From Ancylobacter radicis (GTDB taxonomy: Bacteria; Pseudomonadota; Alphaproteobacteria; Rhizobiales; Xanthobacteraceae): DNA of 64,000 nt. The position numbers were made by a program, and so were the translations under genes. Under the pieces are notes generated by a model that was given only the letters and a program-made list of their open reading frames with translations, did no database searches and was not told the origin of the DNA. This document shows positions 1-64,000 of this stretch, piece by piece; position 1 is the first letter of the stretch, and the number at the start of each line of letters is the position of its first letter. The stretch spans positions 1 to 64,000 of the forward strand of contig NZ_JAHCQH010000016.1 in NCBI RefSeq assembly GCF_018449475.1, written 5' to 3'.

Positions 1-48
1 ATGGTACTATGTCTTAAGACCTGGGAGAGTAGGTCGCTGCCAGGCCTG
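1..48 (+). rRNA. rrf: 5S rRNA, 3' end (partial)
   Basis: The first bases match the 3' third of alphaproteobacterial 5S rRNA: the GGTACT...GTCTTAAGAC stretch, then GGGAGAGTAGGTCGCTGCCAG and the terminal GGCCT that pairs with the 5' end of the molecule. Only the end of the gene is in the window, so the 23S and 16S genes should lie to the left. The exact 3' end is uncertain by a few bases. Confidence 0.9.
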
Positions 49-81
49 CAAAACACAGCAAAAGCTTCTTCGCAAAACAAA

Positions 82-120
82 CAGAACGCCGCCCGCGCAG
101 AAATGCCGGGCGGCGTTCTG
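82..120 (+). terminator. rRNA operon terminator hairpin
   Basis: A perfect 14-bp stem (CAGAACGCCGCCCG at 82-95, CGGGCGGCGTTCTG at 107-120) encloses an 11-base loop, about 35 bases beyond the 5S end. It is followed by only a short T-containing stretch (CGTTGC), so it could also be a processing stem, but the position fits the end of an rrn transcript. Confidence 0.75.
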
Positions 121-560
121 CGTTGCAGGACGACAGCGCGCGGGCGCGGGGACGCCCGCAGCCGAGCCGAACCGCCGCCGCACAGAAGGCCCGCGCGCCC
201 AAGCCGCCGGCCCATTCAATCCCCCAACAATCCCGACCAGCACACACAAGCCGGGCGCCGACATCGCGGCACAAGGCGGGTGTCAGAAGGCGTGTGTCAG
301 AAGGCGCCGGGCGCAGGCGGTCCCCTCGGCCAGCTTCCGGTGACGCCGGTTTCTCTCCAAGACATGCAGCGCGAAGCCGGCAAAGGATTATGTGTCGGGT
401 TCAAGCGAGGGTGACTCGGGCGGCGGGCGCGTGGTGACGGAGTGCCTGGCCTCCTTGCGAAAGGCCCGTGCAAGCCACGCCGGTCATCATTGGCGCCACA
501 TCAATGTCCCGAACGGTGCGGCGGGCGGGCTCGGCCCTTCCGGCCGGCATGGAGCCCGCA
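121..560. other. intergenic, no gene recognised
   Basis: This stretch is GC-rich and lies between the rrn terminator and the first chemoreceptor. I see no tRNA cloverleaf and no convincing coding sequence. Frames that stay open here give arginine- and proline-rich products typical of GC-rich noncoding DNA. It presumably carries the promoter of the chemoreceptor gene. Confidence 0.5.
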
Positions 561-2237
561 ATGTCCCTGAAGAACCTGCCCATATTGGGCAAGATCCTGC
601 TTATCGTTGCCGTCATGGGCCTGGCGGCGATCATTGTCGCCGGGGTGGGCTGGCGAACCATCTCTGGGCTGAGCGCGACCATGAGCACGGTCGCCACCTC
701 CGAGCGCGCCTCCCGGGAGGCGATGGACCTGCGCATCGACATTATCGCGATCAGCCGCATGACCTATCAGGTCGCGCTGGACCCCGGTCTGGTGGCGGGC
801 CTCACGGGCGAGTCGCAAAGCCGGCAAAAGGAAATGCTGGCCCGCCTGCCGGTGCTCGAAGCCGCGGCCGACGACACCGAGATCGCCCTCATCGGCGAGG
901 TGCGAACGGCTCTGAAAGACTATTTCACCAGCATCGACACGCTTCTGGCGGTCGCCCAGGCCGGCACCGCCGATCCCATCAAGGCTAGCCTCGATAGCTG
1001 CCTTGCGGCGCAGAAGATCGTCACCACCAAGGTGAAGGCCTACACCACCTATTCCGCCACCCGCGCGGGACAGCTGCGCGAGGAGGCGGCCGCGACCGCC
1101 GGCGCGGCGGCGATGATCCAGGCCGGGGCGGCCGGCGCCGCGATCGTGATCGGCGTGCTTCTCAGCCTCGCCGTGGCGAATGGCGGCGTGGTGCGCCCGG
1201 TGCGGCGCCTCACCGATGCGATGGGCCGGATCGCCGCCGGCGACCTCGACGCGGTTCTGCCGGATGGCCAGCGCAAGGACGAGATCGGCCGCATGATCCA
1301 TGCCGTCGCCGTGTTCCGGCAGGGGCTGGTCGAGCGCAACGCCTTTGAGACCGAGGCGGCCACGCGCGAGGCGGACGCCGCCGCCGAACGCAAGCGGATC
1401 ATGCACGACATTGCCGCGTCGTTCGAGGCGAAGGTCGGCCAGTTCGTCGATGCGCAATCCTCGGCGGCCGTGCAGCTTGAGAGCACCGCCAACCGGATGT
1501 CCGGCACGGCGGCGCGCACCAGCGATGAAACGCGCATTCTGGCGGGCTCCGCCACCCAGACCGCCAGCAGCGTGGAAACCGTGGCCAGCGCGACGGAGGA
1601 GCTCGCCGCGAGCGCGAGCGAGATCGGCGCCCGCATCGGTCAGGCGTCGGACCTCGCTTCTGCCGCGGTCAATCAGGTCACCGCCGCGGATGCCGAGGTG
1701 CAGCGTCTGGCGGAGGATGCGCAGCGCATCGGCGACATCGTCAAACTCATTTCCGATATTGCCTCCCAGACCAACCTGCTGGCGTTGAACGCCACCATCG
1801 AGGCGGCGCGCGCCGGGGAGGCCGGCAAGGGCTTCGCGGTCGTGGCGACCGAAGTGAAGCAGCTCGCCAGCCAGACCGCCTCGGCCACCGGCGAGATTTC
1901 CACCCAGATCGCCCAGTTGCAGGGCGTGGCCGGCAGCGTGGTGGATAAGATCCAGACCATCGGCGATGCCATCAAGCGGATGCATGAGGCGGCGGCGGCG
2001 GTTGCGGCGGCGGCGGAGGAACAGCAGGCCGCGACCCAGGAGATCGCCCGCAATGTGCGCGATGCCGCTCAGGAAACCGAGCAGGTGTCGACCCGCATCG
2101 AGACCGTGGACCGCAACGCGGCGGAAACCGGCAGCGGCGCGGCGCAGGTTCTCACCGCCGTCCAGGGGCTGTCGCGGACCGCCAGCGCGCTGCAGGTCGA
2201 GGTGCGCAGCTTCGTGGAGAATGTGCGCGCCGCGTGA
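561..2237 (+). CDS. methyl-accepting chemotaxis protein
   Basis: A 558-residue chemoreceptor. An N-terminal membrane segment (about residues 8-30, [16 protein letters not shown]) is followed by a periplasmic region with helical character, a second membrane segment near residues 160-185, a HAMP domain ([20 protein letters not shown]) and a long MA signalling coiled coil. The hairpin tip is visible as [21 protein letters not shown] chose ATG 561 because [12 protein letters not shown] aligns with the starts of the two chemoreceptors at 51.5 and 53.5 kb ([24 protein letters not shown]). An in-frame ATG at 468 would add 31 residues that do not look like a signal. The ligand is unknown. It should couple to CheW/CheA, which are not in this window. 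Confidence 0.9.
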
Positions 2238-2281
2238 TCCGTGGCGCGACCCGCTAATCGGAAAGACAGGGGGCGGGGAGA

Positions 2282-2311
2282 CAGGGGGACCGCATCATGC
2301 GGCCGCCCCTG
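2282..2311. terminator. terminator-like hairpin between convergent genes
   Basis: Nested inverted repeats (CAGGGG...CCCCTG outside, CCGCAT...ATGCGG inside) lie between the chemoreceptor and fruA, which converge here. There is no strong T run on either side, so the terminator call is tentative. Confidence 0.45.
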
Positions 2312-2322
2312 CGTGAACGGCC

Positions 2323-4059
2323 TCAGACGGCGACGGGCTTCTTCAGCACGCGCAGCATGGCGGTCGTCACCAGCGTACCGGCGATCAGGGCGACGACATA
2401 GCCGCCGAGATGGCTCACCGCATTGGGGATCGGCAGCACGAAGATGCCGCCATGGGGCACGCGCAGTTCGGCGCCGATCGCCATGGAGATCGCCCCGGCC
2501 ACCGCCGAGCCGACCACCAGCGAGGGGATGACGCGCAGCGGATCGCGCGCGGCGAAGGGAATCGCACCCTCGGTGACGAAGGCGAGGCCGAGCACCGAGG
2601 CGGCGCTGCGCGCTTCGCGCTCCTCCACGGTAAACCGCTCGGGAAACAGCTGGGCGGCAAGCGCGAGGCCCAGCGGCGGCGTCATGCCGGCCACCATGGC
2701 GGCGGCCATCGGCGTGTAGACCTCGCTGGCGATCAGGCCGGTGGAGAAGGCGTAGGCCGCCTTGTTGATCGGCCCGCCCATGTCGAAGGCCATCATGCCG
2801 CCGATGATGATGCCGAGGATGATGGCGCTGGTGCCCTGCATGCCGCGCAGCCATTCGGTGACGGCGGCGAGCAATTGCGCGGTGGGGCCGCCCACCACAT
2901 AGATCATCAGCAGCCCGGTCAGCAGCGTGCCGAGGATCGGCAGGATCAGCACCGGCTTCAGCCCGGCGAGATTGCGCGGCAGCTTGATCGAGCGGTTGAG
3001 GAACTCGGTGCCATAGCCGGCGATGAAGCCGGCGACGATGCCGCCGAGGAATCCGGCGCCGAGATTGGCCGCCACCATGCCGCCGATCATGCCCGGCGCG
3101 AGGCCCGGCCGGTCGGCGATGGAGAAGGCGATATAGCCCGCCAGCACCGGCACCATGAGGGTGAACGCGCCCTTGGCGCCGATCTGGAACAGGTCATAGG
3201 CCAGCGTGCCCTTATGCGCGTCGTCATAGGCGTAGATGCCGCCGAGCGCGAAGGCGATGGCGATGAGCAGGCCGCCGGCCACCACGAAGGGCAGCATGAA
3301 GGACACGCCGGTCATCAAATGCTTGTAGGGGCCGGTCTTCACCGCGCGCTCGGCCTTGGCCGCGGCCGCGGCGTCGGCAAGGTTGCCCTCGCCGGGGGCG
3401 GACTGGAGGCGGGCTTCCTCGAAGGCGCGGCGGATCAGATTCTTGCCGTCGGTGATCGCCGGCTTGGTCGGCGACTGGAACACCCGCTTGCCACCAAAGC
3501 GCGACAGCTCCACCACCTTGTCGGCGGCGATGATGACGAGATCGGCGGCGGCGATTTCCTCAGGGGTGAGGGCATCCTGCGCGCCGACCGAGCCCTGCGT
3601 CTCCACGCGGATGGCGTGGCCGAGCGCCTTGGCCGCGTTCTGCAACCCTTCCGCCGCCATGAAGGTGTGGGCGATGCCGGTGGGGCAGGAGGTGATGGCG
3701 ACGATCCTGCCGCTGCTCGCGCCGGGTGTTGCGGGCGCGGCGACCGGAACGCTGCCGGCTGCCGGGGCCTCGCCGGTGAGGCGGGTGATGACGGCCTCCG
3801 GGTCGGCCAGCACGTTCTGCACCGTCTCGGTGGAGCGCGGCAGCGCGCCGAAGCGGGCCTCGTCGAGGTCGCCGGAGCCGACGAGCAGCACCGCGCTGGC
3901 GCCGGCGATGTCATTGGCGGAGAGGCGCGCGGGCGTGCCGCGCAGCTCGACGGACAGGGCCTTGCCGAGGCCGCGCGCGGCCTTGCGCAGGGCTTCGGCG
4001 GCCAGCGTGGCGTGAACGGTCGTCTCTCCCGAGCCGACCACGGCGATGAAAGCGGTCAT
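2323..4059 (-). CDS. fruA: PTS fructose transporter subunit IIBC
   Basis: A 578-residue fructose permease of the phosphotransferase system that imports fructose as fructose 1-phosphate across the inner membrane. An N-terminal degenerate EIIB' domain (about 1-100) is followed by EIIB (about 117-220) with the phosphocysteine in [17 protein letters not shown] (C125). The multi-spanning EIIC domain then runs from about residue 235 ([15 protein letters not shown]) to the end. Start ATG 4059 is preceded by GGGGAGGAAAACC, a strong ribosome site; the frame stays open upstream but that part is not conserved-looking. It is the last gene of fruB-fruK-fruA, 43 bases after fruK. The phosphoryl donor should be the FruB EIIA domain. 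Confidence 0.95.
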
Positions 4060-4102
4060 GGTTTTCCTCCCCGTCGGGTCTGTGCCCGAGCGGCGTCGTT
4101 GA

Positions 4103-5098
4103 TTAAATGGCGTGATCGGTGACGGCGGGGCTTGCCGCCCAGGCGTCGGCGGGCTGGACGGCGACCCGCGCCGCAATAGCGTGGAGAGCGGCTGACGCAG
4201 GCAGGTTCGGGCCGGGCAGGCCGAGCTTGCCGACGGCGAAGGCGGTGGCGCGCCGCGCGATCTCGCCGAGGCCGAGCCCCTCATGCAGGCCGGCGACCAG
4301 ACCGGCGACCATGGCGTCGCCGGCGCCGACCGAACTGCCGCCCGTCACCTCGCCGGCCGCCGCGTGCAGGGCCTCGTCGGTGGTGACGAACAGCGCGCCA
4401 TCCGCGCCGAGCGAGACCACCACGAGGTCGATGCCGGCGGCGCAGAGTCGCTGCGCCACGGCGAGAAGGTCGGCCCGGTCATCGAGCGGGCGCCCGGCCC
4501 AGACTTCCAGCTCGCGCCGGTTCGGCTTGACCAGGGTGGGCGGCGCGCCGGCCAGCGCATGGGTCAGCGGCAGGCCGCTGGTGTCCAGCACCACCCGCGC
4601 GCCGGCCTCCCGCAAATGTTTCACCAGACGGGCATAGGTATCGGCCGGTGCGCCTTCCGGCAGGCTGCCGGACAGCACCACCAGCCCGTCCGGGCGGGCG
4701 AGCCGGGTGAGATCGGCCTCGACCTCGGCGAGCGCGCTCGTCTCGGCCGGAAAGCCCGGCAGATTGACGTCGGTGGTCTCGCCGCTGCTGCGGTCCAGCA
4801 GCTTGATGTTGGTGCGGGTCTCGCCCGGCACCCGCCGGAAGCGGTCGGCAATGCCCTTGGCGGCGAACAGCGCCTCGAAGGGCGCGGCATTGGCGGCACC
4901 GAGCAGGCCGGCCGCCGCGACCGTGAGCCCCCAATCGGCGAGGCAGGAAGCGACATTCACCCCCTTGCCGCCGGCATCGTACCGCACCGAGCCGGCACGG
5001 TGGACGTGGCCGGGCCGCAAATGGTCCAGCGTCACCGTCTGGTCGATGGCAGGGTTGAGGGTGAGGGTGACGACATCGACGGGCGAGGGCGCGCTCAT
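4103..5098 (-). CDS. fruK: 1-phosphofructokinase
   Basis: A 331-residue PfkB/ribokinase-family kinase that converts fructose 1-phosphate plus ATP to fructose 1,6-bisphosphate. It shows the family opening ([17 protein letters not shown]), the substrate-loop glycines of [10 protein letters not shown], and the C-terminal catalytic motif [14 protein letters not shown] with the catalytic aspartate. ATG 5098 overlaps the fruB stop by four bases (ATGA), which indicates translational coupling. Upstream in-frame codons belong to the end of fruB. The order fruB-fruK-fruA is the classical fructose operon. Confidence 0.96.
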
Positions 5099-7632
5099 GG
5101 CCGGTCCCCGTCCAGCGCGCGCACGTCCTCGCCGCTCTCGCAAGCCAGCGCCTTCTCGGCCAACGCTTTGAGGTCCGCCATGGAACTGGCACGCAGCCGC
5201 GCCTTGACGCCGGGCACCTCGCGCGGGGTCATGGAAAGCTCGCTACAGCCGAGCCCGGCCAGCAGCGCCGCGCCGAAGGGCTCGCCGGCAATGCCGCCGC
5301 ACACGCCGACCCAGCGGCCATGCACGCGGGCGCCGTCCACCGTCGCCTTGATGAGGCGCAGCACCGCCGGGTGGAGGCTGTCGACCTCGGGGGCGAGCTG
5401 CGGGTTCTGCCGGTCGATGGCGAGGGTGTACTGGGTGAGATCATTGGTGCCGATGGAGAAGAAATCGGCGTGGCGCGCCAGCGATTCCGCCTGGATGGCA
5501 GCGGCCGGCACCTCGATCATGATGCCGAGCGGCACAATGGGGGCGTCCAGCTCCTCGCGGATGCGCTCGCTGATCTGGCGCAAAGCGAGCAATTCGCCGA
5601 GCGAGGTGATCATCGGGAACATGATGAGGATCTCGGCACCGTCCTTGGCCGCGCGATACAGCGCGCGCAGCTGCGGCTCCAGCAGATCCGGCCGGCGCAG
5701 CAGGAGGCGGGCGCCGCGCACGCCGAGGAACGGGTTTTCCTCATGCGGCAGATCGAGATGGGCGACCTGCTTGTCGCCGCCGATATCCAGCGCGCGGACG
5801 ATGAGCTGGCGCCCGCCCAGCGCCTGCGACATGGCGCGGTAGATCGCGTACTGCTCGTCCTCGCTCGGCGTCGCGCTGCGCTCGAGGAACAGGAATTCGG
5901 TGCGCATCAGCCCGACGCCTTCCGCCCCTTGCGCGAGCGCGAAGGCGGCCTGATCCGGCAGGTTGATATTGGCGCCGATGCTGATCTCGGTGCCATCGGT
6001 GGTGCGGGCCGGCAGGGCGCGGGCTTCCTCCTCGCGGGCGCGCTCGGCGGCGCGGGCGGCCTCGAATGTGCGGGCCGAGGCGAGATCGGCCTCGTCGGGC
6101 TGGAGATAGAGCCGGCCGGCCTGCCCATCGAGAATGGCCAGCGTGCCGCCCGTGAGGTCGAACAGCGCCGCCCCGCCGCCGACCAGCGCCGGCACGCCGA
6201 GCGTGCGGGCAAGGATGGCGGTGTGCGAGGTCGGTCCCCCCTGCGCGGTGGCGATGCCGATGACGCGGGAAGGATCGAGCCCCGCCGTGTCGGAGGGGGA
6301 CAGGTCCACGGCGACGAGAATGCAGGGTTCGTCCGGCAGATCGCGCAGCGAACGCGCTTTCAGCGCCGGGTCGATATGGCCGAGCACGCGGCGCCCGACA
6401 TCACGCAGATCGGCCGCGCGGGCGGCGAGCACGGGATTGCCGACGCCGGCGAGTTGTTCGGCGACGCGCTCGATGGTGGCGTGCCAGGCCCAGGCGACGC
6501 CATGGCCCTCGACCATGAGCTGGCAGGTCTGGGTGATGAGGTCGGTGTCGCCCAGCAGTTCGGCCTGCGCTTTGAAGATGCCGGCATCCGTCGCGCCGAG
6601 GCGGCGGGCGGTGTCGTCGGCCAGCGCCTGAAGCTGCTGGCGGGTGTGGGTCAGCGCCTCCTGCAGCAGGGCGGCGCCGTCCACGAGCGGGATCGGCCGA
6701 TCCTCGATCGTCTCGGTCGTGGCGCTGATGACATGCAGCCGGCCGATGGCGAGGCCCGGCGCGGCGGCGGCCCCGCTGATGCTGGAGAGCGCCCCAGGCG
6801 GTGTCCAGCCGGGGCGGGCGGCCTGCTTGGCGCGGCTGGCGGCAAGCGCGGCGTCCGCCTTTTCCTGCGCGCTGAGGCTGGTGATGGTGGCACGCAGCGC
6901 GGCAAGCGCCGCCTCGGCGTCCGCGCCCTCGGCGGAGATGGTCACCTGTTCGCCGGCCCGCAGGCCGAGTTGCAGCAGGGCGATGAGGTTCTTCGGATCG
7001 GCGGCGGCGTTGCCGTTGCGCACGCGCATCGGGGCGGCGAAACGGCGGGCGGTCTCGACCCAGGCGCTCGCCGGGCGGGCGTGCAGGCCGGTGGGGTAAT
7101 CCACCGTCCAGTCGAAGGAGGAGGCGAAATCGGTGGCGGCCTGCGCCGGCGCGGCTTCTGCGGGTTCATCCGAACCAAGCGCCTGGGCGATCAGCGCGGC
7201 GTCGTCCGTGGTGGCGAGGCGGGCGAGCAGTTCGCTGTCCTGAAGCAGGCGGGTGAGCCGGCGCAGCACGGTGATGTGCGTATCGGACTGGGCGGCGATG
7301 GCGACCACGAGATGGGCGGTCTGGTCCTCGTTCCACGTCACCCCGTCCGGTATCTGGACGATGGCGAGGCCATTCTTGCGGACCATATGGCGGTCCTCGC
7401 CGAGGCCGTGCGGAATGGCGACGCCGCTGCCGAGGAAGGTGTTCGCCACCGCCTCGCGCCGCGCCATGCTCTGCGCATAACCGGCATCGACATAGCCGGC
7501 GGCGACCAGCATCTGGGCGGCCTCCGCGATGGCGGCGGCCTTGTCCGCCGGGCGGGCGCCGAGGCGAATCATCGTGATGGGCAGAAGCTCGCTGCCGGCA
7601 GGCAGCATCATTCGGGCGGCGGCGATGGACAT
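5095..7632 (-). CDS. fruB: multiphosphoryl transfer protein EIIA-HPr-EI
   Basis: An 845-residue fusion that carries the whole phosphoryl relay. EIIA(Fru) comes first (about 1-145, active histidine in AIPHGLG, H75). The HPr-like domain follows (about 175-260, phosphohistidine in YPTGLHARPASAW). Enzyme I fills the C-terminal two thirds, with the phosphohistidine in GGPTSHTAILARTLG and the PEP-site region FFSIGTNDLTQYTLA. With its own EI and HPr it can phosphorylate FruA from PEP without other PTS proteins. Two in-frame ATGs lie at 7638 and 7632; 7632 is preferred because GGAGG sits six bases before it, whereas it directly abuts the first. A LacI-type operator lies about 30 bases upstream. Confidence 0.94.
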   Translation of the reverse strand: MSIAAARMMLPAGSELLPITMIRLGARPADKAAAIAEAAQMLVAAGYVDAGYAQSMARREAVANTFLGSGVAIPHGLGEDRHMVRKNGLAIVQIPDGVTWNEDQTAHLVVAIAAQSDTHITVLRRLTRLLQDSELLARLATTDDAALIAQALGSDEPAEAAPAQAATDFASSFDWTVDYPTGLHARPASAWVETARRFAAPMRVRNGNAAADPKNLIALLQLGLRAGEQVTISAEGADAEAALAALRATITSLSAQEKADAALAASRAKQAARPGWTPPGALSSISGAAAAPGLAIGRLHVISATTETIEDRPIPLVDGAALLQEALTHTRQQLQALADDTARRLGATDAGIFKAQAELLGDTDLITQTCQLMVEGHGVAWAWHATIERVAEQLAGVGNPVLAARAADLRDVGRRVLGHIDPALKARSLRDLPDEPCILVAVDLSPSDTAGLDPSRVIGIATAQGGPTSHTAILARTLGVPALVGGGAALFDLTGGTLAILDGQAGRLYLQPDEADLASARTFEAARAAERAREEEARALPARTTDGTEISIGANINLPDQAAFALAQGAEGVGLMRTEFLFLERSATPSEDEQYAIYRAMSQALGGRQLIVRALDIGGDKQVAHLDLPHEENPFLGVRGARLLLRRPDLLEPQLRALYRAAKDGAEILIMFPMITSLGELLALRQISERIREELDAPIVPLGIMIEVPAAAIQAESLARHADFFSIGTNDLTQYTLAIDRQNPQLAPEVDSLHPAVLRLIKATVDGARVHGRWVGVCGGIAGEPFGAALLAGLGCSELSMTPREVPGVKARLRASSMADLKALAEKALACESGEDVRALDGDRP

Positions 7633-7663
7633 TGTCATCCTCCCAGAATTTTCTTTGCGTGAA

Positions 7664-7679
7664 GTGGTAACGTTTCCAC
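7664..7679. promoter_or_regulatory. FruR/LacI-type operator upstream of fruB
   Basis: The 16-base sequence GTGGTAACGTTTCCAC is an inverted repeat with a single mismatched pair and a central AACGTT, the hallmark of LacI-family operators. It lies 32 bases before the fruB start and faces the divergent LacI-type regulator, so it is the likely binding site of that protein with fructose phosphate as effector (inference from the family). Confidence 0.75.
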
Positions 7680-7798
7680 ACTGCTTGTCAAAAGGATTTT
7701 GGGGCGATTCTGGCATTACAGGCGGGTTTCAGGCCGACCCCGCCGGTGCATGATCTCTTGATCGGAACCAGAAACCGCCTAAGCTGGTGGCCCCAGTG

Positions 7799-7812
7799 TG
7801 AAATCGTTCTCA
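7799..7812. promoter_or_regulatory. second LacI-type operator, at the regulator's own start
   Basis: TGAAATCGTTCTCA has TGA...TCA ends and a central CG, the layout of a LacI-family half-palindromic site. It ends only four bases before the ATG of the regulator gene. If bound, it would block translation initiation or transcription of the regulator, that is, autoregulation. The match is weaker than the site at 7664. Confidence 0.45.
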
Positions 7813-7816
7813 ACGC

Positions 7817-8827
7817 ATGACGGCCAATATCAAGGACGTCGCTCGCCTCGCGGGCGTTTCCGTTTCCACCGTCTCGCGCGCTCTGGGGAAGGGGCCGGTG
7901 AGCGCGGAGGTGCGCCGGCAGGTCGAGGCGGCGGTGAAGGCGACCGGCTATCGGCCGAACCTGTCGGCCCGGCGCCTGCGCTCGCAGCGCAGCCAGACCA
8001 TCGGCCTGATCGTCGCCGATATCCGCAACCCGTTCTTCACCGCCGTGAGCCGCGCCGTCGAGGACGCCGCCTACCGCGCCGGCATGCGTGTCATCCTGTG
8101 CAATACCGGTGAGGATCCCGAGCGCGAGGCACTGTATATGCGCCTCATGCAGGAGGAGCGCGTGACCGGCCTGATCTTCGCGCCGACGCGGGCGACGATC
8201 GGCGGATTGCGGGCGCAGGATTTCGACTATCCGGTCGTGCTGATCGACCGTGCCGCCGCGAGCGGGGAGTTCGACACGGTGGTGCTGGACAATCGCGGGG
8301 CCAGCGCCCGGCTGGTCGATCATCTGGTCGAGCGCGGCTATCGCCGGATCGGCGGTCTGTTCGGCTCCACCAGCACCACCGGCATCGAGCGCGAAGCCGG
8401 CTATGTTGCCGGCATGAGCGCGCATGGGCTGATCCCCGACGCGCGGATGATCGCGCCGCTGGCGCCGGCGGCGGAGGACGCCGCGCTCGCCTGGCTCGCC
8501 GAGGCCGAGCGGCCGGAGGCGATCATCGTCAGCAACGGGCTGTTCCTGCTCGGCCTGTTCCGCGCGGCGCGCCGGCTGGGGCTTTCCATCCCGCGCGAGC
8601 TGGCGATTGCCGGCTTCGATAACGAGGCCTGGACCGATCTGGTGGAGCCTGGCCTCACCGTGATCGAGCAGCCGGTGGAGACCTTCGGGCGCGAGGCCAT
8701 GGCCCTGCTGTTCCAGCGGCTGAAAACACCGACCGCCCCGACGCGGACCGTGATGCTCTCGGGCACCCTGATCGAGCGCGCCTCGACGCACGCTCTGACG
8801 CGGGCTCGTTTCAAGGAGCCGCTGTAA
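7817..8827 (+). CDS. fruR: LacI-family transcriptional regulator (fructose operon)
   Basis: A 336-residue LacI/GalR regulator. The N-terminal helix-turn-helix is textbook (IKDVARLAGVSVSTVSRALG), followed by the hinge GYRPNLSARRLRSQRS and a periplasmic-binding-protein-like effector domain (TIGLIVADIRNPFFTAV... to the end). It is transcribed divergently from fruBKA, with 184 bases between the starts that contain two operator-like palindromes. Its job is therefore most likely control of the fructose operon. The effector (fructose 1-phosphate or fructose 1,6-bisphosphate in relatives) is inferred. The name fruR rests on context. Confidence 0.88.
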   Translation: MTANIKDVARLAGVSVSTVSRALGKGPVSAEVRRQVEAAVKATGYRPNLSARRLRSQRSQTIGLIVADIRNPFFTAVSRAVEDAAYRAGMRVILCNTGEDPEREALYMRLMQEERVTGLIFAPTRATIGGLRAQDFDYPVVLIDRAAASGEFDTVVLDNRGASARLVDHLVERGYRRIGGLFGSTSTTGIEREAGYVAGMSAHGLIPDARMIAPLAPAAEDAALAWLAEAERPEAIIVSNGLFLLGLFRAARRLGLSIPRELAIAGFDNEAWTDLVEPGLTVIEQPVETFGREAMALLFQRLKTPTAPTRTVMLSGTLIERASTHALTRARFKEPL

Positions 8828-8858
8828 CGGCGCGGCCGGGACAGCGCGGCCTGCCGGC

Positions 8859-9665
8859 TCAGGCCAGTTCCAGCCGGGCCAGGTGAAGCTCGACGCCCAT
8901 CTTCTCGGCCACGCGGGCCAGATCGCCCACCGGCGCCGCCTCGGTGACGAGAAGGTCGATGTCCTCCAGCGAGCCCAGCCGCACCAGCCCGCGGCGGCCG
9001 AACTTGCTGCTGTCGATCGCCAGGATCACCCGCCCGGCCTGCATCATGGCGGCCCGCACGGCGGCGACTTCGGCATAGTCGTCGTCGCCAATATCGCCAT
9101 CCTCGTCGATGCCGCTCACCGAGATGACCACGAAATCAAACTTGAAAGCCTGGATGAACTCGGCCGAGGCCTGGCTGAACACGCCGCCATCCACCTGCCG
9201 GACAAAGCCGCCGGGCATGGCGATGGTGAAGTCCGTGCGGTCGCTCAGCGTCGAGGCGACGCGCAGGCTATAGGTGACGACGCGCAGCGCCTTGTGGTCG
9301 ATGAGCGCGCGGGCGACGGCCTCGCAGGTGGTGCCGGTGTCGAGGAAGACGGAGGCGTTGTCGGGGACGAGGCGGGCGACGGCGGCGCCGATGGCGTCCT
9401 TGGCCTGCGCATTGGCAATGCGGCGCTGGCGATAGACGGTCGGATCGATCGGCGTCGAGGCCACCGCGCCGCCATGCAGCCGGCGAACCTTGCCCTCCAG
9501 CTCAAGCGCGACGATGTCCCGCCGCGCGGTCTGGGTGGTCACGGCGAAGCGGCTGGCGATTTCCTCGATCGAGATGTACCGGTTCTGTTCGAGATACTGC
9601 ACGAGAAACGCGCGGCGCCGCGCCTTCTTTCCCTCATCGTCTCGTTCATCGTCGCGAATATGCAT
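8859..9665 (-). CDS. DeoR-family transcriptional regulator
   Basis: A 268-residue DeoR/GlpR-type regulator. A short acidic/basic leader precedes the winged helix (FLVQYLEQNRYISIEEIA... TQTARRDIVALELEGKVRRLHGG, about residues 20-75). The DeoRC sugar-phosphate sensor follows, with the DTGTTCEAVARAL phosphate-loop-like motif and VISVSGIDEDG. I chose ATG 9665; the frame is open 33 codons further but that stretch overlaps a strong hairpin and has no family character. It converges with the LacI regulator and no obvious target operon adjoins it, so the regulated sugar pathway is unknown. Confidence 0.85.
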   Translation of the reverse strand: MHIRDDERDDEGKKARRRAFLVQYLEQNRYISIEEIASRFAVTTQTARRDIVALELEGKVRRLHGGAVASTPIDPTVYRQRRIANAQAKDAIGAAVARLVPDNASVFLDTGTTCEAVARALIDHKALRVVTYSLRVASTLSDRTDFTIAMPGGFVRQVDGGVFSQASAEFIQAFKFDFVVISVSGIDEDGDIGDDDYAEVAAVRAAMMQAGRVILAIDSSKFGRRGLVRLGSLEDIDLLVTEAAPVGDLARVAEKMGVELHLARLELA

Positions 9666-9700
9666 CTCGGCTCTCGAAAACACGGCACCAAAATAGCCAT

Positions 9701-9738
9701 CGACCCATGCCGCGTCCATCGGGACGCGGCATGGGTCG
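9701..9738 (-). terminator. strong terminator hairpin after the nuclease autotransporter
   Basis: A perfect 17-bp stem (CGACCCATGCCGCGTCC, loop ATCG, GGACGCGGCATGGGTCG). In the leftward direction it is followed by ATGGCTATTTTGG, which gives a short T run. It lies 67 bases after the autotransporter stop and would insulate the DeoR gene. A second, weaker hairpin (GCCGGCCGGGA/TCTCGGCCGGC) sits at 9751-9780. Confidence 0.7.
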
Positions 9739-9805
9739 AGACAGGTCGGGGCCGGCCGGGACATGCGCGTCTCGGCCGGCCGGTGATGAGTGCGGGGCGA
9801 AGGCG

Positions 9806-12800
9806 TCAGAACCTGACGCTCAGCGTGCCGGTCAAGCCATTGTCGCTCTGTCCCGCGCCTAACTGTCCATCATAACCGATGCTGATCGTCGCATTTTCCG
9901 TTGCGACGAACTCGATCCGCGCGCCGAGCACGGCGACATCCTCGGCGATCGGCGTGCCGGCGACCGAGAACACGTCGCCACCGGCAAAGGCGAGGGTGGC
10001 TTCCGGCGTGATATCGCCCGAGGCGTGCTGCCAGCCGACGGTGCCGTGCAGCACGGTCCGCGTCTTGCCGAGGTTGAAGCTGGTGGACGCGCGCAGGCCC
10101 AGCGTGGTGAAGAAGGTGTCGAGGTCGGAACTGCTGCCGTCCAGCGCGGTCACCCCGCCCTGCTCGGTGAAGGCGTCGTTGCTGAAATGGACATAAGCGA
10201 GGTTCACGAAGGGTTCGAGCATGCCCTTCTCGTTCTCGAACCGGTATCCCAGCTCGGCGAAGGCCTGCGTCGTGCCGGCATCGTAATCCGCCGTCAGCTG
10301 ATCGCTGATGGAGGGGATGTTGACCGAGCGGGTGCTGTCGATGCTGTGCCAGGTGTAGGCGGTGCCGGCGCGCAGGCCGACAGGGCCGATACGCGTGCCG
10401 GCATAGAGGCCGAGATGGACGTTGTCGCTGTCGGCGCTGGCGGCCAGATCATCAAGGCTGACCGAGGTCTGGCTGTAGCCGGCGAGCACGCCCACCCGCC
10501 AGTTGCCGGCCAGCGTGGCGTCCGCGCCGCCGAACACGCCGCCCGTATTGCTGGACAGGCCGGAAGCATTGCCGTCGCCGTCCGCCTCGCGCCAGGAGCC
10601 GAAGCCGCGCATCCACAAGGCGAGACCTTCGGTGTCGGCCGCAACGGGACGGGCGCCATTGGCGTCGAGCCCGGCAACCGCCATGTCGGTGAGCAGCGTG
10701 TCGCCGCCGGCCGCGCGCAGCCGGTCGTCCATCGCCTCGCGCACGAAGCGGCTGTTGTCGACCATCACGCCATAGGTCGAGGCGTGGACCTCGCCCGCGA
10801 CTTGCGTGAAGATCGCGCGGGCCGTTCCGGCATCCTGCATGACGATGGCGTCGTACAGGCTGTTGCCATAGCCGAGGCTCTCGGCGCCGCGCGCGGCCGC
10901 CTGCTGGTTGCGGGTATAGCCGACCTGATCGAAGGCGGTGTCGTTGCGCTCCAGGGTGAACTGGATAGACGTGGCGCCATAGCTCAGGTTCGGGTCGAGG
11001 AAGGCGAGGCTTGAGGTAGCCGCGTCGAAGGAGCCCTGGATGCCGCCGGCGGCAGTCAGGATGGTGTAGGCGGTCTGCGGCCGGTACGTGCCGCCCGCGG
11101 CGATGCCGACGACGCTGCCGCCCTCGATGATGGCGGTGCCGGAGACGGCGACGCTGTCGCTCTCGCCGGCATCATTCGCCTCGACCTGATAGATCGAGCC
11201 GGCGGCGAAGGTCAGATTGCCGGCCACATTGAGCGTGCCGATGGATTGGCCCGGCGCCAGCGTGCCGCCGGCGGCGACGCGCAGAGTGCCGACCGTGCCC
11301 GTGCCGCCGAGCGCGCCGCCGTCCAGCACCGTGGTGAGTGCGGAAGTCGCGATCGACCCGTTGATCACCAGCAGGCCGTCTTCGACACGGGTCTCGCCGG
11401 TATAGGTGTTCTGGCCGAACAGCCCGAGCGCGCCCGCACCCAGCTTGGTGAGGCTGCCCGTACCGGAGATGGCGCGGGCAATGGCCACCGCATTCCCGGC
11501 ATCGGCGACATCGATCCCGCCGCCACCGGCTTCCAGCACGACGGCGCGGTCGAGCAGCGTCATGTTCGTGCCGGCGATGCGCAGCGTGCCATTGTCGAGG
11601 TGCAGGCTTGCCGCCGAGGTGCCGAGCGCGGCGTCCTCGTCGACGATGACCGTGCCGCCATCGGTGACAAGCGTCTCGCCGATGAAGCTGTGGTCGTCGA
11701 TGCAGTAATCGACGATCGCCTGCTGGAAGCGCGGATCGGTGCTCGTGCAATCGAGCAGGGTCTTCTTCTCCTCAAGCGTCAGGTCGGTGAGGATGGGGTT
11801 GCCGTTCTCATCGGCGATCTGCCCGAGATAGACATCCGTGCGCATATTGTTGCGCGTCAGGTAGAATTCCTTGCTGTCACCGAACACCGGCGCCGCCTTG
11901 CCCCAGACCAGGCGGGTCTTCTCGACCGCCGCATTGTCCACCGTCTCGCTATAGGTCACGAGCGCGGGGCCGATCCATTTCAGCGTATGGGCGACCGGCT
12001 CATGGTCGGCCAGCGGCGCGCTGCCGTCATTGATGAAGCCGACCTCGTCGAGCACGCCCGTATAGGCATCGTTCGGATCGTCGACGATGGTGTACCATTT
12101 GCCGAACGGGCGGGAGACCATGAAGTGGTCGATCGTGACGCGATCCCAGCTCGTCCAGGTGTTGGTGGCGTCCTCGCCGGCGGAGGGCCACGTCGTCGTG
12201 CCGTCGTTCAGCTCATGCGGCGCGAAAGGCTCGCGTTCCGCCGGCGTGGTCAGCAGCATGTACTGCTTCTTGAGCACGTTCATGGTCACCGGCGCGTTGG
12301 ACGCCACCGGATAGGTCTCGTCCTCGAAGGTGATGCCGCTCTGCGCCATGTCCTTGGCGACGATCGTTTCCCACTGCCGCCAGCTCAGCTGCGAAATGCT
12401 GGTCTTGCCGGGAAACTCGTCGCGGTGGGCGTCGAAATAGGCCTGTATCACATTGCGGTAATGCGCCTGGCCGTTGAGGTCGGTGGCCTTCATCGCGGCG
12501 GCATAGGCCTCGTATTCGCTGGTCTTGCCGTCCGGTGTGTATTCCGCCGCCAGCTGCTTCCACAGCGCCGAGCTGCCGCTGTCGATGATCGTGCGGGCAT
12601 AGAGGTAGGATTGCTGGGCGGCATTGTGCAGGCCGCGCTCGGAGACGTCGCCGGCATTGAAATCGCCGACGAGAATGATCGGCGTGTCCGAACTGGCGGC
12701 CCAGCTGTTGAAGCCCTTGACCTCGTTGAGGCGTGCGTTGGGCTCGTCATAGTAATTGAGGTGGACCGAGCCGACGATGGTCTGCGGAACGCCGTTCTGC

Positions 12801-13204
12801 GCGTCCAGCTTCTGATAGGCGACCGCGTCGCCGAGCGTGCTGGCGCCGAACGTCCCGGACAGACGGCTCAGCACGCTGACATCGCTGATTTGGGTGCCCG
12901 TATAGGTGCCGAGGCCCGCGTCTCCCATGATCTGCGCGAGGCCGGGAATGTAGGCCGTATTGGTGCGCGATTCCTGCAGGGCGATGATGTCGTAATTGCC
13001 GTTGATGAAGAAATCCGAGGTGACGCTCAGATCGGACCTGTACTGATCGCCCCAGGTATTCAGCGTCAGGATGCGGAGCGTGCCGTCTTGCGCGTGGACG
13101 GCTACTGTCCCGAGAACGGTCATGGCGGCACCGCACAGGAGCCGCGAGGTGATCGTGGCGAGGCTGAAGTCACGTCGATGTCGAGTCTTCCTGATAGTCA
13201 TCAT
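9806..13204 (-). CDS. autotransporter with endonuclease/exonuclease/phosphatase passenger
   Basis: A 1132-residue type V secretion protein. A long signal peptide (about 1-38, ending VHAQ) is followed by an endonuclease/exonuclease/phosphatase domain (about 42-415). That domain carries the expected catalytic pieces in order: LNTWGD, IIALQES (metal-binding Glu), SVHLNYY, ILVGDFNAGD, TIDHFMV and the final DHEPVAHT. A PATR-type passenger repeat (GAGALGLFGQNTYTGETRV) near residue 600 leads into beta-helix sequence. The outer-membrane barrel fills the last 280 residues and ends in the classic LSVRF. ATG 13204 has GGGGA five bases upstream. Predicted role: a surface-exposed or released nuclease or phosphodiesterase, perhaps for phosphate scavenging or extracellular DNA turnover (inference). 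Confidence 0.88.
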   Translation of the reverse strand: MMTIRKTRHRRDFSLATITSRLLCGAAMTVLGTVAVHAQDGTLRILTLNTWGDQYRSDLSVTSDFFINGNYDIIALQESRTNTAYIPGLAQIMGDAGLGTYTGTQISDVSVLSRLSGTFGASTLGDAVAYQKLDAQNGVPQTIVGSVHLNYYDEPNARLNEVKGFNSWAASSDTPIILVGDFNAGDVSERGLHNAAQQSYLYARTIIDSGSSALWKQLAAEYTPDGKTSEYEAYAAAMKATDLNGQAHYRNVIQAYFDAHRDEFPGKTSISQLSWRQWETIVAKDMAQSGITFEDETYPVASNAPVTMNVLKKQYMLLTTPAEREPFAPHELNDGTTTWPSAGEDATNTWTSWDRVTIDHFMVSRPFGKWYTIVDDPNDAYTGVLDEVGFINDGSAPLADHEPVAHTLKWIGPALVTYSETVDNAAVEKTRLVWGKAAPVFGDSKEFYLTRNNMRTDVYLGQIADENGNPILTDLTLEEKKTLLDCTSTDPRFQQAIVDYCIDDHSFIGETLVTDGGTVIVDEDAALGTSAASLHLDNGTLRIAGTNMTLLDRAVVLEAGGGGIDVADAGNAVAIARAISGTGSLTKLGAGALGLFGQNTYTGETRVEDGLLVINGSIATSALTTVLDGGALGGTGTVGTLRVAAGGTLAPGQSIGTLNVAGNLTFAAGSIYQVEANDAGESDSVAVSGTAIIEGGSVVGIAAGGTYRPQTAYTILTAAGGIQGSFDAATSSLAFLDPNLSYGATSIQFTLERNDTAFDQVGYTRNQQAAARGAESLGYGNSLYDAIVMQDAGTARAIFTQVAGEVHASTYGVMVDNSRFVREAMDDRLRAAGGDTLLTDMAVAGLDANGARPVAADTEGLALWMRGFGSWREADGDGNASGLSSNTGGVFGGADATLAGNWRVGVLAGYSQTSVSLDDLAASADSDNVHLGLYAGTRIGPVGLRAGTAYTWHSIDSTRSVNIPSISDQLTADYDAGTTQAFAELGYRFENEKGMLEPFVNLAYVHFSNDAFTEQGGVTALDGSSSDLDTFFTTLGLRASTSFNLGKTRTVLHGTVGWQHASGDITPEATLAFAGGDVFSVAGTPIAEDVAVLGARIEFVATENATISIGYDGQLGAGQSDNGLTGTLSVRF

Positions 13205-13791
13205 GCAGTCCCCATCCGCCCGGAATTGCCGCGACCGGGTCCCTGGAGCGCGGGTTGCTCCGGGATTTCGGTCGGCCCTGTGTTGCGGAACGTTGCTTTG
13301 ACAGATGAATATGTCGCTTAAATTACATTTTTTGTTGTGTGCCGCGCGGCGTGTGGTTTGACGCGGTGAGGCGGTGTTGCCGATGGTCTGGCTCAGGGCG
13401 TGCGCGCCAAGGGACGATGTTGTTCGAGCCTGGCGGATGCGCCAGGTCGCCGGCCGGCAGCCGATTTACATCGACTATATATATGATTTTGAAGAATTTT
13501 TTGCCGACGGGATTTTCCGGCCGCGCTCAACGCCCGCCAGTTTGCCGCGCTGCCCTCCTGTGCCCGTCCTTGTTCAGGCCCCGTGCCCAGCGGAGCGGGT
13601 CGTGACGCGGTCGAGGCGCGGGACGGCGGATAATCGGGTGGTCTGGCGCCCATTTGGGCGGGGCGAAATGTCAAAAACGATCAGTAGTGTTACAAAAAGA
13701 ACATTTTGAGATTATTCGCGGTGATCGAGCCCGCAGGGCGTCGCGGGGGGCCCTCAGGCCGCTCCCGCGCCAGTCCTTCCGACGACCATGC
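13205..13791. other. intergenic, AT-rich patches, no gene recognised
   Basis: This spacer of nearly 590 bases separates the divergent-looking flanks of the nuclease autotransporter and the DUF6064-like gene. It has two AT-rich patches (about 13310-13345 and 13470-13505, the latter with a TATATATATG run) in an otherwise GC-rich context, which are promoter candidates. No conserved reading frame or structured RNA is evident. Confidence 0.5.
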
Positions 13792-14478
13792 TTATCGCTC
13801 TCGCGGCCGGGCGAGGGGCCGGAAAAGCCGCGCCGCCCCCAGCACGCAGATGAGCGCGGCGCCCGGCAGGAGCAGCCATGCCTCGATCTCACCCATGGCG
13901 AGCAGGGTCAGGCCGCTGAACAGGCACCACAGCAGGGGAATTGGCAGCAGGGCGGGGAGCCATCGGCCACCGGCGACCAGCAGCAGTCCCGCCGTCACGA
14001 GAACGGTGGGGTCGGGGACGATGCCGAAGACCTCCGCGCTGGTCAGCGGCCGGCCGGCCATGACGGCCAGCCCCGGATAGAGCAGCATCCCGATGAGCGC
14101 CAGCGCCAGCCCGGCCCATCCGATGGCGTCGAGCCGTCCAAAGGCCTCGCTCCGGGGGAGCATGGCGACGGCGAGCATCAGCAACGCCTGCACGAGGAAT
14201 GCCGGCGCCGCATAGGCCGCCGCCCAGTTGATGGCCGCATAGCGATCCAGCAGGAAGGACCACCCGACGAGTGCCCAGAGCGGGGCGAGGGCTAGCCCCA
14301 TCCAGAGCGGGGCGCGGCCGGGACGGCAAAGCACCAGCCCTATGAGCGTCAGCCCCGCGACGCTCGTCACGATCTGCAACGGCCACAGCGCGGCGTTCTG
14401 CGCCTCGAACAGGCGCCAATAGGCGCGAGGGGCAAACAGAAGGAAGTCGTCCAGCCGATAGGTCCACCACTCGGACAT
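13792..14478 (-). CDS. integral membrane protein, DUF6064-like
   Basis: A 228-residue protein with about six to seven hydrophobic segments. It begins MSEWWTYRLDDFLLFAPRAYWRLFE and continues with WPLQIVTSVAGLTLIGLVL. The opening WWxYxLxDFLLFxPRxYxRLFE resembles the DUF6064 family as I remember it; no function is known for that family. The ATG at 14478 overlaps the stop of the aldo/keto reductase gene by four bases (ATGA), so the two are cotranslated. A GTG one codon earlier is an alternative start. No catalytic motif can be seen. Confidence 0.75.
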   Translation of the reverse strand: MSEWWTYRLDDFLLFAPRAYWRLFEAQNAALWPLQIVTSVAGLTLIGLVLCRPGRAPLWMGLALAPLWALVGWSFLLDRYAAINWAAAYAAPAFLVQALLMLAVAMLPRSEAFGRLDAIGWAGLALALIGMLLYPGLAVMAGRPLTSAEVFGIVPDPTVLVTAGLLLVAGGRWLPALLPIPLLWCLFSGLTLLAMGEIEAWLLLPGAALICVLGAARLFRPLARPRER

Positions 14479-15395
14479 CACAGCCCGCCGATATGGGCGG
14501 CGATTCGCTCGCGCAGGGCCGGATCGGGCAGCGGGCCGCCCGCCGCGGCGAGGTTCTCGCGCACATGATCGATGCGGGTGGTTGCCGGGATGGCGACGGT
14601 GACAGCGGGGTGCGACAGGATGAATTTCAGGATCATCTGCGCCCAGCTGGTCGCGCCCATCTCGCCCGCCCAGCCGGGAAGCGGCTCGCGGTCGAGCCGC
14701 CGGGTCAGGGCGCCCTGCCGGAACGGGCGGTTGACGATCACCGCGATGCCGCGCTCGGCGGCGAGCGGGAGCAGGCGCTGTTCAGCCTCGCGGTCGACCG
14801 GGTTGTAGCTCAGTTGCACGAAATCGATGGGGTGGCGACGCATGATCGTCTCGACGAGATCGTGGCGGCGCCCCTCCGAGGTGGTGATGCCGGCATAGCG
14901 CAACCGGCCCGCCGCCTTCATCGCCAGCAGCGTGTCGAGATGCGCCTCCCAGCTCAGCAGATTATGCACCTGCAGCAGATCGAAGCGTTCGACGCCCCAG
15001 AGACGGCGTGTCTGCTCGATCTGGGCCGGTCCATTGGCGGTGGACGAGGTCCAGACCTTCTCGGCGGAGAACAGACTGTCCGGTCGGCCCAATTCGGCAA
15101 GGCCGCGGCCGACTACCGCCTGCGACGAGCCATACATGGGCGAGCTGTCGATCATGCGCCCGCCGGCGGCGAAGAAGGCGGCCGTGACGGCGGTGCATTC
15201 GGCCTGCAATTGCGGATCGTCGCCGATATTGAAGGTGATCCAGGTGCCCAGCCCGACCGCCGGGATCATCTCGCCCGAGGACGGAATGGCGCGGGTGAGC
15301 GGCGCAGTCTGGGCCCGCAGGGGCGAGCCCCGAAGGGTGGCCATGGCGGCGCCGAGGGCCGCGGTTCCGACGAGGCTCCTGCGTGTGATCGTCAC
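14478..15395 (-). CDS. Tat-exported aldo/keto reductase
   Basis: A 305-residue aldo/keto reductase superfamily protein with a twin-arginine signal (TITRRSLVGTAALGAAMATL, then AQT). The mature part begins IPSSGEMIPAVGLGTW. It contains DSSPMYGSSQAVVGRGL (catalytic Asp and Tyr region), SAEKVW (Lys position) and LLQVHNLLSWEAHL (His region). GTG 15395 is preferred: AAAGGGGAG lies five bases upstream and the Tat motif then sits at residue 4-5. An ATG at 15449 would add 18 residues with no ribosome site. Export of an NADPH-type reductase is unusual, and the periplasmic electron donor is unknown. It is coupled to the downstream membrane protein. Confidence 0.85.
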   Translation of the reverse strand: MTITRRSLVGTAALGAAMATLRGSPLRAQTAPLTRAIPSSGEMIPAVGLGTWITFNIGDDPQLQAECTAVTAAFFAAGGRMIDSSPMYGSSQAVVGRGLAELGRPDSLFSAEKVWTSSTANGPAQIEQTRRLWGVERFDLLQVHNLLSWEAHLDTLLAMKAAGRLRYAGITTSEGRRHDLVETIMRRHPIDFVQLSYNPVDREAEQRLLPLAAERGIAVIVNRPFRQGALTRRLDREPLPGWAGEMGATSWAQMILKFILSHPAVTVAIPATTRIDHVRENLAAAGGPLPDPALRERIAAHIGGL

Positions 15396-15609
15396 CTTGG
15401 CTCCCCTTTCGCTGCTCCCTGACCTAATGTTCGATCCGGTCATGTCCACCGACGCGCCCGATCACAGCCGCGTGCTGCACGCGTTCAGCGCAGACACGGC
15501 GAGGTGGATGGTGGGGGGCGCGGGCGGGCCGTCAGCGATCCCGATGGGATTGGTCGACGTCATGGCGTCACGACGTCAGTGCCTGAAGCGGCCGATGAAA
15601 AGATCAGCC

Positions 15610-15642
15610 CGGCTGTCGCGCGAACGCTCCGCGCGACAGCCG
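15610..15642 (-). terminator. terminator hairpin after the carbonic anhydrase gene
   Basis: A perfect 13-bp stem (CGGCTGTCGCGCG / CGCGCGACAGCCG, loop AACGCTC) lies about 40 bases past the carbonic anhydrase stop. Read leftward, it is followed at a short distance by CTTTTC. The 15396-15683 spacer otherwise shows no gene. Confidence 0.6.
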
Positions 15643-15683
15643 CATGCGCCAGTTCTTGCGCTACGCCTCAGGGTCTTCTGGAG

Positions 15684-16391
15684 CTAGATGACCTCGACCT
15701 GTCCGGTGCCGATGTTGTAGATCGCGGCTACGGACTTAATCGTTCCCTTGTCGTGGAAATCCGAAAGAATGGGGCCGGAAGTCGCGGCCAGCTTCGCGTT
15801 CAGCCTGGCGTTCTGCGCGGTTGCGGCAGCCAGCAGGTCACTCGGATTGCTTGGCATCACGTCATAGACGGCCGGGCGGATCGCGTTGACCAGGCTCGGC
15901 AGGTGGCCCGGCGGCAGGGTGTTGTCCTTGATGGATTTGATGGTGGCTTGCACCGCGCCACAGGACGTGTGGCCCAGCACGACGATCGCCCGGATACCCA
16001 GAACGGCCGCTCCATATTCCAGGCTGGCCAGTCCGTCCTCGTTGATGAAATTGCCGGCAACGCGAATGACGAAGAGATCCCCCGGCCCCTGATCGAAGAT
16101 CAGTTCCGGCACGACACGGGAATCGGCGCAGGTCACCACAGCGGCGAAGGGTTGTTGGCCCATCGAGCGGCTGGTGCGGCCTGCGGAGTGATCGGTATTC
16201 ACCGGCGCGTTCGCGACATAGCGCGCATTGCCGTCCTTCAGGCGCTTCAACGCCTCATCCGCCGTGGTGGGCCGGCCTTCGGGCGCCTGCGCAAAGGCGA
16301 GGCCTGCCGTGGAGGCCGCGACGGTCAGGGCGAGACCGCCCGCAAACAGCCCGCGCCGGGTGATGGTGCCGCGTGAACATTCCTTACACAT
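15684..16391 (-). CDS. beta-carbonic anhydrase with Tat signal
   Basis: A 235-residue beta-class carbonic anhydrase that interconverts CO2 and bicarbonate, predicted to be periplasmic. A twin-arginine leader (TITRRGLFAGGLALTV, cleavage near AFAQA) precedes the enzyme. The zinc ligands are visible as VVTCADSRV (Cys, with the Asp-Arg dyad) and VVLGHTSCGAV (His and Cys). I chose ATG 16391 (MCKECSRG) because GCGGGGGAAAC lies directly upstream. A second ATG seven codons earlier lacks a ribosome site. Two cysteines before the Tat motif are odd, but export would remove them. It is probably monocistronic with its own terminator. Confidence 0.92.
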   Translation of the reverse strand: MCKECSRGTITRRGLFAGGLALTVAASTAGLAFAQAPEGRPTTADEALKRLKDGNARYVANAPVNTDHSAGRTSRSMGQQPFAAVVTCADSRVVPELIFDQGPGDLFVIRVAGNFINEDGLASLEYGAAVLGIRAIVVLGHTSCGAVQATIKSIKDNTLPPGHLPSLVNAIRPAVYDVMPSNPSDLLAAATAQNARLNAKLAATSGPILSDFHDKGTIKSVAAIYNIGTGQVEVI

Positions 16392-16705
16392 GTTTCCCCC
16401 GCTGATTTTCATTGATTGAAGGTCGCTTGAGACGCATGGCCGGGACGGATCTTCGCGCTGACGGCATGTAACGGCGCCCTGATGCGCGCCCGGCCATTCT
16501 TGGGCGGAGGTGTCATGGACGTGCCCGATGATCGCGCCCCCGCCCTTTCGGCACGTGCACCGGGAAATTCGTCGTCCCTGATCATAGCAACGTCGCGATG
16601 CGGGTCGACCGCAAATTTACCGGCGAGAGGAACGCGGCCGCCCGTTCCAGCGATGACCGTTTTCCCGCCTGTGCTTCTGGCGACAGGCGGCGATCGGCGT
16701 GAATG
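16392..16705. other. intergenic, no gene recognised
   Basis: This 314-base spacer lies between the carbonic anhydrase start and the end of the gluconokinase gene, both leftward. It should hold the carbonic anhydrase promoter and the end of the acid-sugar operon. I see no hairpin strong enough to call a terminator and no conserved frame. Confidence 0.4.
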
Positions 16706-17293
16706 TCAGGCGCTGGAAGGGAAGCCGCGCGGTTGGCGGGCCGACAGATCCGACAGCTCCAACTCGGCCTGCTGCGCATGGCGGATCGCCGCCTCGGCGC
16801 GGGCGATGACGTCGACCAGAGGCTGATCAATGTCGACCGTCACCACTCCCGCCTCGCCGGTTGGGTCTTCCAAGGTGGCGAGCTGGCTGTCGAGAAGCGC
16901 GAGCGGCATGAAATGGTCGTCACGCCGGCCCATGCGCTCGGCCAGCACGGCGGGGGTCCCGCTCAGAAAGACAAAGTGCAGCGGCCCGGCCGCGCGCAGC
17001 TGGTCGCGATAGGCGCGGCGCAGCGCCGAGCAGGAGACGACAACGCGGCGCCCGGCCGCCCGCGTATCGGTGATGGCCCGGCGGATGTCCTCCAGCCAAG
17101 GCTGACGGTCCGCATCGTCCAGCGGCTCGCCGCGCGCCATTTTGGCAATGTTCGCGGGCGTGTGCAGCGTATCCCCCTCGATGAAGTCGGCGGCGAAGCT
17201 CTCGGCGAGGGATCGACCGACGGAGGATTTCCCGCATCCGCAGACACCCATCACCACGATGCCGAGGCGTTGCTCGCCCTCCATCCCCGTCAC
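16706..17293 (-). CDS. gntK: gluconokinase
   Basis: A 195-residue GntK/IdnK-type kinase that phosphorylates D-gluconate to 6-phosphogluconate. The P-loop is VVMGVCGCGKSSVGR (about residues 13-27), followed by FIEGDTLHTPANIAKMARGEPLDDADRQPWL, the substrate region typical of the family, and VVSCSALRRAYRDQLR. The GTG at 17293 overlaps the idnD stop (GTGA), which argues for coupling. An ATG three codons later is an equally good chemical start. It is the last gene of the acid-sugar operon and feeds gluconate into the Entner-Doudoroff or pentose phosphate routes. A longer-than-usual tail (about 20 residues) follows the last conserved part. Confidence 0.93.
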   Translation of the reverse strand: MTGMEGEQRLGIVVMGVCGCGKSSVGRSLAESFAADFIEGDTLHTPANIAKMARGEPLDDADRQPWLEDIRRAITDTRAAGRRVVVSCSALRRAYRDQLRAAGPLHFVFLSGTPAVLAERMGRRDDHFMPLALLDSQLATLEDPTGEAGVVTVDIDQPLVDVIARAEAAIRHAQQAELELSDLSARQPRGFPSSA

Positions 17294-18333
17294 GCCATCT
17301 CGTTGAATCGAAACTGAACCTTCATCGCCCGCTTCCTGTCCGAGGCCAGAGCGAATGCAGCCTCCGCCTCCTCGATCGGGAAGCTGCCGGTGAGCAGCGG
17401 CCGCAGATCCACCTGCCCGGCCGAGATCAGCGCGGCGGCACGGGCGAACTCCGCATCGAAGCGGAAGCTGCCCAGGATGTTCAGTTCCTTGGCGACGATG
17501 GCGTTCATCGGCAGCGGCTGCTCGCCGCCGAGGCCGATGAGAACGATGGTGCCGCGCGGGCGGGTGAGCTCGATGGCGGCGGTCAGCGCCCGTCCATTAC
17601 CGGAGCATTCGAGCGCCGCGTCGACGCGGCCCTTGTCCTGTGCCAGATCCGCCAGTTCCCCCGTTCCGCCGGAGACATCGACGCAGCGCGTCGCGCCGAG
17701 CCGGGCCGCGACGGCGAGGGCTTCCGGTGCGATATCGGTGGCCACGATCGTGCCGGCGCCTGCCAGCTTCGCTGCGGCGATGACGAGGCAGCCGATCGGC
17801 CCGCAGCCGGAAACCAGCACGGTCTTGCCGGTCAGGTCGCCCGCCTGCGCCACGGCGTGCAGCGCCACGGCGAAGGGTTCGCACAGCGCGGCGAGCGACA
17901 GGTCGACATCGTCGGCGACCTTTACCGCCTGCGCCTCCGGCACGGTCATTTCCTCGCGGAAGGCGCCCTGGACATGGGGAAACCGCATGGCGCTGCCGTA
18001 GAACCGCATGTCGAGGCACTGATTGCGCAGGCCGCGCCGGCAATACTCGCACTGCCCGCACGGGCCCGAAGGATTGACCGCGACCTTGTCCCCGACCCTG
18101 ACCGTGGTTACGCCGGCCCCGACCGCCTTCACCGTGCCCGCTACCTCATGGCCAAGGGCCATGGGCTCACGGATGCGCACCACGCCGAAGCCGCCTTCGT
18201 GAAAATAGTGCAGGTCGGATCCGCAGATCCCGCCCGCGCCCATATGCACGACAACGTCGTGCGGGCCGGGCGCGGCGGCCGGCATGGCCTCGAGGCGCAG
18301 ATCGTGCGGGGCGTGGATGACAATGGCACGCAT
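17290..18333 (-). CDS. idnD: L-idonate 5-dehydrogenase-like zinc alcohol dehydrogenase
   Basis: A 347-residue medium-chain dehydrogenase. The catalytic zinc site is visible (GGICGSDLHYFHEGG, then ALGHEVAGTV), as are the structural-zinc cysteines in CGQCEYCRRGLRNQC and the nucleotide-binding VLVSGCGPIGCLVIAAA. The CGSDLHYF start of the domain is typical of idonate and sorbitol dehydrogenases. The neighbours gluconate 5-dehydrogenase and gluconokinase complete the idonate to 5-ketogluconate to gluconate to 6-phosphogluconate sequence, which supports the idonate call over sorbitol. ATG 18333 follows AGGGA. It begins 47 bases after the DctM stop. Confidence 0.88.
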   Translation of the reverse strand: MRAIVIHAPHDLRLEAMPAAAPGPHDVVVHMGAGGICGSDLHYFHEGGFGVVRIREPMALGHEVAGTVKAVGAGVTTVRVGDKVAVNPSGPCGQCEYCRRGLRNQCLDMRFYGSAMRFPHVQGAFREEMTVPEAQAVKVADDVDLSLAALCEPFAVALHAVAQAGDLTGKTVLVSGCGPIGCLVIAAAKLAGAGTIVATDIAPEALAVAARLGATRCVDVSGGTGELADLAQDKGRVDAALECSGNGRALTAAIELTRPRGTIVLIGLGGEQPLPMNAIVAKELNILGSFRFDAEFARAAALISAGQVDLRPLLTGSFPIEEAEAAFALASDRKRAMKVQFRFNEMA

Positions 18334-18380
18334 GGCAGGCAAGTCCCTGGAGAAGAGAGAGAAGACGAGATGGTCCGGCG

Positions 18381-19661
18381 TCAGCGGGTCATCCAGTGCA
18401 GCGGCCACAGGACGATCTGCGGGAAGGCCACCAGCAGGAACATCACGATGGTCTGGGCGATGAGGAAGGGCAGCACGCCGCGGATCACGCCGCTCATCGG
18501 GACCTTGGCGACGCCGCAGACCACGTTGAGCACGGTGCCGACCGGCGGCGTGACCAGACCCAGCGCGTTGTTCATGATGAACAGAACACCGAAATAGACC
18601 GGGTCGATGCCCGCCTGCTTCACCACCGGCATCAGTACCGGGGTGAGGATCAGCACGGTCGGGGTGAAGTCGAGCGCGGTGCCGATGATGAACACCAGCA
18701 CCATCAGTATCGCCATCAGCAGGATCGGGCTGTCCATGAAGGGTTCGACGAAGCCGGCGAGCTGCTGGGGGATGTCCGCCGTGGTGATCAGCCAGGCCGA
18801 AACGCCGGCCGCCGCCACCAGGAACATGATCACCGCCGTCGTTTCCGCCGCGCGATAGATCAGGTGGAACAGGTCGCGTAGCTTGATCTCGCGGTAGATG
18901 AACACGCCGACGAACAGCGAGTAGACGGCGGCGATGACGGCGGCTTCGGTCGGTGTGAAGATGCCGAACTTGAGGCCACCGATGATGACCACCGGCAGCA
19001 GCAGCGCCCAGAAGGCGTCGCGGGTCTCGATGAGCCGCTCCTTCATCGAGCGGCGCGGCTCGACGCGCGGGTTGTCTTTCTTGATGCACCAGCGCCAGGC
19101 CAGCATGATGGCGATGCCCATCATCACCCCCGGCACGATGCCGGCGATGAACAGCTTGGTGATCGACACGCCGCCGGTCACGCCGAAGATGATCATGCCG
19201 ATCGAGGGCGGAATCACCGGGGCGATGATGCCGCCGCAGGCGATGAGGCCGCAGGAGCGATTCACGTCATAGCCGGACTTGCGCATCAGCGGGACGAGCA
19301 CGGAGGCGAGCGCCGCCGTATCCGCGACGGCCGAGCCCGAGAGCGAGGCCATGATCACCGCCGCCATCACCGCGACATAGCCGAGGCCGCCGCGAATATG
19401 ACCGACCCAGGCCATGGCCATGGTGATGATGCGCCGGGTCATGCCGCCGGCATTCATGAACTCGCCGGCGAGCATGAAGAACGGAACGGCCAGCAGCGGG
19501 AAGCTGTTGGCGCCGTCCCACATGTTCTGGATGATGATCTGCGGGTCGGTGATGCCCATGTAGAACATCATGGCGAGACCGCAGCCGATCAGCGCGAAGG
19601 CGACCGGCATGCCGAGCGCCATCAGGCCCAGCAGCGAACCGATGAAGACGAAGACGATCAT
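18381..19661 (-). CDS. TRAP transporter large permease (DctM)
   Basis: A 426-residue inner-membrane protein with about a dozen membrane segments, starting MIVFVFIGSLLGLMALGMP. It contains the TRAP-typical VPFFMLAGEFMNAGGMTRRI, SGSAVADTAAL and GLVTPPVGTVLN motifs. It forms the translocation channel with DctQ and uses the sodium or proton gradient. ATG 19661 overlaps the dctQ stop by four bases. A longer open frame upstream overlaps dctQ and is not used. The substrate is probably an acid sugar, judged from the surrounding enzymes. Confidence 0.95.
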   Translation of the reverse strand: MIVFVFIGSLLGLMALGMPVAFALIGCGLAMMFYMGITDPQIIIQNMWDGANSFPLLAVPFFMLAGEFMNAGGMTRRIITMAMAWVGHIRGGLGYVAVMAAVIMASLSGSAVADTAALASVLVPLMRKSGYDVNRSCGLIACGGIIAPVIPPSIGMIIFGVTGGVSITKLFIAGIVPGVMMGIAIMLAWRWCIKKDNPRVEPRRSMKERLIETRDAFWALLLPVVIIGGLKFGIFTPTEAAVIAAVYSLFVGVFIYREIKLRDLFHLIYRAAETTAVIMFLVAAAGVSAWLITTADIPQQLAGFVEPFMDSPILLMAILMVLVFIIGTALDFTPTVLILTPVLMPVVKQAGIDPVYFGVLFIMNNALGLVTPPVGTVLNVVCGVAKVPMSGVIRGVLPFLIAQTIVMFLLVAFPQIVLWPLHWMTR

Positions 19662-20239
19662 GACGCCGCCCCTTTGCGGGTGCTCTGGTCCGCGAGCTCG
19701 TGCTCGATGTCGTGAATCTCGGACATCCCCTCCTCGTTCACGTCGATGAGTTCGTCCTCCGCGACATGGCCGAGGGCGAGGCGAACGAGATTGGCCATGC
19801 AGATGAGGGCGATGGCGGTTGAGGTGACGTAGCTCACGCCATAGACCCAGAGCGTCGAGATCTGCGCGACGGGCGACGAATTGCCGGCAATGATGTCGTG
19901 CTGCAGCCAGGTGCCGTAGAGCATATAGAGGCTGCACACGAGCATGATGGCTTGGCTGATGCCCCAGCACAGCTTGCGGCCCAGCAGCGGCAGGGCCCGC
20001 ACCACCAGATCGACGCCCAGATGCGCGCGCCGGTGCAGACCGACGATGGCGCCGAGGAAGGTCAGCCAGACGAAGGCGAAGCGCGGCAGTTCGTCGGACA
20101 GGTCAATACCCGTGTTGAAGCCGAGCCTCAGCACCACATTGCCGAAAACGGTGATGAGCATGATGACCATGCACAGCACCATCACGACCTCGAGCACGCG
20201 GTAGAACGTTGCGATTGCCAACCTGAGCAGTTGGTTCAT
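19658..20239 (-). CDS. TRAP transporter small permease (DctQ)
   Basis: A 193-residue protein with four membrane segments and the DctQ signature FVWLTFLGAIVGLHRRAHLGVDLVV. ATG 20239 (MNQLLRLAIATFYRV) has GAGGTG about six bases upstream. The frame is open well beyond, but that part is low-complexity and spans the hairpin between dctP and dctQ. The soluble C-terminal tail after the last membrane segment (about 35 residues, acidic) is longer than in many DctQ proteins. Confidence 0.92.
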   Translation of the reverse strand: MNQLLRLAIATFYRVLEVVMVLCMVIMLITVFGNVVLRLGFNTGIDLSDELPRFAFVWLTFLGAIVGLHRRAHLGVDLVVRALPLLGRKLCWGISQAIMLVCSLYMLYGTWLQHDIIAGNSSPVAQISTLWVYGVSYVTSTAIALICMANLVRLALGHVAEDELIDVNEEGMSEIHDIEHELADQSTRKGAAS

Positions 20240-20309
20240 CGAGACACCTCGGGAAAGCCGAGCGCCGCTCCGTCGCCGGAAGGAAGGGGTTGCGCCGTTG
20301 AAGGGAAGC

Positions 20310-20337
20310 CCGGCGGCCCGCCTGGGCGGACCGCCGG
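20310..20337 (-). terminator. hairpin between dctP and dctQ
   Basis: CCGGCGGCCCGCC and GGCGGACCGCCGG form a 13-bp stem with one mismatch and a two-base gap, just after the dctP stop. There is no T run. In TRAP operons such a stem often stabilises the abundant binding-protein message and reduces read-through to the permease; that role is inferred here. Confidence 0.55.
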
Positions 20338-20348
20338 TTCGCGATCGC

Positions 20349-21362
20349 TCAGTTGGCGCTGCGCGCCTTCTCGATTTCGGCGTAGAAGCCGTCGACGAAG
20401 GCTTCACCGATCTGCGGCTTGAACTTCGCCACCACCGGCTTCACCTGGGCCTGGATGAGCGCCAGCTGGTCGGCGGGAACGGCGTCCACCTCAACGCCGG
20501 CTTCCTTGAACTTGGCGATGACGTCGCGATCGCCTTCGTCCAGCAGCTTGCGCTGCAGCAGGCCGGCTTCCACCGCCGCCTTGCGGATGGCGTCCTGGTC
20601 AGCGGGGGTCAGCTTGTCCCAGAACTTCTTCGAGGCCACCAGCGCCACCGGCGTGTAGACGTGGTTGGTGAGCGAGATGTACTTCTGCACTTCCTGCATC
20701 TTGTTGGCGTACATGTGCAGGAGCGGGTTCTCCTGACCGTCGATCGCCTTGACTTCCAGCGCCGGGAACACTTCGGAGAACGGCATCGGCGTCGCGTTGG
20801 CGCCGATCGTCTTCCAGGTGTCGAGGGCGACCGGGTTGGCCATCACGCGCAGCTTCAGGCCGGTGATGTCGTCGAGCTTGGTCACCGGGCGGCGGCTGTT
20901 CGACAGGTTGCGGAAGCCCATGCCGGTCCAGGTGAGGCCGACGATGCCCGAGGGCTCGACCTTGGCGAAGATCTCCTTGGAGGAGGCGCCGTCGAGCACG
21001 GCGTATACTTCCTTGGTGTTCTGGAACATGAAGGGCAGATCCCAGACCTGCACTTCCTTCACCCGCGAGGACAGCGGCGCCAGCGTGCCGATGTAGAACT
21101 CCTGCGTGCCGGCCTGCACAGCCTGAAGCTGCTTCTCGTCGCTGCCGAGCACGGCGCCGTGATAGGTCTGCACCTTCACATTGCCATTGGTGTAGGTGCC
21201 GACCAGCTCGGCGAACTTGTTCATCGACGCCGCCTGCGGATGGCTCTCCGGCATGGCGTGGCCGACCTTGGCCTTGATCTCCGCCGAGGCGGGCAGCGCC
21301 CCGAACAGGGTGGCGGCCAGCAGCGCTGCGGTGAAGGCACGGCGTCCGGTAACGGTCTTCAT
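20349..21362 (-). CDS. TRAP transporter solute-binding protein (DctP)
   Basis: A 337-residue periplasmic binding protein with a Sec signal peptide (RRAFTAALLAATLFGALPASA, cleavage about residue 27). The DctP fold motifs are visible: VGHAMPESHPQAASMNKFAELV, GSDEKQLQAVQAGTQEFY, and GLKLRVMANPVALDTWKTIGANATPMPFSEVFPAL, whose arginine normally contacts the ligand carboxylate. The ligand is probably a sugar acid (idonate, gluconate or a uronate relative), judged from the operon. The product begins 80 bases after the upstream SDR gene. Confidence 0.94.
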   Translation of the reverse strand: MKTVTGRRAFTAALLAATLFGALPASAEIKAKVGHAMPESHPQAASMNKFAELVGTYTNGNVKVQTYHGAVLGSDEKQLQAVQAGTQEFYIGTLAPLSSRVKEVQVWDLPFMFQNTKEVYAVLDGASSKEIFAKVEPSGIVGLTWTGMGFRNLSNSRRPVTKLDDITGLKLRVMANPVALDTWKTIGANATPMPFSEVFPALEVKAIDGQENPLLHMYANKMQEVQKYISLTNHVYTPVALVASKKFWDKLTPADQDAIRKAAVEAGLLQRKLLDEGDRDVIAKFKEAGVEVDAVPADQLALIQAQVKPVVAKFKPQIGEAFVDGFYAEIEKARSAN

Positions 21363-21442
21363 GGGTGTTCTCCTTGGTGCGATCTTCTTGAATGCGATCG
21401 TTTGGGGGCGATCTGGTTGCTTACGGCGTCGTCATGCGCCGC

Positions 21443-22213
21443 TTAGAGGACGGCCAGCATCCCGCCATCGACGTAGATGAGCTGGCCGTTGACGTAGTTG
21501 GAGGCGGGCGAGGCGAGGAAGACGGCGGCGCCCACCAGTTCGTCGGGCTGGCCCCAGCGGCGTGCCGGGACGCGGCCCTTGACCCAGCCGTCAAAGGCCG
21601 GGTCGTTCATCAGCGCCTCGTTCATGTCGGTCGCCATGTAGCCGGGACCGATGGCGTTGGCCTGAATGCCGTGCTGCGCCCATTCCGCGACCATGGAATG
21701 GGTCAGCGTCTTGATGCCGCCCTTCGCCGCCGTGTAGGGGGCGACGGTGGCGCGCGCCGCCTGGCTCATCAGCGAGGCGATGTTGATGATCTTACCGCCG
21801 CGACCGCGCGCGATCATGCGGCGGGCCGCCTGCTGGCTGACCAGGAAGGCGCTGGTGAGATCGACCTCGATCACCCGGCGCCAGTCGGCCGGGTCGAGAT
21901 CCACCATCGGCTTGCGGAACTGGATGCCGGCATTGTTGACGAGGATGTCGATCTCGATGCCCTCGGCGTCGAGCGCGATGAAGGCGTCGGCCACGGCGGC
22001 ATCATTGGTCACGTCGAAGGGCAGCGCATGGGCGGAAAGCCCCTCGCCTTCCAGCGTGCGGCATGCCGCTTCCGTGGTGTCGGGCTTGGTGCCGTTGAGC
22101 ACGACGCGGGCGCCCGCCTGGGCGAGGCCACGGGCGATGCCGAGGCCGAGGCCGCGGGCCGAGCCGGTGATGAGGGCGGTGCGCCCGTCGAGCGAAAAGA
22201 GCTGGGTGGACAT
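21443..22213 (-). CDS. idnO: gluconate 5-dehydrogenase-like SDR
   Basis: A 256-residue short-chain dehydrogenase. It has the NAD(P) site TALITGSARGLGLGIARGL, NNAG at ILVNNAGIQFRKPM, and the catalytic Ser-Tyr-Lys as IASLMSQ and APYTAAKGGIK. The end NGQLIYVDGGMLAVL is typical of IdnO/Gno proteins, which reduce 5-keto-D-gluconate to D-gluconate. Between IdnD and GntK in pathway order, it makes the operon a complete idonate route. It starts 13 bases after the enolase-superfamily gene stop. Substrate assignment depends on context. Confidence 0.87.
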   Translation of the reverse strand: MSTQLFSLDGRTALITGSARGLGLGIARGLAQAGARVVLNGTKPDTTEAACRTLEGEGLSAHALPFDVTNDAAVADAFIALDAEGIEIDILVNNAGIQFRKPMVDLDPADWRRVIEVDLTSAFLVSQQAARRMIARGRGGKIINIASLMSQAARATVAPYTAAKGGIKTLTHSMVAEWAQHGIQANAIGPGYMATDMNEALMNDPAFDGWVKGRVPARRWGQPDELVGAAVFLASPASNYVNGQLIYVDGGMLAVL

Positions 22214-22226
22214 GAGCGGGTCTTTC

Positions 22227-23426
22227 TCAGAGCGCGCTGCGGCGGCGGGTGATGTCGGGGCGCGTGAAGACTTCAGGGCGCAGTTCGAGGCCGAGGCCGG
22301 CGCCTTCCATCGGGTAGGCGAAGCCGTTCTCGATGCGCGGCAGGTTGGTCACCAGCTCGGTGTACCAGCCGCGATAGAAGGCGCGGACGGACTCCTGGAT
22401 CAGCGTGTTGGGCTGGCTGAACGAGCAATGGATCGCCGCGGCGAAGGCCACGGGGCCGGTGCAGTCATGCGGGGCGAAGGGGCGGTGATAGGTGTCGGCC
22501 TGGGCGGCGATCTTGCGGCCTTCGGTCAGGCCGCCGGTCCAGCACAGATCGACCATCACCACACCGACCGCGTCGACATTCAGGAAATCCTGATAGGCAA
22601 AGCGCGAGCCGAGCGTCTCGCTGGCGCAGACCCACACATCGGTGGAGCGGGCATATTCGGCCAGCGCCTGCGGCGAATTCATGCGGATCGGGTCTTCGTA
22701 CCAGGTGGGGGCATAGGGCTCGAGCGCGCGGGCGATCTTCTTGGCGGTGGGCAAGTTCCACAGCGAGTGGAACTCGACCATGATCTCCATCTTGTCGCCG
22801 ACCGCCTTGCGGATCTTCTCGAAGGGCTGGATCGCCGTCTTCATCTGCTCGGCGGTAATGTAGTTGCCGCCGGTCTCGATGCCGGCCGGGTCGAAGGGCC
22901 AGATCTTCATGGCGGTGATGCCGTCGTCGAGCAGGCTCTCGGCCAGCTCGTCGGCCCGGTTCATGAAGGCGTCGAGATCCTCATAGGGGCCCTCGCTCGC
23001 GCCGAGGCCCCAGGTGGAGACCGGCTTGATGCTCGTGGAACGTACATATTTGTAGCCGGCGCAGGTGTTGTAGAGGCGCAACTTGTCATGGGCGAGCCCG
23101 CCCAGCATCTGATGGACCGGCTGGTTGCAGACCTTGCCGAAAATATCCCACAGCGCGAAGTCGATGGCGGAGGCGGCACGGTACTCGACGCCGGTCGAGG
23201 CCTGCGCCAGCGGCAGGTTCACCATTTCACGGTTGAGCGCCTCGATGCGCAGCGGGTCGCGGCCAAGAAGCCGGCCGGCCAAGGTGTCATGAATGTGCGC
23301 CTCGACCGCGCCGGCGCCATAGAAGGTCTCGCCAAGGCCGATCACGCCCTCGTCGGTGTGAACATGCACCCAGAGCAGATTGGCGAATTCGGCGACGCGT
23401 ATGGTCTCGATGGCTGTGATTTTCAT
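22227..23426 (-). CDS. enolase-superfamily acid-sugar dehydratase or cycloisomerase
   Basis: A 399-residue protein of the mandelate racemase/muconate lactonizing group. An N-terminal capping domain (KITAIETIRVAEFANLLWV) precedes the barrel. The three metal ligands are seen in IMVEFHSLW, TWYEDPIRM and VCASETLGSR. A His-Asp dyad is suggested by VMVDLCW and APHDCTGP. The usual KxK is reduced to one lysine in AMKIWPFD. In TRAP-linked operons these enzymes dehydrate aldonates or uronates or open sugar lactones. The exact reaction here is not predictable by eye. ATG 23426 begins the conserved MKITAIE; upstream in-frame codons are not family-like. Confidence 0.83.
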   Translation of the reverse strand: MKITAIETIRVAEFANLLWVHVHTDEGVIGLGETFYGAGAVEAHIHDTLAGRLLGRDPLRIEALNREMVNLPLAQASTGVEYRAASAIDFALWDIFGKVCNQPVHQMLGGLAHDKLRLYNTCAGYKYVRSTSIKPVSTWGLGASEGPYEDLDAFMNRADELAESLLDDGITAMKIWPFDPAGIETGGNYITAEQMKTAIQPFEKIRKAVGDKMEIMVEFHSLWNLPTAKKIARALEPYAPTWYEDPIRMNSPQALAEYARSTDVWVCASETLGSRFAYQDFLNVDAVGVVMVDLCWTGGLTEGRKIAAQADTYHRPFAPHDCTGPVAFAAAIHCSFSQPNTLIQESVRAFYRGWYTELVTNLPRIENGFAYPMEGAGLGLELRPEVFTRPDITRRRSAL

Positions 23427-23584
23427 GAGATCTTGCAAGAGGCTCTGAGGGCGCAAAAAGCCGTCGCCCGCCCGCGAGGGCGAAGCTGGCCGATGGATCG
23501 GAGATGAAGTGCATGGGCCGGCCGAAGCTGCACGTGGCAGCCCGCGGGGCGCAGGCGATCAGCGGCGCGAGATGCGCAGCGCGC

Positions 23585-24406
23585 CTATGTCAGGGCGATC
23601 CGGGCATGGCGTTCCTCCAGGATTTCATCGTTTTTGTTGGGGTCGAGCTCTCGATCGGCTCGTTGTTGGGCATCTGCGACGCTGGCTGTCTGGGCCGGCG
23701 TGCGAAAGGCTTCAGGATCCGCGCTCAGCAATTGGCGCATGTCGTGTTCCGCGTCATCCAGAAGCTCGATTATGGCGTCGCCGGCGTCGGACGGACGCCG
23801 CTGCTCGATGGCTTCACAGACCCGGCGATGCAGCGGCAGCGAGTGCACGCGACCACCGGGAACGGCGGAGACCCGCTCGAAACAGATGCGAAGCACCGTC
23901 GACATCACGCTTTGCAACTGAGTCACAAAGGGATTGGCGCAGGCGCGGATGATGGTGCTGTGAAATTCGAGGTCGGCGGCGACATAGTCGCCCTGGCCGT
24001 CGACGGCGGCGGCCATCGCCTCATAGGCCGCGCGCAGCGCCTTCAGTTCGGCCGGCTGCGCGCGCTGGGCGGCCAGGCGGGCGGCGGCGGGCTCGATGAT
24101 GCGGCGCAGTTCCATGATGTCGGAGCCGAGGGCAAGATCGACCCCATTGGCATCGGCGCGCCAGATCATCACCTCCGGGTCGAGCAGGCTCCAGCGGCTT
24201 TGCTCCAGCACCACCGTGCCGGTGCGACGGCGCGCCTCCAACATCCCCTTTGACGCCAGGCCCTTGATCGCCTCTCGCAGCACGATACGGCTGACGCCCA
24301 GTTGAGCGCACAGCAGGGGTTCAGCCGGAATCACCTGGCCCGGGCGATAGCGGCCCGAACAGATGTCCTTCCCCAGTCGCTCAAGGGTGTCGTGATAGAG
24401 GGTCAT
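23585..24406 (-). CDS. GntR-family (FCD) regulator of the acid-sugar operon
   Basis: A 273-residue FadR-subfamily regulator. The winged helix is at residues 8-70 (GRYRPGQVIPAEPLLCAQLGVSRIVLREAI), and the FCD ligand domain follows with the metal-binding pattern LEFHSTIIRACANPF and PLHRRVCEAI. It resembles regulators of galactonate and gluconate genes. It is first in the leftward operon. Its ATG lies one base from a perfect 24-bp palindrome and there is no Shine-Dalgarno sequence, so the message may be leaderless. The C-terminal tail (about 30 residues, charged) extends beyond the domain. Confidence 0.9.
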   Translation of the reverse strand: MTLYHDTLERLGKDICSGRYRPGQVIPAEPLLCAQLGVSRIVLREAIKGLASKGMLEARRRTGTVVLEQSRWSLLDPEVMIWRADANGVDLALGSDIMELRRIIEPAAARLAAQRAQPAELKALRAAYEAMAAAVDGQGDYVAADLEFHSTIIRACANPFVTQLQSVMSTVLRICFERVSAVPGGRVHSLPLHRRVCEAIEQRRPSDAGDAIIELLDDAEHDMRQLLSADPEAFRTPAQTASVADAQQRADRELDPNKNDEILEERHARIALT

Positions 24407-24407
24407 G

Positions 24408-24431
24408 CATTCATCATACGTATGATGAATG
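24408..24431. promoter_or_regulatory. perfect 24-bp palindrome, GntR operator candidate
   Basis: The half-site CATTCATCATAC is followed at once by its exact reverse complement, centred at 24419/24420. The palindrome ends one base before the start codon of the GntR gene, so a bound dimer would cover the translation start and any promoter -10 region. FCD-type GntR operators are palindromes of this sort, but usually shorter. I saw no second full copy in the operon. Confidence 0.8.
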
Positions 24432-24563
24432 GCCCGTCAATGCCTGCCGCCGCTCCGACCCATCAACATACATGGCCCCCCGAGACCTATTTCGCTCTCC
24501 TGGCGAGGGGGACGAGTTTGTGGACCATCAGGTGCTACGACGTCAGGGCGTGGACCATCGGGT

Positions 24564-27500
24564 TTACCAGCGCAGGCGTAGGCTCCCACTGGCGCCGACA
24601 ACCGAATAGCCGTCGCCGAATTGTGCATCAAAGCCCGCCGACACGGTGAGATTTGAGCCACTCGTCACCGTCATGCCGGCATGAAGATCCAGCGCGTTCT
24701 CCATGACGGGGATGGCGGTGCCGGAGAAGCTTAACTCCGGCAATTCGGCGAAGCTGCGCGACACATCGCGGTCCGGGCTGAAATCGTGCATCCAGGCGGC
24801 GCGCAGGAAGGGCGCGTACCGACGCCCGTCCGCTCCCTGCCAGACCGTGTCGAGCTGCACGCCCAGATAGGCCGGCAGGGCGGTGATGCTGGTGGAGTCG
24901 TAGGTAAGGCCGGCCCCAAGACTGCCGAAGCTCTCGGTCGCCGAGTCCAGCCAGAGCTGCATCGGCTCGAAGGCGGCGAACGGGGTCAGCGTCACCCCGC
25001 CCGGCAGTTCCAAGCTGTAGCCGATCTCGATGCGTCCGCCCGCGACGGTGCCGCCGAGCTCGACATCGGTGGAGAGGCCAAGGCCGAGATCGTAGAGGTT
25101 CCGGTCGAAGTCGGACTGGCCATAGCCGACGGTGGCGATGGCAGAGAGATAGCCGGCGCCGGCACGGTAGAGCGCATAGGCACTGATGCTGCCGTAATTA
25201 GTGGAGGCGCTCGCGCCATACTCATCCGCCGAGAGGCTGCTGGCGGAGAAGCTCCCGGCAAAGCCGGCCACGATCGGCTGGTCAGGCAATTCCCCATCGG
25301 CGCCGATGGTCACGCCGATCAGCGAACCGGAGAGCCCGCCGCCCGTGGTCGCGCTGCCGATCGGCGCGAGCCAGAGATAGGACGCGGTCGGCGTGCTGGC
25401 AGAGGTCGCCGCGTTGACCGACGAGTCGCGCAGGGACACGGTGGGGAAGGACGCCTGGCGGAAAGACTCCTGGCGGAAGGTCTGGTCGAAGCGCCAGCGG
25501 TCCATCTGGTCGGTGATGCTCGCCATCGAGGCCGAGGCGGCATTGATGAAGCTCTGCGGCACCAGCGAAACCGCGCCGCCGCCGACCGTCTGGTAGGCCG
25601 TTTCCAGGTCGTCCACCGAGGCGATGCCGAGCAGCACCGGCACGATGGTCTCGAACAGGGGGGACGAACCGGCGGTCTGGATATCTCCGATAACAGCGCC
25701 GATGGTCTGGGCGGCCGGCGAGAGGCCGGGCGGGGTGAAGTCCAGGGTCGTCTGGAGGTTCAGCACGGAGCTCGAACCGAGCAGCGCGAAGTCCAGGATC
25801 GCAGTATTGCCCAGCGCCACCAGATTGGTGGTGGACAGGCCGCCGGCGGCGGAAAGGAACGGCGTGGTGTAGGTGCCCGGCATGGCGCGTCCGGGCCGGT
25901 AGATGACGCCGAGCACGCCACCTGAGAGGCTGGCGGTGCCGCTCACGCCATATTGGTCGGAAGCGAGCGACTGCTGGTCCATCCGCACCACGAGAACGCC
26001 GGTCGAGGTCTGCACGAAGCTGCCATTGATGGCGACCGTGCCGAGATTGGAGGAGCCGCTGCGCAGCAGGCCCTCATTGCGCAGCACGCTGCTGCCGCCG
26101 CCGAGATCGAGCGAGGAACCGGCGCGCAGGGTGCCCGAGGCGAGGTTCACGAGCGAGTTGGTGAAGCCGGAATCGAGCGAGATGTTTCCGAACAGGTCGC
26201 CGCCATTGGAGACATCGGTGAAGCCGCCGCTGGCGCGGATGGCCATGCCCTCGGCGCCGTCGACGGTGGAGAGCCGGCCGTCATTGTTGATGTAGTTCTC
26301 GGAGCCGACGCTGGTGATCGCCGTGCCGCCCGCGCCGCCGATGACCGCGGCGCCCGAGGCGATGTTGATGATCGGGTCGCCATAGTTCTGGGCATTGATG
26401 CCGTTCGACCCTGCGCCGGTGGCGACGATCGAGCCGCTGCCGACGACACTCACGGTCACCTTGCCCGAATTGGCGGGCGTGCCGTTCACCAGTTCGGCGG
26501 TCGTGCCGTTCATGACGAGGCCGCCGCCATTGCTGACGGACTGGGCGATGACGCCATCCGCGCCGGCACCAGTGGTGGTGATCGACCCGGACACCGTCAC
26601 GGTGACGGAAGCGCCCGTGCCGTCGCCACCGCTGGCGGTCCAGCTCGTGGCCGCGTCGCTCAGCACCACGCCGCCGCCGCCGCCGATCGACTGGGCGATG
26701 ACGCCGGCCGCATTGGTGCCGCTGGTGGCGATGTTGCCGTTGATGGTGAGCGACACCGCCGCGCCATCGGCTTCTGTGCTGTTGGCGGCGAAGCTGACTT
26801 GACCGGGAGCGCCGACGACCACGCCGCCACCGCCGCCGATCGACTGCGCGAGGATGCCAACGGCACCGACGCCGGTGGTGGAGATCAGCGTGTTCACGTC
26901 GGTGGTGACGGTGACGGTGTTGCCGGCGCCGCCGCCCGTGCCGCCGAGCGTTGCCGTGCTCGCCGGGACGGTGGAGAGGCCGCCGCCGCCGCCGATGGAC
27001 TGTGCCAGCATTCCGATGGCGAAGTCGCCGGTGGTTGAGAGCGTGTACTGCGCCCAGGTGGACGAGACGATGCCGGCGTCACCGCCCGCGCTGCCGCCGA
27101 GCGTCACGCTCGCCTCGCTGGCGCTGCCGAAGCCCGGGGCTGCCGCGATGCCACCGCCACCGCCGATCGACTGGGCGATCATGCCGACCGCCCGCGCGCC
27201 CGTCGTCTGGATCGGGGCATAGGAGACGAGCGAGACCGCGCCACCTCCGCCGCTACTGGTGCCGAGCGTACCGAGCTGGACGGTGCTGCCGGAATCGAAG
27301 GATGGGCTCCCGCCTCCGGCGACAAGACCGGACAGGCCGCCGCCCCCGCCTATGGACTGGCCGACCATGCCATAGGATTCGACGCCGCTCGTGGCGAGGT
27401 TCCAGTAATTGGTCACCGTGACGGCCTCGCCGGCGCCGGTGACGCCATTCGAACCGCCGAGCGACAGGGTGGCGGAGGACGTGGCAAGGTTCGCGTCGAG

Positions 27501-30500
27501 CGTCACCGTGCCGACGGCGAGACCGCCGCCGCCACCGATGGATTGGGCCAGCACCGCGGGCGCGAGGGCGCCGCTCGTCACGATGCCCACCTGCGTGGTG
27601 AAGGTGATCGTGCCACCATCACCGCCCGCGCCGCCCGTTCCGCCAAGCGCCACGCCGGCGGCATAGCCGCTCGCCCCGTCGCTGGTGTCGGCCGATGCCG
27701 TGACGCTGCTCAAGGAGGCTGCGCCGCCGCCGCCGCCGATCGACTGGCCGAGAATGCCGGCCGCGCCCAGCCCGCTGGTGGTGATCGATCCGGAAATCGT
27801 CCACAGCGACAGGTCGCCGCCATCCCCGCCGGCGCCGCCGCTGGCGCCGAGCGCGAAACTCGTCCCGCTGCTGCTCGCGCCGGCCGTGCTCGACGTCGAG
27901 ATGCCGCCAACGCCGCCGCCGCCGCCGATGGACTGCAACAGCATTGCATGGGCGCCGCCGCCGCTGGTGGTGATGGGGGCGCTGTTGTACTGGCTCATCG
28001 AGATGGCGCCGCCGTCATTGCCGGTGCCGCCGCTGCTGCCCAGCGTCACGGCCCCCGCCACGGTGCCGCCCGAGGCGCTGGAATGGCTGGCGCCGCCCGC
28101 GCCGCCACCACCGCCGACCGACTGGCCGAGCACGCCGATGGCGCCGTAGCCGCTGGTCTGGACCTCGGCGTTCACATTCACATTGACGCTGCCGCCGATC
28201 TGGCCCGTGCCGGCCGAGCCGCCGAGGCCGAGCGCGATGTTGGCGTCGCCGCCGCTGGCGGAGGTGCTGTTGCTGGCGCCGCCGACGCCGCCACCGCCGC
28301 CGACGGACTGTGCGAGAATGCCGTGGGCGAGCACGCCATAGGTGATCGTGCTGGCGTTCTGCGTTGCCGACACGGTACCGCCACTGCCGCCACTGGCCCC
28401 CGAACCGCCCAAAGCAAGGCTCAGCGCATAAGTGCCGCTATTGGCGTTGGTGGTGCTGGCGCCGCCCGCGCCGCCGCCGCCGCCCACCGATTGGACAAAC
28501 AGGCCGACCGATTGCGCGCCGAGCGTCAGGATCGGGGCATAAGTGGTGACCGTCACATTGCCGCCCGCGCCACCGCCGCCGCCCGACCCGCCAAGTCCCA
28601 TGGCCAGGGCAACGCCGTTCGAGTTCGAGGTCGAGGTGCCGCTGCTCGAGGCCGAGGAGGTCGCGCCGGAGCCGTCGCTGGTGCTGCCGCCGGTCGCCGC
28701 GGCGATCAACGCGCCGCCATTGCCGCCGCCGCCGCCGACCGATTGGGCGAAGACGCCGTAGGAGGTTGCACCGGCCGTGGCGATGCCCATGAGATTGGCC
28801 TCATCGACCGCCGCATTGACGGTGACGCTGATCGTTCCGCCATCGCCGCCGCCCGCCCCCAAACCGCCAAGGCCGAGCGCCAGCGCCATGGTCCCGCCCG
28901 TGGAGTCCGTCGTCGAGGAGGAGCCGCCATTGCCGCCGCCGCCACCCACCGACTGGGCGAAGACGGCGGTGGAATTGTTGCCTGCGGTCTGCAGCGTGCC
29001 GGCCGTGGTGACCGTGACATTGCCGCCGTCGCCGCCCGAGCTTCCCATTCCGCCCAGCGCCAGCGAGACGCTGTGCTCGTTGGCGGAGGCGTTGGAGGTG
29101 CTGGAGCCGCCATTGCCGCCACCGCCGCCGACCGACTGGGCGAACAGTGCGGGGGAGTTGTCCGGCGCCACCAGCGGCGCCGCCGCGTTGGCGAGCGGGA
29201 TGCCGGTGATGATCGCGGCATAATTGGTCACGCTGACGGCGCCGCCGCTTCCCCCGGTCCCCGCCGCGCCGCCGAGGCTCATGGCCAGCGCATTGCCGCC
29301 GGTCGTCGTGTCATTGCTGCCATTGGTGCCGGCCTGGCTGGCACCCTTGCCGCTGCTGCTCCCGGCGCTCGAGGTGGTTTGCGTGCCGCTGACCGATCCG
29401 CCAACCGAGCCGGTGGAGGCGTTCACCGTCGAGCCGCTGGAAGACTGGGTACCCGGAGAGCTCGACGAGACGACACTGGAGCCGCCATTGCCGCCGCCGC
29501 CGCCCACCGACTGCGCGAAAAGACCGGCCGAGCTGGCGCCGAGCGTGTTGATGTAGCTGAGGTTCGTCGTGCTGCCGCTGGTGACCGTCACGCTGTTGCC
29601 CGTGGCACCGTCGCCGCCGAGTCCGCCGAGGGCAAAGCTCACCGCCGCCTGGCCGCCGGTGGTGGTGCTGGAGGCCGAGCCGCCATTGCCGCCGCCGCCG
29701 CCGACCGATTGGGCGAAGAGGCCGGCGGCCTGTTGGCCGAGCGTCTGGATGTTACCGCTGGCGTTGATGGAGAGAATGCCGCCGCTGCCGCCGGTCCCTG
29801 CCGCCCCGCCGAGGCTGACCGAGGCCGCGTAGGAGCTGCCATCCGCGTTGCTGGAGGAGGTGCCGCCATTGCCGCCGCCGCCGCCAATCGACTGCGCAAA
29901 CAGGCCTGTAGCGAGGTCGCCGGCGGTGACGATGTCGGAAATCGTGGTCACGGTGACCGTGCTGCCGCTGCCGCCCTGGCCGGCGGTGCCGCCAATCGCC
30001 AGCGAGGCGGCGATGCCGTTGGTGGGCTTGTCGGAGGCGGCGCTGTTCGGGTCCGAGCTGGACGATGAGAAGGACGATGAGGCCGATGAGACGTTGCTGG
30101 CGACATTCGCGGCGCCCGCACCGGCCACCGAGGTGACGCCGCCCTGAAGCTCGCTGCCCTCGCCCGCCGCTGTGTTGGTGGTGGCGCTGCCGCCATTGCC
30201 GCCGCCGCCGCCGATCGACTGGGCGAGGATGCCGGCGGAGTTGGCCCCATAGGTCTGCAGCGTGCCGCCGGTGGTGACCGTCACGGTGCCGCCATCCCCG
30301 CCGCCCGCGCCCCAGCCGCCGATGGCGACGCCGGCGCCGTACTGGTTGCTGGAGGCGGTCGCGAGGGAAGACCCGCCATTGCCGCCGCCGCCGCCGATGG
30401 ACTGGGCGAGCACGCCGGCGGAGAGCTCGCCATAGGTGAGGATGCCGCCCGTGCTCAGCCCGACATTGCTGTTGACCGTGACGGCGGCGGCATTGCCGGC

Positions 30501-33500
30501 CGATGCGCCGCCGCCGCCAATGGCGACGGAGGCCGCGACCGTGCTGGCGATGGCGTTGGCATCGGCCGCGCCGCCATTGCCGCCATTGCCGCCAATGCTC
30601 TGGGCGATGATGCCCGGCGCGAGATCGCTGGCCGTCGTGGCATTGCCGGTCTGGACCGAGCCGATCTGCGTCACCAAAACGGTCGAGCCCGCGCCGCCCG
30701 GCCCGCCGCTGCCGCCGATAGCGACCGAGGCGGCCGCGCCGTCGCTGGTGAGCGAGCTGCCGGAGAGGCTGAAGGCCCGGCTTGATCCGCCATTGCCGCC
30801 CGACCCGCCGATCGACTGGGCGAGAATGCCGGTGGAGAGATAGCCGAGCGTCGTGACATTGGCGGCGGTGACCGTGACCGCCCCGGCGCTCGCGGCGGTG
30901 CCGCCCTGGCCGGCGGTCGAACTGCCGCCGCCGACGGAGACGTCGGCTTCCTCGCCGCCGCCGCTCGAGGCCCCGCCGGCGAGGGCGAAGCCGCCATTGC
31001 CGCCCGTGCCGCCGATCGACTGGGCGAGAATGCCGATGGATTGGTCCTGCTGCGTGGTGATGCTGTCGGCAGCATTCACCGTGACGGCGCTGGCCGTGGC
31101 GCCCGCGCCGCCCGTGCCGCCAATGGTCACGGCGGAGGCGAGGATCACCGATCCGGCTGCCCCGGCGCTGAAGCCGCCATGGCCGCCCGATCCGCCGATC
31201 GACTGGGCTATAATGCCGGCGGAGAGCAGGCCGTTGGTGGTGATCGGCGCGCCGCTATACTGGGTGATGGACACGCTGCCGGCGGTGCCGCCGCTGCCGC
31301 CGGCCCCGCCCAGCGCGACCGCCGCCGCGGCGCCGCTGCCGAGAGAGCCGGCCACGTTCCAGCCGCCCGCGCCACCCGCGCCGCCGATGGACTGGCCCAT
31401 GATGCCCACCGATTGCGCGCCGCTGGTGACGATGGCGCCGCCGGCCTGCGTCACCGTCACGGTGCCGGCCGAGCCGCCGCTGCCGCCCCCGCCGCCAATG
31501 GTGGCGTTGGCGGCGACGCCGCTCTCCAGCCCGCCGCCCACGGCAAAGCCGCCGGTGCCGCCCGCGCCGCCCAGCGACTGGGCGATGAGGCCACTGGAGA
31601 AGGGCCCCACCAGGTTCACGCTGGCGTTGTTCGCGACCGTGACGGCCGCGCCAGCCCCGGCCAGCCCGCCGCTGCCGCCGACCGCGAGATTGGCATCGAA
31701 GGCGCCGGAGACGGAGCCCGCCACCGCGAATCCGCCCGAACCGCCGCCGCCGCCGATGGACTGGGCGAGGATGCCCGGTGCGTTGCCGTAGATGGACGCG
31801 CCGCTCGCGACCGTCTGCGTGGTCGTGACGGTGGAATAGGTCGTCACCGGCACCTGCGTAACGACGGTGACCGGCTGCTCCTCGAACCAGCACACCGGGT
31901 ACGGGTCGCAGACTTCCACCGTCTGGAACTCGATGACGGTTTCGGTCACATAGGTTGTGGTTGCGACCTGCGTGGAGGTGGTCTCCGTCACCGTGCTCGG
32001 GGCGATGAGGTCGCTGTAATTGGTGACCTGCACCGTATTGGCAAAGGCCCCGCCGCCGCCGTCACCGCCGACGGTGAGGCTGGCGGCGCCCTCAAGGCCG
32101 GCATCGCCGGTGGTGGCAAAGCCGCCATTGCCGCCGCCGCCGCCGATGGACTGGGCGAGGATGATCGCCGACCCGCCGCCCGCCGCGCTCAGCGTGCCGT
32201 TGGCGCTCTCGACGAAGACGGTGTTGGCGTAATTGCCGCTGCCGCCGAGGCCGCCAATGCTGGCGCCGAGCGCCGGGCCGAGCGAGAGATCGAGCGATGT
32301 CGTGTAGCCGCCATTGCCGCCGCCGCCGCCGATCGACTGGACGACGATCGCGCTGGACTGGTAGCCGGTCGTGGTGATGTTGGCGCTGCCGGCGGCGCCG
32401 GAGTCGGTCTTGTTGTAGGCATAGGCCCAGCCGCCGGTGCCGCCGGTGCCGCCCGTCCCGCCGAGAGTGAGATTGACGGCCGCCGCTTCCCCCGCCGCCG
32501 CCGAGATGGCCGCGCCGCCATTGCCGCCGCCGCCGCCGATCGACTGGGCGATGAGGCCCGGCGAGCGGTCGCCCGTGGTGGCGATGTCGCTGCCCTGGTT
32601 GATCGCCGCCGCGTTGACACCCCAGCCGCCCGACCCGCCGGAGCCGCCGACGGAAAGCGCGATCGAGGCGCCCTGCGCAATGCTGCCGGCGATGCTGGCG
32701 CCCGCATTGCCGCCGCCGCCGCCGATGGACTGCGCCATGACGCCCGGCGAATCCGAGCCGAGGGTGTCGATATTGACGCCACCAGACCCGGCGAAGACAT
32801 TGCCGGCGTCGCCGCCCGAGCCGCCGGAACCGCCCACCGACAGCGAGAAGGCGGCGACCTCACTGCCGGAGAGCGACACCGCGTAGCCGCCATGGCCGCC
32901 ACCGCCGCCGAGCGATTGGGCGATGACGCCGGGGGAGCCGATTCCATTGGTGGTGATGGAGCCGGTGCCGAACGCACTCAGCATGTTCGCGCCGCTGGCC
33001 AGGCAGGCCGCGCCATAATTCGCGCCGGCGTCGCCGCTGGTGCAGTTCACCGTCACCACGGCGGCGTTGCCGCCATCGCCGCCTGAGCCGCCATGGGAGA
33101 TGGAGGCGCCCTCCGCCGCGCTCAACGAGAGCGACAGCGCGCCGCCGCCCGTGCCGCCGCCGCCGCCGAGCGACTGGGCGAGGATGCCGGGTGAGTTGAG
33201 TTCCTGCGTGGAGACGCCGCCGGTATTGGTGACGAAGACATTGCCGCCCGCGCCGCCATTGCCGCCCGCGCCGCCCATGGCAAAGGAGGTGCCGACGATG
33301 GAGGTGGCGACGCCGAAGCCGCCATTGCCGCCGCCGCCGCCGACCGACTGCGCGAAAATGCCGATGGCCCCGCCGGCGCTGTCCGATGGGGCGGTGGTGC
33401 TGGCGCAGGAATTGCCGGTGCAGATGGTGCCGGTATTGCTGACCGTTACGGTGTCGGCGTCGCCGCCGCCCCCGCCATCGCCGCCGCTGTCCGTGCCGCC

Positions 33501-34706
33501 GATGATGATGCCGGTGAGGCCGCTGCTATAGGCCAGTCCGCCCGTGCCACCGGCGCCGCCGACCGACTGCGCGGCAATGCCCATCGCCGAGCCATTGGTG
33601 AGCGTGATGGCGCCGCTGTTGGTGATGGTGACCGTGCTGCCGCTGCCGGCCGGACCGCCATTGGCGCCCAGGCCACTCAGGCCGGTGGAGACGCCGGCAT
33701 CGCCGCCGCCGCCGCCCACCGATTGGGCCTCGATGCCCCGGCCGCCCAGCCAGTTCGATGTCAGGGCGCCCGAATTGTCGACCGAGACGGTGCTGGAATC
33801 CGCTCCGTAGCCGCCGCCGCCGCCACTGCCGCCGCCGCCGAAGATCCAGTAGCCGCCGCCGCCGCTGCCGCCGCCCGCGCCGGTGCCGCCGACGCTCTGG
33901 GCATAGATGGCAATGGAGTTCTCGGCGGTGATCGAGGCCGAGTTGGAGACATAGACCGTGCCGCCCACGCCGCCGGCGCCGCCGGCGCCGCCATTGCCGC
34001 TGCCGTCGCCATTGCCACCCGCGCCGCCATTGCCGCCAATGCTGAGGACCGCGAGGCCCGCCGCGCCGGTGGATGTGGTGATGATGGCCACAGAGTTGGT
34101 GAGGGAGACCGCGCCACCCTCGCCACCCTCGCCGCCGGAGCCGCCATAGCCGCCCGAGGATACGGACGAGCCCCCTTCGCCACCCTCGCCGCCCTTGCTG
34201 TAGACGACGATGGCGGTGCCGCTGAAGGTGTTGCCCGATCCGCCCGTCGTGGTGACCGTCACGCTTCCGCCATCGCTGCCGGTGGCCCCGACGCCGCCAT
34301 TGATCGCGCCGCCATCAAGACACAGCACCGCATTGTTGCTGTCGCCGCCATGACCGCCATTGCCGCCCGTGCTTCCGGCGACGAGGAAGGTGCCGTCATA
34401 GGTGGAGCCGGCGCTCAGGCTGTTCGTGTAGGTGGCGTTGATGTCAGGCCCGACATCGCCGCTATGCCCGCCGCCCACATTGGCTTCGTAGCCGTTACTG
34501 TCGGGGCAGGAATAGCCCGAACTGCCGCTCGAACCCGTCTGCACGTCGGAATGATCGTAGTTCGGCCCGATGGTCGCATTGCTGGTCTGGGCGAGCGAGG
34601 GGGTTGTGAGGGCGCAGAGCGCCACCAAACCCAGCAACAACGTCAGGCCATGACGGCGATTGCCGATGATGGCCCGATAAGGCTGAATTTTACGCAGCAC
34701 GCTCAT
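24564..34706 (-). CDS. giant glycine-rich repeat autotransporter
   Basis: One uninterrupted frame of 3380 residues. The signal peptide is at about 10-40 (RRHGLTLLLGLVALCALTTPSLAQ). The passenger is built of about 37 repeats, each carrying a variant of AQSIGGGGGNGG followed by Ala/Ser-rich beta strands and TVTVT-type strands, typical of very large beta-helical surface proteins. Ser/Thr-rich inserts break the repeat at three places. The outer-membrane barrel is the last 280 residues or so (SASTPTASYLWLAPIG... to SGSLRLRW). ATG 34706 starts the signal sequence; the frame is open further but overlaps the divergent gene. The likely role is adhesion or a surface layer (inference). A divergent regulator-like gene and c-di-GMP genes follow. 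Confidence 0.88.
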   Translation of the reverse strand: MSVLRKIQPYRAIIGNRRHGLTLLLGLVALCALTTPSLAQTSNATIGPNYDHSDVQTGSSGSSGYSCPDSNGYEANVGGGHSGDVGPDINATYTNSLSAGSTYDGTFLVAGSTGGNGGHGGDSNNAVLCLDGGAINGGVGATGSDGGSVTVTTTGGSGNTFSGTAIVVYSKGGEGGEGGSSVSSGGYGGSGGEGGEGGAVSLTNSVAIITTSTGAAGLAVLSIGGNGGAGGNGDGSGNGGAGGAGGVGGTVYVSNSASITAENSIAIYAQSVGGTGAGGGSGGGGYWIFGGGGSGGGGGYGADSSTVSVDNSGALTSNWLGGRGIEAQSVGGGGGDAGVSTGLSGLGANGGPAGSGSTVTITNSGAITLTNGSAMGIAAQSVGGAGGTGGLAYSSGLTGIIIGGTDSGGDGGGGGDADTVTVSNTGTICTGNSCASTTAPSDSAGGAIGIFAQSVGGGGGNGGFGVATSIVGTSFAMGGAGGNGGAGGNVFVTNTGGVSTQELNSPGILAQSLGGGGGTGGGALSLSLSAAEGASISHGGSGGDGGNAAVVTVNCTSGDAGANYGAACLASGANMLSAFGTGSITTNGIGSPGVIAQSLGGGGGHGGYAVSLSGSEVAAFSLSVGGSGGSGGDAGNVFAGSGGVNIDTLGSDSPGVMAQSIGGGGGNAGASIAGSIAQGASIALSVGGSGGSGGWGVNAAAINQGSDIATTGDRSPGLIAQSIGGGGGNGGAAISAAAGEAAAVNLTLGGTGGTGGTGGWAYAYNKTDSGAAGSANITTTGYQSSAIVVQSIGGGGGNGGYTTSLDLSLGPALGASIGGLGGSGNYANTVFVESANGTLSAAGGGSAIILAQSIGGGGGNGGFATTGDAGLEGAASLTVGGDGGGGAFANTVQVTNYSDLIAPSTVTETTSTQVATTTYVTETVIEFQTVEVCDPYPVCWFEEQPVTVVTQVPVTTYSTVTTTQTVASGASIYGNAPGILAQSIGGGGGSGGFAVAGSVSGAFDANLAVGGSGGLAGAGAAVTVANNASVNLVGPFSSGLIAQSLGGAGGTGGFAVGGGLESGVAANATIGGGGGSGGSAGTVTVTQAGGAIVTSGAQSVGIMGQSIGGAGGAGGWNVAGSLGSGAAAAVALGGAGGSGGTAGSVSITQYSGAPITTNGLLSAGIIAQSIGGSGGHGGFSAGAAGSVILASAVTIGGTGGAGATASAVTVNAADSITTQQDQSIGILAQSIGGTGGNGGFALAGGASSGGGEEADVSVGGGSSTAGQGGTAASAGAVTVTAANVTTLGYLSTGILAQSIGGSGGNGGSSRAFSLSGSSLTSDGAAASVAIGGSGGPGGAGSTVLVTQIGSVQTGNATTASDLAPGIIAQSIGGNGGNGGAADANAIASTVAASVAIGGGGASAGNAAAVTVNSNVGLSTGGILTYGELSAGVLAQSIGGGGGNGGSSLATASSNQYGAGVAIGGWGAGGGDGGTVTVTTGGTLQTYGANSAGILAQSIGGGGGNGGSATTNTAAGEGSELQGGVTSVAGAGAANVASNVSSASSSFSSSSSDPNSAASDKPTNGIAASLAIGGTAGQGGSGSTVTVTTISDIVTAGDLATGLFAQSIGGGGGNGGTSSSNADGSSYAASVSLGGAAGTGGSGGILSINASGNIQTLGQQAAGLFAQSVGGGGGNGGSASSTTTGGQAAVSFALGGLGGDGATGNSVTVTSGSTTNLSYINTLGASSAGLFAQSVGGGGGNGGSSVVSSSSPGTQSSSGSTVNASTGSVGGSVSGTQTTSSAGSSSGKGASQAGTNGSNDTTTGGNALAMSLGGAAGTGGSGGAVSVTNYAAIITGIPLANAAAPLVAPDNSPALFAQSVGGGGGNGGSSTSNASANEHSVSLALGGMGSSGGDGGNVTVTTAGTLQTAGNNSTAVFAQSVGGGGGNGGSSSTTDSTGGTMALALGLGGLGAGGGDGGTISVTVNAAVDEANLMGIATAGATSYGVFAQSVGGGGGNGGALIAAATGGSTSDGSGATSSASSSGTSTSNSNGVALAMGLGGSGGGGGAGGNVTVTTYAPILTLGAQSVGLFVQSVGGGGGAGGASTTNANSGTYALSLALGGSGASGGSGGTVSATQNASTITYGVLAHGILAQSVGGGGGVGGASNSTSASGGDANIALGLGGSAGTGQIGGSVNVNVNAEVQTSGYGAIGVLGQSVGGGGGAGGASHSSASGGTVAGAVTLGSSGGTGNDGGAISMSQYNSAPITTSGGGAHAMLLQSIGGGGGVGGISTSSTAGASSSGTSFALGASGGAGGDGGDLSLWTISGSITTSGLGAAGILGQSIGGGGGAASLSSVTASADTSDGASGYAAGVALGGTGGAGGDGGTITFTTQVGIVTSGALAPAVLAQSIGGGGGLAVGTVTLDANLATSSATLSLGGSNGVTGAGEAVTVTNYWNLATSGVESYGMVGQSIGGGGGLSGLVAGGGSPSFDSGSTVQLGTLGTSSGGGGAVSLVSYAPIQTTGARAVGMIAQSIGGGGGIAAAPGFGSASEASVTLGGSAGGDAGIVSSTWAQYTLSTTGDFAIGMLAQSIGGGGGLSTVPASTATLGGTGGGAGNTVTVTTDVNTLISTTGVGAVGILAQSIGGGGGVVVGAPGQVSFAANSTEADGAAVSLTINGNIATSGTNAAGVIAQSIGGGGGVVLSDAATSWTASGGDGTGASVTVTVSGSITTTGAGADGVIAQSVSNGGGLVMNGTTAELVNGTPANSGKVTVSVVGSGSIVATGAGSNGINAQNYGDPIINIASGAAVIGGAGGTAITSVGSENYINNDGRLSTVDGAEGMAIRASGGFTDVSNGGDLFGNISLDSGFTNSLVNLASGTLRAGSSLDLGGGSSVLRNEGLLRSGSSNLGTVAINGSFVQTSTGVLVVRMDQQSLASDQYGVSGTASLSGGVLGVIYRPGRAMPGTYTTPFLSAAGGLSTTNLVALGNTAILDFALLGSSSVLNLQTTLDFTPPGLSPAAQTIGAVIGDIQTAGSSPLFETIVPVLLGIASVDDLETAYQTVGGGAVSLVPQSFINAASASMASITDQMDRWRFDQTFRQESFRQASFPTVSLRDSSVNAATSASTPTASYLWLAPIGSATTGGGLSGSLIGVTIGADGELPDQPIVAGFAGSFSASSLSADEYGASASTNYGSISAYALYRAGAGYLSAIATVGYGQSDFDRNLYDLGLGLSTDVELGGTVAGGRIEIGYSLELPGGVTLTPFAAFEPMQLWLDSATESFGSLGAGLTYDSTSITALPAYLGVQLDTVWQGADGRRYAPFLRAAWMHDFSPDRDVSRSFAELPELSFSGTAIPVMENALDLHAGMTVTSGSNLTVSAGFDAQFGDGYSVVGASGSLRLRW
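26380..34060 (-). repeat. tandem degenerate coding repeats (AQSIGGGGGNGG units)
   Basis: About 37 copies of a unit around 180-250 bases long, counted by eye from the translated motif. The most conserved DNA part is the CCGCCGCCGCCGATCGACTG stretch on the plus strand. Copies near the N-terminus and centre are most alike (GGNGG variants). The C-terminal eight or nine copies lose the second GG (GGLAV, GGIAA, GGVVV), which suggests older, diverged units next to the barrel. Confidence 0.85.
31790..32007 (-). other. Thr/Val-rich two-cysteine insert in the giant autotransporter
   Basis: Between two ordinary repeat units the protein carries about 65 residues of a different composition: TETTSTQVATTTYVTETV, then VEVCDPYPVCWFEEQPVTVV, then TQVPVTTYSTVTTTQTV. 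It holds a CxxxxxC pair, in contrast to the cysteine-poor repeats, and could form a disulphide-closed surface loop. It is in frame and flanked by normal repeats. Confidence 0.75.
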
Positions 34707-34824
34707 ACGCCCCCGGCCTATCGTCGTATCAGGGGCAGCTTTCCCGCGTGGCCTCCCCTTGCGTAAAAGTCCCGAGCCCTGTGGTAAAGGCAATGTCAGT
34801 TTTTGGAATCGTTGACCTACCGTG

Positions 34825-35730
34825 ATGTTTCCCTTGCAGCACGACCCCGCGCCCGCTTCGCCGCTTCCCGAGCCGCCGCTTGCTCTGCCGCCTCTTTCCG
34901 AACCGATCATCCGCATCTTCGGAAACGATGCTGTCGCCAGGCTGATGGCGAAGCCGGGTTTTGACGCGGCGGTGAAGGCGGCCGCCCGCAGCGCCATTCG
35001 CAACTACGACAGCAGCTGGATTCGCAATCGGCTGATGAATGATCGCGGCCGCTTCCTGGCCGCGCTGCTGATCCTCGATCTGCACTTCGGCGAGAGCGGC
35101 GGTGCGGGCGTCACCGGCGCGCGCCTGCGGCGCGAGGTGGTGGAACTTGGTGTCTGCAGCCCCGGCCGGGCCACGGCCTTTCTTGCCGCTCTGCGCTTTG
35201 CCGGGTTTCTGGCGTTACATCCCGATTCCAGCCTGCGTGAGCGGCGTCTGGTGCCGACGCCGCGCTTCCTCCAGTTGCACCGCGAGCGGTGGGATCGAAT
35301 GTTCGAGGCCATCGCGCACCTCGCTCCGGCGGCTGCCGCGCAGGCCCGGGACCTGCCGGATCAGGCCGTCTTCGGTCCGGGCACCCATGCGCTCGCGGAC
35401 GTATTTCGCCGGGGCGTGCGGGTCTTCGATGCGGCGCCGGAGCTGCGTTTCTTCGCGGAACGGGATGCCGGGCTGGTCAGCCTGGTCACATTGATCGCGG
35501 CGGACGGGACGGTCTCGATCAGCCAGCTGGCGCGGCAGTTCGCTGTGTCGCGTGCCCATATCGCCCAGTTGATGCGCGAGGCGGAAAGGCGGGGCCTCGC
35601 GCAGCCGGCGGCGGCTGGCAACGGCTATCAGGCCGGGCCTGCCCTGTGGCCCGCGATCGCGCGCTTCTATGCGCTGATCTTCCTTATCTTTCAGGCCGCC
35701 GCCGCCGTGGCGCAGGCCGAGCCGGCTTAG
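34825..35730 (+). CDS. unrecognised winged-helix-like protein, divergent from the giant autotransporter
   Basis: A 301-residue soluble protein that I do not recognise. A proline-rich N-terminus (about 1-25) is followed by a helical region. A possible first winged helix is at about 70-150 (RFLAALLILDLHF... SPGRATAFLAALRFAGFLALHP) and a second is near the C-terminus (DGTVSISQLARQFAVSRAHIAQLMREAERRGL), which looks like a MarR/Crp-type DNA-binding helix-turn-helix. The last 25 residues are hydrophobic (FYALIFLIFQAAAAVAQ). A GTG lies one codon upstream as an alternative start. The two starts are only 118 bases apart on opposite strands, so control of the autotransporter is a reasonable guess. Confidence 0.6.
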   Translation: MFPLQHDPAPASPLPEPPLALPPLSEPIIRIFGNDAVARLMAKPGFDAAVKAAARSAIRNYDSSWIRNRLMNDRGRFLAALLILDLHFGESGGAGVTGARLRREVVELGVCSPGRATAFLAALRFAGFLALHPDSSLRERRLVPTPRFLQLHRERWDRMFEAIAHLAPAAAAQARDLPDQAVFGPGTHALADVFRRGVRVFDAAPELRFFAERDAGLVSLVTLIAADGTVSISQLARQFAVSRAHIAQLMREAERRGLAQPAAAGNGYQAGPALWPAIARFYALIFLIFQAAAAVAQAEPA

Positions 35731-35987
35731 CCGGCGCAGAGGCATCGTGATCGGCTTTGTTCAGGGTCCGCAGCGTCGATGCCCGTCGGCTATTGGCTTG
35801 GGTCAGGCAAGTCGAGGTTGAGGAATGTCCTGCCGTACTATTGTACCGTAATACGATTGGCGGTTGTGCTTGTCTCGCCAGATGGGCGGGGGGGATGTTT
35901 AAAACTTTCGGGCGGGGCATCGCGGCGGGGATTTTGTCCCCTTTTGAGGTATAGTGTGTGCGGTAAGCGTTCACAGGCCCGAGAGTG
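35731..35987. other. intergenic with promoter candidates for the DSF-like operon
   Basis: This spacer of about 255 bases precedes the REC-PAS-GGDEF-EAL gene. It includes an AT-richer patch (around 35830-35870, CCGTACTATTGTACCG followed by TAATACG) and a GGTATAGTGTG stretch near 35950 that could serve as a -10. No reading frame here looks real. Confidence 0.4.
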
Positions 35988-38129
35988 ATGCCCGCAATAT
36001 TAATAATTGACGACAGTAGCACCAATCGACGCATCTACTCGGAGCTCGCGCGCCAGCTTGAGGCCGATGTTTACGTACAAACATTCGAGAACGGCAAAAA
36101 GGCGCTGGAGTGGTTATCGGAAAACACCGCTGATCTGATCGTTACCGACTACAAAATGCCTAAAATGAATGGCGCTGAGCTGGTGCGCGCGATGCGGATG
36201 CTGCCGCGTCACCGCGATGTGCCGATCATCGTCGTGACCGCGTATGACGACCGAAGCTTCCGGGTCGAATCTCTGGAGGCCGGTGCCACGGACTTCCTGC
36301 TCAGCCCGGTGGACCATGTGGAATTCCTGGCGCGATCGCGCAACCTTCTGAAGCTGCGCCGCCAGCACCTGCTGCTTGCCGACCGGGCGGAGCAGCTGGA
36401 GATCAACCTCAACGCCAAGGAGGTGCTGCTGCGGGAAAGCCGCGAGGCGCTGGCGCAGGTGATCGATACCGTCCCCGCCTTCATCAGCGTGGCGGATATC
36501 GACGGTCGTTGCATTCTGGTCAATGCCCAGCAGGCGGCCCGCATCGGCAAGCGGCCGACCGACGTGGTCGGGCAGCCGATCGAGGCGCTGCTGGGAGAGG
36601 AGCGCGGCCATATCAGCCGCAGCCTCGACCAGATGGTGCTCCGCACAGGTCGGGCGATCGCACCGCGCGAAGAGGATGTGACCTCGCCAACGGGCGATCA
36701 CACGATCTACCTGACCAGCAAGGCCCCGCTGCATGACGGGGCGGGCCACATCACCAGCGTTCTGACGACCTCGATCGACATTACCGAGCGGCGTGAGGCC
36801 GAGCGGCGGCTGGAATATCTCGCCAGCCACGATTCCCTGACCGGGTTGCCGAACCGCCTCATGCTGCGCGATCATTTGCGCCGGGAACTCGCGCGCGGCC
36901 GACGCGGCAACCAGAATTTCGCGCTGCACTTCATCGACCTCGATCGCTTCAAGGCGATCAACGATGCCCATGGCCACCATCGCGGTGACCGTTTGCTGCA
37001 GGCCGTGGCCGAAAGCCTCACCCGTCTGGTCGGTCCGGGTCTCACGGTGGCGCGACTCGGCGGTGATGAGTTCGCGGTGCTCCAGCCCGATATTGACGGG
37101 CCGGAGGACGCCGAGCGACTGGCCCTCGCTATCTTGCGCATGCTGACGAACGAGGATGAAAACCTCTCCTCGCCACGTATCGGGGCGAGCATCGGCATCA
37201 CCATTGCTCCGCTCGATGGCGCCGATCCCGATGAATTGCTGCGTAACTCCGATCAGGCGATGTATCTGGCGAAATCGCTGGGTGGCAACGCCGTGCGCTT
37301 CTTCGCCGCCGACATGGCGCCGCGTGCCAGCCAGAGGGCGCAGATGGAAGGCGAGATGCGGGACGCGCTGAAGCGCCGCGAATTCGTTCTCTATTATCAG
37401 CCTCTGATCGATCTGAACGGCGACCGTGTCCTCGGCGCGGAGGCATTGCTGCGCTGGATGCATCCGCAACGCGGAGTGCTGCCGCCGGGCGCCTTTCTCA
37501 GCCTGGCGGAAGAAAGCGGTCTCATCGTGCCGATCAACGAATGGGTATTGAGGGAGGCCTGCCGGCAGGGCACGCAATGGCACGCGGCCGGCTTTGGGCC
37601 GCTGCGCATCGCCGTCAACCTCTCGCCGGTCCAGTTCCGGCGCCAGCAGGTCGGCGACCTGGTGCGTCAGGTGCTCGACGAGAGTGGCTTTCCGCCGGAT
37701 CTGCTCGATCTCGAACTGACCGAGGGCATCCTCATCGACCATGACGAGACGGTTGCCGAACAGATGCAGCTCTTGCGCTCGCTCGGGGTCAGCCTGTCGG
37801 TGGACGATTTCGGCACCGGATATTCCTCTCTGAACTACATTCGCAATTTTCCGCTGCACCGTCTCAAGATCGACCGCTCCTTCGTGAAGGATCTGGCCAA
37901 TGACCTGCGGGCGCTGGCCATCGTGCGCACCATCATCGATCTCGGCCATATTCTGAACCTGAAGGTGCTGGCCGAGGGCGTGGAGGAGAAAGCGCAGTTG
38001 GAGACCCTGCGGGCGGAAGGCTGCGACGAGGTGCAGGGCTATTATTTCAGCCGACCTGTTCCGGCGGAGGCCTTCGCCCTCTGGCTGTCACAGCGGGACG
38101 GCAGGCGCGCTGTCGCCAGCGCCAGCTAG
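35988..38129 (+). CDS. response regulator with PAS, GGDEF and EAL domains
   Basis: A 713-residue cyclic-di-GMP enzyme. REC (1-120) has the acidic pair IIDDSS and the phosphoacceptor D54 in IVTDYKMPKMNG; the usual C-terminal lysine is serine (FLLSPVD). A linker helix leads to a PAS domain (about 150-265, VIDTVPAFISVADIDG... SIDITERREAERRL). Next come GGDEF (about 270-435) with an intact RLGGDEFAVL (358-362) and no obvious RxxD inhibitory site, and EAL (about 450-700) with GAEALLRW (485-487), VNLSPVQF, LELTEG, DDFGTGYSS and AEGVEE all present. Both activities are thus possible. The stop is four bases before the RpfC-like kinase, which marks it as the cognate output protein. A GTG one codon upstream is an alternative start. 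Confidence 0.93.
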   Translation: MPAILIIDDSSTNRRIYSELARQLEADVYVQTFENGKKALEWLSENTADLIVTDYKMPKMNGAELVRAMRMLPRHRDVPIIVVTAYDDRSFRVESLEAGATDFLLSPVDHVEFLARSRNLLKLRRQHLLLADRAEQLEINLNAKEVLLRESREALAQVIDTVPAFISVADIDGRCILVNAQQAARIGKRPTDVVGQPIEALLGEERGHISRSLDQMVLRTGRAIAPREEDVTSPTGDHTIYLTSKAPLHDGAGHITSVLTTSIDITERREAERRLEYLASHDSLTGLPNRLMLRDHLRRELARGRRGNQNFALHFIDLDRFKAINDAHGHHRGDRLLQAVAESLTRLVGPGLTVARLGGDEFAVLQPDIDGPEDAERLALAILRMLTNEDENLSSPRIGASIGITIAPLDGADPDELLRNSDQAMYLAKSLGGNAVRFFAADMAPRASQRAQMEGEMRDALKRREFVLYYQPLIDLNGDRVLGAEALLRWMHPQRGVLPPGAFLSLAEESGLIVPINEWVLREACRQGTQWHAAGFGPLRIAVNLSPVQFRRQQVGDLVRQVLDESGFPPDLLDLELTEGILIDHDETVAEQMQLLRSLGVSLSVDDFGTGYSSLNYIRNFPLHRLKIDRSFVKDLANDLRALAIVRTIIDLGHILNLKVLAEGVEEKAQLETLRAEGCDEVQGYYFSRPVPAEAFALWLSQRDGRRAVASAS

Positions 38130-38132
38130 GCC

Positions 38133-40631
38133 GTGTTGGACATGCCGGAGCATACCGCCTTCCTGGCTCGGCTAGGGGTCCCCTTGCGCTGGATGGCCGG
38201 GCGACTGCGAAACCGGCCCGACAGCGAGCACGAGATGAGCTTCAATCGGCTCGTCTTCGCCTTCATCATCGTCGTCGTCCTCGCGCTGAACAGCAGCGCC
38301 GGCAATGTGGATGATGCGCTGCGGGTCATGGCGCTCTACATCCCGCTGGCGCTCGGGGTCCTCGCCCATATCCTCGTCCGCCCGGCCGCGTCGCGCGGAC
38401 GGCGCATTTTCGCGCTGCTGCTCGATTGCGGATTCCTGTCCTGGCAATTGCATCTGGGCGGCGAGATCGCCGCGCTGTTCTTCCCGATCTATCTCTGGGT
38501 GATCTTCGGCAACGGCTTTCGGTTCGGCCTTGCCTCGCTGTTCACAGCCATACCGGTCGCGACGCTGAGCTTCGCCGTGGTGGTGTGGACCACCCCGTTC
38601 TGGCGCGACCAGTGGCACCTCTCGCTTGGCCTGCTGGTCGGGCTGATCATCCTGCCCGCCTATGCCGGAACGCTGATCCGCAAGCTCTCGGCGGCGACCA
38701 AGGTGGCGGAGGAGGCGAGCCAGGCCAAGAGCCTGTTCCTCGCCAGCGTCAGCCATGAGCTGCGCACGCCGCTCACCGCGATCGTCGGCATGACCGGGCT
38801 GCTCCGCAACACGCCGTTGACGACGGACCAGCGCGACATGGTCGAGACCGTGGATGTCGCCAGTCGATCCCTGCGCACGCTGATCGACGGGCTGCTCGAT
38901 CTGTCGCGCATCGAGGCCGGCCGCATGCCGGTGCCGCATGAGCCGTTCGACCTCGTCGCGCTGCTGCTGGACGTGCGCCGGCTGGTCGAGGGCCAGGCGC
39001 GCGACCGCGGGCTGAGCGTCAGCCTTCATGTGACGCCGCGCACGCCGCTTCGCCTCGTCGGTAGCCGGCAGCATGTCCACGAGGCGCTGGTCAACCTTGT
39101 CGGTAATGCGGTGAAGTTCACCCCGCAGGGCGGCGTGACCATCGCCGTCGACGCGGAGCCGGCCGAGGATGGGCGGCTGACGCTCGCCGTCGAGGTGAGC
39201 GATACCGGCATCGGCATCGCGCAGGCCGATCAGGAGCGCATCTTCGAGGATTTCACCCAGGCGGATGCAAGCATTCTCAATCGCTTCGGCGGTACGGGGC
39301 TGGGGCTCGCGATCACCCGCCGGCTGGTCGCGCTGATGGGCGGTGCCATCACGGTGGAGAGCGAGCCGGGCGTCGGCAGCACGTTTCGCTTCCATGTGCC
39401 GGTCGAGGCCGCGGCAGCGGGCGAGGTGCATGGCGCGGAAGAGGCGGATGTCGTTCTGGTGTGCCGCGACACCGCCCCGCTCGCGCCGCTGCTCGCCGCG
39501 CTGGCCCAACTGGGCGTCCAGCCTGCCATCGCCGATCCGCGGATGGGGCCGGCTCGCATGTTCTCCCCGCAGGCCGCCGGCGCGATCCGGCTCCTGTTCG
39601 AGCCGGATACGCGGAACCTCGCCTTGCCCGCGCCCTCCGCTGGCGCTCCGCCGCCGGTGCTGATCAGCCCCGCCGCCGAGCCGGGGCTGCCGCCTATGGA
39701 GATGCGCCGCCGCGTCGCGAGTGTGCTGGGCGCGCGGGCGCCGGTGGACGAGGTGCGGCGTGCGCTGACGCTGGCGCGCCGGCTCGGCACCGCATCGTCC
39801 CATGAGGCCTCGATCGCCACCCCGCTCGCCCCGCGCCGGGCGTGCCGGCTTCTCCTCGCGGACGACAACCGGGTCAACCAGCGCGTGTTCCTGAGGATTC
39901 TCGAAGGCGCGGGCCACACGGTGCGCGTCGTCGAGAACGGTGAGCAGGCGCTCGATCTGCTGTCGAAGGGAGCCGATGCCTTCGACCTCGTGCTGATGGA
40001 TTTCAACATGCCCGAGATGGACGGGCTGGAAGCCAGCAAGCTCTACCGCATGATGTCCACGGGCCATGACGGGCTGCCCATTGTGGGCCTCACCGCCGAC
40101 GCCACGGCGCTCGGTGACAGCCGATGGCGCGAGGCCGGCATGGATGATTGCCTGATCAAACCGGTGGAGCCGGCGATCCTGCTGGCGACCATCGACCGGC
40201 TAATGCGCGGCGGCGAAGCTGCGCCGCCTGTCGGACCGCGCGCGGCAGCATCCCGCCCGCATCTGGTCGCCCGTCTTCCGGCGCTCGACGAGGAGGCGGT
40301 GGAGAGCCTGCGCCGTCTTGGCGGACCGCAATTCGCAGCGGAACTGATGGAGGACTATCTCGACGATGCGCAGACCATCCTCGCGCGGATCGTCGCGACG
40401 GCGCGGCGCGGCGATCTGGTCGGCTTTCGCAACGAGGCGCATGCGCTGCAAAGCAGCTCCGCCAATGTCGGGGCACTGGCCCTCAGCGCGCTCTGCCAGC
40501 CCTGGCGCGACCTGCGCGCGGAGGAACTGCGCGCCCGCGCCGACGATGTCGACCATTGGGCGCAGCAGGAGCTGGCGCGCACCCGCGCGGCCATGGCGGC
40601 CTGTTGCGTGCGCCTGCGGGGCTTGGAGTGA
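38133..40631 (+). CDS. rpfC: RpfC-like hybrid sensor kinase (HisKA-HATPase-REC-Hpt)
   Basis: An 832-residue hybrid kinase. A short cytoplasmic N-terminus with RPDSEHEM precedes about five membrane segments (residues 37-185). Then come HisKA (H208 in SVSHELRTPL), HATPase (LVNLVGNAVKF, VSDTGIGIA, GGTGLGLAI), REC (LLADDNRVN, LVLMDFNMPEMDG) and a C-terminal Hpt domain with EAHALQSSSANVG. This domain order, the five-segment sensor, and phrases such as FGNGFRFG and PFWRDQWHLSLGLLVGLIILP match the DSF sensor RpfC as I remember it. The start is GTG 38133; ATG 38142 is an alternative. In Xanthomonas RpfC senses DSF and restrains RpfF. The rpfF-like gene converges on it. Confidence 0.87.
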   Translation: MLDMPEHTAFLARLGVPLRWMAGRLRNRPDSEHEMSFNRLVFAFIIVVVLALNSSAGNVDDALRVMALYIPLALGVLAHILVRPAASRGRRIFALLLDCGFLSWQLHLGGEIAALFFPIYLWVIFGNGFRFGLASLFTAIPVATLSFAVVVWTTPFWRDQWHLSLGLLVGLIILPAYAGTLIRKLSAATKVAEEASQAKSLFLASVSHELRTPLTAIVGMTGLLRNTPLTTDQRDMVETVDVASRSLRTLIDGLLDLSRIEAGRMPVPHEPFDLVALLLDVRRLVEGQARDRGLSVSLHVTPRTPLRLVGSRQHVHEALVNLVGNAVKFTPQGGVTIAVDAEPAEDGRLTLAVEVSDTGIGIAQADQERIFEDFTQADASILNRFGGTGLGLAITRRLVALMGGAITVESEPGVGSTFRFHVPVEAAAAGEVHGAEEADVVLVCRDTAPLAPLLAALAQLGVQPAIADPRMGPARMFSPQAAGAIRLLFEPDTRNLALPAPSAGAPPPVLISPAAEPGLPPMEMRRRVASVLGARAPVDEVRRALTLARRLGTASSHEASIATPLAPRRACRLLLADDNRVNQRVFLRILEGAGHTVRVVENGEQALDLLSKGADAFDLVLMDFNMPEMDGLEASKLYRMMSTGHDGLPIVGLTADATALGDSRWREAGMDDCLIKPVEPAILLATIDRLMRGGEAAPPVGPRAAASRPHLVARLPALDEEAVESLRRLGGPQFAAELMEDYLDDAQTILARIVATARRGDLVGFRNEAHALQSSSANVGALALSALCQPWRDLRAEELRARADDVDHWAQQELARTRAAMAACCVRLRGLE

Positions 40632-40634
40632 AAA

Positions 40635-40664
40635 GTCCCTGGCGGCCCCAGAGCCGCCAGGGAC
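40635..40664. terminator. bidirectional terminator between rpfC-like and rpfF-like genes
   Basis: A perfect 12-bp stem (GTCCCTGGCGGC / GCCGCCAGGGAC, loop CCCAGA) lies in the 42-base gap between the convergent genes. Read leftward it is followed by TTTTCAC, so it is best as the rpfF terminator. Rightward it is followed by GAGTTGTTGT, a weaker tail. Confidence 0.85.
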
Positions 40665-40673
40665 GAGTTGTTG

Positions 40674-41639
40674 TCACTCGGCCGCCGTCAGCATCGGCAT
40701 AGGCGCTTCCAGCCCCGCGAGCCGCTTGTTCTGGGCCGCGCAGAGCCGGTCCATCTTCCGCAGATCGGCTTCCGTGAGGTTCAGCGCCGCTTCGGCCCAG
40801 ATGTCGACGACGTTGATCAGTTCCTCCAGCGTCACCGGGTTCACGCGGCGGCGCGCCCGGTACACCGCCAGATGCGCGTTATGCTTGCGGCTGTGGCGGG
40901 TGATGTAGTCCATGGCGGCCTGCTGCCCCTGACCATCCTCCGCCAGCACGTCGACCACCCCCATCGCATGGAGTTCCTCGGCCGTGTGCACCCGACCGGA
41001 AAGGATCAGCGCCTCCGCCTTGGCCCGGTCCATGCGCCGCGACAGGAAGCTGTAGGCGCCCATGCCGGGGAACATGTTGAACAGGATTTCCGGCAGACCC
41101 ATCTTGGCGCTGCGCTCGGCGACGATGAGATCGAAGGAGAGCGCGTGCTCGAAGCCGCCCCCCAGCGCGTCGCCCTGCACGAGCGCCATCGTCACCACCG
41201 GGGAATCGAAGGCAACCGCATTGCGGTGGATCGCGGTGACGGCGACATGCCCGTAATGGCGCATGGCGGCGAGATCGCGGGTTCGGATGCGCTCGGCAAA
41301 ATGGCCGAGATCGCCGCCGAGATTATAGATTCCCGGCACGTCGGAGGCCATGACGAACCAGGAGAAAGGGGCGGCCGCGGGGTCGGGCAGCTCGGCGAAG
41401 CCGCGGGTGATCGCTCCCTGCAGGCGGCTGATGTCGTGCATCAGTTCATGCGTATAGGACGGCTTTCCGAGCGGCCTCATGAAGGACCAGCAAATAGAAT
41501 TCAGCGTATCAATGTCGAGGCGCAGGTTGGCATAGCCGCCATCATGTATCGTCTGAACCGCTTTTTCTTGTCCAAGACGGGCGGTCTGGGCGGCGATGTG
41601 GGTCGTAGAGGCGTCGTTCTTCAAGGCAATCAAGGACAT
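40674..41639 (-). CDS. rpfF: RpfF-like DSF synthase (crotonase family)
   Basis: A 321-residue enoyl-CoA hydratase/isomerase superfamily protein. The oxyanion-hole and active-site region reads VQGDALGGGFEHALSFD and MGLPEILFNMFPGMGAYSF. The two glutamates (E164 and E184) are 20 residues apart, as are the catalytic pair E141 and E161 of Xanthomonas RpfF (from memory). The FPGMGAYSF phrase is typical of RpfF and not of ordinary hydratases. RpfF both dehydrates 3-hydroxyacyl-ACP and releases a cis-2-unsaturated fatty acid, the DSF signal. The gene converges on the RpfC-like kinase, as expected for a DSF system. A generic hydratase is possible but less likely. Confidence 0.88.
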   Translation of the reverse strand: MSLIALKNDASTTHIAAQTARLGQEKAVQTIHDGGYANLRLDIDTLNSICWSFMRPLGKPSYTHELMHDISRLQGAITRGFAELPDPAAAPFSWFVMASDVPGIYNLGGDLGHFAERIRTRDLAAMRHYGHVAVTAIHRNAVAFDSPVVTMALVQGDALGGGFEHALSFDLIVAERSAKMGLPEILFNMFPGMGAYSFLSRRMDRAKAEALILSGRVHTAEELHAMGVVDVLAEDGQGQQAAMDYITRHSRKHNAHLAVYRARRRVNPVTLEELINVVDIWAEAALNLTEADLRKMDRLCAAQNKRLAGLEAPMPMLTAAE

Positions 41640-42202
41640 GCTCTCGCTCCATGGCGGTGAGGAAGGGGAACCCTGCCCGGCGCGGCGCGGCGCGCGTGCA
41701 GTTCACCTTCCATTAGGCGTGGAGAGCGGCTTCAGAGCCAGAGCTTATTCAGTCGAGACTGTGCAAACGCAGTAAATATCGTGCGCATGCAACTTAAACG
41801 TCAGAAATCTCGCGTCTAACACCTCAGCTGGTCCATTTCTAGACGTCAAGTCTCCTACAGAGCGCATCGCGGATTGCCGAGCGGGCCGCCGGTCCGGCTG
41901 TTTGTGAGTGGGCTACCAATCTACCTCAGGGACAAAGGGCGGCCGGCTCGCATGGCTTGGGAAGCCCGCAGCCCGCTCGGCTCTTGGCTCGCTCCTTTTT
42001 GGGAGGGGGGAAGAAGGTGGCGATGAGCCGAACGAACATACCGGACACGTCCCCGGCCGGCGGGATGATGGGTCCGCCGCTTATTTTCGACAAGCTTGCC
42101 GGGCATTCTTATGCTAGGCGGGCTGGAGTACCGGGCCTTCCCCCAACGACATCGACGAGACGCCGATTACGCGCGATCGAGGTGCGTAGATACGGAGTCA
42201 AG
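41640..42202. other. divergent intergenic region rpfF / desaturase
   Basis: A 563-base spacer between divergently transcribed genes, unusually long for this window. The first 200 bases include AT-richer stretches (about 41745-41835, with AGTAAATATCG and AACTTAAACG) that could hold both promoters. A purine-rich run GGGAGGGGGGAAGAAGG lies near 42000-42016. The frame of the desaturase stays open back to about 41957, but the extra residues do not look like protein. Confidence 0.5.
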
Positions 42203-43234
42203 ATGTCGATGGCAGGTGAAGCGCCACTTGTGAAAGCCGATGCACGAAGCTGGGCGCGCCGTTTGGTCGGTTACCGGCAGTGCGATCCGCGTCGCAGCGT
42301 CTGGGAGCTTCTGATTACCGCCGTCCCCTTCGCGCTCGCCTGGGGCGTGATGCTTGCCGCGCTCAAGCTCGATCAGGTCTGGCTCTACGCGCTCCTCATC
42401 CTCCCGGCGGCGGGGCTGCTGGTGCGCTTGTTCATGATCCAGCACGATTGCGGCCACGGCTCATTCTTCGGCAGCCGGCGCGGCAATGACTGGACCGGGC
42501 GGGTGATCGGCGTCCTGACGCTGACGCCCTATGACCATTGGCGCCGCAGCCATGCGATCCATCACGCCAGTGCGGGCAATCTCGATCAGCGCGGCATTGG
42601 CGACATCGACACGCTGACGGTCCGCGAATATCTGGCGCGCTCGACCTGGGGGCGGATACGCTACCGGCTGTACCGGCATCCCCTGGTGATGTTCGGCATC
42701 GGCCCGATCTATGTCTTCCTGTTCGAAAGCCGGTTGCCCGTCGGCTCCGCCCGCAAGGGCTGGACGCCATGGATCAGCACCATGGCGACCAATCTGGGCA
42801 TCGCTGTCGTGGCGGGTCTGCTCATGTGGGCCTTCGGCATCGGGCCGTTTCTGCTGGTCCATCTGCCGATCGTCATATTGGGGGCGGCCGCCGGCGTCTG
42901 GCTGTTCTATGTCCAGCACCAGTTCGAGGAGACGCACTGGGCCGACGGTGAGAACTGGGAATTTCATGAGGCCGCGCTGCATGGCTCGTCGCATTACGAC
43001 CTGCCCGCCATACTGCGCTGGTTCAGCGCCAATATCGGCATGCACCATGTGCATCATCTGTGCAGCCGCATCCCCTATTATCGCCTGCCGGAAGTCCTGC
43101 GTGACCACCCGGAGCTGCGTGACGTCGGGCGCCTGACCCTCTGGCAGAGTTTCGGATGCGTGCGGCTGACGCTGTGGGATGACCAGCAGCGGCGACTGAT
43201 CTCGTTTCGCGAAATGCGCGCGCTCTATCTATAG
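42203..43234 (+). CDS. fatty acid desaturase (delta-12/omega-6 type)
   Basis: A 343-residue membrane di-iron desaturase that introduces a double bond into acyl chains in the inner membrane. The three histidine boxes are clear: HDCGH (81-85), HAIHH (117-121) and HHVHH (281-285). About four to five membrane segments occur, for example LLITAVPFALAWGVMLAAL and LGIAVVAGLLMWAFGIGPF. ATG 42203 has CGGAG five bases upstream. It sits divergent from the rpfF-like gene. Whether it is part of the DSF circuit or simply adjusts membrane fluidity cannot be told from the sequence. Confidence 0.9.
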   Translation: MSMAGEAPLVKADARSWARRLVGYRQCDPRRSVWELLITAVPFALAWGVMLAALKLDQVWLYALLILPAAGLLVRLFMIQHDCGHGSFFGSRRGNDWTGRVIGVLTLTPYDHWRRSHAIHHASAGNLDQRGIGDIDTLTVREYLARSTWGRIRYRLYRHPLVMFGIGPIYVFLFESRLPVGSARKGWTPWISTMATNLGIAVVAGLLMWAFGIGPFLLVHLPIVILGAAAGVWLFYVQHQFEETHWADGENWEFHEAALHGSSHYDLPAILRWFSANIGMHHVHHLCSRIPYYRLPEVLRDHPELRDVGRLTLWQSFGCVRLTLWDDQQRRLISFREMRALYL

Positions 43235-43343
43235 TGGATGGGGGCGACGGTGCCCGACCATTGACGACCATGAAGGAAACGGCGCGGCGGCTCTTGCCGG
43301 TGCTGAGGGCGACCGTGCGCCACACTTACAGGCCAGCCAACAG

Positions 43344-43739
43344 ATGACCCCTGAAGAATTTCAAGACGCGCTCGAAAAGCTGGGATCCACTCCGGCGGGG
43401 ATTGCCAAGCTCATCGGCGTCGACGTTCGCACGGCGCGCCGGTGGAGCACCGGCGCGAAAGCCATTCCCGAGAGTGTGGCTGCCCAGCTTGCCGACATTC
43501 TGAAGGTCGGCAGAGTGACGCTCGAGATGACCGCGCAGATGAAGTCTGTTCGCAATGGCGACGATTCTGACCAGGAGACCTCGCGCTTCGTGTGGGTGCA
43601 ACGCAAGAGCGACGATCCGCACTGGACGGTGGCCGAGCACGATCTCATCTCGGATATCTTCTACCTGCCGGGGCGGGTCGAGCGATTTACGGCTGACGAG
43701 CTGGTGCTGGGGCCGGTGATTGCGGCGCCGACGGCCTGA
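43344..43739 (+). CDS. small helix-turn-helix protein
   Basis: A 131-residue protein. Its first half is an XRE/Cro-like helix-turn-helix (TPEEFQDALEKLGSTPAGIAKLIGVDVRTARRWSTGAKAIPESVAAQLADIL). The second half has no motif I recognise (RFVWVQRKSDDPHWTVAEHDLISDIFYLPG). It follows the desaturase by 109 bases on the same strand and precedes the convergent Lrp gene. It could be a small transcription regulator; no partner toxin or phage gene is nearby. Confidence 0.75.
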   Translation: MTPEEFQDALEKLGSTPAGIAKLIGVDVRTARRWSTGAKAIPESVAAQLADILKVGRVTLEMTAQMKSVRNGDDSDQETSRFVWVQRKSDDPHWTVAEHDLISDIFYLPGRVERFTADELVLGPVIAAPTA

Positions 43740-43854
43740 ACCCGCCAAGGGTAGAGAAGGCGGGGCCGGGCTTGGCCGAACGCGTCGCTTGCGCGAGGCG
43801 GTCTTCCGTAGGTCATTAGCCGCATCATTATCTCGTCGAAACGTTGCGCCGTGC

Positions 43855-44334
43855 TCAGCTTCGCCCGGCAGCTGTGCTGCCGCGCCGGCGGGCACCGAGC
43901 ACGTTGCGGATCGAGAAGCTGGAATGGATGCGCAGCACGCCCGGCAGGGTTGAGAGAATGTCCGTGTGGATGCGCTCGAAATCCGCCGCGTTCTGCGCTT
44001 CCACGCGCAGCAGATAGTCCGAGCCGCCGGTCATCAGATAGCATTCGCGGATCTCGGGATGCCGGCGCACCGCCACCTCGAAGCGGTTGAGATAATCCTC
44101 GGTCTGCCGCTCCAGCGTGATGTTGACGATGACCGCCATGGCCGGCTCTCCAGCATTGTGGTCGATCAGCGCGGTGTAGCCGCGAATGACCCCGGCGCGC
44201 TCCAGCAGCCGGATGCGCCGCAGACAGGTGGAGGGCGACAGCCCCACCTCGGCGGCGAGCTTGGCATTGCTGATCCGGGCATTGAGCCGCAGCAGGCGCA
44301 GCAGAGTGAGGTCGGTGGTGTCGAGCGTGGCCAT
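43855..44334 (-). CDS. dadR: Lrp/AsnC-family regulator of D-alanine catabolism
   Basis: A 159-residue Lrp-type regulator. The helix-turn-helix is at about 4-60 (DTTDLTLLRLLRLNARISNAKLAAEVGLSPSTCLRRIRLLERAG) and the RAM effector domain follows (AVIVNITLERQTEDYLNRFE... CYLMTGGSDYLLRVE). It is divergent from the alanine racemase and D-amino acid dehydrogenase genes, so it very probably controls them in response to alanine. ATG 44334 starts the domain; a longer open frame overlaps the racemase start and is rejected. The symbol dadR is assigned by context. Confidence 0.88.
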   Translation of the reverse strand: MATLDTTDLTLLRLLRLNARISNAKLAAEVGLSPSTCLRRIRLLERAGVIRGYTALIDHNAGEPAMAVIVNITLERQTEDYLNRFEVAVRRHPEIRECYLMTGGSDYLLRVEAQNAADFERIHTDILSTLPGVLRIHSSFSIRNVLGARRRGSTAAGRS

Positions 44335-44482
44335 GGTGCCGTGGTGGATTGTGCGGCGATTTCGCAGATTATGCCGCCTATTTCGCACCAATGGAACGAT
44401 CATGCGCGCTTTGGCGGCTTCGTGCGTGCGCTCTGCGGTATCCTGCTGACATTCCATTGACGTCGGCGAGAGGCGAGGGCGC

Positions 44483-45613
44483 ATGTTCGGCGAGATTTCC
44501 GTGGCGGCGGCCGAGGATACGGCGCCGGGCCTGCTCAGCATCGATCTTGGGGCTCTCGGAAGGAATTACGAGACGCTGGCCCGCCACGCCGCTCCCGCCC
44601 GTGTCGCCGGCGTGGTGAAGGCCAATGCCTATGGGCTGGACGCAGCCGTTGTTGCCCCGGCGCTTCATGCCCGGGGGTGCCGCGATTTCTTCGTCGCGCA
44701 TCTGGGCGAGGCGCTGGCGCTGCGCCCGCTTCTGCCGGAGGATGCGGCGCTGTATGTCCTGAATGGGCTTGCCCCCGGCGCGGAAGCGCGGGCCGCTGCG
44801 GCGGGCGTGATCCCGGTGCTGAACTGCCTTGAACAGGTGGATGGCTGGGCATCGCTGGCCGCCCGGCTCGGGCGCGACCTGCCCGCGCTGCTCCAGCTCG
44901 ACACCGGCATGTCGCGGCTCGGCCTTGCGCCGGAAGAGGTCGAGATCCTCGTCGCCGATCACGGACGCCTCAACGGGGTGCGCCTGCTCTATGTGATGAG
45001 CCATCTGGCAAGCGCCGACGAGCCGGAGAGCCGGCAGAATGCGAGCCAACTCGGCGAGATGAACCGTCTCGCCGCCGCCTTTCCCGGGGTGCCGCTGTGC
45101 TTCGCCAATTCCGGCGGCATCTTTCTCGATCCGGCGTTTCGCGGCGCGCTGGTGCGACCGGGCATCGCGCTCTATGGCGGCGCGCCGACCGGCGGCGTCG
45201 CCAACCCGATGGAACCGGTGGTGCGGCTCGATTTGCGGGTGATCCAGACCCGGACCGTACCGGCGGGCGCGCGCGTTGGCTATGGGGGCGCGCATGTCGC
45301 GGTGGCCCCGACCCGGCTCGCCACCGTGGCGGCGGGTTATGCGGACGGTATTCCCCGCCATCTCAGCGGCTGCGGCGCGCTCTATCTCGGGGCGACCCGC
45401 CTGCCCATCGTCGGGCGCGTGTCGATGGACAGCCTGACGGTCGATATTTCGGCGCTGCCGGAGGGCGCGGTAACGGCCGGGCAGCTGCTGGAATTCATCG
45501 GCCCGCATCAGAGTCTGGAAGACATCGCGGCGGCGGCCGGAACCATTTCCTATGAGATACTGACCCGTCTCGGCAGCCGCTATCAGCGGCATCATGCCGG
45601 GGCGGCGGCGTAA
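44483..45613 (+). CDS. dadX: alanine racemase (catabolic)
   Basis: A 376-residue PLP-dependent racemase interconverting L- and D-alanine. The PLP lysine is K46 in VVKANAYG. Other motifs are LQLDTGMSRLGL, MSHLASADE, FANSGGIF, RPGIALYGG and the catalytic-tyrosine region ARVGYGGAHV. It is the first gene of a racemase-dehydrogenase pair (24 bases to dadA) facing an Lrp-type regulator, which marks it as the catabolic enzyme rather than the housekeeping Alr. The ATG at 44483 follows GAGGCGAGGGC. Confidence 0.94.
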   Translation: MFGEISVAAAEDTAPGLLSIDLGALGRNYETLARHAAPARVAGVVKANAYGLDAAVVAPALHARGCRDFFVAHLGEALALRPLLPEDAALYVLNGLAPGAEARAAAAGVIPVLNCLEQVDGWASLAARLGRDLPALLQLDTGMSRLGLAPEEVEILVADHGRLNGVRLLYVMSHLASADEPESRQNASQLGEMNRLAAAFPGVPLCFANSGGIFLDPAFRGALVRPGIALYGGAPTGGVANPMEPVVRLDLRVIQTRTVPAGARVGYGGAHVAVAPTRLATVAAGYADGIPRHLSGCGALYLGATRLPIVGRVSMDSLTVDISALPEGAVTAGQLLEFIGPHQSLEDIAAAAGTISYEILTRLGSRYQRHHAGAAA

Positions 45614-45637
45614 GCACAGGCTGAACGGATTCAAGCG

Positions 45638-46891
45638 ATGAAGATCGTCATTCTCGGTGCCGGCGTGATCGGCGTTTCCACGGCCTATTACCTCGCCCGC
45701 GACGGGCACGAGGTGGTGGTGCTCGACCGCCAGCCCGGCCCGGCGCTGGAGACCAGCTATGCCAATGCCGGCGAGGTTTCGCCCGGCTATTCCTCGCCCT
45801 GGGCGGCGCCCGGCATTCCCGCCAAGGCGATGAAGTGGCTGTTCATGAAGCATTCCCCGCTGATCATCCAGCCGCGCGCCGATGGCGCCACGCTGCGCTG
45901 GATGGCGGCGATGCTGCGCAACTGCACGGCGGCGCGTTATGCGGTGAACAAGGGCCGCATGGTCCGCCTCGCCGAATATAGCCGCGACTGCCTGATGGAG
46001 ATGCGCGAGGCGACCGGCATTTCCTATGACGAGCGGATGCAGGGCACGCTCCAGGTGTTCCGCACGCAGAAGCAGATCGACGGGGTCGGCAAGGATATCG
46101 AGGTGCTGCGTGCCGATGGCGTGCCGTTCGAGATGCTCGACCGCGCCGGCTGCGTTGCCGCCGAGCCAGGGCTCGCCGCCGCGGCGCAGAAGATCGTCGG
46201 CGGCCTGCGCCTGCCCGGCGACGAGACGGGCGATTGCTTCAAGTTCACCAACGCGCTTGCCACGCTGTGCGAGGGTTTGGGTGTTCGCTTCCGCTACAAT
46301 GTCAGCATTGACGGGCTGCGCCTTGAGGGCGACCGCATCGCCGCGGTGAAGACCGGGCAGGGCGAGGTGACGGGCGACGTGGTCGTCGCCGCGCTCGGTA
46401 GCTACACGCCGGCACTGCTTAGCCCCCTCGGGTTCGACCTGCCGATCTATCCGGTGAAGGGCTATTCGATCACCGTGCCGATCGTGAACGCGGCGCGCGC
46501 GCCGGTCTCCACCGTCATGGACGAAACCTACAAGATCGCCATCACCCGCCTCGGCGACCGCATCCGGGTCGGCGGCATGGCGGAGATCGCCGGCTTCAAC
46601 CATGACCTGCCGCCCGCCCGCCGGGCGACGCTGGAACATTCGGTGGAAGATCTGTTTGGCGGCGCGGGCGACCAGTCCAAGGCGAGTTTCTGGACCGGGC
46701 TGCGGCCGATGACGCCGGACGGCACGCCGATCATCGGTCCGACGCGGGTGCCGAACCTGTTCATCAATGCCGGCCATGGCACGCTGGGCTGGACCATGTC
46801 CTGCGGCTCGGGCAGGGTGCTGGCGGACCTCGTCTCCCGGCGCAAGCCCGCGATCGAGGCGGGGGATCTGGCGCTGACGCGGTATGGCTGA
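45638..46891 (+). CDS. dadA: D-amino acid dehydrogenase
   Basis: A 417-residue FAD enzyme that oxidises D-alanine and other D-amino acids to keto acids, passing electrons to the membrane quinone pool. The FAD site is [20 protein letters not shown], followed by the DadA-specific [22 protein letters not shown]. The C-terminal [16 protein letters not shown] and [16 protein letters not shown] complete the fold. With DadX it converts L-alanine to pyruvate and ammonium. Confidence 0.95.
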
Positions 46892-46913
46892 GGGCGGTCG
46901 GGGTGATCGGCTC

Positions 46914-46928
46914 TTTCTTATAAAGAAA
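46914..46928. promoter_or_regulatory. AT-rich inverted repeat before the glutamate-synthase-like operon
   Basis: TTTCTT and AAGAAA are separated by three bases in an AT-rich island (46911-46935) that stands out in this GC-rich window. It lies about 80 bases before the amidotransferase start and just after dadA. It could be an operator with an overlapping promoter or a weak dadA terminator. A sigma-factor assignment is not possible by eye. Confidence 0.4.
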
Positions 46929-47007
46929 AATATATTCCTCTGATTGACCGCCGCGACGGGCGCGCCTACAAACTCCCTAGAACCAACTTCCAGGGAGCGC
47001 CCCGCTC

Positions 47008-47889
47008 ATGTGCGGCATCGTCGGCCTGTTCCTCAAGGATCCGAAGCTGGAGCCGGAGCTCGGCGCCATGCTCTCGGACATGCTCGACATCATGTGCGAT
47101 CGCGGGCCGGATTCGGCCGGCTTCGCCGTCTATGGCGCCGGCACGCCGGGCTTCGTGAAGCTCACTTTGCGCGGGCCGGCCGGCACGGATTTCGCCGCCC
47201 TCGGCGCGCAGATCGGTCATATCATCGTGCCGCGCGACACCCATGCGGTGCTCAGCGTGCCGGCCGTCGAGGAAATGGCGGTGCGCGCCGCCCTCGCGCG
47301 CCTCGCGCCGGAGCTGCGCGTGGTCGGCGCCGGCAGCCGCATGGAGCTCTACAAGGAAGTCGGCCTGCCGCTCGACGTGGCGCGCCGCTTCAAGCTGGAG
47401 ACCATGGCCGGCACCCATGCCATCGGCCATACCCGCATGGCGACCGAGAGCGCCGTGACCACGGATGGCGCCCACCCCTTCTCCACCGGCCCGGACCAGT
47501 GCCTCGTGCACAATGGCTCGCTGTCGAACCATGCCGGCGTGCGCCGCCGCCTCGCCCGCGAGGGCGTGAAGGTCGACACCGAAAACGATAGTGAGGTCGC
47601 CGCCGCGTACCTGACCTATCGCATGCGCGGGGGCGACAGCCTGGGCGAGGCGCTGGAGCATTCGCTGGGCGATCTCGACGGCTTCTACACCTTCGTCGTC
47701 GGCACCGAGAGCGGCTTCGGCGTGCTGCGCGATCCCATCGCCTGCAAGCCGGCGGTGATGGCCGAGACCGACAGCTATGTCGCCTTCGGCTCGGAATACC
47801 GCGCGCTCGCCAACCTGCCCGGCATCGGCACCGCCCGGCTGTTCGAGCCGGAGCCGGCCAAGGTCTATTTCTGGGACCGCGCCGCATGA
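47008..47889 (+). CDS. mgsA: class II glutamine amidotransferase, MgsA/GlxB-like
   Basis: A 293-residue Ntn-type glutaminase domain protein. The nucleophile Cys2 follows the initiator (MCGIVGLFLKDP). RGPDSAGFAVYG, GHTRMATES and HPFSTGPDQCLVHNGSLSN form the glutamine pocket. Alone it corresponds to the amidotransferase domain of glutamate synthase. Together with the next two genes it reconstitutes a split glutamate-synthase-like enzyme, known as N-methylglutamate synthase MgsABC in methylamine users or as GlxBCD in rhizobia. Its stop overlaps the next start (ATGA). Confidence 0.86.
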   Translation: MCGIVGLFLKDPKLEPELGAMLSDMLDIMCDRGPDSAGFAVYGAGTPGFVKLTLRGPAGTDFAALGAQIGHIIVPRDTHAVLSVPAVEEMAVRAALARLAPELRVVGAGSRMELYKEVGLPLDVARRFKLETMAGTHAIGHTRMATESAVTTDGAHPFSTGPDQCLVHNGSLSNHAGVRRRLAREGVKVDTENDSEVAAAYLTYRMRGGDSLGEALEHSLGDLDGFYTFVVGTESGFGVLRDPIACKPAVMAETDSYVAFGSEYRALANLPGIGTARLFEPEPAKVYFWDRAA

Positions 47890-48620
47890 ACGCCCTGAAC
47901 CGCGCCATTTCCCGCGTCCCGGATGAGAGCACCGTGAAGTTCGATCTTGCCACCGCGCCGCTGCGCGATCTCAACGCCGCCCTGCACAAGCTGACGGCTG
48001 AAAGCAACGAGACCTATTGGAAGGTCGCCAACCCCGCCGGCCTGCACGCCATCGCCGCCGGGCTGAATGCCCCGGTCACCGTCGAGATCGACGGGCCGGT
48101 CGGCTATTACTGTGCGGGCATGAACAAATTTGCCCGCGTCATCGTCAACGGCACGGCCGGTGTCGGCGTCGCCGAGAACATGATGAGCGGCTTCGTCCAT
48201 GTGAAGGGTGACGCCAGTCAGGCGGCCGGTGCGACCGGTGTGGGTGGGATGCTGGTGATCGACGGCAATGCCTCGGCGCGCTGCGGCATCTCCATGAAGG
48301 GCATCGACATCGTGGTGAAGGGCTCGGTCGGCCATATGAGCGCCTTCATGGCGCAGGCCGGCGCCCTCGTCGTGCTGGGCGATGCCGGCGAGGCGCTGGG
48401 CGACAGCCTCTATGAGGCCAAGCTGTTCGTGCGCGGCTCGGTCGCCTCGCTCGGTGCCGACTGCATCGAGAAGGAGATGCGCGAGGAGCACAAGGCGCTG
48501 CTGGCGGAGAAGCTCACTGCCGCCGGCATCCTCGGCGAGGTCGATATCGGTGAGTTCCGGCGCTACGGCTCGGCCCGCACGCTCTACCATTTCCACGTCG
48601 ACAACGTGTCGAGCTATTGA
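47886..48620 (+). CDS. mgsB: GXGXG-domain protein, MgsB/GlxC-like
   Basis: A 244-residue protein equivalent to the C-terminal beta-helix (GXGXG) domain of glutamate synthase. Regular glycine-spaced turns are visible (GYYCAGMNKFARVIVNGTAG, MSGFVHVKGDASQAAGATG, GISMKGIDIVVKGSVG, GALVVLGDAGEALGDSLYEA). It has no catalytic residues of its own and should serve as a scaffold between the amidotransferase and FMN subunits. It overlaps the previous gene by four bases and precedes the FMN subunit by ten. Confidence 0.86.
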   Translation: MNALNRAISRVPDESTVKFDLATAPLRDLNAALHKLTAESNETYWKVANPAGLHAIAAGLNAPVTVEIDGPVGYYCAGMNKFARVIVNGTAGVGVAENMMSGFVHVKGDASQAAGATGVGGMLVIDGNASARCGISMKGIDIVVKGSVGHMSAFMAQAGALVVLGDAGEALGDSLYEAKLFVRGSVASLGADCIEKEMREEHKALLAEKLTAAGILGEVDIGEFRRYGSARTLYHFHVDNVSSY

Positions 48621-48630
48621 GGGGCGCGCC

Positions 48631-49980
48631 ATGACCGACCACAGCAACACCCCCCGCAAGCCGCCGCAGACCGCGCCCCGCGCGTCCGCCACCTTCGACG
48701 AGTACACGCTCTCGGAAATCCGCCGCGCGGCGGCGACCGGCATCTATGACATTCGCGGCGGCGGGGCCAAGCGCAAGCTGCCGCATTTCGACGACCTGCT
48801 GTTCCTCGGCGCCTCCATGTCGCGCTACCCGCTGGAAGGCTATCGCGAACGCTGCGACACCTCGGTCGTGCTCGGCACGCGCTTCGCCAAGAAGCCGATC
48901 GAGCTGAAGATCCCGATCACGATCGCCGGCATGAGCTTCGGCTCGCTCTCGGCCAATGCCAAGGAGGCACTCGGGCGCGGCGCTTCGGCCATGGGCACCT
49001 CGACCACCACGGGCGATGGCGGCATGACCAATGAGGAGCGCGGGCACTCGACCCAGCTCGTCTACCAGTATCTGCCCTCGCGCTATGGCATGAACCCGGA
49101 CGATCTGCGCCGGGCCGACGCCATCGAGGTGGTGGTCGGCCAGGGCGCCAAGCCCGGTGGCGGCGGCATGCTGCTCGGCCAGAAGATCACCGAACGCGTC
49201 GCCAAGATGCGCACCCTGCCCGTGGGCATCGACCAGCGTTCCGCCTGCCGTCACCCGGACTGGACCGGGCCGGACGATCTGGAGATCAAGATCGAGGAAC
49301 TGCGCGAGATCACCGATTGGGAGAAACCGATCTATGTGAAGGTCGGCGCGGCCCGGCCCTATTACGACACGGCGCTGGCGGTGAAGTCGGGCGCCGACGT
49401 GGTGGTGGTCGACGGCATGCAGGGCGGCACCGCCGCCACGCAGGAAATCTTCATCGAGCATGTCGGCATCCCGACGCTGGCCGCCGTGCGTCAGGCGGTG
49501 AAGGCGCTGCAGGATCTCGGCATGCACCGCAAGGTGCAGCTCATCGTCTCCGGCGGCATCCGCAACGGCGCGGATGTGGCCAAGGCGCTGGCGCTTGGCG
49601 CCGATGCGGTGGCGATCGGAACCGCGGCCCTCGTGGCGCTGGGCGACAATGACCCCCATTATGCCGCCGAGTACGAGGCGCTGGGCACCCGTGCCGGCGC
49701 TTATGACGATTGGCACGAGGGCCGCGACCCTGCCGGCATCACCACCCAGGACCCGGCGCTGATGGCGCGGCTCGACCCGGTCGCCGCCGGTCGTCGCCTC
49801 GCCAATTACCTCGCCGTGCTGACGCTGGAGTGCCAGACCATCGCCCGCGCCTGCGGCAAGAGCCATGTCCACAATCTGGAGCCGGAAGACCTGGTGGCGC
49901 TGACCATCGAGGCGGCGGCCATGGCCAATGTGCCGCTGGCCGGAACCAATTGGATCCCCGGCAGCAACGGCACTTTCTGA
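48631..49980 (+). CDS. mgsC: FMN-binding glutamate-synthase-like subunit, MgsC/GlxD-like
   Basis: A 449-residue protein homologous to the FMN-binding barrel of glutamate synthase. Motifs include ITIAGMSFGSLSANAKEALGRG, TTTGDGGM, VGQGAKPGGGGMLLGQK, VDGMQGGTAATQEIF and VSGGIRNGADVAKALALGADAVAIGT, which form the FMN phosphate site. It should carry the synthase half-reaction in the trio: either glutamate formation or methylamine-dependent N-methylglutamate formation. ATG 48631 begins a 25-residue polar leader before the domain. A hairpin after the stop separates it from the glutamine-synthetase-like gene. Confidence 0.87.
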   Translation: MTDHSNTPRKPPQTAPRASATFDEYTLSEIRRAAATGIYDIRGGGAKRKLPHFDDLLFLGASMSRYPLEGYRERCDTSVVLGTRFAKKPIELKIPITIAGMSFGSLSANAKEALGRGASAMGTSTTTGDGGMTNEERGHSTQLVYQYLPSRYGMNPDDLRRADAIEVVVGQGAKPGGGGMLLGQKITERVAKMRTLPVGIDQRSACRHPDWTGPDDLEIKIEELREITDWEKPIYVKVGAARPYYDTALAVKSGADVVVVDGMQGGTAATQEIFIEHVGIPTLAAVRQAVKALQDLGMHRKVQLIVSGGIRNGADVAKALALGADAVAIGTAALVALGDNDPHYAAEYEALGTRAGAYDDWHEGRDPAGITTQDPALMARLDPVAAGRRLANYLAVLTLECQTIARACGKSHVHNLEPEDLVALTIEAAAMANVPLAGTNWIPGSNGTF

Positions 49981-49990
49981 CCCTTCCTCA

Positions 49991-50010
49991 CCCCGCGCCT
50001 CGGCGCGGGG
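49991..50010 (+). terminator. attenuator-like hairpin between mgsC and the glutamine synthetase gene
   Basis: CCCCGCGC and GCGCGGGG flank a four-base CTCG loop and are followed by TTTGC. The hairpin could end transcription of the three upstream genes or set the ratio with the next gene, whose start lies about 70 bases downstream. Confidence 0.6.
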
Positions 50011-50077
50011 TTTGCATTCCATACCACCTCAACGAGCCCCGAAGGGGCCGGGGAACAGCACGCAACCGGATTGCATC

Positions 50078-51394
50078 ATGGCCACCGATCTCGCCCAACT
50101 CGATCTGAAGCACGCCGCCAAGGAACTTGGCATCAAGTACTTCCTCATCTCCTATGTCGACCTGTTCGGCGGGCTGAGGGCGAAACTCGTTCCCGCCACC
50201 GCCATTGGCGGCATGCAGAAGGCCGGCGCGGGCTTTGCCGGCTTCGCTACCTGGCTCGACATGAGCCCGGCCGATGCCGACCTGTTCGCGGTGCCGGACG
50301 CCTCCAGCCTGATCCAGCTGCCCTGGAAGCCGGAAGTGGGCTGGCTCGCCTCCGATCTGGTGATGAATGACGAACTGGTGGCGCAGGCGCCGCGCAATGT
50401 GCTGAAGCACACCATGCTCGCCTCCGAGTCCATCGGCTACCACATGAAGACCGGCGTGGAGTGCGAGTTCTTCCTCACCAATGCCGACGGCACGCGGATT
50501 TCCGACGGCGCCGACACCGCCACCAAGCCCTGCTACGACCAGTCCGCCCTGATGCGCCGCTACGAGGTCATCAAGGAGATCTGCGACTCGATGCTGGCGC
50601 TGGGCTGGGGCCCGTATCAAAACGACCATGAGGACGCGAACGGCCAGTTCGAGATGAACTGGGACTTCGCCGACGCGCTGGTCACCGCCGACCGTCATGT
50701 CTTCTTCAAATACATGGCCCGCTCCATCGCCGAGAAGCACGGCTTCCGTGCCACCTTCATGCCCAAGCCGTTCATCGACCTCACCGGCTCGGGCTGCCAC
50801 ATGCACACCTCGCTGTGGCATGGCGACGAGAACCTGTTCGCCGACGAGCAGGGCGAGCTCGGCGTCTCCGATCTCTGCTACAATTTCATCGGCGGCCTGA
50901 TCCACTCGGCTGACGCCATGTGCGCCTTCACCAACCCGACGGTGAATTCCTACAAGCGCATCAACGCCCCGCGCACCGTCTCCGGCGCCACCTGGGCGCC
51001 GAACACCGTGACCTATACCGGCAACAACCGCACCCACATGATCCGCATCCCCGATGGCGGGCGGCTGGAGCTGCGCCTGCCGGACGGCGCGGCCAACCCC
51101 TATCTCGCCCCCGCCGCCATGCTCGCCGCCGGGCTCGACGGCATCCAGAACCAGCGCGATCCGGGCAAGCGGCTCGACATCAACATGTACACGGACGGCC
51201 ACAAGGTGCGCGGCGCCAAGAAGCTGCCGCTCAACTTGCTGGATGCGATCCGCGCGCTGGAGAAATCCTCCATCCTGCGCAACGCGCTCGGTGCGCCGCT
51301 GGTCGATGGCTACATCAAGCTGAAGAATGAGGAATGGAACGCCTATTCGCGCCACCTCACCCAGTGGGAGCGCGACAACACGCTCGACATCTGA
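50078..51394 (+). CDS. glnT: type III glutamine synthetase, GmaS/GlnT-like
   Basis: A 438-residue glutamine-synthetase family protein. It shows the ammonia/glutamate-site motifs YHMKTGVECEFFLTN, QNDHEDANGQFEMNWDFADAL and FMPKPFIDLTGSGCHMHTSLW, with NSYKRINAPRTVSGATWAPN in the nucleotide region. In methylamine-using bacteria the homologue in this gene order is gamma-glutamylmethylamide synthetase (GmaS); in rhizobia it is GlnT. The two cannot be separated by eye. ATG 50078 starts the conserved MATDLAQLDL; upstream in-frame codons run through the hairpin. A strong terminator follows. Confidence 0.85.
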   Translation: MATDLAQLDLKHAAKELGIKYFLISYVDLFGGLRAKLVPATAIGGMQKAGAGFAGFATWLDMSPADADLFAVPDASSLIQLPWKPEVGWLASDLVMNDELVAQAPRNVLKHTMLASESIGYHMKTGVECEFFLTNADGTRISDGADTATKPCYDQSALMRRYEVIKEICDSMLALGWGPYQNDHEDANGQFEMNWDFADALVTADRHVFFKYMARSIAEKHGFRATFMPKPFIDLTGSGCHMHTSLWHGDENLFADEQGELGVSDLCYNFIGGLIHSADAMCAFTNPTVNSYKRINAPRTVSGATWAPNTVTYTGNNRTHMIRIPDGGRLELRLPDGAANPYLAPAAMLAAGLDGIQNQRDPGKRLDINMYTDGHKVRGAKKLPLNLLDAIRALEKSSILRNALGAPLVDGYIKLKNEEWNAYSRHLTQWERDNTLDI

Positions 51395-51438
51395 CGCGCG
51401 CGACAGGCCGGCAACCGGCCGGCGATCGGACGGCGGAC

Positions 51439-51469
51439 AGGCGCTCGGGGCATCTCCGGGCGCCTTTTT
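51439..51469 (+). terminator. rho-independent terminator after glnT/gmaS
   Basis: AGGCGC-T-CGG and CCG-G-GCGCCT form an interrupted stem around a seven-base loop, directly followed by TTTTT. It is the clearest intrinsic terminator in the window and closes the mgs/glx operon. Confidence 0.88.
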
Positions 51470-51546
51470 CATAGGGTTCGACAGTCTCGCGCAAGGCCGG
51501 TGCGCAACAACGCGGGCGATATGGCCGCCTGGACCGGAGACGTAGA

Positions 51547-53229
51547 ATGAGCCTGAAAAATATCGCGATACGCACCAAGATCATGCTGGCGTTTGGGCTC
51601 GTCCTTCTCGCCAGCATCGTCACTGGCGGCGTCATCCTCAATGCCGCATCAACTGTCGAGAAGAATGTCGATTGGACGCTCCATACCTATGAGGTGCTGG
51701 AGAGCGTCGACGGGATGATGGCCGCCCTCGTGGATCAGGAGACGGGCCTGCGCGGCTTTCTGATCACCGGCAAGGACGGTAGCCTGGACCCGCTCCGCTC
51801 CGGAGAGAAGGCCTTCGACGACAACTGGAGCAAGGCAAAGTCCCTGACGTCAGACAATCCCGTCCAGCAGGGGCGGCTCGATTCGGTCCGTCAGCAGGTG
51901 GACGGATGGCAGCGCGAGGTCTCCCATTACGCCATCGACCTGATGAAGAAGCCCGGCTCCGAAGAGGTTGCCCGGGATGTCGAGCGCAGCGGCAAGGGCA
52001 AGGGCTATTTCGACAAGATCCGCTCCCAGGTCGCGGAGTTGAAGGAGGCCGAGGCCTCCCTGCTCGGCGCGCGCAATGAGGCGATGCACGCGGCTGAAAG
52101 CGTGATCGTGTTCTCCGTCGGCCTGTCCGTCGTGGCTATCCTTGTCATCGGCCTCGGCGCCGCGTTTACCCTGAACAAGCTGATTGCCGTCCCGATCCGC
52201 GCCACGGTCACCGGCATGGACCGCATCCGCGACAGCGATTTCGCGACCGCCGTGGACTATACGGAGCGTAAGGACGAGATCGGCGCCATCAGCGTCGCCC
52301 TCCTCACTTTCCGCAACAGCCTCGCCGCTGCCGATGCCGCTCGCCGGGAAGCGACCATCCGCGAGGAAGAGGAACGGCAGGCGCTGGCCCGGCGCGAGAA
52401 GCTGGCGCAGTCCTTCGCCCAGAACATGCAGTCCATCGTCGGCCAGGTCGCCTCCTCCTCCGGCGATGTCTCTACCGCCGCGCGCAACCTCTCGGCCACG
52501 GCCGAGGAGACCTCGCGCCAGGCCGAAGCCGTGACCAATGCGGCGGCGGAAGCCTCGACCAATGTGCAGACGGTGGCTGCGGCGACCGAGGAAATGACCT
52601 CCTCGATCCGCGAGATCGGCACCCAGGTCACCCAGGCGGCGACCATCGCCTCGGCCGGTTCCGAAGAGGTCAACCGCGCCGCCAACGAGATCCGCGAGCT
52701 CTCCGAGGCTGCCAACAAGATCGGCGAAGTGGTGAGCCTGATCACCGACATCGCCGGCCAGACCAACCTGCTCTCGCTCAACGCCACCATCGAGGCGGCG
52801 CGCGCGGGCGATGCCGGCCGGGGCTTCGGCGTGGTCGCTCAGGAGGTCAAGCAGCTCGCCGAGCAGACCGCCCGCGCCACTCAGGAAATCGCGTCCAAGG
52901 TGCAGGACATCCAGCAGGCGACCGGGCGGACGGTGAATTCGATCGAGAAGATCGTCGGCACCATCACCCAGATCCGCGATGCCACCTCGATGATCGCCTC
53001 GGCGGTGGAGGAGCAGACCGCCACCACGCAGGAGATCGCGGCCAATACCCATATGGCGGCGAGCGGCACCGGCGCGGTGAACGACAACATCGCCGGCGTC
53101 GGGCGCGCGGCGGAGATGACCGGGGCGGCCTCGACCCAGCTCTCCTCGCTCTCCAGCTCGCTCTCGCAGCAGGCCGGTGATCTGGAGCGCGAAGTGGCCG
53201 AGTTCGTGAAGAACCTGCGCGCCGGCTGA
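51547..53229 (+). CDS. methyl-accepting chemotaxis protein with CHASE3 sensor
   Basis: A 560-residue chemoreceptor. The first membrane segment (about 12-32) is followed by a CHASE3-type helical periplasmic domain ([21 protein letters not shown] is its core) and the second membrane segment (about 185-205, [20 protein letters not shown]). HAMP ([21 protein letters not shown]) and the MA signalling domain follow, with tip [20 protein letters not shown]. From residue 303 or so to the end it is nearly identical in DNA and protein to the next chemoreceptor. An identical hairpin terminator follows each gene. The ligand is unknown. Confidence 0.94.
52455..53229 (+). repeat. direct repeat copy 1: chemoreceptor signalling domain
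   Basis: About 775 bases align without gaps to 54380-55154 (offset 1925). By eye only some 30 positions differ, nearly all at third codon positions, until the last 20 codons, where the copies diverge more. The sensor halves upstream are unrelated. Confidence 0.9.
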
Positions 53230-53270
53230 TCCGCCCGCGCCCCGCGCGGACCCGACGGTATCCCAAAAAC

Positions 53271-53300
53271 AACCGCCCCGCAGCGATGCGGGGCGGTTTT
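53271..53300 (+). terminator. intrinsic terminator after the first CHASE3 chemoreceptor
   Basis: AACCGCCCCGCA, loop GCGA, TGCGGGGCGGTT, ending in TTTT. The core is the same as the terminator at 55185, which suggests it was duplicated or homogenised along with the genes. Confidence 0.85.
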
Positions 53301-53453
53301 GCGTTGCGCAGGGGCAACCCGCGGGCGCCGTTGCTTCCGGGTGCCCGCAACAGGTCCGTGCAAGCCACACGCGCGACAACGCGGCGGAACGTCATGTCCG
53401 ATGCCGGGTGGATCGGACAGGCGAAAATCGTCGCGCACCCCTATGGATCGCCC

Positions 53454-55154
53454 ATGTCCTTCAAGAACCTGCCGTTGATCGGAAAGATTTCGTCGCTTCT
53501 GCTGTTGCTCGCGTTCTTCGCCTCCGGCCTCGTCTACCTGGCCGGCACCAAGATGCAGAGCATTGACGACGCCTATGGCGCGGCGCTGGCCGGTCCCGCC
53601 CGCGCCACCGTCGCCGCCGCCCGCGCCAACCGCTTCGTGGTCTGGTACAATCAGGCCGTCTTCCAGTCGATTTCCGCGGTTTCGGCGGAAGAGAACAACC
53701 GGGCCATGGAGGTCCAGAAGCAGGCCGTGGACAGCTTCCATAGCCGCATGGCCAGTGCCCGTGAGCTTGATCCGACCCAGTCGGCTACCTTGGACGAACT
53801 GGTCCGTCGCTTCGACCAGATGGTCAATGTCGATTGCGCCAGCATCGTCAAGCGCGCCAATGAGAGCACCAATGCGCAGGAGGCTGTCGCGATCGGTGTG
53901 GAGTACAACCAGACCTGTATTCCGCTCTCGCGAGCCCTTGTCGCAGACATCTCCAAATTCGTCGATACGCGCGAACAGGATCTCGGCACCCTCGCCGCGG
54001 AACTGCACGCGACCGCCGAGAGCACGGAGAACATGGTCTATCTCGGCACCGCCGCGGCCCTTGTCCTCGTTCTCGCCATTGCCTTCTTCGTTACCCGCCT
54101 CGGCATCGTCCGCCCGATCACCCGCACGGCGGATGTCCTCGGTCTGCTGGCCGACGGCAAGTTCGACCTGACGGTCGAGGGCACCGACCGCAAGGACGAG
54201 ATCGGCGGCATGGCCAAGGCGGCCGAGCGCCTGCGCATCGCCCTGGAAGAAGCCGAGCGGGTCCGCGAGGAAGCGCGCATGGCCGAGCTGCGCTCCGCCC
54301 AGCGCCTCGCCTCCGAGCGCAACGCCATCGCCGATGATTTCGAGGTGAAGATGGGCACGCTGGCCGATGCCTTCGCGACTTCCTCCGGCGATGTCTCGAC
54401 GGCGGCGCGCAACCTCTCGGCCACGGCCGAGGAAACTTCGCGCCAGGCCGAAGCCGTGACCAATGCGGCGGCGGAAGCCTCGACCAATGTGCAGACGGTG
54501 GCTGCGGCGACCGAGGAGATGACCTCCTCGATCCGCGAGATCGGCACCCAGGTCACCCAGGCGGCGACCATCGCCTCGGCCGGTTCCGAAGAGGTCAACC
54601 GTGCCGCCAACGAGATCCGCGAGCTTTCCGAGGCCGCCAACAAGATCGGCGAAGTGGTGAGCCTGATCACTGACATCGCCGGCCAGACCAACCTGCTCTC
54701 GCTCAACGCCACCATCGAGGCGGCGCGCGCGGGCGATGCCGGTCGCGGCTTCGGCGTGGTCGCTCAGGAGGTCAAGCAGCTCGCCGAGCAGACCGCCCGC
54801 GCCACTCAGGAGATCGCGTCCAAGGTGCAGGACATCCAGCAGGCCACCGGGCGGACGGTGAATTCGATCGAGAAGATCGTCGGCACCATCACCCAGATCC
54901 GCGATGCCACCTCGATGATCGCCTCGGCGGTGGAGGAGCAGACCGCCACCACGCAGGAGATCGCGGCCAATACCCATATGGCGGCGAGCGGCACCGGCGC
55001 GGTGAACGATAACATCGCCGGCGTCGGGCGCGCGGCGGAGATGACCGGGGCGGCCTCGACCCAGCTCTCCTCGCTGTCGACCTCGCTCTCCTCGCAGGCC
55101 GGCGACCTGCAGCGCCAGGTGGCCGAGTTCGTGAAGAACCTGCGCGCCGGCTGA
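53454..55154 (+). CDS. methyl-accepting chemotaxis protein
   Basis: A 566-residue chemoreceptor. Membrane segment one (about 8-28, [20 protein letters not shown]) precedes a helical periplasmic sensor of about 170 residues unlike that of its neighbour ([20 protein letters not shown]...). It has paired cysteines in the sensor ([18 protein letters not shown]). Membrane segment two is at about 200-220, followed by HAMP ([21 protein letters not shown]) and the MA domain shared with the preceding receptor. ATG 53454 ([12 protein letters not shown]) matches the other two receptor starts; an in-frame ATG at 53394 is less likely. The ligand is unknown. Confidence 0.93.
54380..55154 (+). repeat. direct repeat copy 2: chemoreceptor signalling domain
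   Basis: The second copy of the 775-base near-identical block described at 52455-53229. The protein is identical over about 230 residues; the copies differ only in the final tail ([15 protein letters not shown] versus [15 protein letters not shown]). Confidence 0.9.
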
Positions 55155-55184
55155 TCGCTCAGCCTCGGCACGCGCCTTAAAAGC

Positions 55185-55215
55185 AAACCGCCCCGCAGCG
55201 ATGCGGGGCGGTTTT
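55185..55215. terminator. bidirectional terminator between chemoreceptor and autotransporter
   Basis: AAACCGCCCCGCA, loop GCGA, TGCGGGGCGGTTT. T-rich tails are present on the right (TTTTCG) and, read leftward, on the left (GCTTTTAAGG), so it can serve both converging genes. Confidence 0.85.
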
Positions 55216-55273
55216 CGTTTGGATGGTCGGTGAGGGGGCGGCGACCCGCCCCCACTTCAGAACCGCCCCCGCC

Positions 55274-58200
55274 TCAGAACCGGATGCTCAGTCGTGCGTT
55301 GAAGCCGTTCTCGGTGACGCCGTCGCCATATTGGCCGGTATAGGCGATACCCAGTGTCGAGGTCGCGCTAATGAGGACATCGAGCCCGGCCTCCAGCACC
55401 GCCGCATCCTCGGCGATCGGGGCGCCGGTGATGGTGAAGGCGTCCGAGCCGGCAAAGGCCTGCGTCACCGTCGGGTCGATGTCGCCAAAGGCGTGCCGCC
55501 AGCCGATCGCCCCGCGCAGCGTCGCCGCGGTGGAGCCGAACGCGATCTCCTTGGCGAGGCGCAGGCCCAGCGTGGTGAAGGTCGTGTCCATGGTCTGGGA
55601 GTCGCCGGTGAGCGCGGCAGCGCCGCCTTCTTCCGTGTAGCCGTCCTGGTCGAGGCTGACATAAGAGAGGTTGGCGAAGGGCTCGAAGGCGATGCCGGCG
55701 GCGTCAAACCGGTAGCCGAGTTCGCCGAAGGCCTGCACCGTGCCGGCAGTGTAATCCGCCGACAGGCTGTCCGAATAGCCGGTGAAGGCGACCGAGCGGT
55801 TGGTCGAGATGTCCTGCCACGTATAGGCCAGACCCGTGCGCAAGGCGAGCGGGCCCCAGGTGTTGCCGGCATAAAGGCCGATGTGCCAGTTATCGCTGGA
55901 GCCCGACGAGTTGCGGCCGGAAATCGAGAAGTCGGTGTAGCTGTAGCCACCGGCCAGACCGAGGCGCCAGCCCTCGCCGACCAATGTGTCCGCGCCGATC
56001 AGGAAGCCGCCGGTGGAATCGGAGACGCCGGCGGCGTTCGAATTGCCGTCCATCTCGCCCCAATTGCCGAAGGCGGTCGACCACAGCGCGAAGCGTTCGA
56101 CCGGCGCCAAGGCGGGGGCCGCCTTCATCGGCATGCTCATATCGGCCGCGACCTGCACGGGCGAGGGGGCTTGGGACGGCGCGGCATAGGCGAGCGCGCC
56201 CGAGGCGGTCTCGATCACATTCACCACCTGGCCGGAAGAGGCGCCGACGCCCCCTTGAGCCGCCCGCAGGCGGTCATTCAGCGCGCCACGGATCAGCGAG
56301 GACTGTTCCATGAACAGGCTCTGCGTCGAGGCGTGCACCTCGCCCGAGAGCTGGTCGAAGGCGTTCGGCGCCTGCGCCGCCGTGAGCTGGAGCGCCGCGT
56401 CATAGACCGCATTGCCGAGGCCGAGCGATTCCGTGGCATTGGCGCTCGCCACCTCATTGGGCGTCTGCGCCAGCGAGGCGAAGCGCACATCGTTGCGCGC
56501 CAGCGTCAGATAGACATTGCTGGCATCATAGCTCAGCGAGGGCAGCAGATAGGCGTAATTGGTGGTGACGGTGGCGAAGCTGCCGGTCACGCCGCCCTGC
56601 GCGGTGAGGATGGTGTAGGTGGCGAGCGGGTTGGCATAGCCGGCCTGCGCCAGCACCGCGACGGTGCCGCCCGACAAAGTGGCGGTTCCGGTGGCGCTGA
56701 TCAGGTCATGCGTGCCGTCGGCCCACACCTCGACCGTGTAGGTCGAGCCGGCCGCGAAGCTGACATTGCCGGCGACCGTGACCGTGCCCGGCGAATAGCC
56801 GGGCGAGACGGTGCCGCCGCTCAGCACGGTGAGCCCGCCAATGGTGCCGGTGCCGCCGATCGTGCCGCCGCTCTCGACGGTGAAGCTCGAACCGGTGGTG
56901 GAGCCGGCCGCCAGCACGAGGCTGGCCTCCTCGACCGCGATCGGGCCGTCATAGCCGCCGGAGCCGGTGAAATTGACCGTGCCGCCGAGAATGGTCACCG
57001 AGCCCGAGCCGGTGATGGTGCCGGGGAAGTCATAGGTGCCGGACCGGTAGAAGACCAGCGCCGCATTGTTGACGATGCTGCCGATCACCGAGCCCGTCGT
57101 GCCGCCATTGCCGATCTGCAGCGTGCCCGCGGCGATGGTCGTGCCGCCGGTATAGGTGCTGTCGCCCGTCAGGATCAGCGTGCCCGCCCCGGTCTTCACC
57201 AGCGCGCCGGAACCGGTGATCGACCCGGCATAGGTGATATCGTCGGAGCGGTTGAAGGCCAACGTGGCCCCGCTCGCCATCGATACGTCGCTGGCGATGC
57301 TGCCGGAGGTGCCGCCGGTGCCGATCTGCAGCGTGCCACTGAGGACGCTGAAGGCGCCGGTCAGGCTGTCGCTGCTGCCGACGAGGCTCCAGGTGCCGGT
57401 GCCCGACTTCGCCAGGCTGGAGAAGCCCTGGAACTGGCCGGACGCGGAGACGGTGGCGAGATCGAGTGTTCCGGTGGCGCTGCCGTTCAGCTCCAGCGTG
57501 TTGCCGCTGCTGACATTGGTGACGTTGCCGACCAGCACCGCCGTGTCGGCGAGGATGAGGCGGTTGCTGCCGGAGCCGAAGGCGATCGCCGTGCCGGAGG
57601 AGGAACCGGCCGAGATGGTGCCGCTGGTCTCGACCGTCGAATTGCCGTTGCCGGTCTGCACCGCTACCGCGCCGGTGGTCGCCAGCGTGCCGCTGTTCAC
57701 CACCGAATTGGTGGTGGCGTCGATCAGCACGGCCAGTTCCGACGCATTCACCGTGCCGGAATTGGTCACGGTCGCGGTGCCGGTGATGGTGGCGACGGTG
57801 GCAGAGGTCTCGCCGCTGGTGAAGCCGCTGTCGACGACGATGCCGTTGACACCGGTTACCGAGCCCGCATTGACGACCTGCGCATTGCCCGTCGGCGTTT
57901 CCGCCCGGATGCCGGCGTCGCGGTTCGAGGTGACCACGCCCGTGCTGGTGTTGGTGACGCTGATGTCGCCGGACGTATAGGCCGCGGCGCGCAGGCCATT
58001 CATGCCCGTGATGGCGCGCACGGCGGCGTGAGCGGCATCAAGGCTCGGATCGCCGGTGGCGGTGACCGTGCCGCTGTTGATGATGGTCGCGTCGCCGATC
58101 TCGGTGGCGGCATAGACCGCGTTGTCATTGCCCGAGGTCACGGTGCCGGAAGTGGTGATGGAGGAATCGCCATCGTTCGACCAGGCGATGAGGCCCTGCT

Positions 58201-59011
58201 GCAGCGTCGCGTTGACCGTGCCCTCATTGATGATCTGGGCGAGGCCGTGCCAGGCGATGACGCGAATGCCGGCGAGGTGGGAAGTGACGAGGCCCGTCGG
58301 GGCGTTGGTCACCGAGACCGTCTCTGGGCTGGTGCCGTTATAATTGCCATCCGCGTAGATGCCGCGCCCATTGGTCGAGGTCACCGAGCCGCTATTGGTG
58401 ATGGTGACGGGCCCGAGATTGGTCGTGGCATTCAACGCCGCGCTATCGCTGTAGGTTCCCGTCCAGGAACTGTACAAGGTGCCGGCATTGTCGATCTCGA
58501 TCGACCCGCCATAATCGTTGCGGAACCAGACCGCGCCGAAACCATCGAAGGATGTGATGCTCACATCGGCGCCGATGGTGACGTCCGCATTGACGGTCAC
58601 CGCGATGGGATCGTTGTTCGAATCCGTGCCGGACTGGAGGAACAGGGCGCTATAGTCCGGCCGGTTGATGACCGTGGTGCCGGTGATCAGGATGGTCTGG
58701 TCATAGGTGCCCAGCGTCGTGGGCGAGCTGTAATAGACCGACCCCGTGGTCAGGTCGGTCACGGTGAGCGAGCCCGTGCCGGGCGTCATGCTGACCTGCG
58801 CTCTGGTGGAATCGCAGATGATCAGCGTCGTGGTGCCGGTTACGTCGCAGTTCCCGCCATTTGCCAAAGCCGGGCTACTCATGCCGCCCGCGAGAGCCAG
58901 ACTGCCGACAACAGCGGCGGAAACCAGACCTGGCGCGCCAAATGTCCCGCGCGCAAACGAACCCACAGCCGTCGACGCCAGCAGCGTCCGCCGGAAACCA
59001 GTCATGTACAT
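55274..59011 (-). CDS. autotransporter with beta-helical passenger
   Basis: A 1245-residue type V secreted protein. An extended signal region of about 52 residues ends in MSSPALANG. The passenger is Gly/Thr/Ser/Val-rich with recurring TVTNSGTV-like strands. Two PATR-type units follow (LVKTGAGTLILTGDSTYTGG and a second near residue 580), then a linker and the outer-membrane barrel (about the last 280 residues) ending RLSIRF. No enzyme domain is visible, so it is a candidate adhesin. Two start codons are close together (59011, MYMTGF, and 59005); GGGGTGG favours the second by spacing. Palindromic sites lie about 150 bases upstream. Confidence 0.87.
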   Translation of the reverse strand: MYMTGFRRTLLASTAVGSFARGTFGAPGLVSAAVVGSLALAGGMSSPALANGGNCDVTGTTTLIICDSTRAQVSMTPGTGSLTVTDLTTGSVYYSSPTTLGTYDQTILITGTTVINRPDYSALFLQSGTDSNNDPIAVTVNADVTIGADVSITSFDGFGAVWFRNDYGGSIEIDNAGTLYSSWTGTYSDSAALNATTNLGPVTITNSGSVTSTNGRGIYADGNYNGTSPETVSVTNAPTGLVTSHLAGIRVIAWHGLAQIINEGTVNATLQQGLIAWSNDGDSSITTSGTVTSGNDNAVYAATEIGDATIINSGTVTATGDPSLDAAHAAVRAITGMNGLRAAAYTSGDISVTNTSTGVVTSNRDAGIRAETPTGNAQVVNAGSVTGVNGIVVDSGFTSGETSATVATITGTATVTNSGTVNASELAVLIDATTNSVVNSGTLATTGAVAVQTGNGNSTVETSGTISAGSSSGTAIAFGSGSNRLILADTAVLVGNVTNVSSGNTLELNGSATGTLDLATVSASGQFQGFSSLAKSGTGTWSLVGSSDSLTGAFSVLSGTLQIGTGGTSGSIASDVSMASGATLAFNRSDDITYAGSITGSGALVKTGAGTLILTGDSTYTGGTTIAAGTLQIGNGGTTGSVIGSIVNNAALVFYRSGTYDFPGTITGSGSVTILGGTVNFTGSGGYDGPIAVEEASLVLAAGSTTGSSFTVESGGTIGGTGTIGGLTVLSGGTVSPGYSPGTVTVAGNVSFAAGSTYTVEVWADGTHDLISATGTATLSGGTVAVLAQAGYANPLATYTILTAQGGVTGSFATVTTNYAYLLPSLSYDASNVYLTLARNDVRFASLAQTPNEVASANATESLGLGNAVYDAALQLTAAQAPNAFDQLSGEVHASTQSLFMEQSSLIRGALNDRLRAAQGGVGASSGQVVNVIETASGALAYAAPSQAPSPVQVAADMSMPMKAAPALAPVERFALWSTAFGNWGEMDGNSNAAGVSDSTGGFLIGADTLVGEGWRLGLAGGYSYTDFSISGRNSSGSSDNWHIGLYAGNTWGPLALRTGLAYTWQDISTNRSVAFTGYSDSLSADYTAGTVQAFGELGYRFDAAGIAFEPFANLSYVSLDQDGYTEEGGAAALTGDSQTMDTTFTTLGLRLAKEIAFGSTAATLRGAIGWRHAFGDIDPTVTQAFAGSDAFTITGAPIAEDAAVLEAGLDVLISATSTLGIAYTGQYGDGVTENGFNARLSIRF

Positions 59012-59144
59012 CCACCCCTGCCCACCGCCTTTCCGGCGGTTGAGTTATCTTCGGGCCGGTATCGCCAGCCCGTTTTCACCCGACTTGATCCCTCATGCGC
59101 AGGCCGATTGCCCGCAACAGGCGTCGCGCATGAGAATTTGCTGA

Positions 59145-59173
59145 ACATGTCCGTACATGTGCAGTAACTGCAC
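59145..59173. promoter_or_regulatory. overlapping palindromes upstream of the autotransporter
   Basis: ACATGT occurs twice four bases apart (59145-59150 and 59155-59160). It overlaps a perfect odd palindrome, GTGCAGTAACTGCAC (59159-59173). Such clustered dyads resemble operator sites. The region 59012-59277 holds no gene and also contains the start side of the leftward autotransporter. Confidence 0.5.
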
Positions 59174-59277
59174 ACGGTATCATGTGATGGCGTCAGGACA
59201 AGGCGAAAGAGGGTGGCGTGGAACGCGCTCCACCTTCGGCAGCGCGGCCGGGGCCTGATGAGCGGAAGGCGCGTGAA

Positions 59278-60156
59278 TCAGCGGGCGTCCATCGCATCCA
59301 GCTCGGCGGCGGCGGCGGCGAGGCGGGCGAGGTTTTCGGCCGTATAGGCGCGGTAGTCGAAATCGATGGTCGAGTGCATCTCGGAGACCATGCTCCAGAG
59401 CGCCTCGCGCAGCAGCGAGGCGACCAGCATCGCCTGCAATTTCAGGATCAGCTGATCATCCGGCGCCCGGCCATAATAGAGGCCGAGCATCTCCTCGCGC
59501 TGGGCGGCGTCGAAGCCGTTATTCGAGGCGAGGCCGCCGAGATCGAACAGCGGCGTGTTGAAGCCGGCATAGTCCCAGTCGATCAGCCAGAGCCGGGCGC
59601 CGTCGTCGATGAAATTGGCCGGCAACAGGTCGTTATGGCCGAACACGATCTCGCTCGGCCCGACCAGCGCCTCCACCCGCGCGGCCAGCGCCGCATAGGC
59701 GGGCAGGTCGTGCTTCAGGCGGTGGTCGCCGTCGCGCAGGGCGTGGAGATAGGAGCGCAGCACATGGAAGGTCCAGAAGGCCAGCGCCGGCCCGCGCAGC
59801 TGGCGGGTGACCTCGACATGGGCGCGGCGCACCAGTTCGACCACCCGCGGCAGGTTCGCCCGCACATCGGCCTCGCCATAGGTCCGGCCCTCGATGAAGT
59901 CGATGACCAGCAGCCCCGGCTCGGCATGGCGCAGGCGAGGGGAGATGCCCGCCGCTTCCGCCGCGCGGGCAGCAGTGAGCTCGTTGAAGCGCATGACGTT
60001 ATGGCGGGGAATGTCGTCGCCGAGCCGCACGACATATTTCGCCCCCTCATCCTCCACCACGAAATTGGTGTTGGTGATGCCCCCGCCGAGCGGGCACGGC
60101 TCGACGCGGGAGCGCCAGATCGGCAAGGCGCGGATGCGGTCGACGGCGTCGGTCAT
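59278..60156 (-). CDS. choline/ethanolamine kinase-like phosphotransferase
   Basis: A 292-residue protein kinase-fold phosphotransferase (APH/choline kinase family). The nucleotide loop is CPLGGGITNTNFVVED, the catalytic loop EIVFGHNDLLPANF and the metal-binding loop LWLIDWDYAGFNTPLFDLGG. The sequence TNTNF and the DWDYAG phrase favour choline-kinase-like over aminoglycoside-modifying members. It follows a dimethylglycine/sarcosine dehydrogenase-like gene with a repeat element between them, so a role in choline or methylated-amine metabolism is suggested. ATG 60156 starts the conserved part; upstream in-frame residues are proline-rich. Confidence 0.82.
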   Translation of the reverse strand: MTDAVDRIRALPIWRSRVEPCPLGGGITNTNFVVEDEGAKYVVRLGDDIPRHNVMRFNELTAARAAEAAGISPRLRHAEPGLLVIDFIEGRTYGEADVRANLPRVVELVRRAHVEVTRQLRGPALAFWTFHVLRSYLHALRDGDHRLKHDLPAYAALAARVEALVGPSEIVFGHNDLLPANFIDDGARLWLIDWDYAGFNTPLFDLGGLASNNGFDAAQREEMLGLYYGRAPDDQLILKLQAMLVASLLREALWSMVSEMHSTIDFDYRAYTAENLARLAAAAAELDAMDAR

Positions 60157-60241
60157 GGGCGTGCTGTCCGGTGGGCGAGAGAGGTTGCGTGCTGCCGGCC
60201 GGCGAGGCAATCCGCGTGCCGCGCCTTAGCCGCCCTGCCGC

Positions 60242-60331
60242 CGTCATGGCCGGGCTTGGCCCGGCCATCCACGACTTGGGCTGTGCGCCGAGGGCAAGTC
60301 GTGGATGCCTGGCCCAAGGCCGGGCATGACG
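60242..60331. repeat. Rhizobiales-type intergenic inverted repeat element
   Basis: Two 37-base arms (60242-60278 and 60295-60331) are imperfect reverse complements around a 16-base centre. They begin CGTCATGGCCGGGCTTGG and end CCAAGGCCGGGCATGACG. Elements of this look (GCCGGGC...GCCCGGC with TCCACGACTTG) are scattered between genes in Bradyrhizobium relatives. In RNA it would form a long hairpin between the flavoprotein and kinase genes. Confidence 0.8.
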
Positions 60332-60343
60332 TTGTTCCCTCTC

Positions 60344-62794
60344 TCAGCTGAAAATGCGGGCATTCTCCGGGTCGTAGAGCGGGCCGAGATGCAGCTGGGC
60401 GGGCACGCGCGCGCCGGCGACTTCCAGCTCATAGCTGCCCGCCAGCAGGAAGGCGTCGTCGAGCCCGCCTTCCGGCCGGCGCACATAGCCATAGCCGATG
60501 GGCAGGCCGACGGTCGGCCCGAAGCCGGCCGACGCCAGCCAGCCCATGCGCACGCCGTCACGGTAGATGGTCTCGCGCCCGAGCAGGATGATGGCGGGGT
60601 CCGTCACGGTGAAGCCGGCGAGGCGCTTGGTGAGCGGCTGTGCGGCCTTGGCCTCCAGCGCCTCGCGGCCGATGAAGGGCAGGCCGGAGCCGAGCTTCAC
60701 CGCCCAGCCGAGCCCGGCCTCCAGCGGGGAATGGTCCGGCCCGACATCGGAGCCCGAGGCCCAGTAGCCCTTTTCCAGCCGCAGGCTTTCCAGCGCGCGG
60801 TAGCCGATATTGGTGATGGCGAATTCCGCCCCCGCCGCCATCAGCGCCTCATAGACGCTGGCGGTGAATTCGGTCGGCATATGCAGCTCATAGCCGAGCT
60901 CGCCGGCATAGGTGAGGCGCAGCGCCCGCACCGGCGCGCCGGCGAGGCGGATCTCGCGCAGCGACGCATAGGGGAAGCCGGCATTCGACACATCGTCGCC
61001 GGAGAGCTTTTCGAGCAGCGCCCGGCTGTTCGGGCCGATCAGCGTCAGCACGCCATAGGCCGAGGTGATGTCGATGAGATGGGCATCGAGCCCCGCGGGA
61101 ATGTTGCGGCGGATCCAGTCGAAATCATGCGTCGCCGCGCCGGTGCCGGCGATGAGGTAGTAGGAGGTCGGCGACAGCCGGGCGACGGTGATGTCGCATT
61201 CGATACCGCCGCGCCGGTTCAGCATGGGGGCGTAGGTCACAGTGCCCACCGGCCCCGCGACATCGGCCGCGCTGATGAGCGACAGCGCCGCCTCGGCATC
61301 GCGGCCGACAGCCAGGAACTTGGCGAAGGAGCTCTGGTCGAGAATGGCGAGCGAGGCGCGGGCGGCGCGGTTCTCGCGCGCCACGGCGTCCGCCCAGTTC
61401 GGCCGGCCATAGGTGTAAATGTCGCGCGGCGCCTCATTGGGCGCGGCGAACCAGTTCGGCCGCTCCCAGCCGAGCTTCTCGCCGAACACCGCGCCCTGCG
61501 CGGCCAGCCGGTCATAGAGCGGGGAGCGGCGCAGCGGGCGCCCGCTGGCGTGCTCCTCATGCGGCCAGGCAATGGTGTAGTGCTTGCCATAGGCCTCCAG
61601 CGTGCGGGCCCGCACCCAGCCGACATCCTGATGGTTGCGGCCGAAGCGCAGAATGTCGACGGGCGAGAGGTCATAGGGCGGGCGGCCATCGCCAGCGATC
61701 CATTCCGCCAGGGCCTTGCCGGCGCCGCCGCCCGAGGCGATGCCGAAGGCGTTGAAGCCGGCGCCGACATAGAAGCCGGTCAGCTCCGGGGCCTGGCCGA
61801 GGATGAAATTGCCGTCCGGCGTGAAGCTCTCCGGCCCGTTGATGAGTTCCTTGACGCCCGCCGTCTCCAGCGCCGGCACGCGGCCGAGCGCCAGCTCCAT
61901 GATCGGCTCGAAATGATCGAAGTTCGAGGGCAGGAGCTGGAAGTTGAAGCCGTCGGGAATGCCGTCCTCGGCCCACGGAATGGGGTTCGGCTCATAGCCG
62001 CCCATGACCAGGCCGCCGACTTCCTCCTTGTAATAGGTCAGCCGGTCGGGATCGCGCAGGGTCGGCAGGTCCGGCGTCACGCCCTCGATCCGCTCGGTCA
62101 CCATATACTGGTGCTGCACCGAGACGAGGGGGACATTAACGCCGGCCATGGCGCCGACCTCGCGCGCCCATTGCCCGGCGCAGTTCACCACGATCTCGCA
62201 GGCGATGTCGCCGCGGTCGGTGCGCACTTTGGTGACGCGGCCCTTCTCCACGGTGAGGCCGGTGACGCGCGTGTCCTCGCAGATGGTGACGCCGTTCATC
62301 CGCGCGCCCTTGGCGAGCGAGGCGGTGATGTCGGAGGGATTGGCCTGCCCGTCGGTCGGCAGGAAGGCGGCGCCGACAACATCCGACACATCCATCAGCG
62401 GCCAGAGCTTCTGCGCCTCGATCGGGGTGAGCAGGTGCATCTCCAGCCCGAAGGAGCGGGCGGTGGTGGCCTGGCGCTTCACCTCGGTCCAGCGTTCGGC
62501 ATTGCAGGCGAGGCGCAGGCCGCCATTCATCTTCCAGCCGGTGGCAAGGCCGGTCTCGGCCTCCAGCGTGCGGTAAAGCTTCACGCTCTCGCCTAGCAGC
62601 TGGGTGATGCCGGCATTGGAGCGCAGTTGCCCGACTAGGCCGGCGGCGTGGAAGGTAGAGCCGGAGGTCAGCTTGTGCTTCTCGACCAGCACCGTGTTGC
62701 GATAGCCGAGCTTGCCGAGGTGATAGGCGGTGGAGGCGCCGATAATGCCGCCGCCGATGATGACGATGCGGGCCTGCGTCGGGAAGGCGGCCAT
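60344..62794 (-). CDS. FAD-dependent dimethylglycine/sarcosine dehydrogenase-like protein
   Basis: An 816-residue two-part flavoprotein. The N-terminal FAD domain has ARIVIIGGGIIGASTAYHLG. TSGSTFHAAGL contains the histidine (H49) that carries FAD covalently in dimethylglycine dehydrogenase. The oxidase domain continues to about residue 390. The C-terminal half resembles the GcvT aminomethyltransferase (TYAPMLNRRGGIECDITVARL, YGVLTLIGPNSRALLEKL, AGELGYELHMP) that accepts the one-carbon unit onto tetrahydrofolate. The substrate is likely an N-methylated amino acid. The DeoR gene upstream probably regulates it. Confidence 0.9.
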   Translation of the reverse strand: MAAFPTQARIVIIGGGIIGASTAYHLGKLGYRNTVLVEKHKLTSGSTFHAAGLVGQLRSNAGITQLLGESVKLYRTLEAETGLATGWKMNGGLRLACNAERWTEVKRQATTARSFGLEMHLLTPIEAQKLWPLMDVSDVVGAAFLPTDGQANPSDITASLAKGARMNGVTICEDTRVTGLTVEKGRVTKVRTDRGDIACEIVVNCAGQWAREVGAMAGVNVPLVSVQHQYMVTERIEGVTPDLPTLRDPDRLTYYKEEVGGLVMGGYEPNPIPWAEDGIPDGFNFQLLPSNFDHFEPIMELALGRVPALETAGVKELINGPESFTPDGNFILGQAPELTGFYVGAGFNAFGIASGGGAGKALAEWIAGDGRPPYDLSPVDILRFGRNHQDVGWVRARTLEAYGKHYTIAWPHEEHASGRPLRRSPLYDRLAAQGAVFGEKLGWERPNWFAAPNEAPRDIYTYGRPNWADAVARENRAARASLAILDQSSFAKFLAVGRDAEAALSLISAADVAGPVGTVTYAPMLNRRGGIECDITVARLSPTSYYLIAGTGAATHDFDWIRRNIPAGLDAHLIDITSAYGVLTLIGPNSRALLEKLSGDDVSNAGFPYASLREIRLAGAPVRALRLTYAGELGYELHMPTEFTASVYEALMAAGAEFAITNIGYRALESLRLEKGYWASGSDVGPDHSPLEAGLGWAVKLGSGLPFIGREALEAKAAQPLTKRLAGFTVTDPAIILLGRETIYRDGVRMGWLASAGFGPTVGLPIGYGYVRRPEGGLDDAFLLAGSYELEVAGARVPAQLHLGPLYDPENARIFS

Positions 62795-62890
62795 CCGGTA
62801 TTCCTCACGAGAAAGGGCTGTTGTCAGGAGCGTCTGTCGCGAGTCCGTGTCATGTCAACGAAAATCCACATGAAGCCGCATATAATGTGG

Positions 62891-63658
62891 CTATGCGTGC
62901 TGATCGGCCGGAGTGACGATGGCGACGCCGGCCTCCAGGCATTGTGCGGCGAAGGCCTCGGGCGGGGCGCTGTCGGTCAGGACCGCATCGACCGCCGCCA
63001 GCGGGCAGACGGTGACGGAGGCCTCGCGGCCGAACTTGCTGTGATCGGCGATGACCCAGGTTTCCTCCGCCTGCGCCATGGCGGCGCGGGAAAACTCCGC
63101 CTCGAACAGATGAAAGTCGGCCAATTCGCCGGCCCGCGTGATCGCCCCGACCGAGAGCAGCGCGTAGCGCAGCTTGAACTGGCTGATGAAGGCGATGGCG
63201 GACGCGCCGAAGGCCGCCGCGTCCTCCCCGCCCAGTTCCCCGCCGGCCATGAAGACCCGGTTGCCGTTGCGCGAGGCGAGGCGATAGGCGATGTGCGCGG
63301 AATGGGTGACGATGGTGAGCCGCGAGCGGGCGGCAAGCGCGTCGGCGACATAGGCGGTGGTCGTGCCATTGTCGAGGAACAGGCTGTCGCCATCCTCGAC
63401 GCGGTCCTTCACCAGTTGCGCGATCCTGAGTTTGGCCTCCCGGTTCACCTGCATGCGGCGCTGGAACGGAGGTTCCTCGGCACGCTCCGGCAGCATGACG
63501 CCGCCATGGAACCGCAGCAGCGTGCCCTCCTCGATCAGCGGCTGGAGGTGGCGGCGGATGGTCTCGGTCGACACGCCAAGCCGCAGCGCGAGTTCCGTGA
63601 CGGAGCAGCTGCCGCTGGCGCGCACGGCCTGAAGAAGATCGCTTCGCCGCCTGGACAT
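62891..63658 (-). CDS. DeoR-family transcriptional regulator
   Basis: A 255-residue DeoR/GlpR-type regulator. The winged helix (SVTELALRLGVSTETIRRHLQPLIEEGTLLRFHGGVML) is followed by the sensor domain with LFLDNGTTTAYVADAL and YALLSVGAITRAGELADFH. ATG 63658 has GGAGGCTCA just upstream. It lies 96 bases before the flavoprotein gene on the same strand, so it probably controls that gene. Confidence 0.88.
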   Translation of the reverse strand: MSRRRSDLLQAVRASGSCSVTELALRLGVSTETIRRHLQPLIEEGTLLRFHGGVMLPERAEEPPFQRRMQVNREAKLRIAQLVKDRVEDGDSLFLDNGTTTAYVADALAARSRLTIVTHSAHIAYRLASRNGNRVFMAGGELGGEDAAAFGASAIAFISQFKLRYALLSVGAITRAGELADFHLFEAEFSRAAMAQAEETWVIADHSKFGREASVTVCPLAAVDAVLTDSAPPEAFAAQCLEAGVAIVTPADQHA

Positions 63659-64000
63659 TGAGCCTCCGTCGCACGGCCCCGATTTGGGGCGGTCAATTCC
63701 ACACAATCCCACATCCTTAGCAAGGATCGGCGGATCCTTGTGGGGCTCGGAGCGAAAAGTGAGGCCGGCTAAAGGCCTTCCCAGCCGGATCGTTGCCGGG
63801 TCGCTTCATGGCGAGAAAAAGCGTTTCTCTTGGAGAAATTTTGTTGACAGCCTCAAAGGGCGATGCAAGCATCTTGACGGTGAGTTTGCGGTGCCGCGTG
63901 GCTAGTTGCGGCAACGGGGTCTCACTTTTCCAGTGAAAATGCCATCCATCGCGCTGCAGGCCTCGGTGAACGAAGGTTTCCTCAGATATGACCGCTGCAT
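63659..64000. other. intergenic with promoter candidate, possible gene start at the edge
   Basis: This stretch has an inverted repeat, GAGAAA/TTTCTC (63813-63829), and TTGACA at 63844-63849 with AAGCAT 17 bases later, a moderate sigma-70-type promoter reading right. Two frames (ATG at 63939 and ATG at 63988, the latter after GAAGG) run off the window edge. One of them is probably the start of a rightward gene, but too little is seen to say what it encodes. Confidence 0.45.

Follow-up and report, generated by a model that had tools for sequence, protein, structure and literature searches.

DSF-type signalling relies in Xanthomonas on RpfF, RpfC and the REC-HD-GYP protein RpfG, and in Burkholderia on RpfF and the PAS-GGDEF-EAL receptor RpfR. 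The locus analysed here lies in a window of 64,000 nucleotides (the whole stretch of DNA studied) from the genome of Ancylobacter radicis (4.2 Mb, 99.97 % complete). In this locus an RpfF-like crotonase and an RpfC-like hybrid kinase accompany a regulator with GGDEF and EAL domains, which raises the question of whether the two designs have been joined in it, as an earlier sequence-only reading had proposed. In the sections of two reviews used here, DSF perception is described as having two core or main pathways, RpfC-RpfG and RpfR, both acting via c-di-GMP (PMC4504480, PMC13220807).

Organization of the locus

The close spacing of the regulator and kinase genes and the convergent orientation of the RpfF-like crotonase, noted in the sequence-only reading, were confirmed from the open frames and Pfam searches (Table 1). 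The same applies to the domain content of the regulator (REC-PAS-GGDEF-EAL) and of the kinase (HisKA-HATPase-REC-Hpt), all Pfam matches being above their cut-offs. The GTG start codon of the regulator is followed by an ATG codon at 35988.

Table 1. Features of the putative signalling locus in the window
Feature	Position	Strand	Length	Basis and remarks
REC-PAS-GGDEF-EAL regulator	35985-38129	+	714 aa from GTG	open frame, Pfam, REC tree, motif scan; GTG at 35985, stop codon ends at 38129
RpfC-like hybrid kinase	38133-40631	+	832 aa	open frame, Pfam, kinase tree; frame opens at 38133
Spacer between the convergent stop codons of kinase and crotonase	40632-40673		42 bases	
RpfF-like crotonase	40674-41639	-	321 aa	open frame, PDB search, tree, residues, model scores

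The same gene order and orientation were found in the relatives, which argues against a chance arrangement of the trio. In all but one of the 37 related loci the spacer between the kinase and crotonase genes ranged from 10 to 195 bases; in the remaining one (L166) it had 1379 bases. For 47 related loci the comparison covered approximately 8 kb beyond the crotonase and a few kb past the regulator, or less, and there none of the seven flanking genes of the window turned up near the trio; the giant flanking frame was represented in this comparison by its last 400 residues only. The desaturase gene (41957-43234) and the six other flanking genes, with no counterpart in these stretches, were rejected as parts of the system.

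The crotonase belongs to the RpfF clade

The crotonase matched Pfam ECH_1 above the cut-off, and a PDB search placed four entries, with E values of 1.1e-49 to 1.2e-45, well ahead of all others: two named RpfF, including 3m6m (1.1e-49), and a pair of close crotonases. The next match was at 1.7e-15. A tree of 62 rows separated the RpfF clade from eight generic hydratases with support of 100/100 and placed the window protein inside it, in agreement with the earlier RpfF-like assignment. This placement ruled out the identity of an ordinary enoyl-CoA hydratase. Also in the clade are 3m6m, a fragment of Xanthomonas RpfF, and the crotonase of B. cenocepacia whose gene converges on that of a PAS-GGDEF-EAL protein. 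The window protein belongs to a subclade of 37 rows (100/99), largely alphaproteobacterial, with one betaproteobacterial plasmid protein. A pair of Glu residues spaced by 20 positions was present in all 114 aligned crotonase rows; these are the catalytic glutamates of RpfF, E141/E161 in Xanthomonas numbering.

The crotonase passed the NCBIfam model PRK08788 (376 bits, cut-off 177) and failed the RpfF equivalog model NF053515 (204 bits, cut-off 550). The B. cenocepacia crotonase of the RpfF/RpfR-type pair, used as a yardstick, scored 188 bits and failed as well, and all eight RpfF-clade proteins tried stayed below the cut-off (180 to 274 bits). This cut-off is thus narrower than the functional family, and failing it is no argument against the function. 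The name RpfF-like, rather than RpfF equivalog, appears the appropriate one for the window protein. It is the only RpfF-type crotonase of its genome, the two other listed matches being weak (4.8e-12 and 2.1e-6). Of 25 genomes in the genus, 11 encode a long crotonase, which marks the system as accessory.

The kinase resembles RpfC and carries a modified sensor motif

The HisKA, HATPase_c, Response_reg and Hpt domains of the kinase contain the expected phosphorylation sites His208 (HisKA), Asp623 (REC) and His770 (Hpt, assigned by eye). A simple Kyte-Doolittle scan indicated about five hydrophobic segments within the first 200 residues (41-59, 64-82, 108-126, 133-151 and 164-182), besides some overlapping extra peaks and a further one at 440-458. 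In the PDB search general hybrid kinases ranked far higher than the RpfC REC of 3m6m (2.6e-17).

According to the section of Cai et al. used here, DSF sensing by Xanthomonas RpfC depends on R15, D17, S18, E19 and Q22 beside the membrane; the substitutions Q22A, Q22E and Q22N weaken sensing in X. campestris, and Met is absent from the variants reported in that section (PMC5391125). The motif of the window kinase, RPDSEHEM, lies directly ahead of the first hydrophobic segment and retains the R, D, S and E residues, with Gln22 replaced by Met. The description of the kinase as RpfC-like was supported for its layout and for most of the DSF-sensor motif.

Among 73 aligned kinases, Met occupied position 22 in 37 of the 38 linked to a GGDEF-EAL regulator (the exception being L161), and Gln in 14 of the 15 linked to a kinase output (the exception being L142), in all 13 linked to HD-GYP and in both gammaproteobacterial GGDEF-linked ones; the five unassigned kinases had Met once and Gln four times. 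The R, D, S/T and E residues were retained in 37 of the 38 GGDEF-EAL-linked kinases, the motif of L064 being changed, and the rest of the sensor motif was far less conserved among the sampled HD-GYP-linked kinases. In a kinase tree of 42 rows, built with the motif left out, the 13 Met kinases formed one clade (100/99) that included L142. Met22 is thus a trait of a single lineage, and its association with the output counts as one event, not 37.

As Gln at this position is important in X. campestris, the Met residue suggests that the ligand may differ. An alternative reading keeps the sensor and the relay and takes the ligand to be something other than a DSF-type product of the crotonase, the latter being a lipid or thioester enzyme under the kinase REC and the kinase sensing membrane fatty acids or another lipid. 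The nearly uniform Met22 of the GGDEF-EAL-linked kinases, set beside the role of Gln in the section of the X. campestris study cited above (PMC5391125), points in this direction, but the crotonase is placed in the RpfF clade with both glutamates conserved, and the remaining sensor residues are kept in all but one of these kinases. We consider such a non-DSF ligand unlikely, and a DSF-type signal remains the preferred reading.

The regulator has GGDEF and EAL domains with intact motifs

Pfam matches of the regulator comprised REC (5-116), PAS_4 (161-271), GGDEF (280-435) and EAL (457-691). The motif scan detected DYKMP with Asp55, GGDEF at 359, EAL at 486 and the motifs farther along the EAL domain, all intact, and did not detect an RxxD inhibitory site in this protein. 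Domains for both synthesis and degradation of c-di-GMP are therefore present, as had been claimed. All 37 related regulators showed the EAL motif, 36 the GGDEF motif (L161 being the exception) and 11 the RxxD site; L042 and L047 lacked one or two of the EAL patterns that lie farther along.

The window genome yielded 58 REC, 13 EAL and 26 GGDEF matches, and no match to the HD-GYP profile (HD_5, PF13487). HD_5 was found in 15 of the 29 other genomes searched; among ten other carriers of the same genus it was found in two, in frames of more than 1000 residues, and in none of the other eight. An HD-GYP regulator encoded elsewhere in the window genome was rejected as the partner of the kinase on the basis of the PF13487 search, so the proposed output without RpfG, with GGDEF-EAL in its place, was sustained. 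With PAS-GGDEF-EAL instead of HD-GYP the regulator is not classed as RpfG.

The REC domain of the regulator is orthologous to that of RpfG-type partners

In the trees, RpfG-type denotes REC genes of gamma- and betaproteobacterial loci that show the HD-GYP pattern and adjoin an RpfF-RpfC pair; Xanthomonas RpfC and RpfG themselves were not among the rows. The trees were built from chosen representatives, except for a larger quick REC tree of all rows. The REC tree (81 rows) contained as outgroups 38 REC rows from the window genome (from the loci of the best 30 of the 58 matches), five kinase RECs and three gammaproteobacterial RECs. The RECs of the GGDEF-EAL, HD-GYP and kinase-output partners formed one clade (99/98), in which the alphaproteobacterial GGDEF-EAL and kinase-output RECs were united (100/98) among or beside the HD-GYP RECs, the inner order being weakly resolved. 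The larger quick tree agreed, with long-branch warnings. The REC of the regulator is orthologous to that of the RpfG-type partners, its grouping with the latter indicating that the effector was swapped on the RpfG orthologue itself.

This result bears on the possibility that the true partner of the kinase is another regulator and that the GGDEF-EAL protein next to it responds to its own PAS domain or to other kinases. The 58 REC matches of the window genome offer many candidates, and RpfR and other PAS-GGDEF-EAL proteins perceive ligands via PAS, according to the part of the review consulted (PMC4504480). The adjacent REC is nevertheless orthologous, by the tree above, to the REC of HD-GYP partners, and regulator and kinase genes adjoin on one strand in 37 other loci. 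A different partner seems highly improbable, and the pairing of the kinase with the adjacent regulator is retained.

The PAS domains of the GGDEF-EAL and kinase-output types grouped together (91/85) and apart from the RpfR PAS; those of L161, L151 and L155 fell outside the joint group. The GGDEF-EAL parts of the RpfC-linked regulators also formed one clade (98/96). In the best tree B. cenocepacia RpfR, the single RpfR included in the trees, was not sister to this clade but formed part of a polytomy that also held unrelated GGDEF-EAL proteins of the same genome. A constrained grouping of the two was not rejected (p-AU 0.22), which is what favours a descent of the GGDEF-EAL part from RpfR and hence a real Burkholderia/Xanthomonas fusion. 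Against this stand the lack of sisterhood in the best tree and the PAS grouping with that of the kinase-output regulators, and we judge such a fusion very doubtful. The claim that the locus joins the two designs holds as anatomy; as a statement on descent it was neither borne out nor rejected by these trees. For the REC-PAS-GGDEF-EAL genes of gammaproteobacteria (L095, L105), by contrast, an origin in common with those of the window type was rejected (p-AU 6e-36). We read these trees as suggesting a single REC(-PAS) chassis on which the effector has been exchanged at least twice, a similar architecture having arisen separately in gammaproteobacteria.

Distribution of the outputs

The GGDEF-EAL trio was found in 37 non-duplicate loci besides the window, in Hyphomicrobiales and Acetobacteraceae; named carriers include Ancylobacter, Kaistia, Chelatococcus, Breoghania, a Mesorhizobium, Roseomonas, Pseudoroseomonas, Acidocella, Caldovatus and MAGs. 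For this count three apparent duplicates were removed (L144, L169 and L170, taken as duplicates of L065, L032 and L036 because their contigs are of equal length) and L166 was added; L063 and L068, with odd or broken kinase or regulator frames, and L045 and others with a contig end inside the trio were left out. Two loci, L155 and L166, were assigned by hand because the automatic rule had either picked a second kinase or failed to reach a kinase lying farther away.

Outputs were tallied in 116 loci, namely L031-L110 (the best 80 of 135 relatives) and L135-L170. REC-PAS-GGDEF-EAL was present in 38, REC-HD-GYP in 13, REC-PAS(-PAS)-HisKA-HATPase in 15, REC-PAS-HisKA in one and another REC protein in three; four loci had a kinase and no REC gene in view, and 42 had no RpfC-like kinase in view, some of them lying at contig ends. 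As the best 80 loci are the nearest relatives, this tally leans toward the type of the window. Domains were called with profiles made from the window proteins and with the HD-GYP pattern. Their main assignments agreed with a Pfam check of ten proteins and four loci, which covered one (L074) of the 13 HD-GYP partners and added domains missed by the custom profiles, i.e. PAS in L095, L135, L137 and L165 and HisKA_2 with PAS in L148.

In a class-wide sample an RpfF-clade crotonase was found at E 1e-40 in 24 of 385 genomes. A kinase output (15 of 24) is commoner among these carriers than GGDEF-EAL (two of 24, the window and G171); one of the 15, L142, has a different orientation, and its ATPase domain was not detected. 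Of the other seven, three were at contig ends, three showed no kinase and one, L148, had REC-PAS-HisKA_2 without an RpfC-like kinase. The GGDEF-EAL trio is the Hyphomicrobiales/Acetobacteraceae version of a wider pattern. At least three effectors, HD-GYP, histidine kinase and GGDEF-EAL, are thus combined with one REC.

Proposed mechanism

We consider it probable that the locus encodes a DSF-type autoinduction circuit of the RpfF/RpfC design, in which PAS-GGDEF-EAL takes the position of HD-GYP on an RpfG-type regulator. The RpfF-like crotonase would make a cis-2-unsaturated fatty acid signal and, as in Xanthomonas, would be held in check by the kinase REC. Binding of the signal to the kinase motif next to the first membrane segment would lead to autophosphorylation at His208, and the phosphate may then be relayed through Asp623 and His770 to Asp55 of the regulator, the residues for both steps being present. 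Phosphorylation of Asp55 would shift the balance between the cyclase and phosphodiesterase activities of the regulator. By analogy with RpfG and RpfR, net c-di-GMP breakdown at high density is the favoured outcome, and the PAS domain may serve as a second, intracellular input.

Comparison with known systems

The closest parallel is the Xanthomonas RpfF-RpfC-RpfG system, with which the locus shares a synthase gene convergent on the regulator-kinase operon, a kinase with membrane segments and HisKA-HATPase-REC-Hpt domains, most of the sensor motif and, by way of the gamma- and betaproteobacterial RpfG-type genes, an orthologous regulator REC. It differs in having PAS-GGDEF-EAL for HD-GYP, Met for Gln22 and no HD-GYP match in the genome. 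With the RpfF-RpfR pair of Burkholderia and Cronobacter it has in common an RpfF-clade synthase adjoining a PAS-GGDEF-EAL protein, whereas the window protein has an N-terminal REC, a membrane kinase as the partner and a PAS that does not group with that of RpfR. The alphaproteobacterial kinase-output relatives (e.g. L143, L150 and L156) share RpfF, the RpfC-like kinase, the orthologous REC, a mostly related PAS and the gene order, but have HisKA-HATPase as the effector and, in 14 of 15 cases, Gln as residue 22. In the gammaproteobacterial loci L095, L105 and L110 an RpfF-clade crotonase gene also stands beside a REC-GGDEF-type gene, with an RpfC-like kinase in L095 and L110; in contrast to the window, their gene order is different, their REC falls outside the RpfG-type clade, and the GGDEF-EAL part of L095 and L105 is of separate origin.

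In the part of the review consulted, RpfS of Xanthomonas and BCAM0227 of B. cenocepacia are accessory kinases that link DSF-type sensing to outputs distinct from RpfG and RpfR (PMC4504480); a DSF response that bypasses these two is therefore not new in itself. Both are likened to the window system by description, not by sequence, and unlike its kinase they are not RpfC partners. A KEGG-based study reports the RpfC-RpfG pair in alphaproteobacteria, and effector changes are not described in the part of it used here (PMC8895600). None of the listed titles and abstracts of the open-licence literature described a GGDEF-EAL or kinase output at an RpfF/RpfC locus, which is weak evidence of absence. 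The REC orthology with HD-GYP partners, the kinase-output form in 15 of the 24 class-wide carriers and the association of Met22 with GGDEF-EAL appear to be newly seen.

We put forward tentatively that the alphaproteobacterial systems form a third core DSF pathway. It would be built on a modular REC-PAS chassis with a repeatedly exchanged effector (HD-GYP, histidine kinase, GGDEF-EAL and the HisKA_2 type of L148), core sensing would be untied from c-di-GMP breakdown, and the Met22 GGDEF-EAL branch might hear a cis-2 fatty acid other than that of Xanthomonas.

Significance

Together with its relatives, the locus points to the RpfF-RpfC-REC half as a stable module and to the effector as the part that is exchanged. 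The carriers lie outside the DSF users named in the consulted parts of the reviews (PMC4504480, PMC13220807). These bacteria are predicted to include new producers of the signal, to use a c-di-GMP output that may be bifunctional and, in the kinase-output forms, to respond without any c-di-GMP domain in the output, and position 22 of the kinase is a one-residue candidate for a determinant of signal specificity.

Other outputs and layouts of the RpfF-type loci

In other alphaproteobacteria (L143, L150, L156 and similar loci) the regulator gene adjoining the RpfC-like kinase encodes a REC-PAS(-PAS)-HisKA-HATPase protein, i.e. a second histidine kinase devoid of a c-di-GMP domain. At L142 a kinase of the Met22 clade (Met at the position of Xanthomonas RpfC Gln22) adjoins a divergent REC-PAS-HisKA gene, in which the ATPase domain was not detected; this locus possibly represents a recent switch of output. 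At L148 a REC-PAS-HisKA_2 gene adjoins the RpfF-clade crotonase, and no RpfC-like kinase was seen in the part of the locus in view.

The gammaproteobacterial RpfF-clade loci L095, L105 and L110 each contain a REC-GGDEF(-EAL) gene, interrupted by the contig end in L110, and this gene is recruited separately. In two Rhodospirillales MAGs a different kinase directly precedes the crotonase. Two E. coli plasmids of 99.8 kb encode a distant RpfF-like crotonase (identity 33.5%).

Close to the regulator gene in the window lies a glycine-rich open frame of 3479 residues, which gave no Pfam match at 0.001 and perhaps encodes a giant adhesin or autotransporter.

In L135, L136 and L165 the crotonase converges directly on a GGDEF-EAL protein, a kinase-free layout resembling the RpfF/RpfR design of Burkholderia.

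Location of the features described in the text
Feature	Location	Source
RpfF-like crotonase and GGDEF-EAL protein, convergent	L135:6854-10186	Methylobacterium plasmid
RpfF-like crotonase and GGDEF-EAL protein, convergent	L136:6935-9799	Sphingomonas plasmid
RpfF-like crotonase and GGDEF-EAL protein, convergent	L165:6746-10120	
REC-PAS(-PAS)-HisKA-HATPase partner	L143:2315-4321	
REC-PAS(-PAS)-HisKA-HATPase partner	L150:2266-3954	
REC-PAS(-PAS)-HisKA-HATPase partner	L156:2194-4185	
Met22-clade kinase and REC-PAS-HisKA gene	L142:2901-9161	
REC-PAS-HisKA_2 gene and crotonase	L148:6941-9784	
Kinase ending in REC and RpfF-type crotonase, same strand	L073:5673-8798	Rhodospirillales MAG
Kinase ending in REC and RpfF-type crotonase, same strand	L077:4455-7503	Rhodospirillales MAG
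Distant RpfF-like crotonase	22352-23035	E. coli plasmids NZ_CP060058.1 and NZ_CP060062.1
Glycine-rich open frame	24564-35003 (-)	Window
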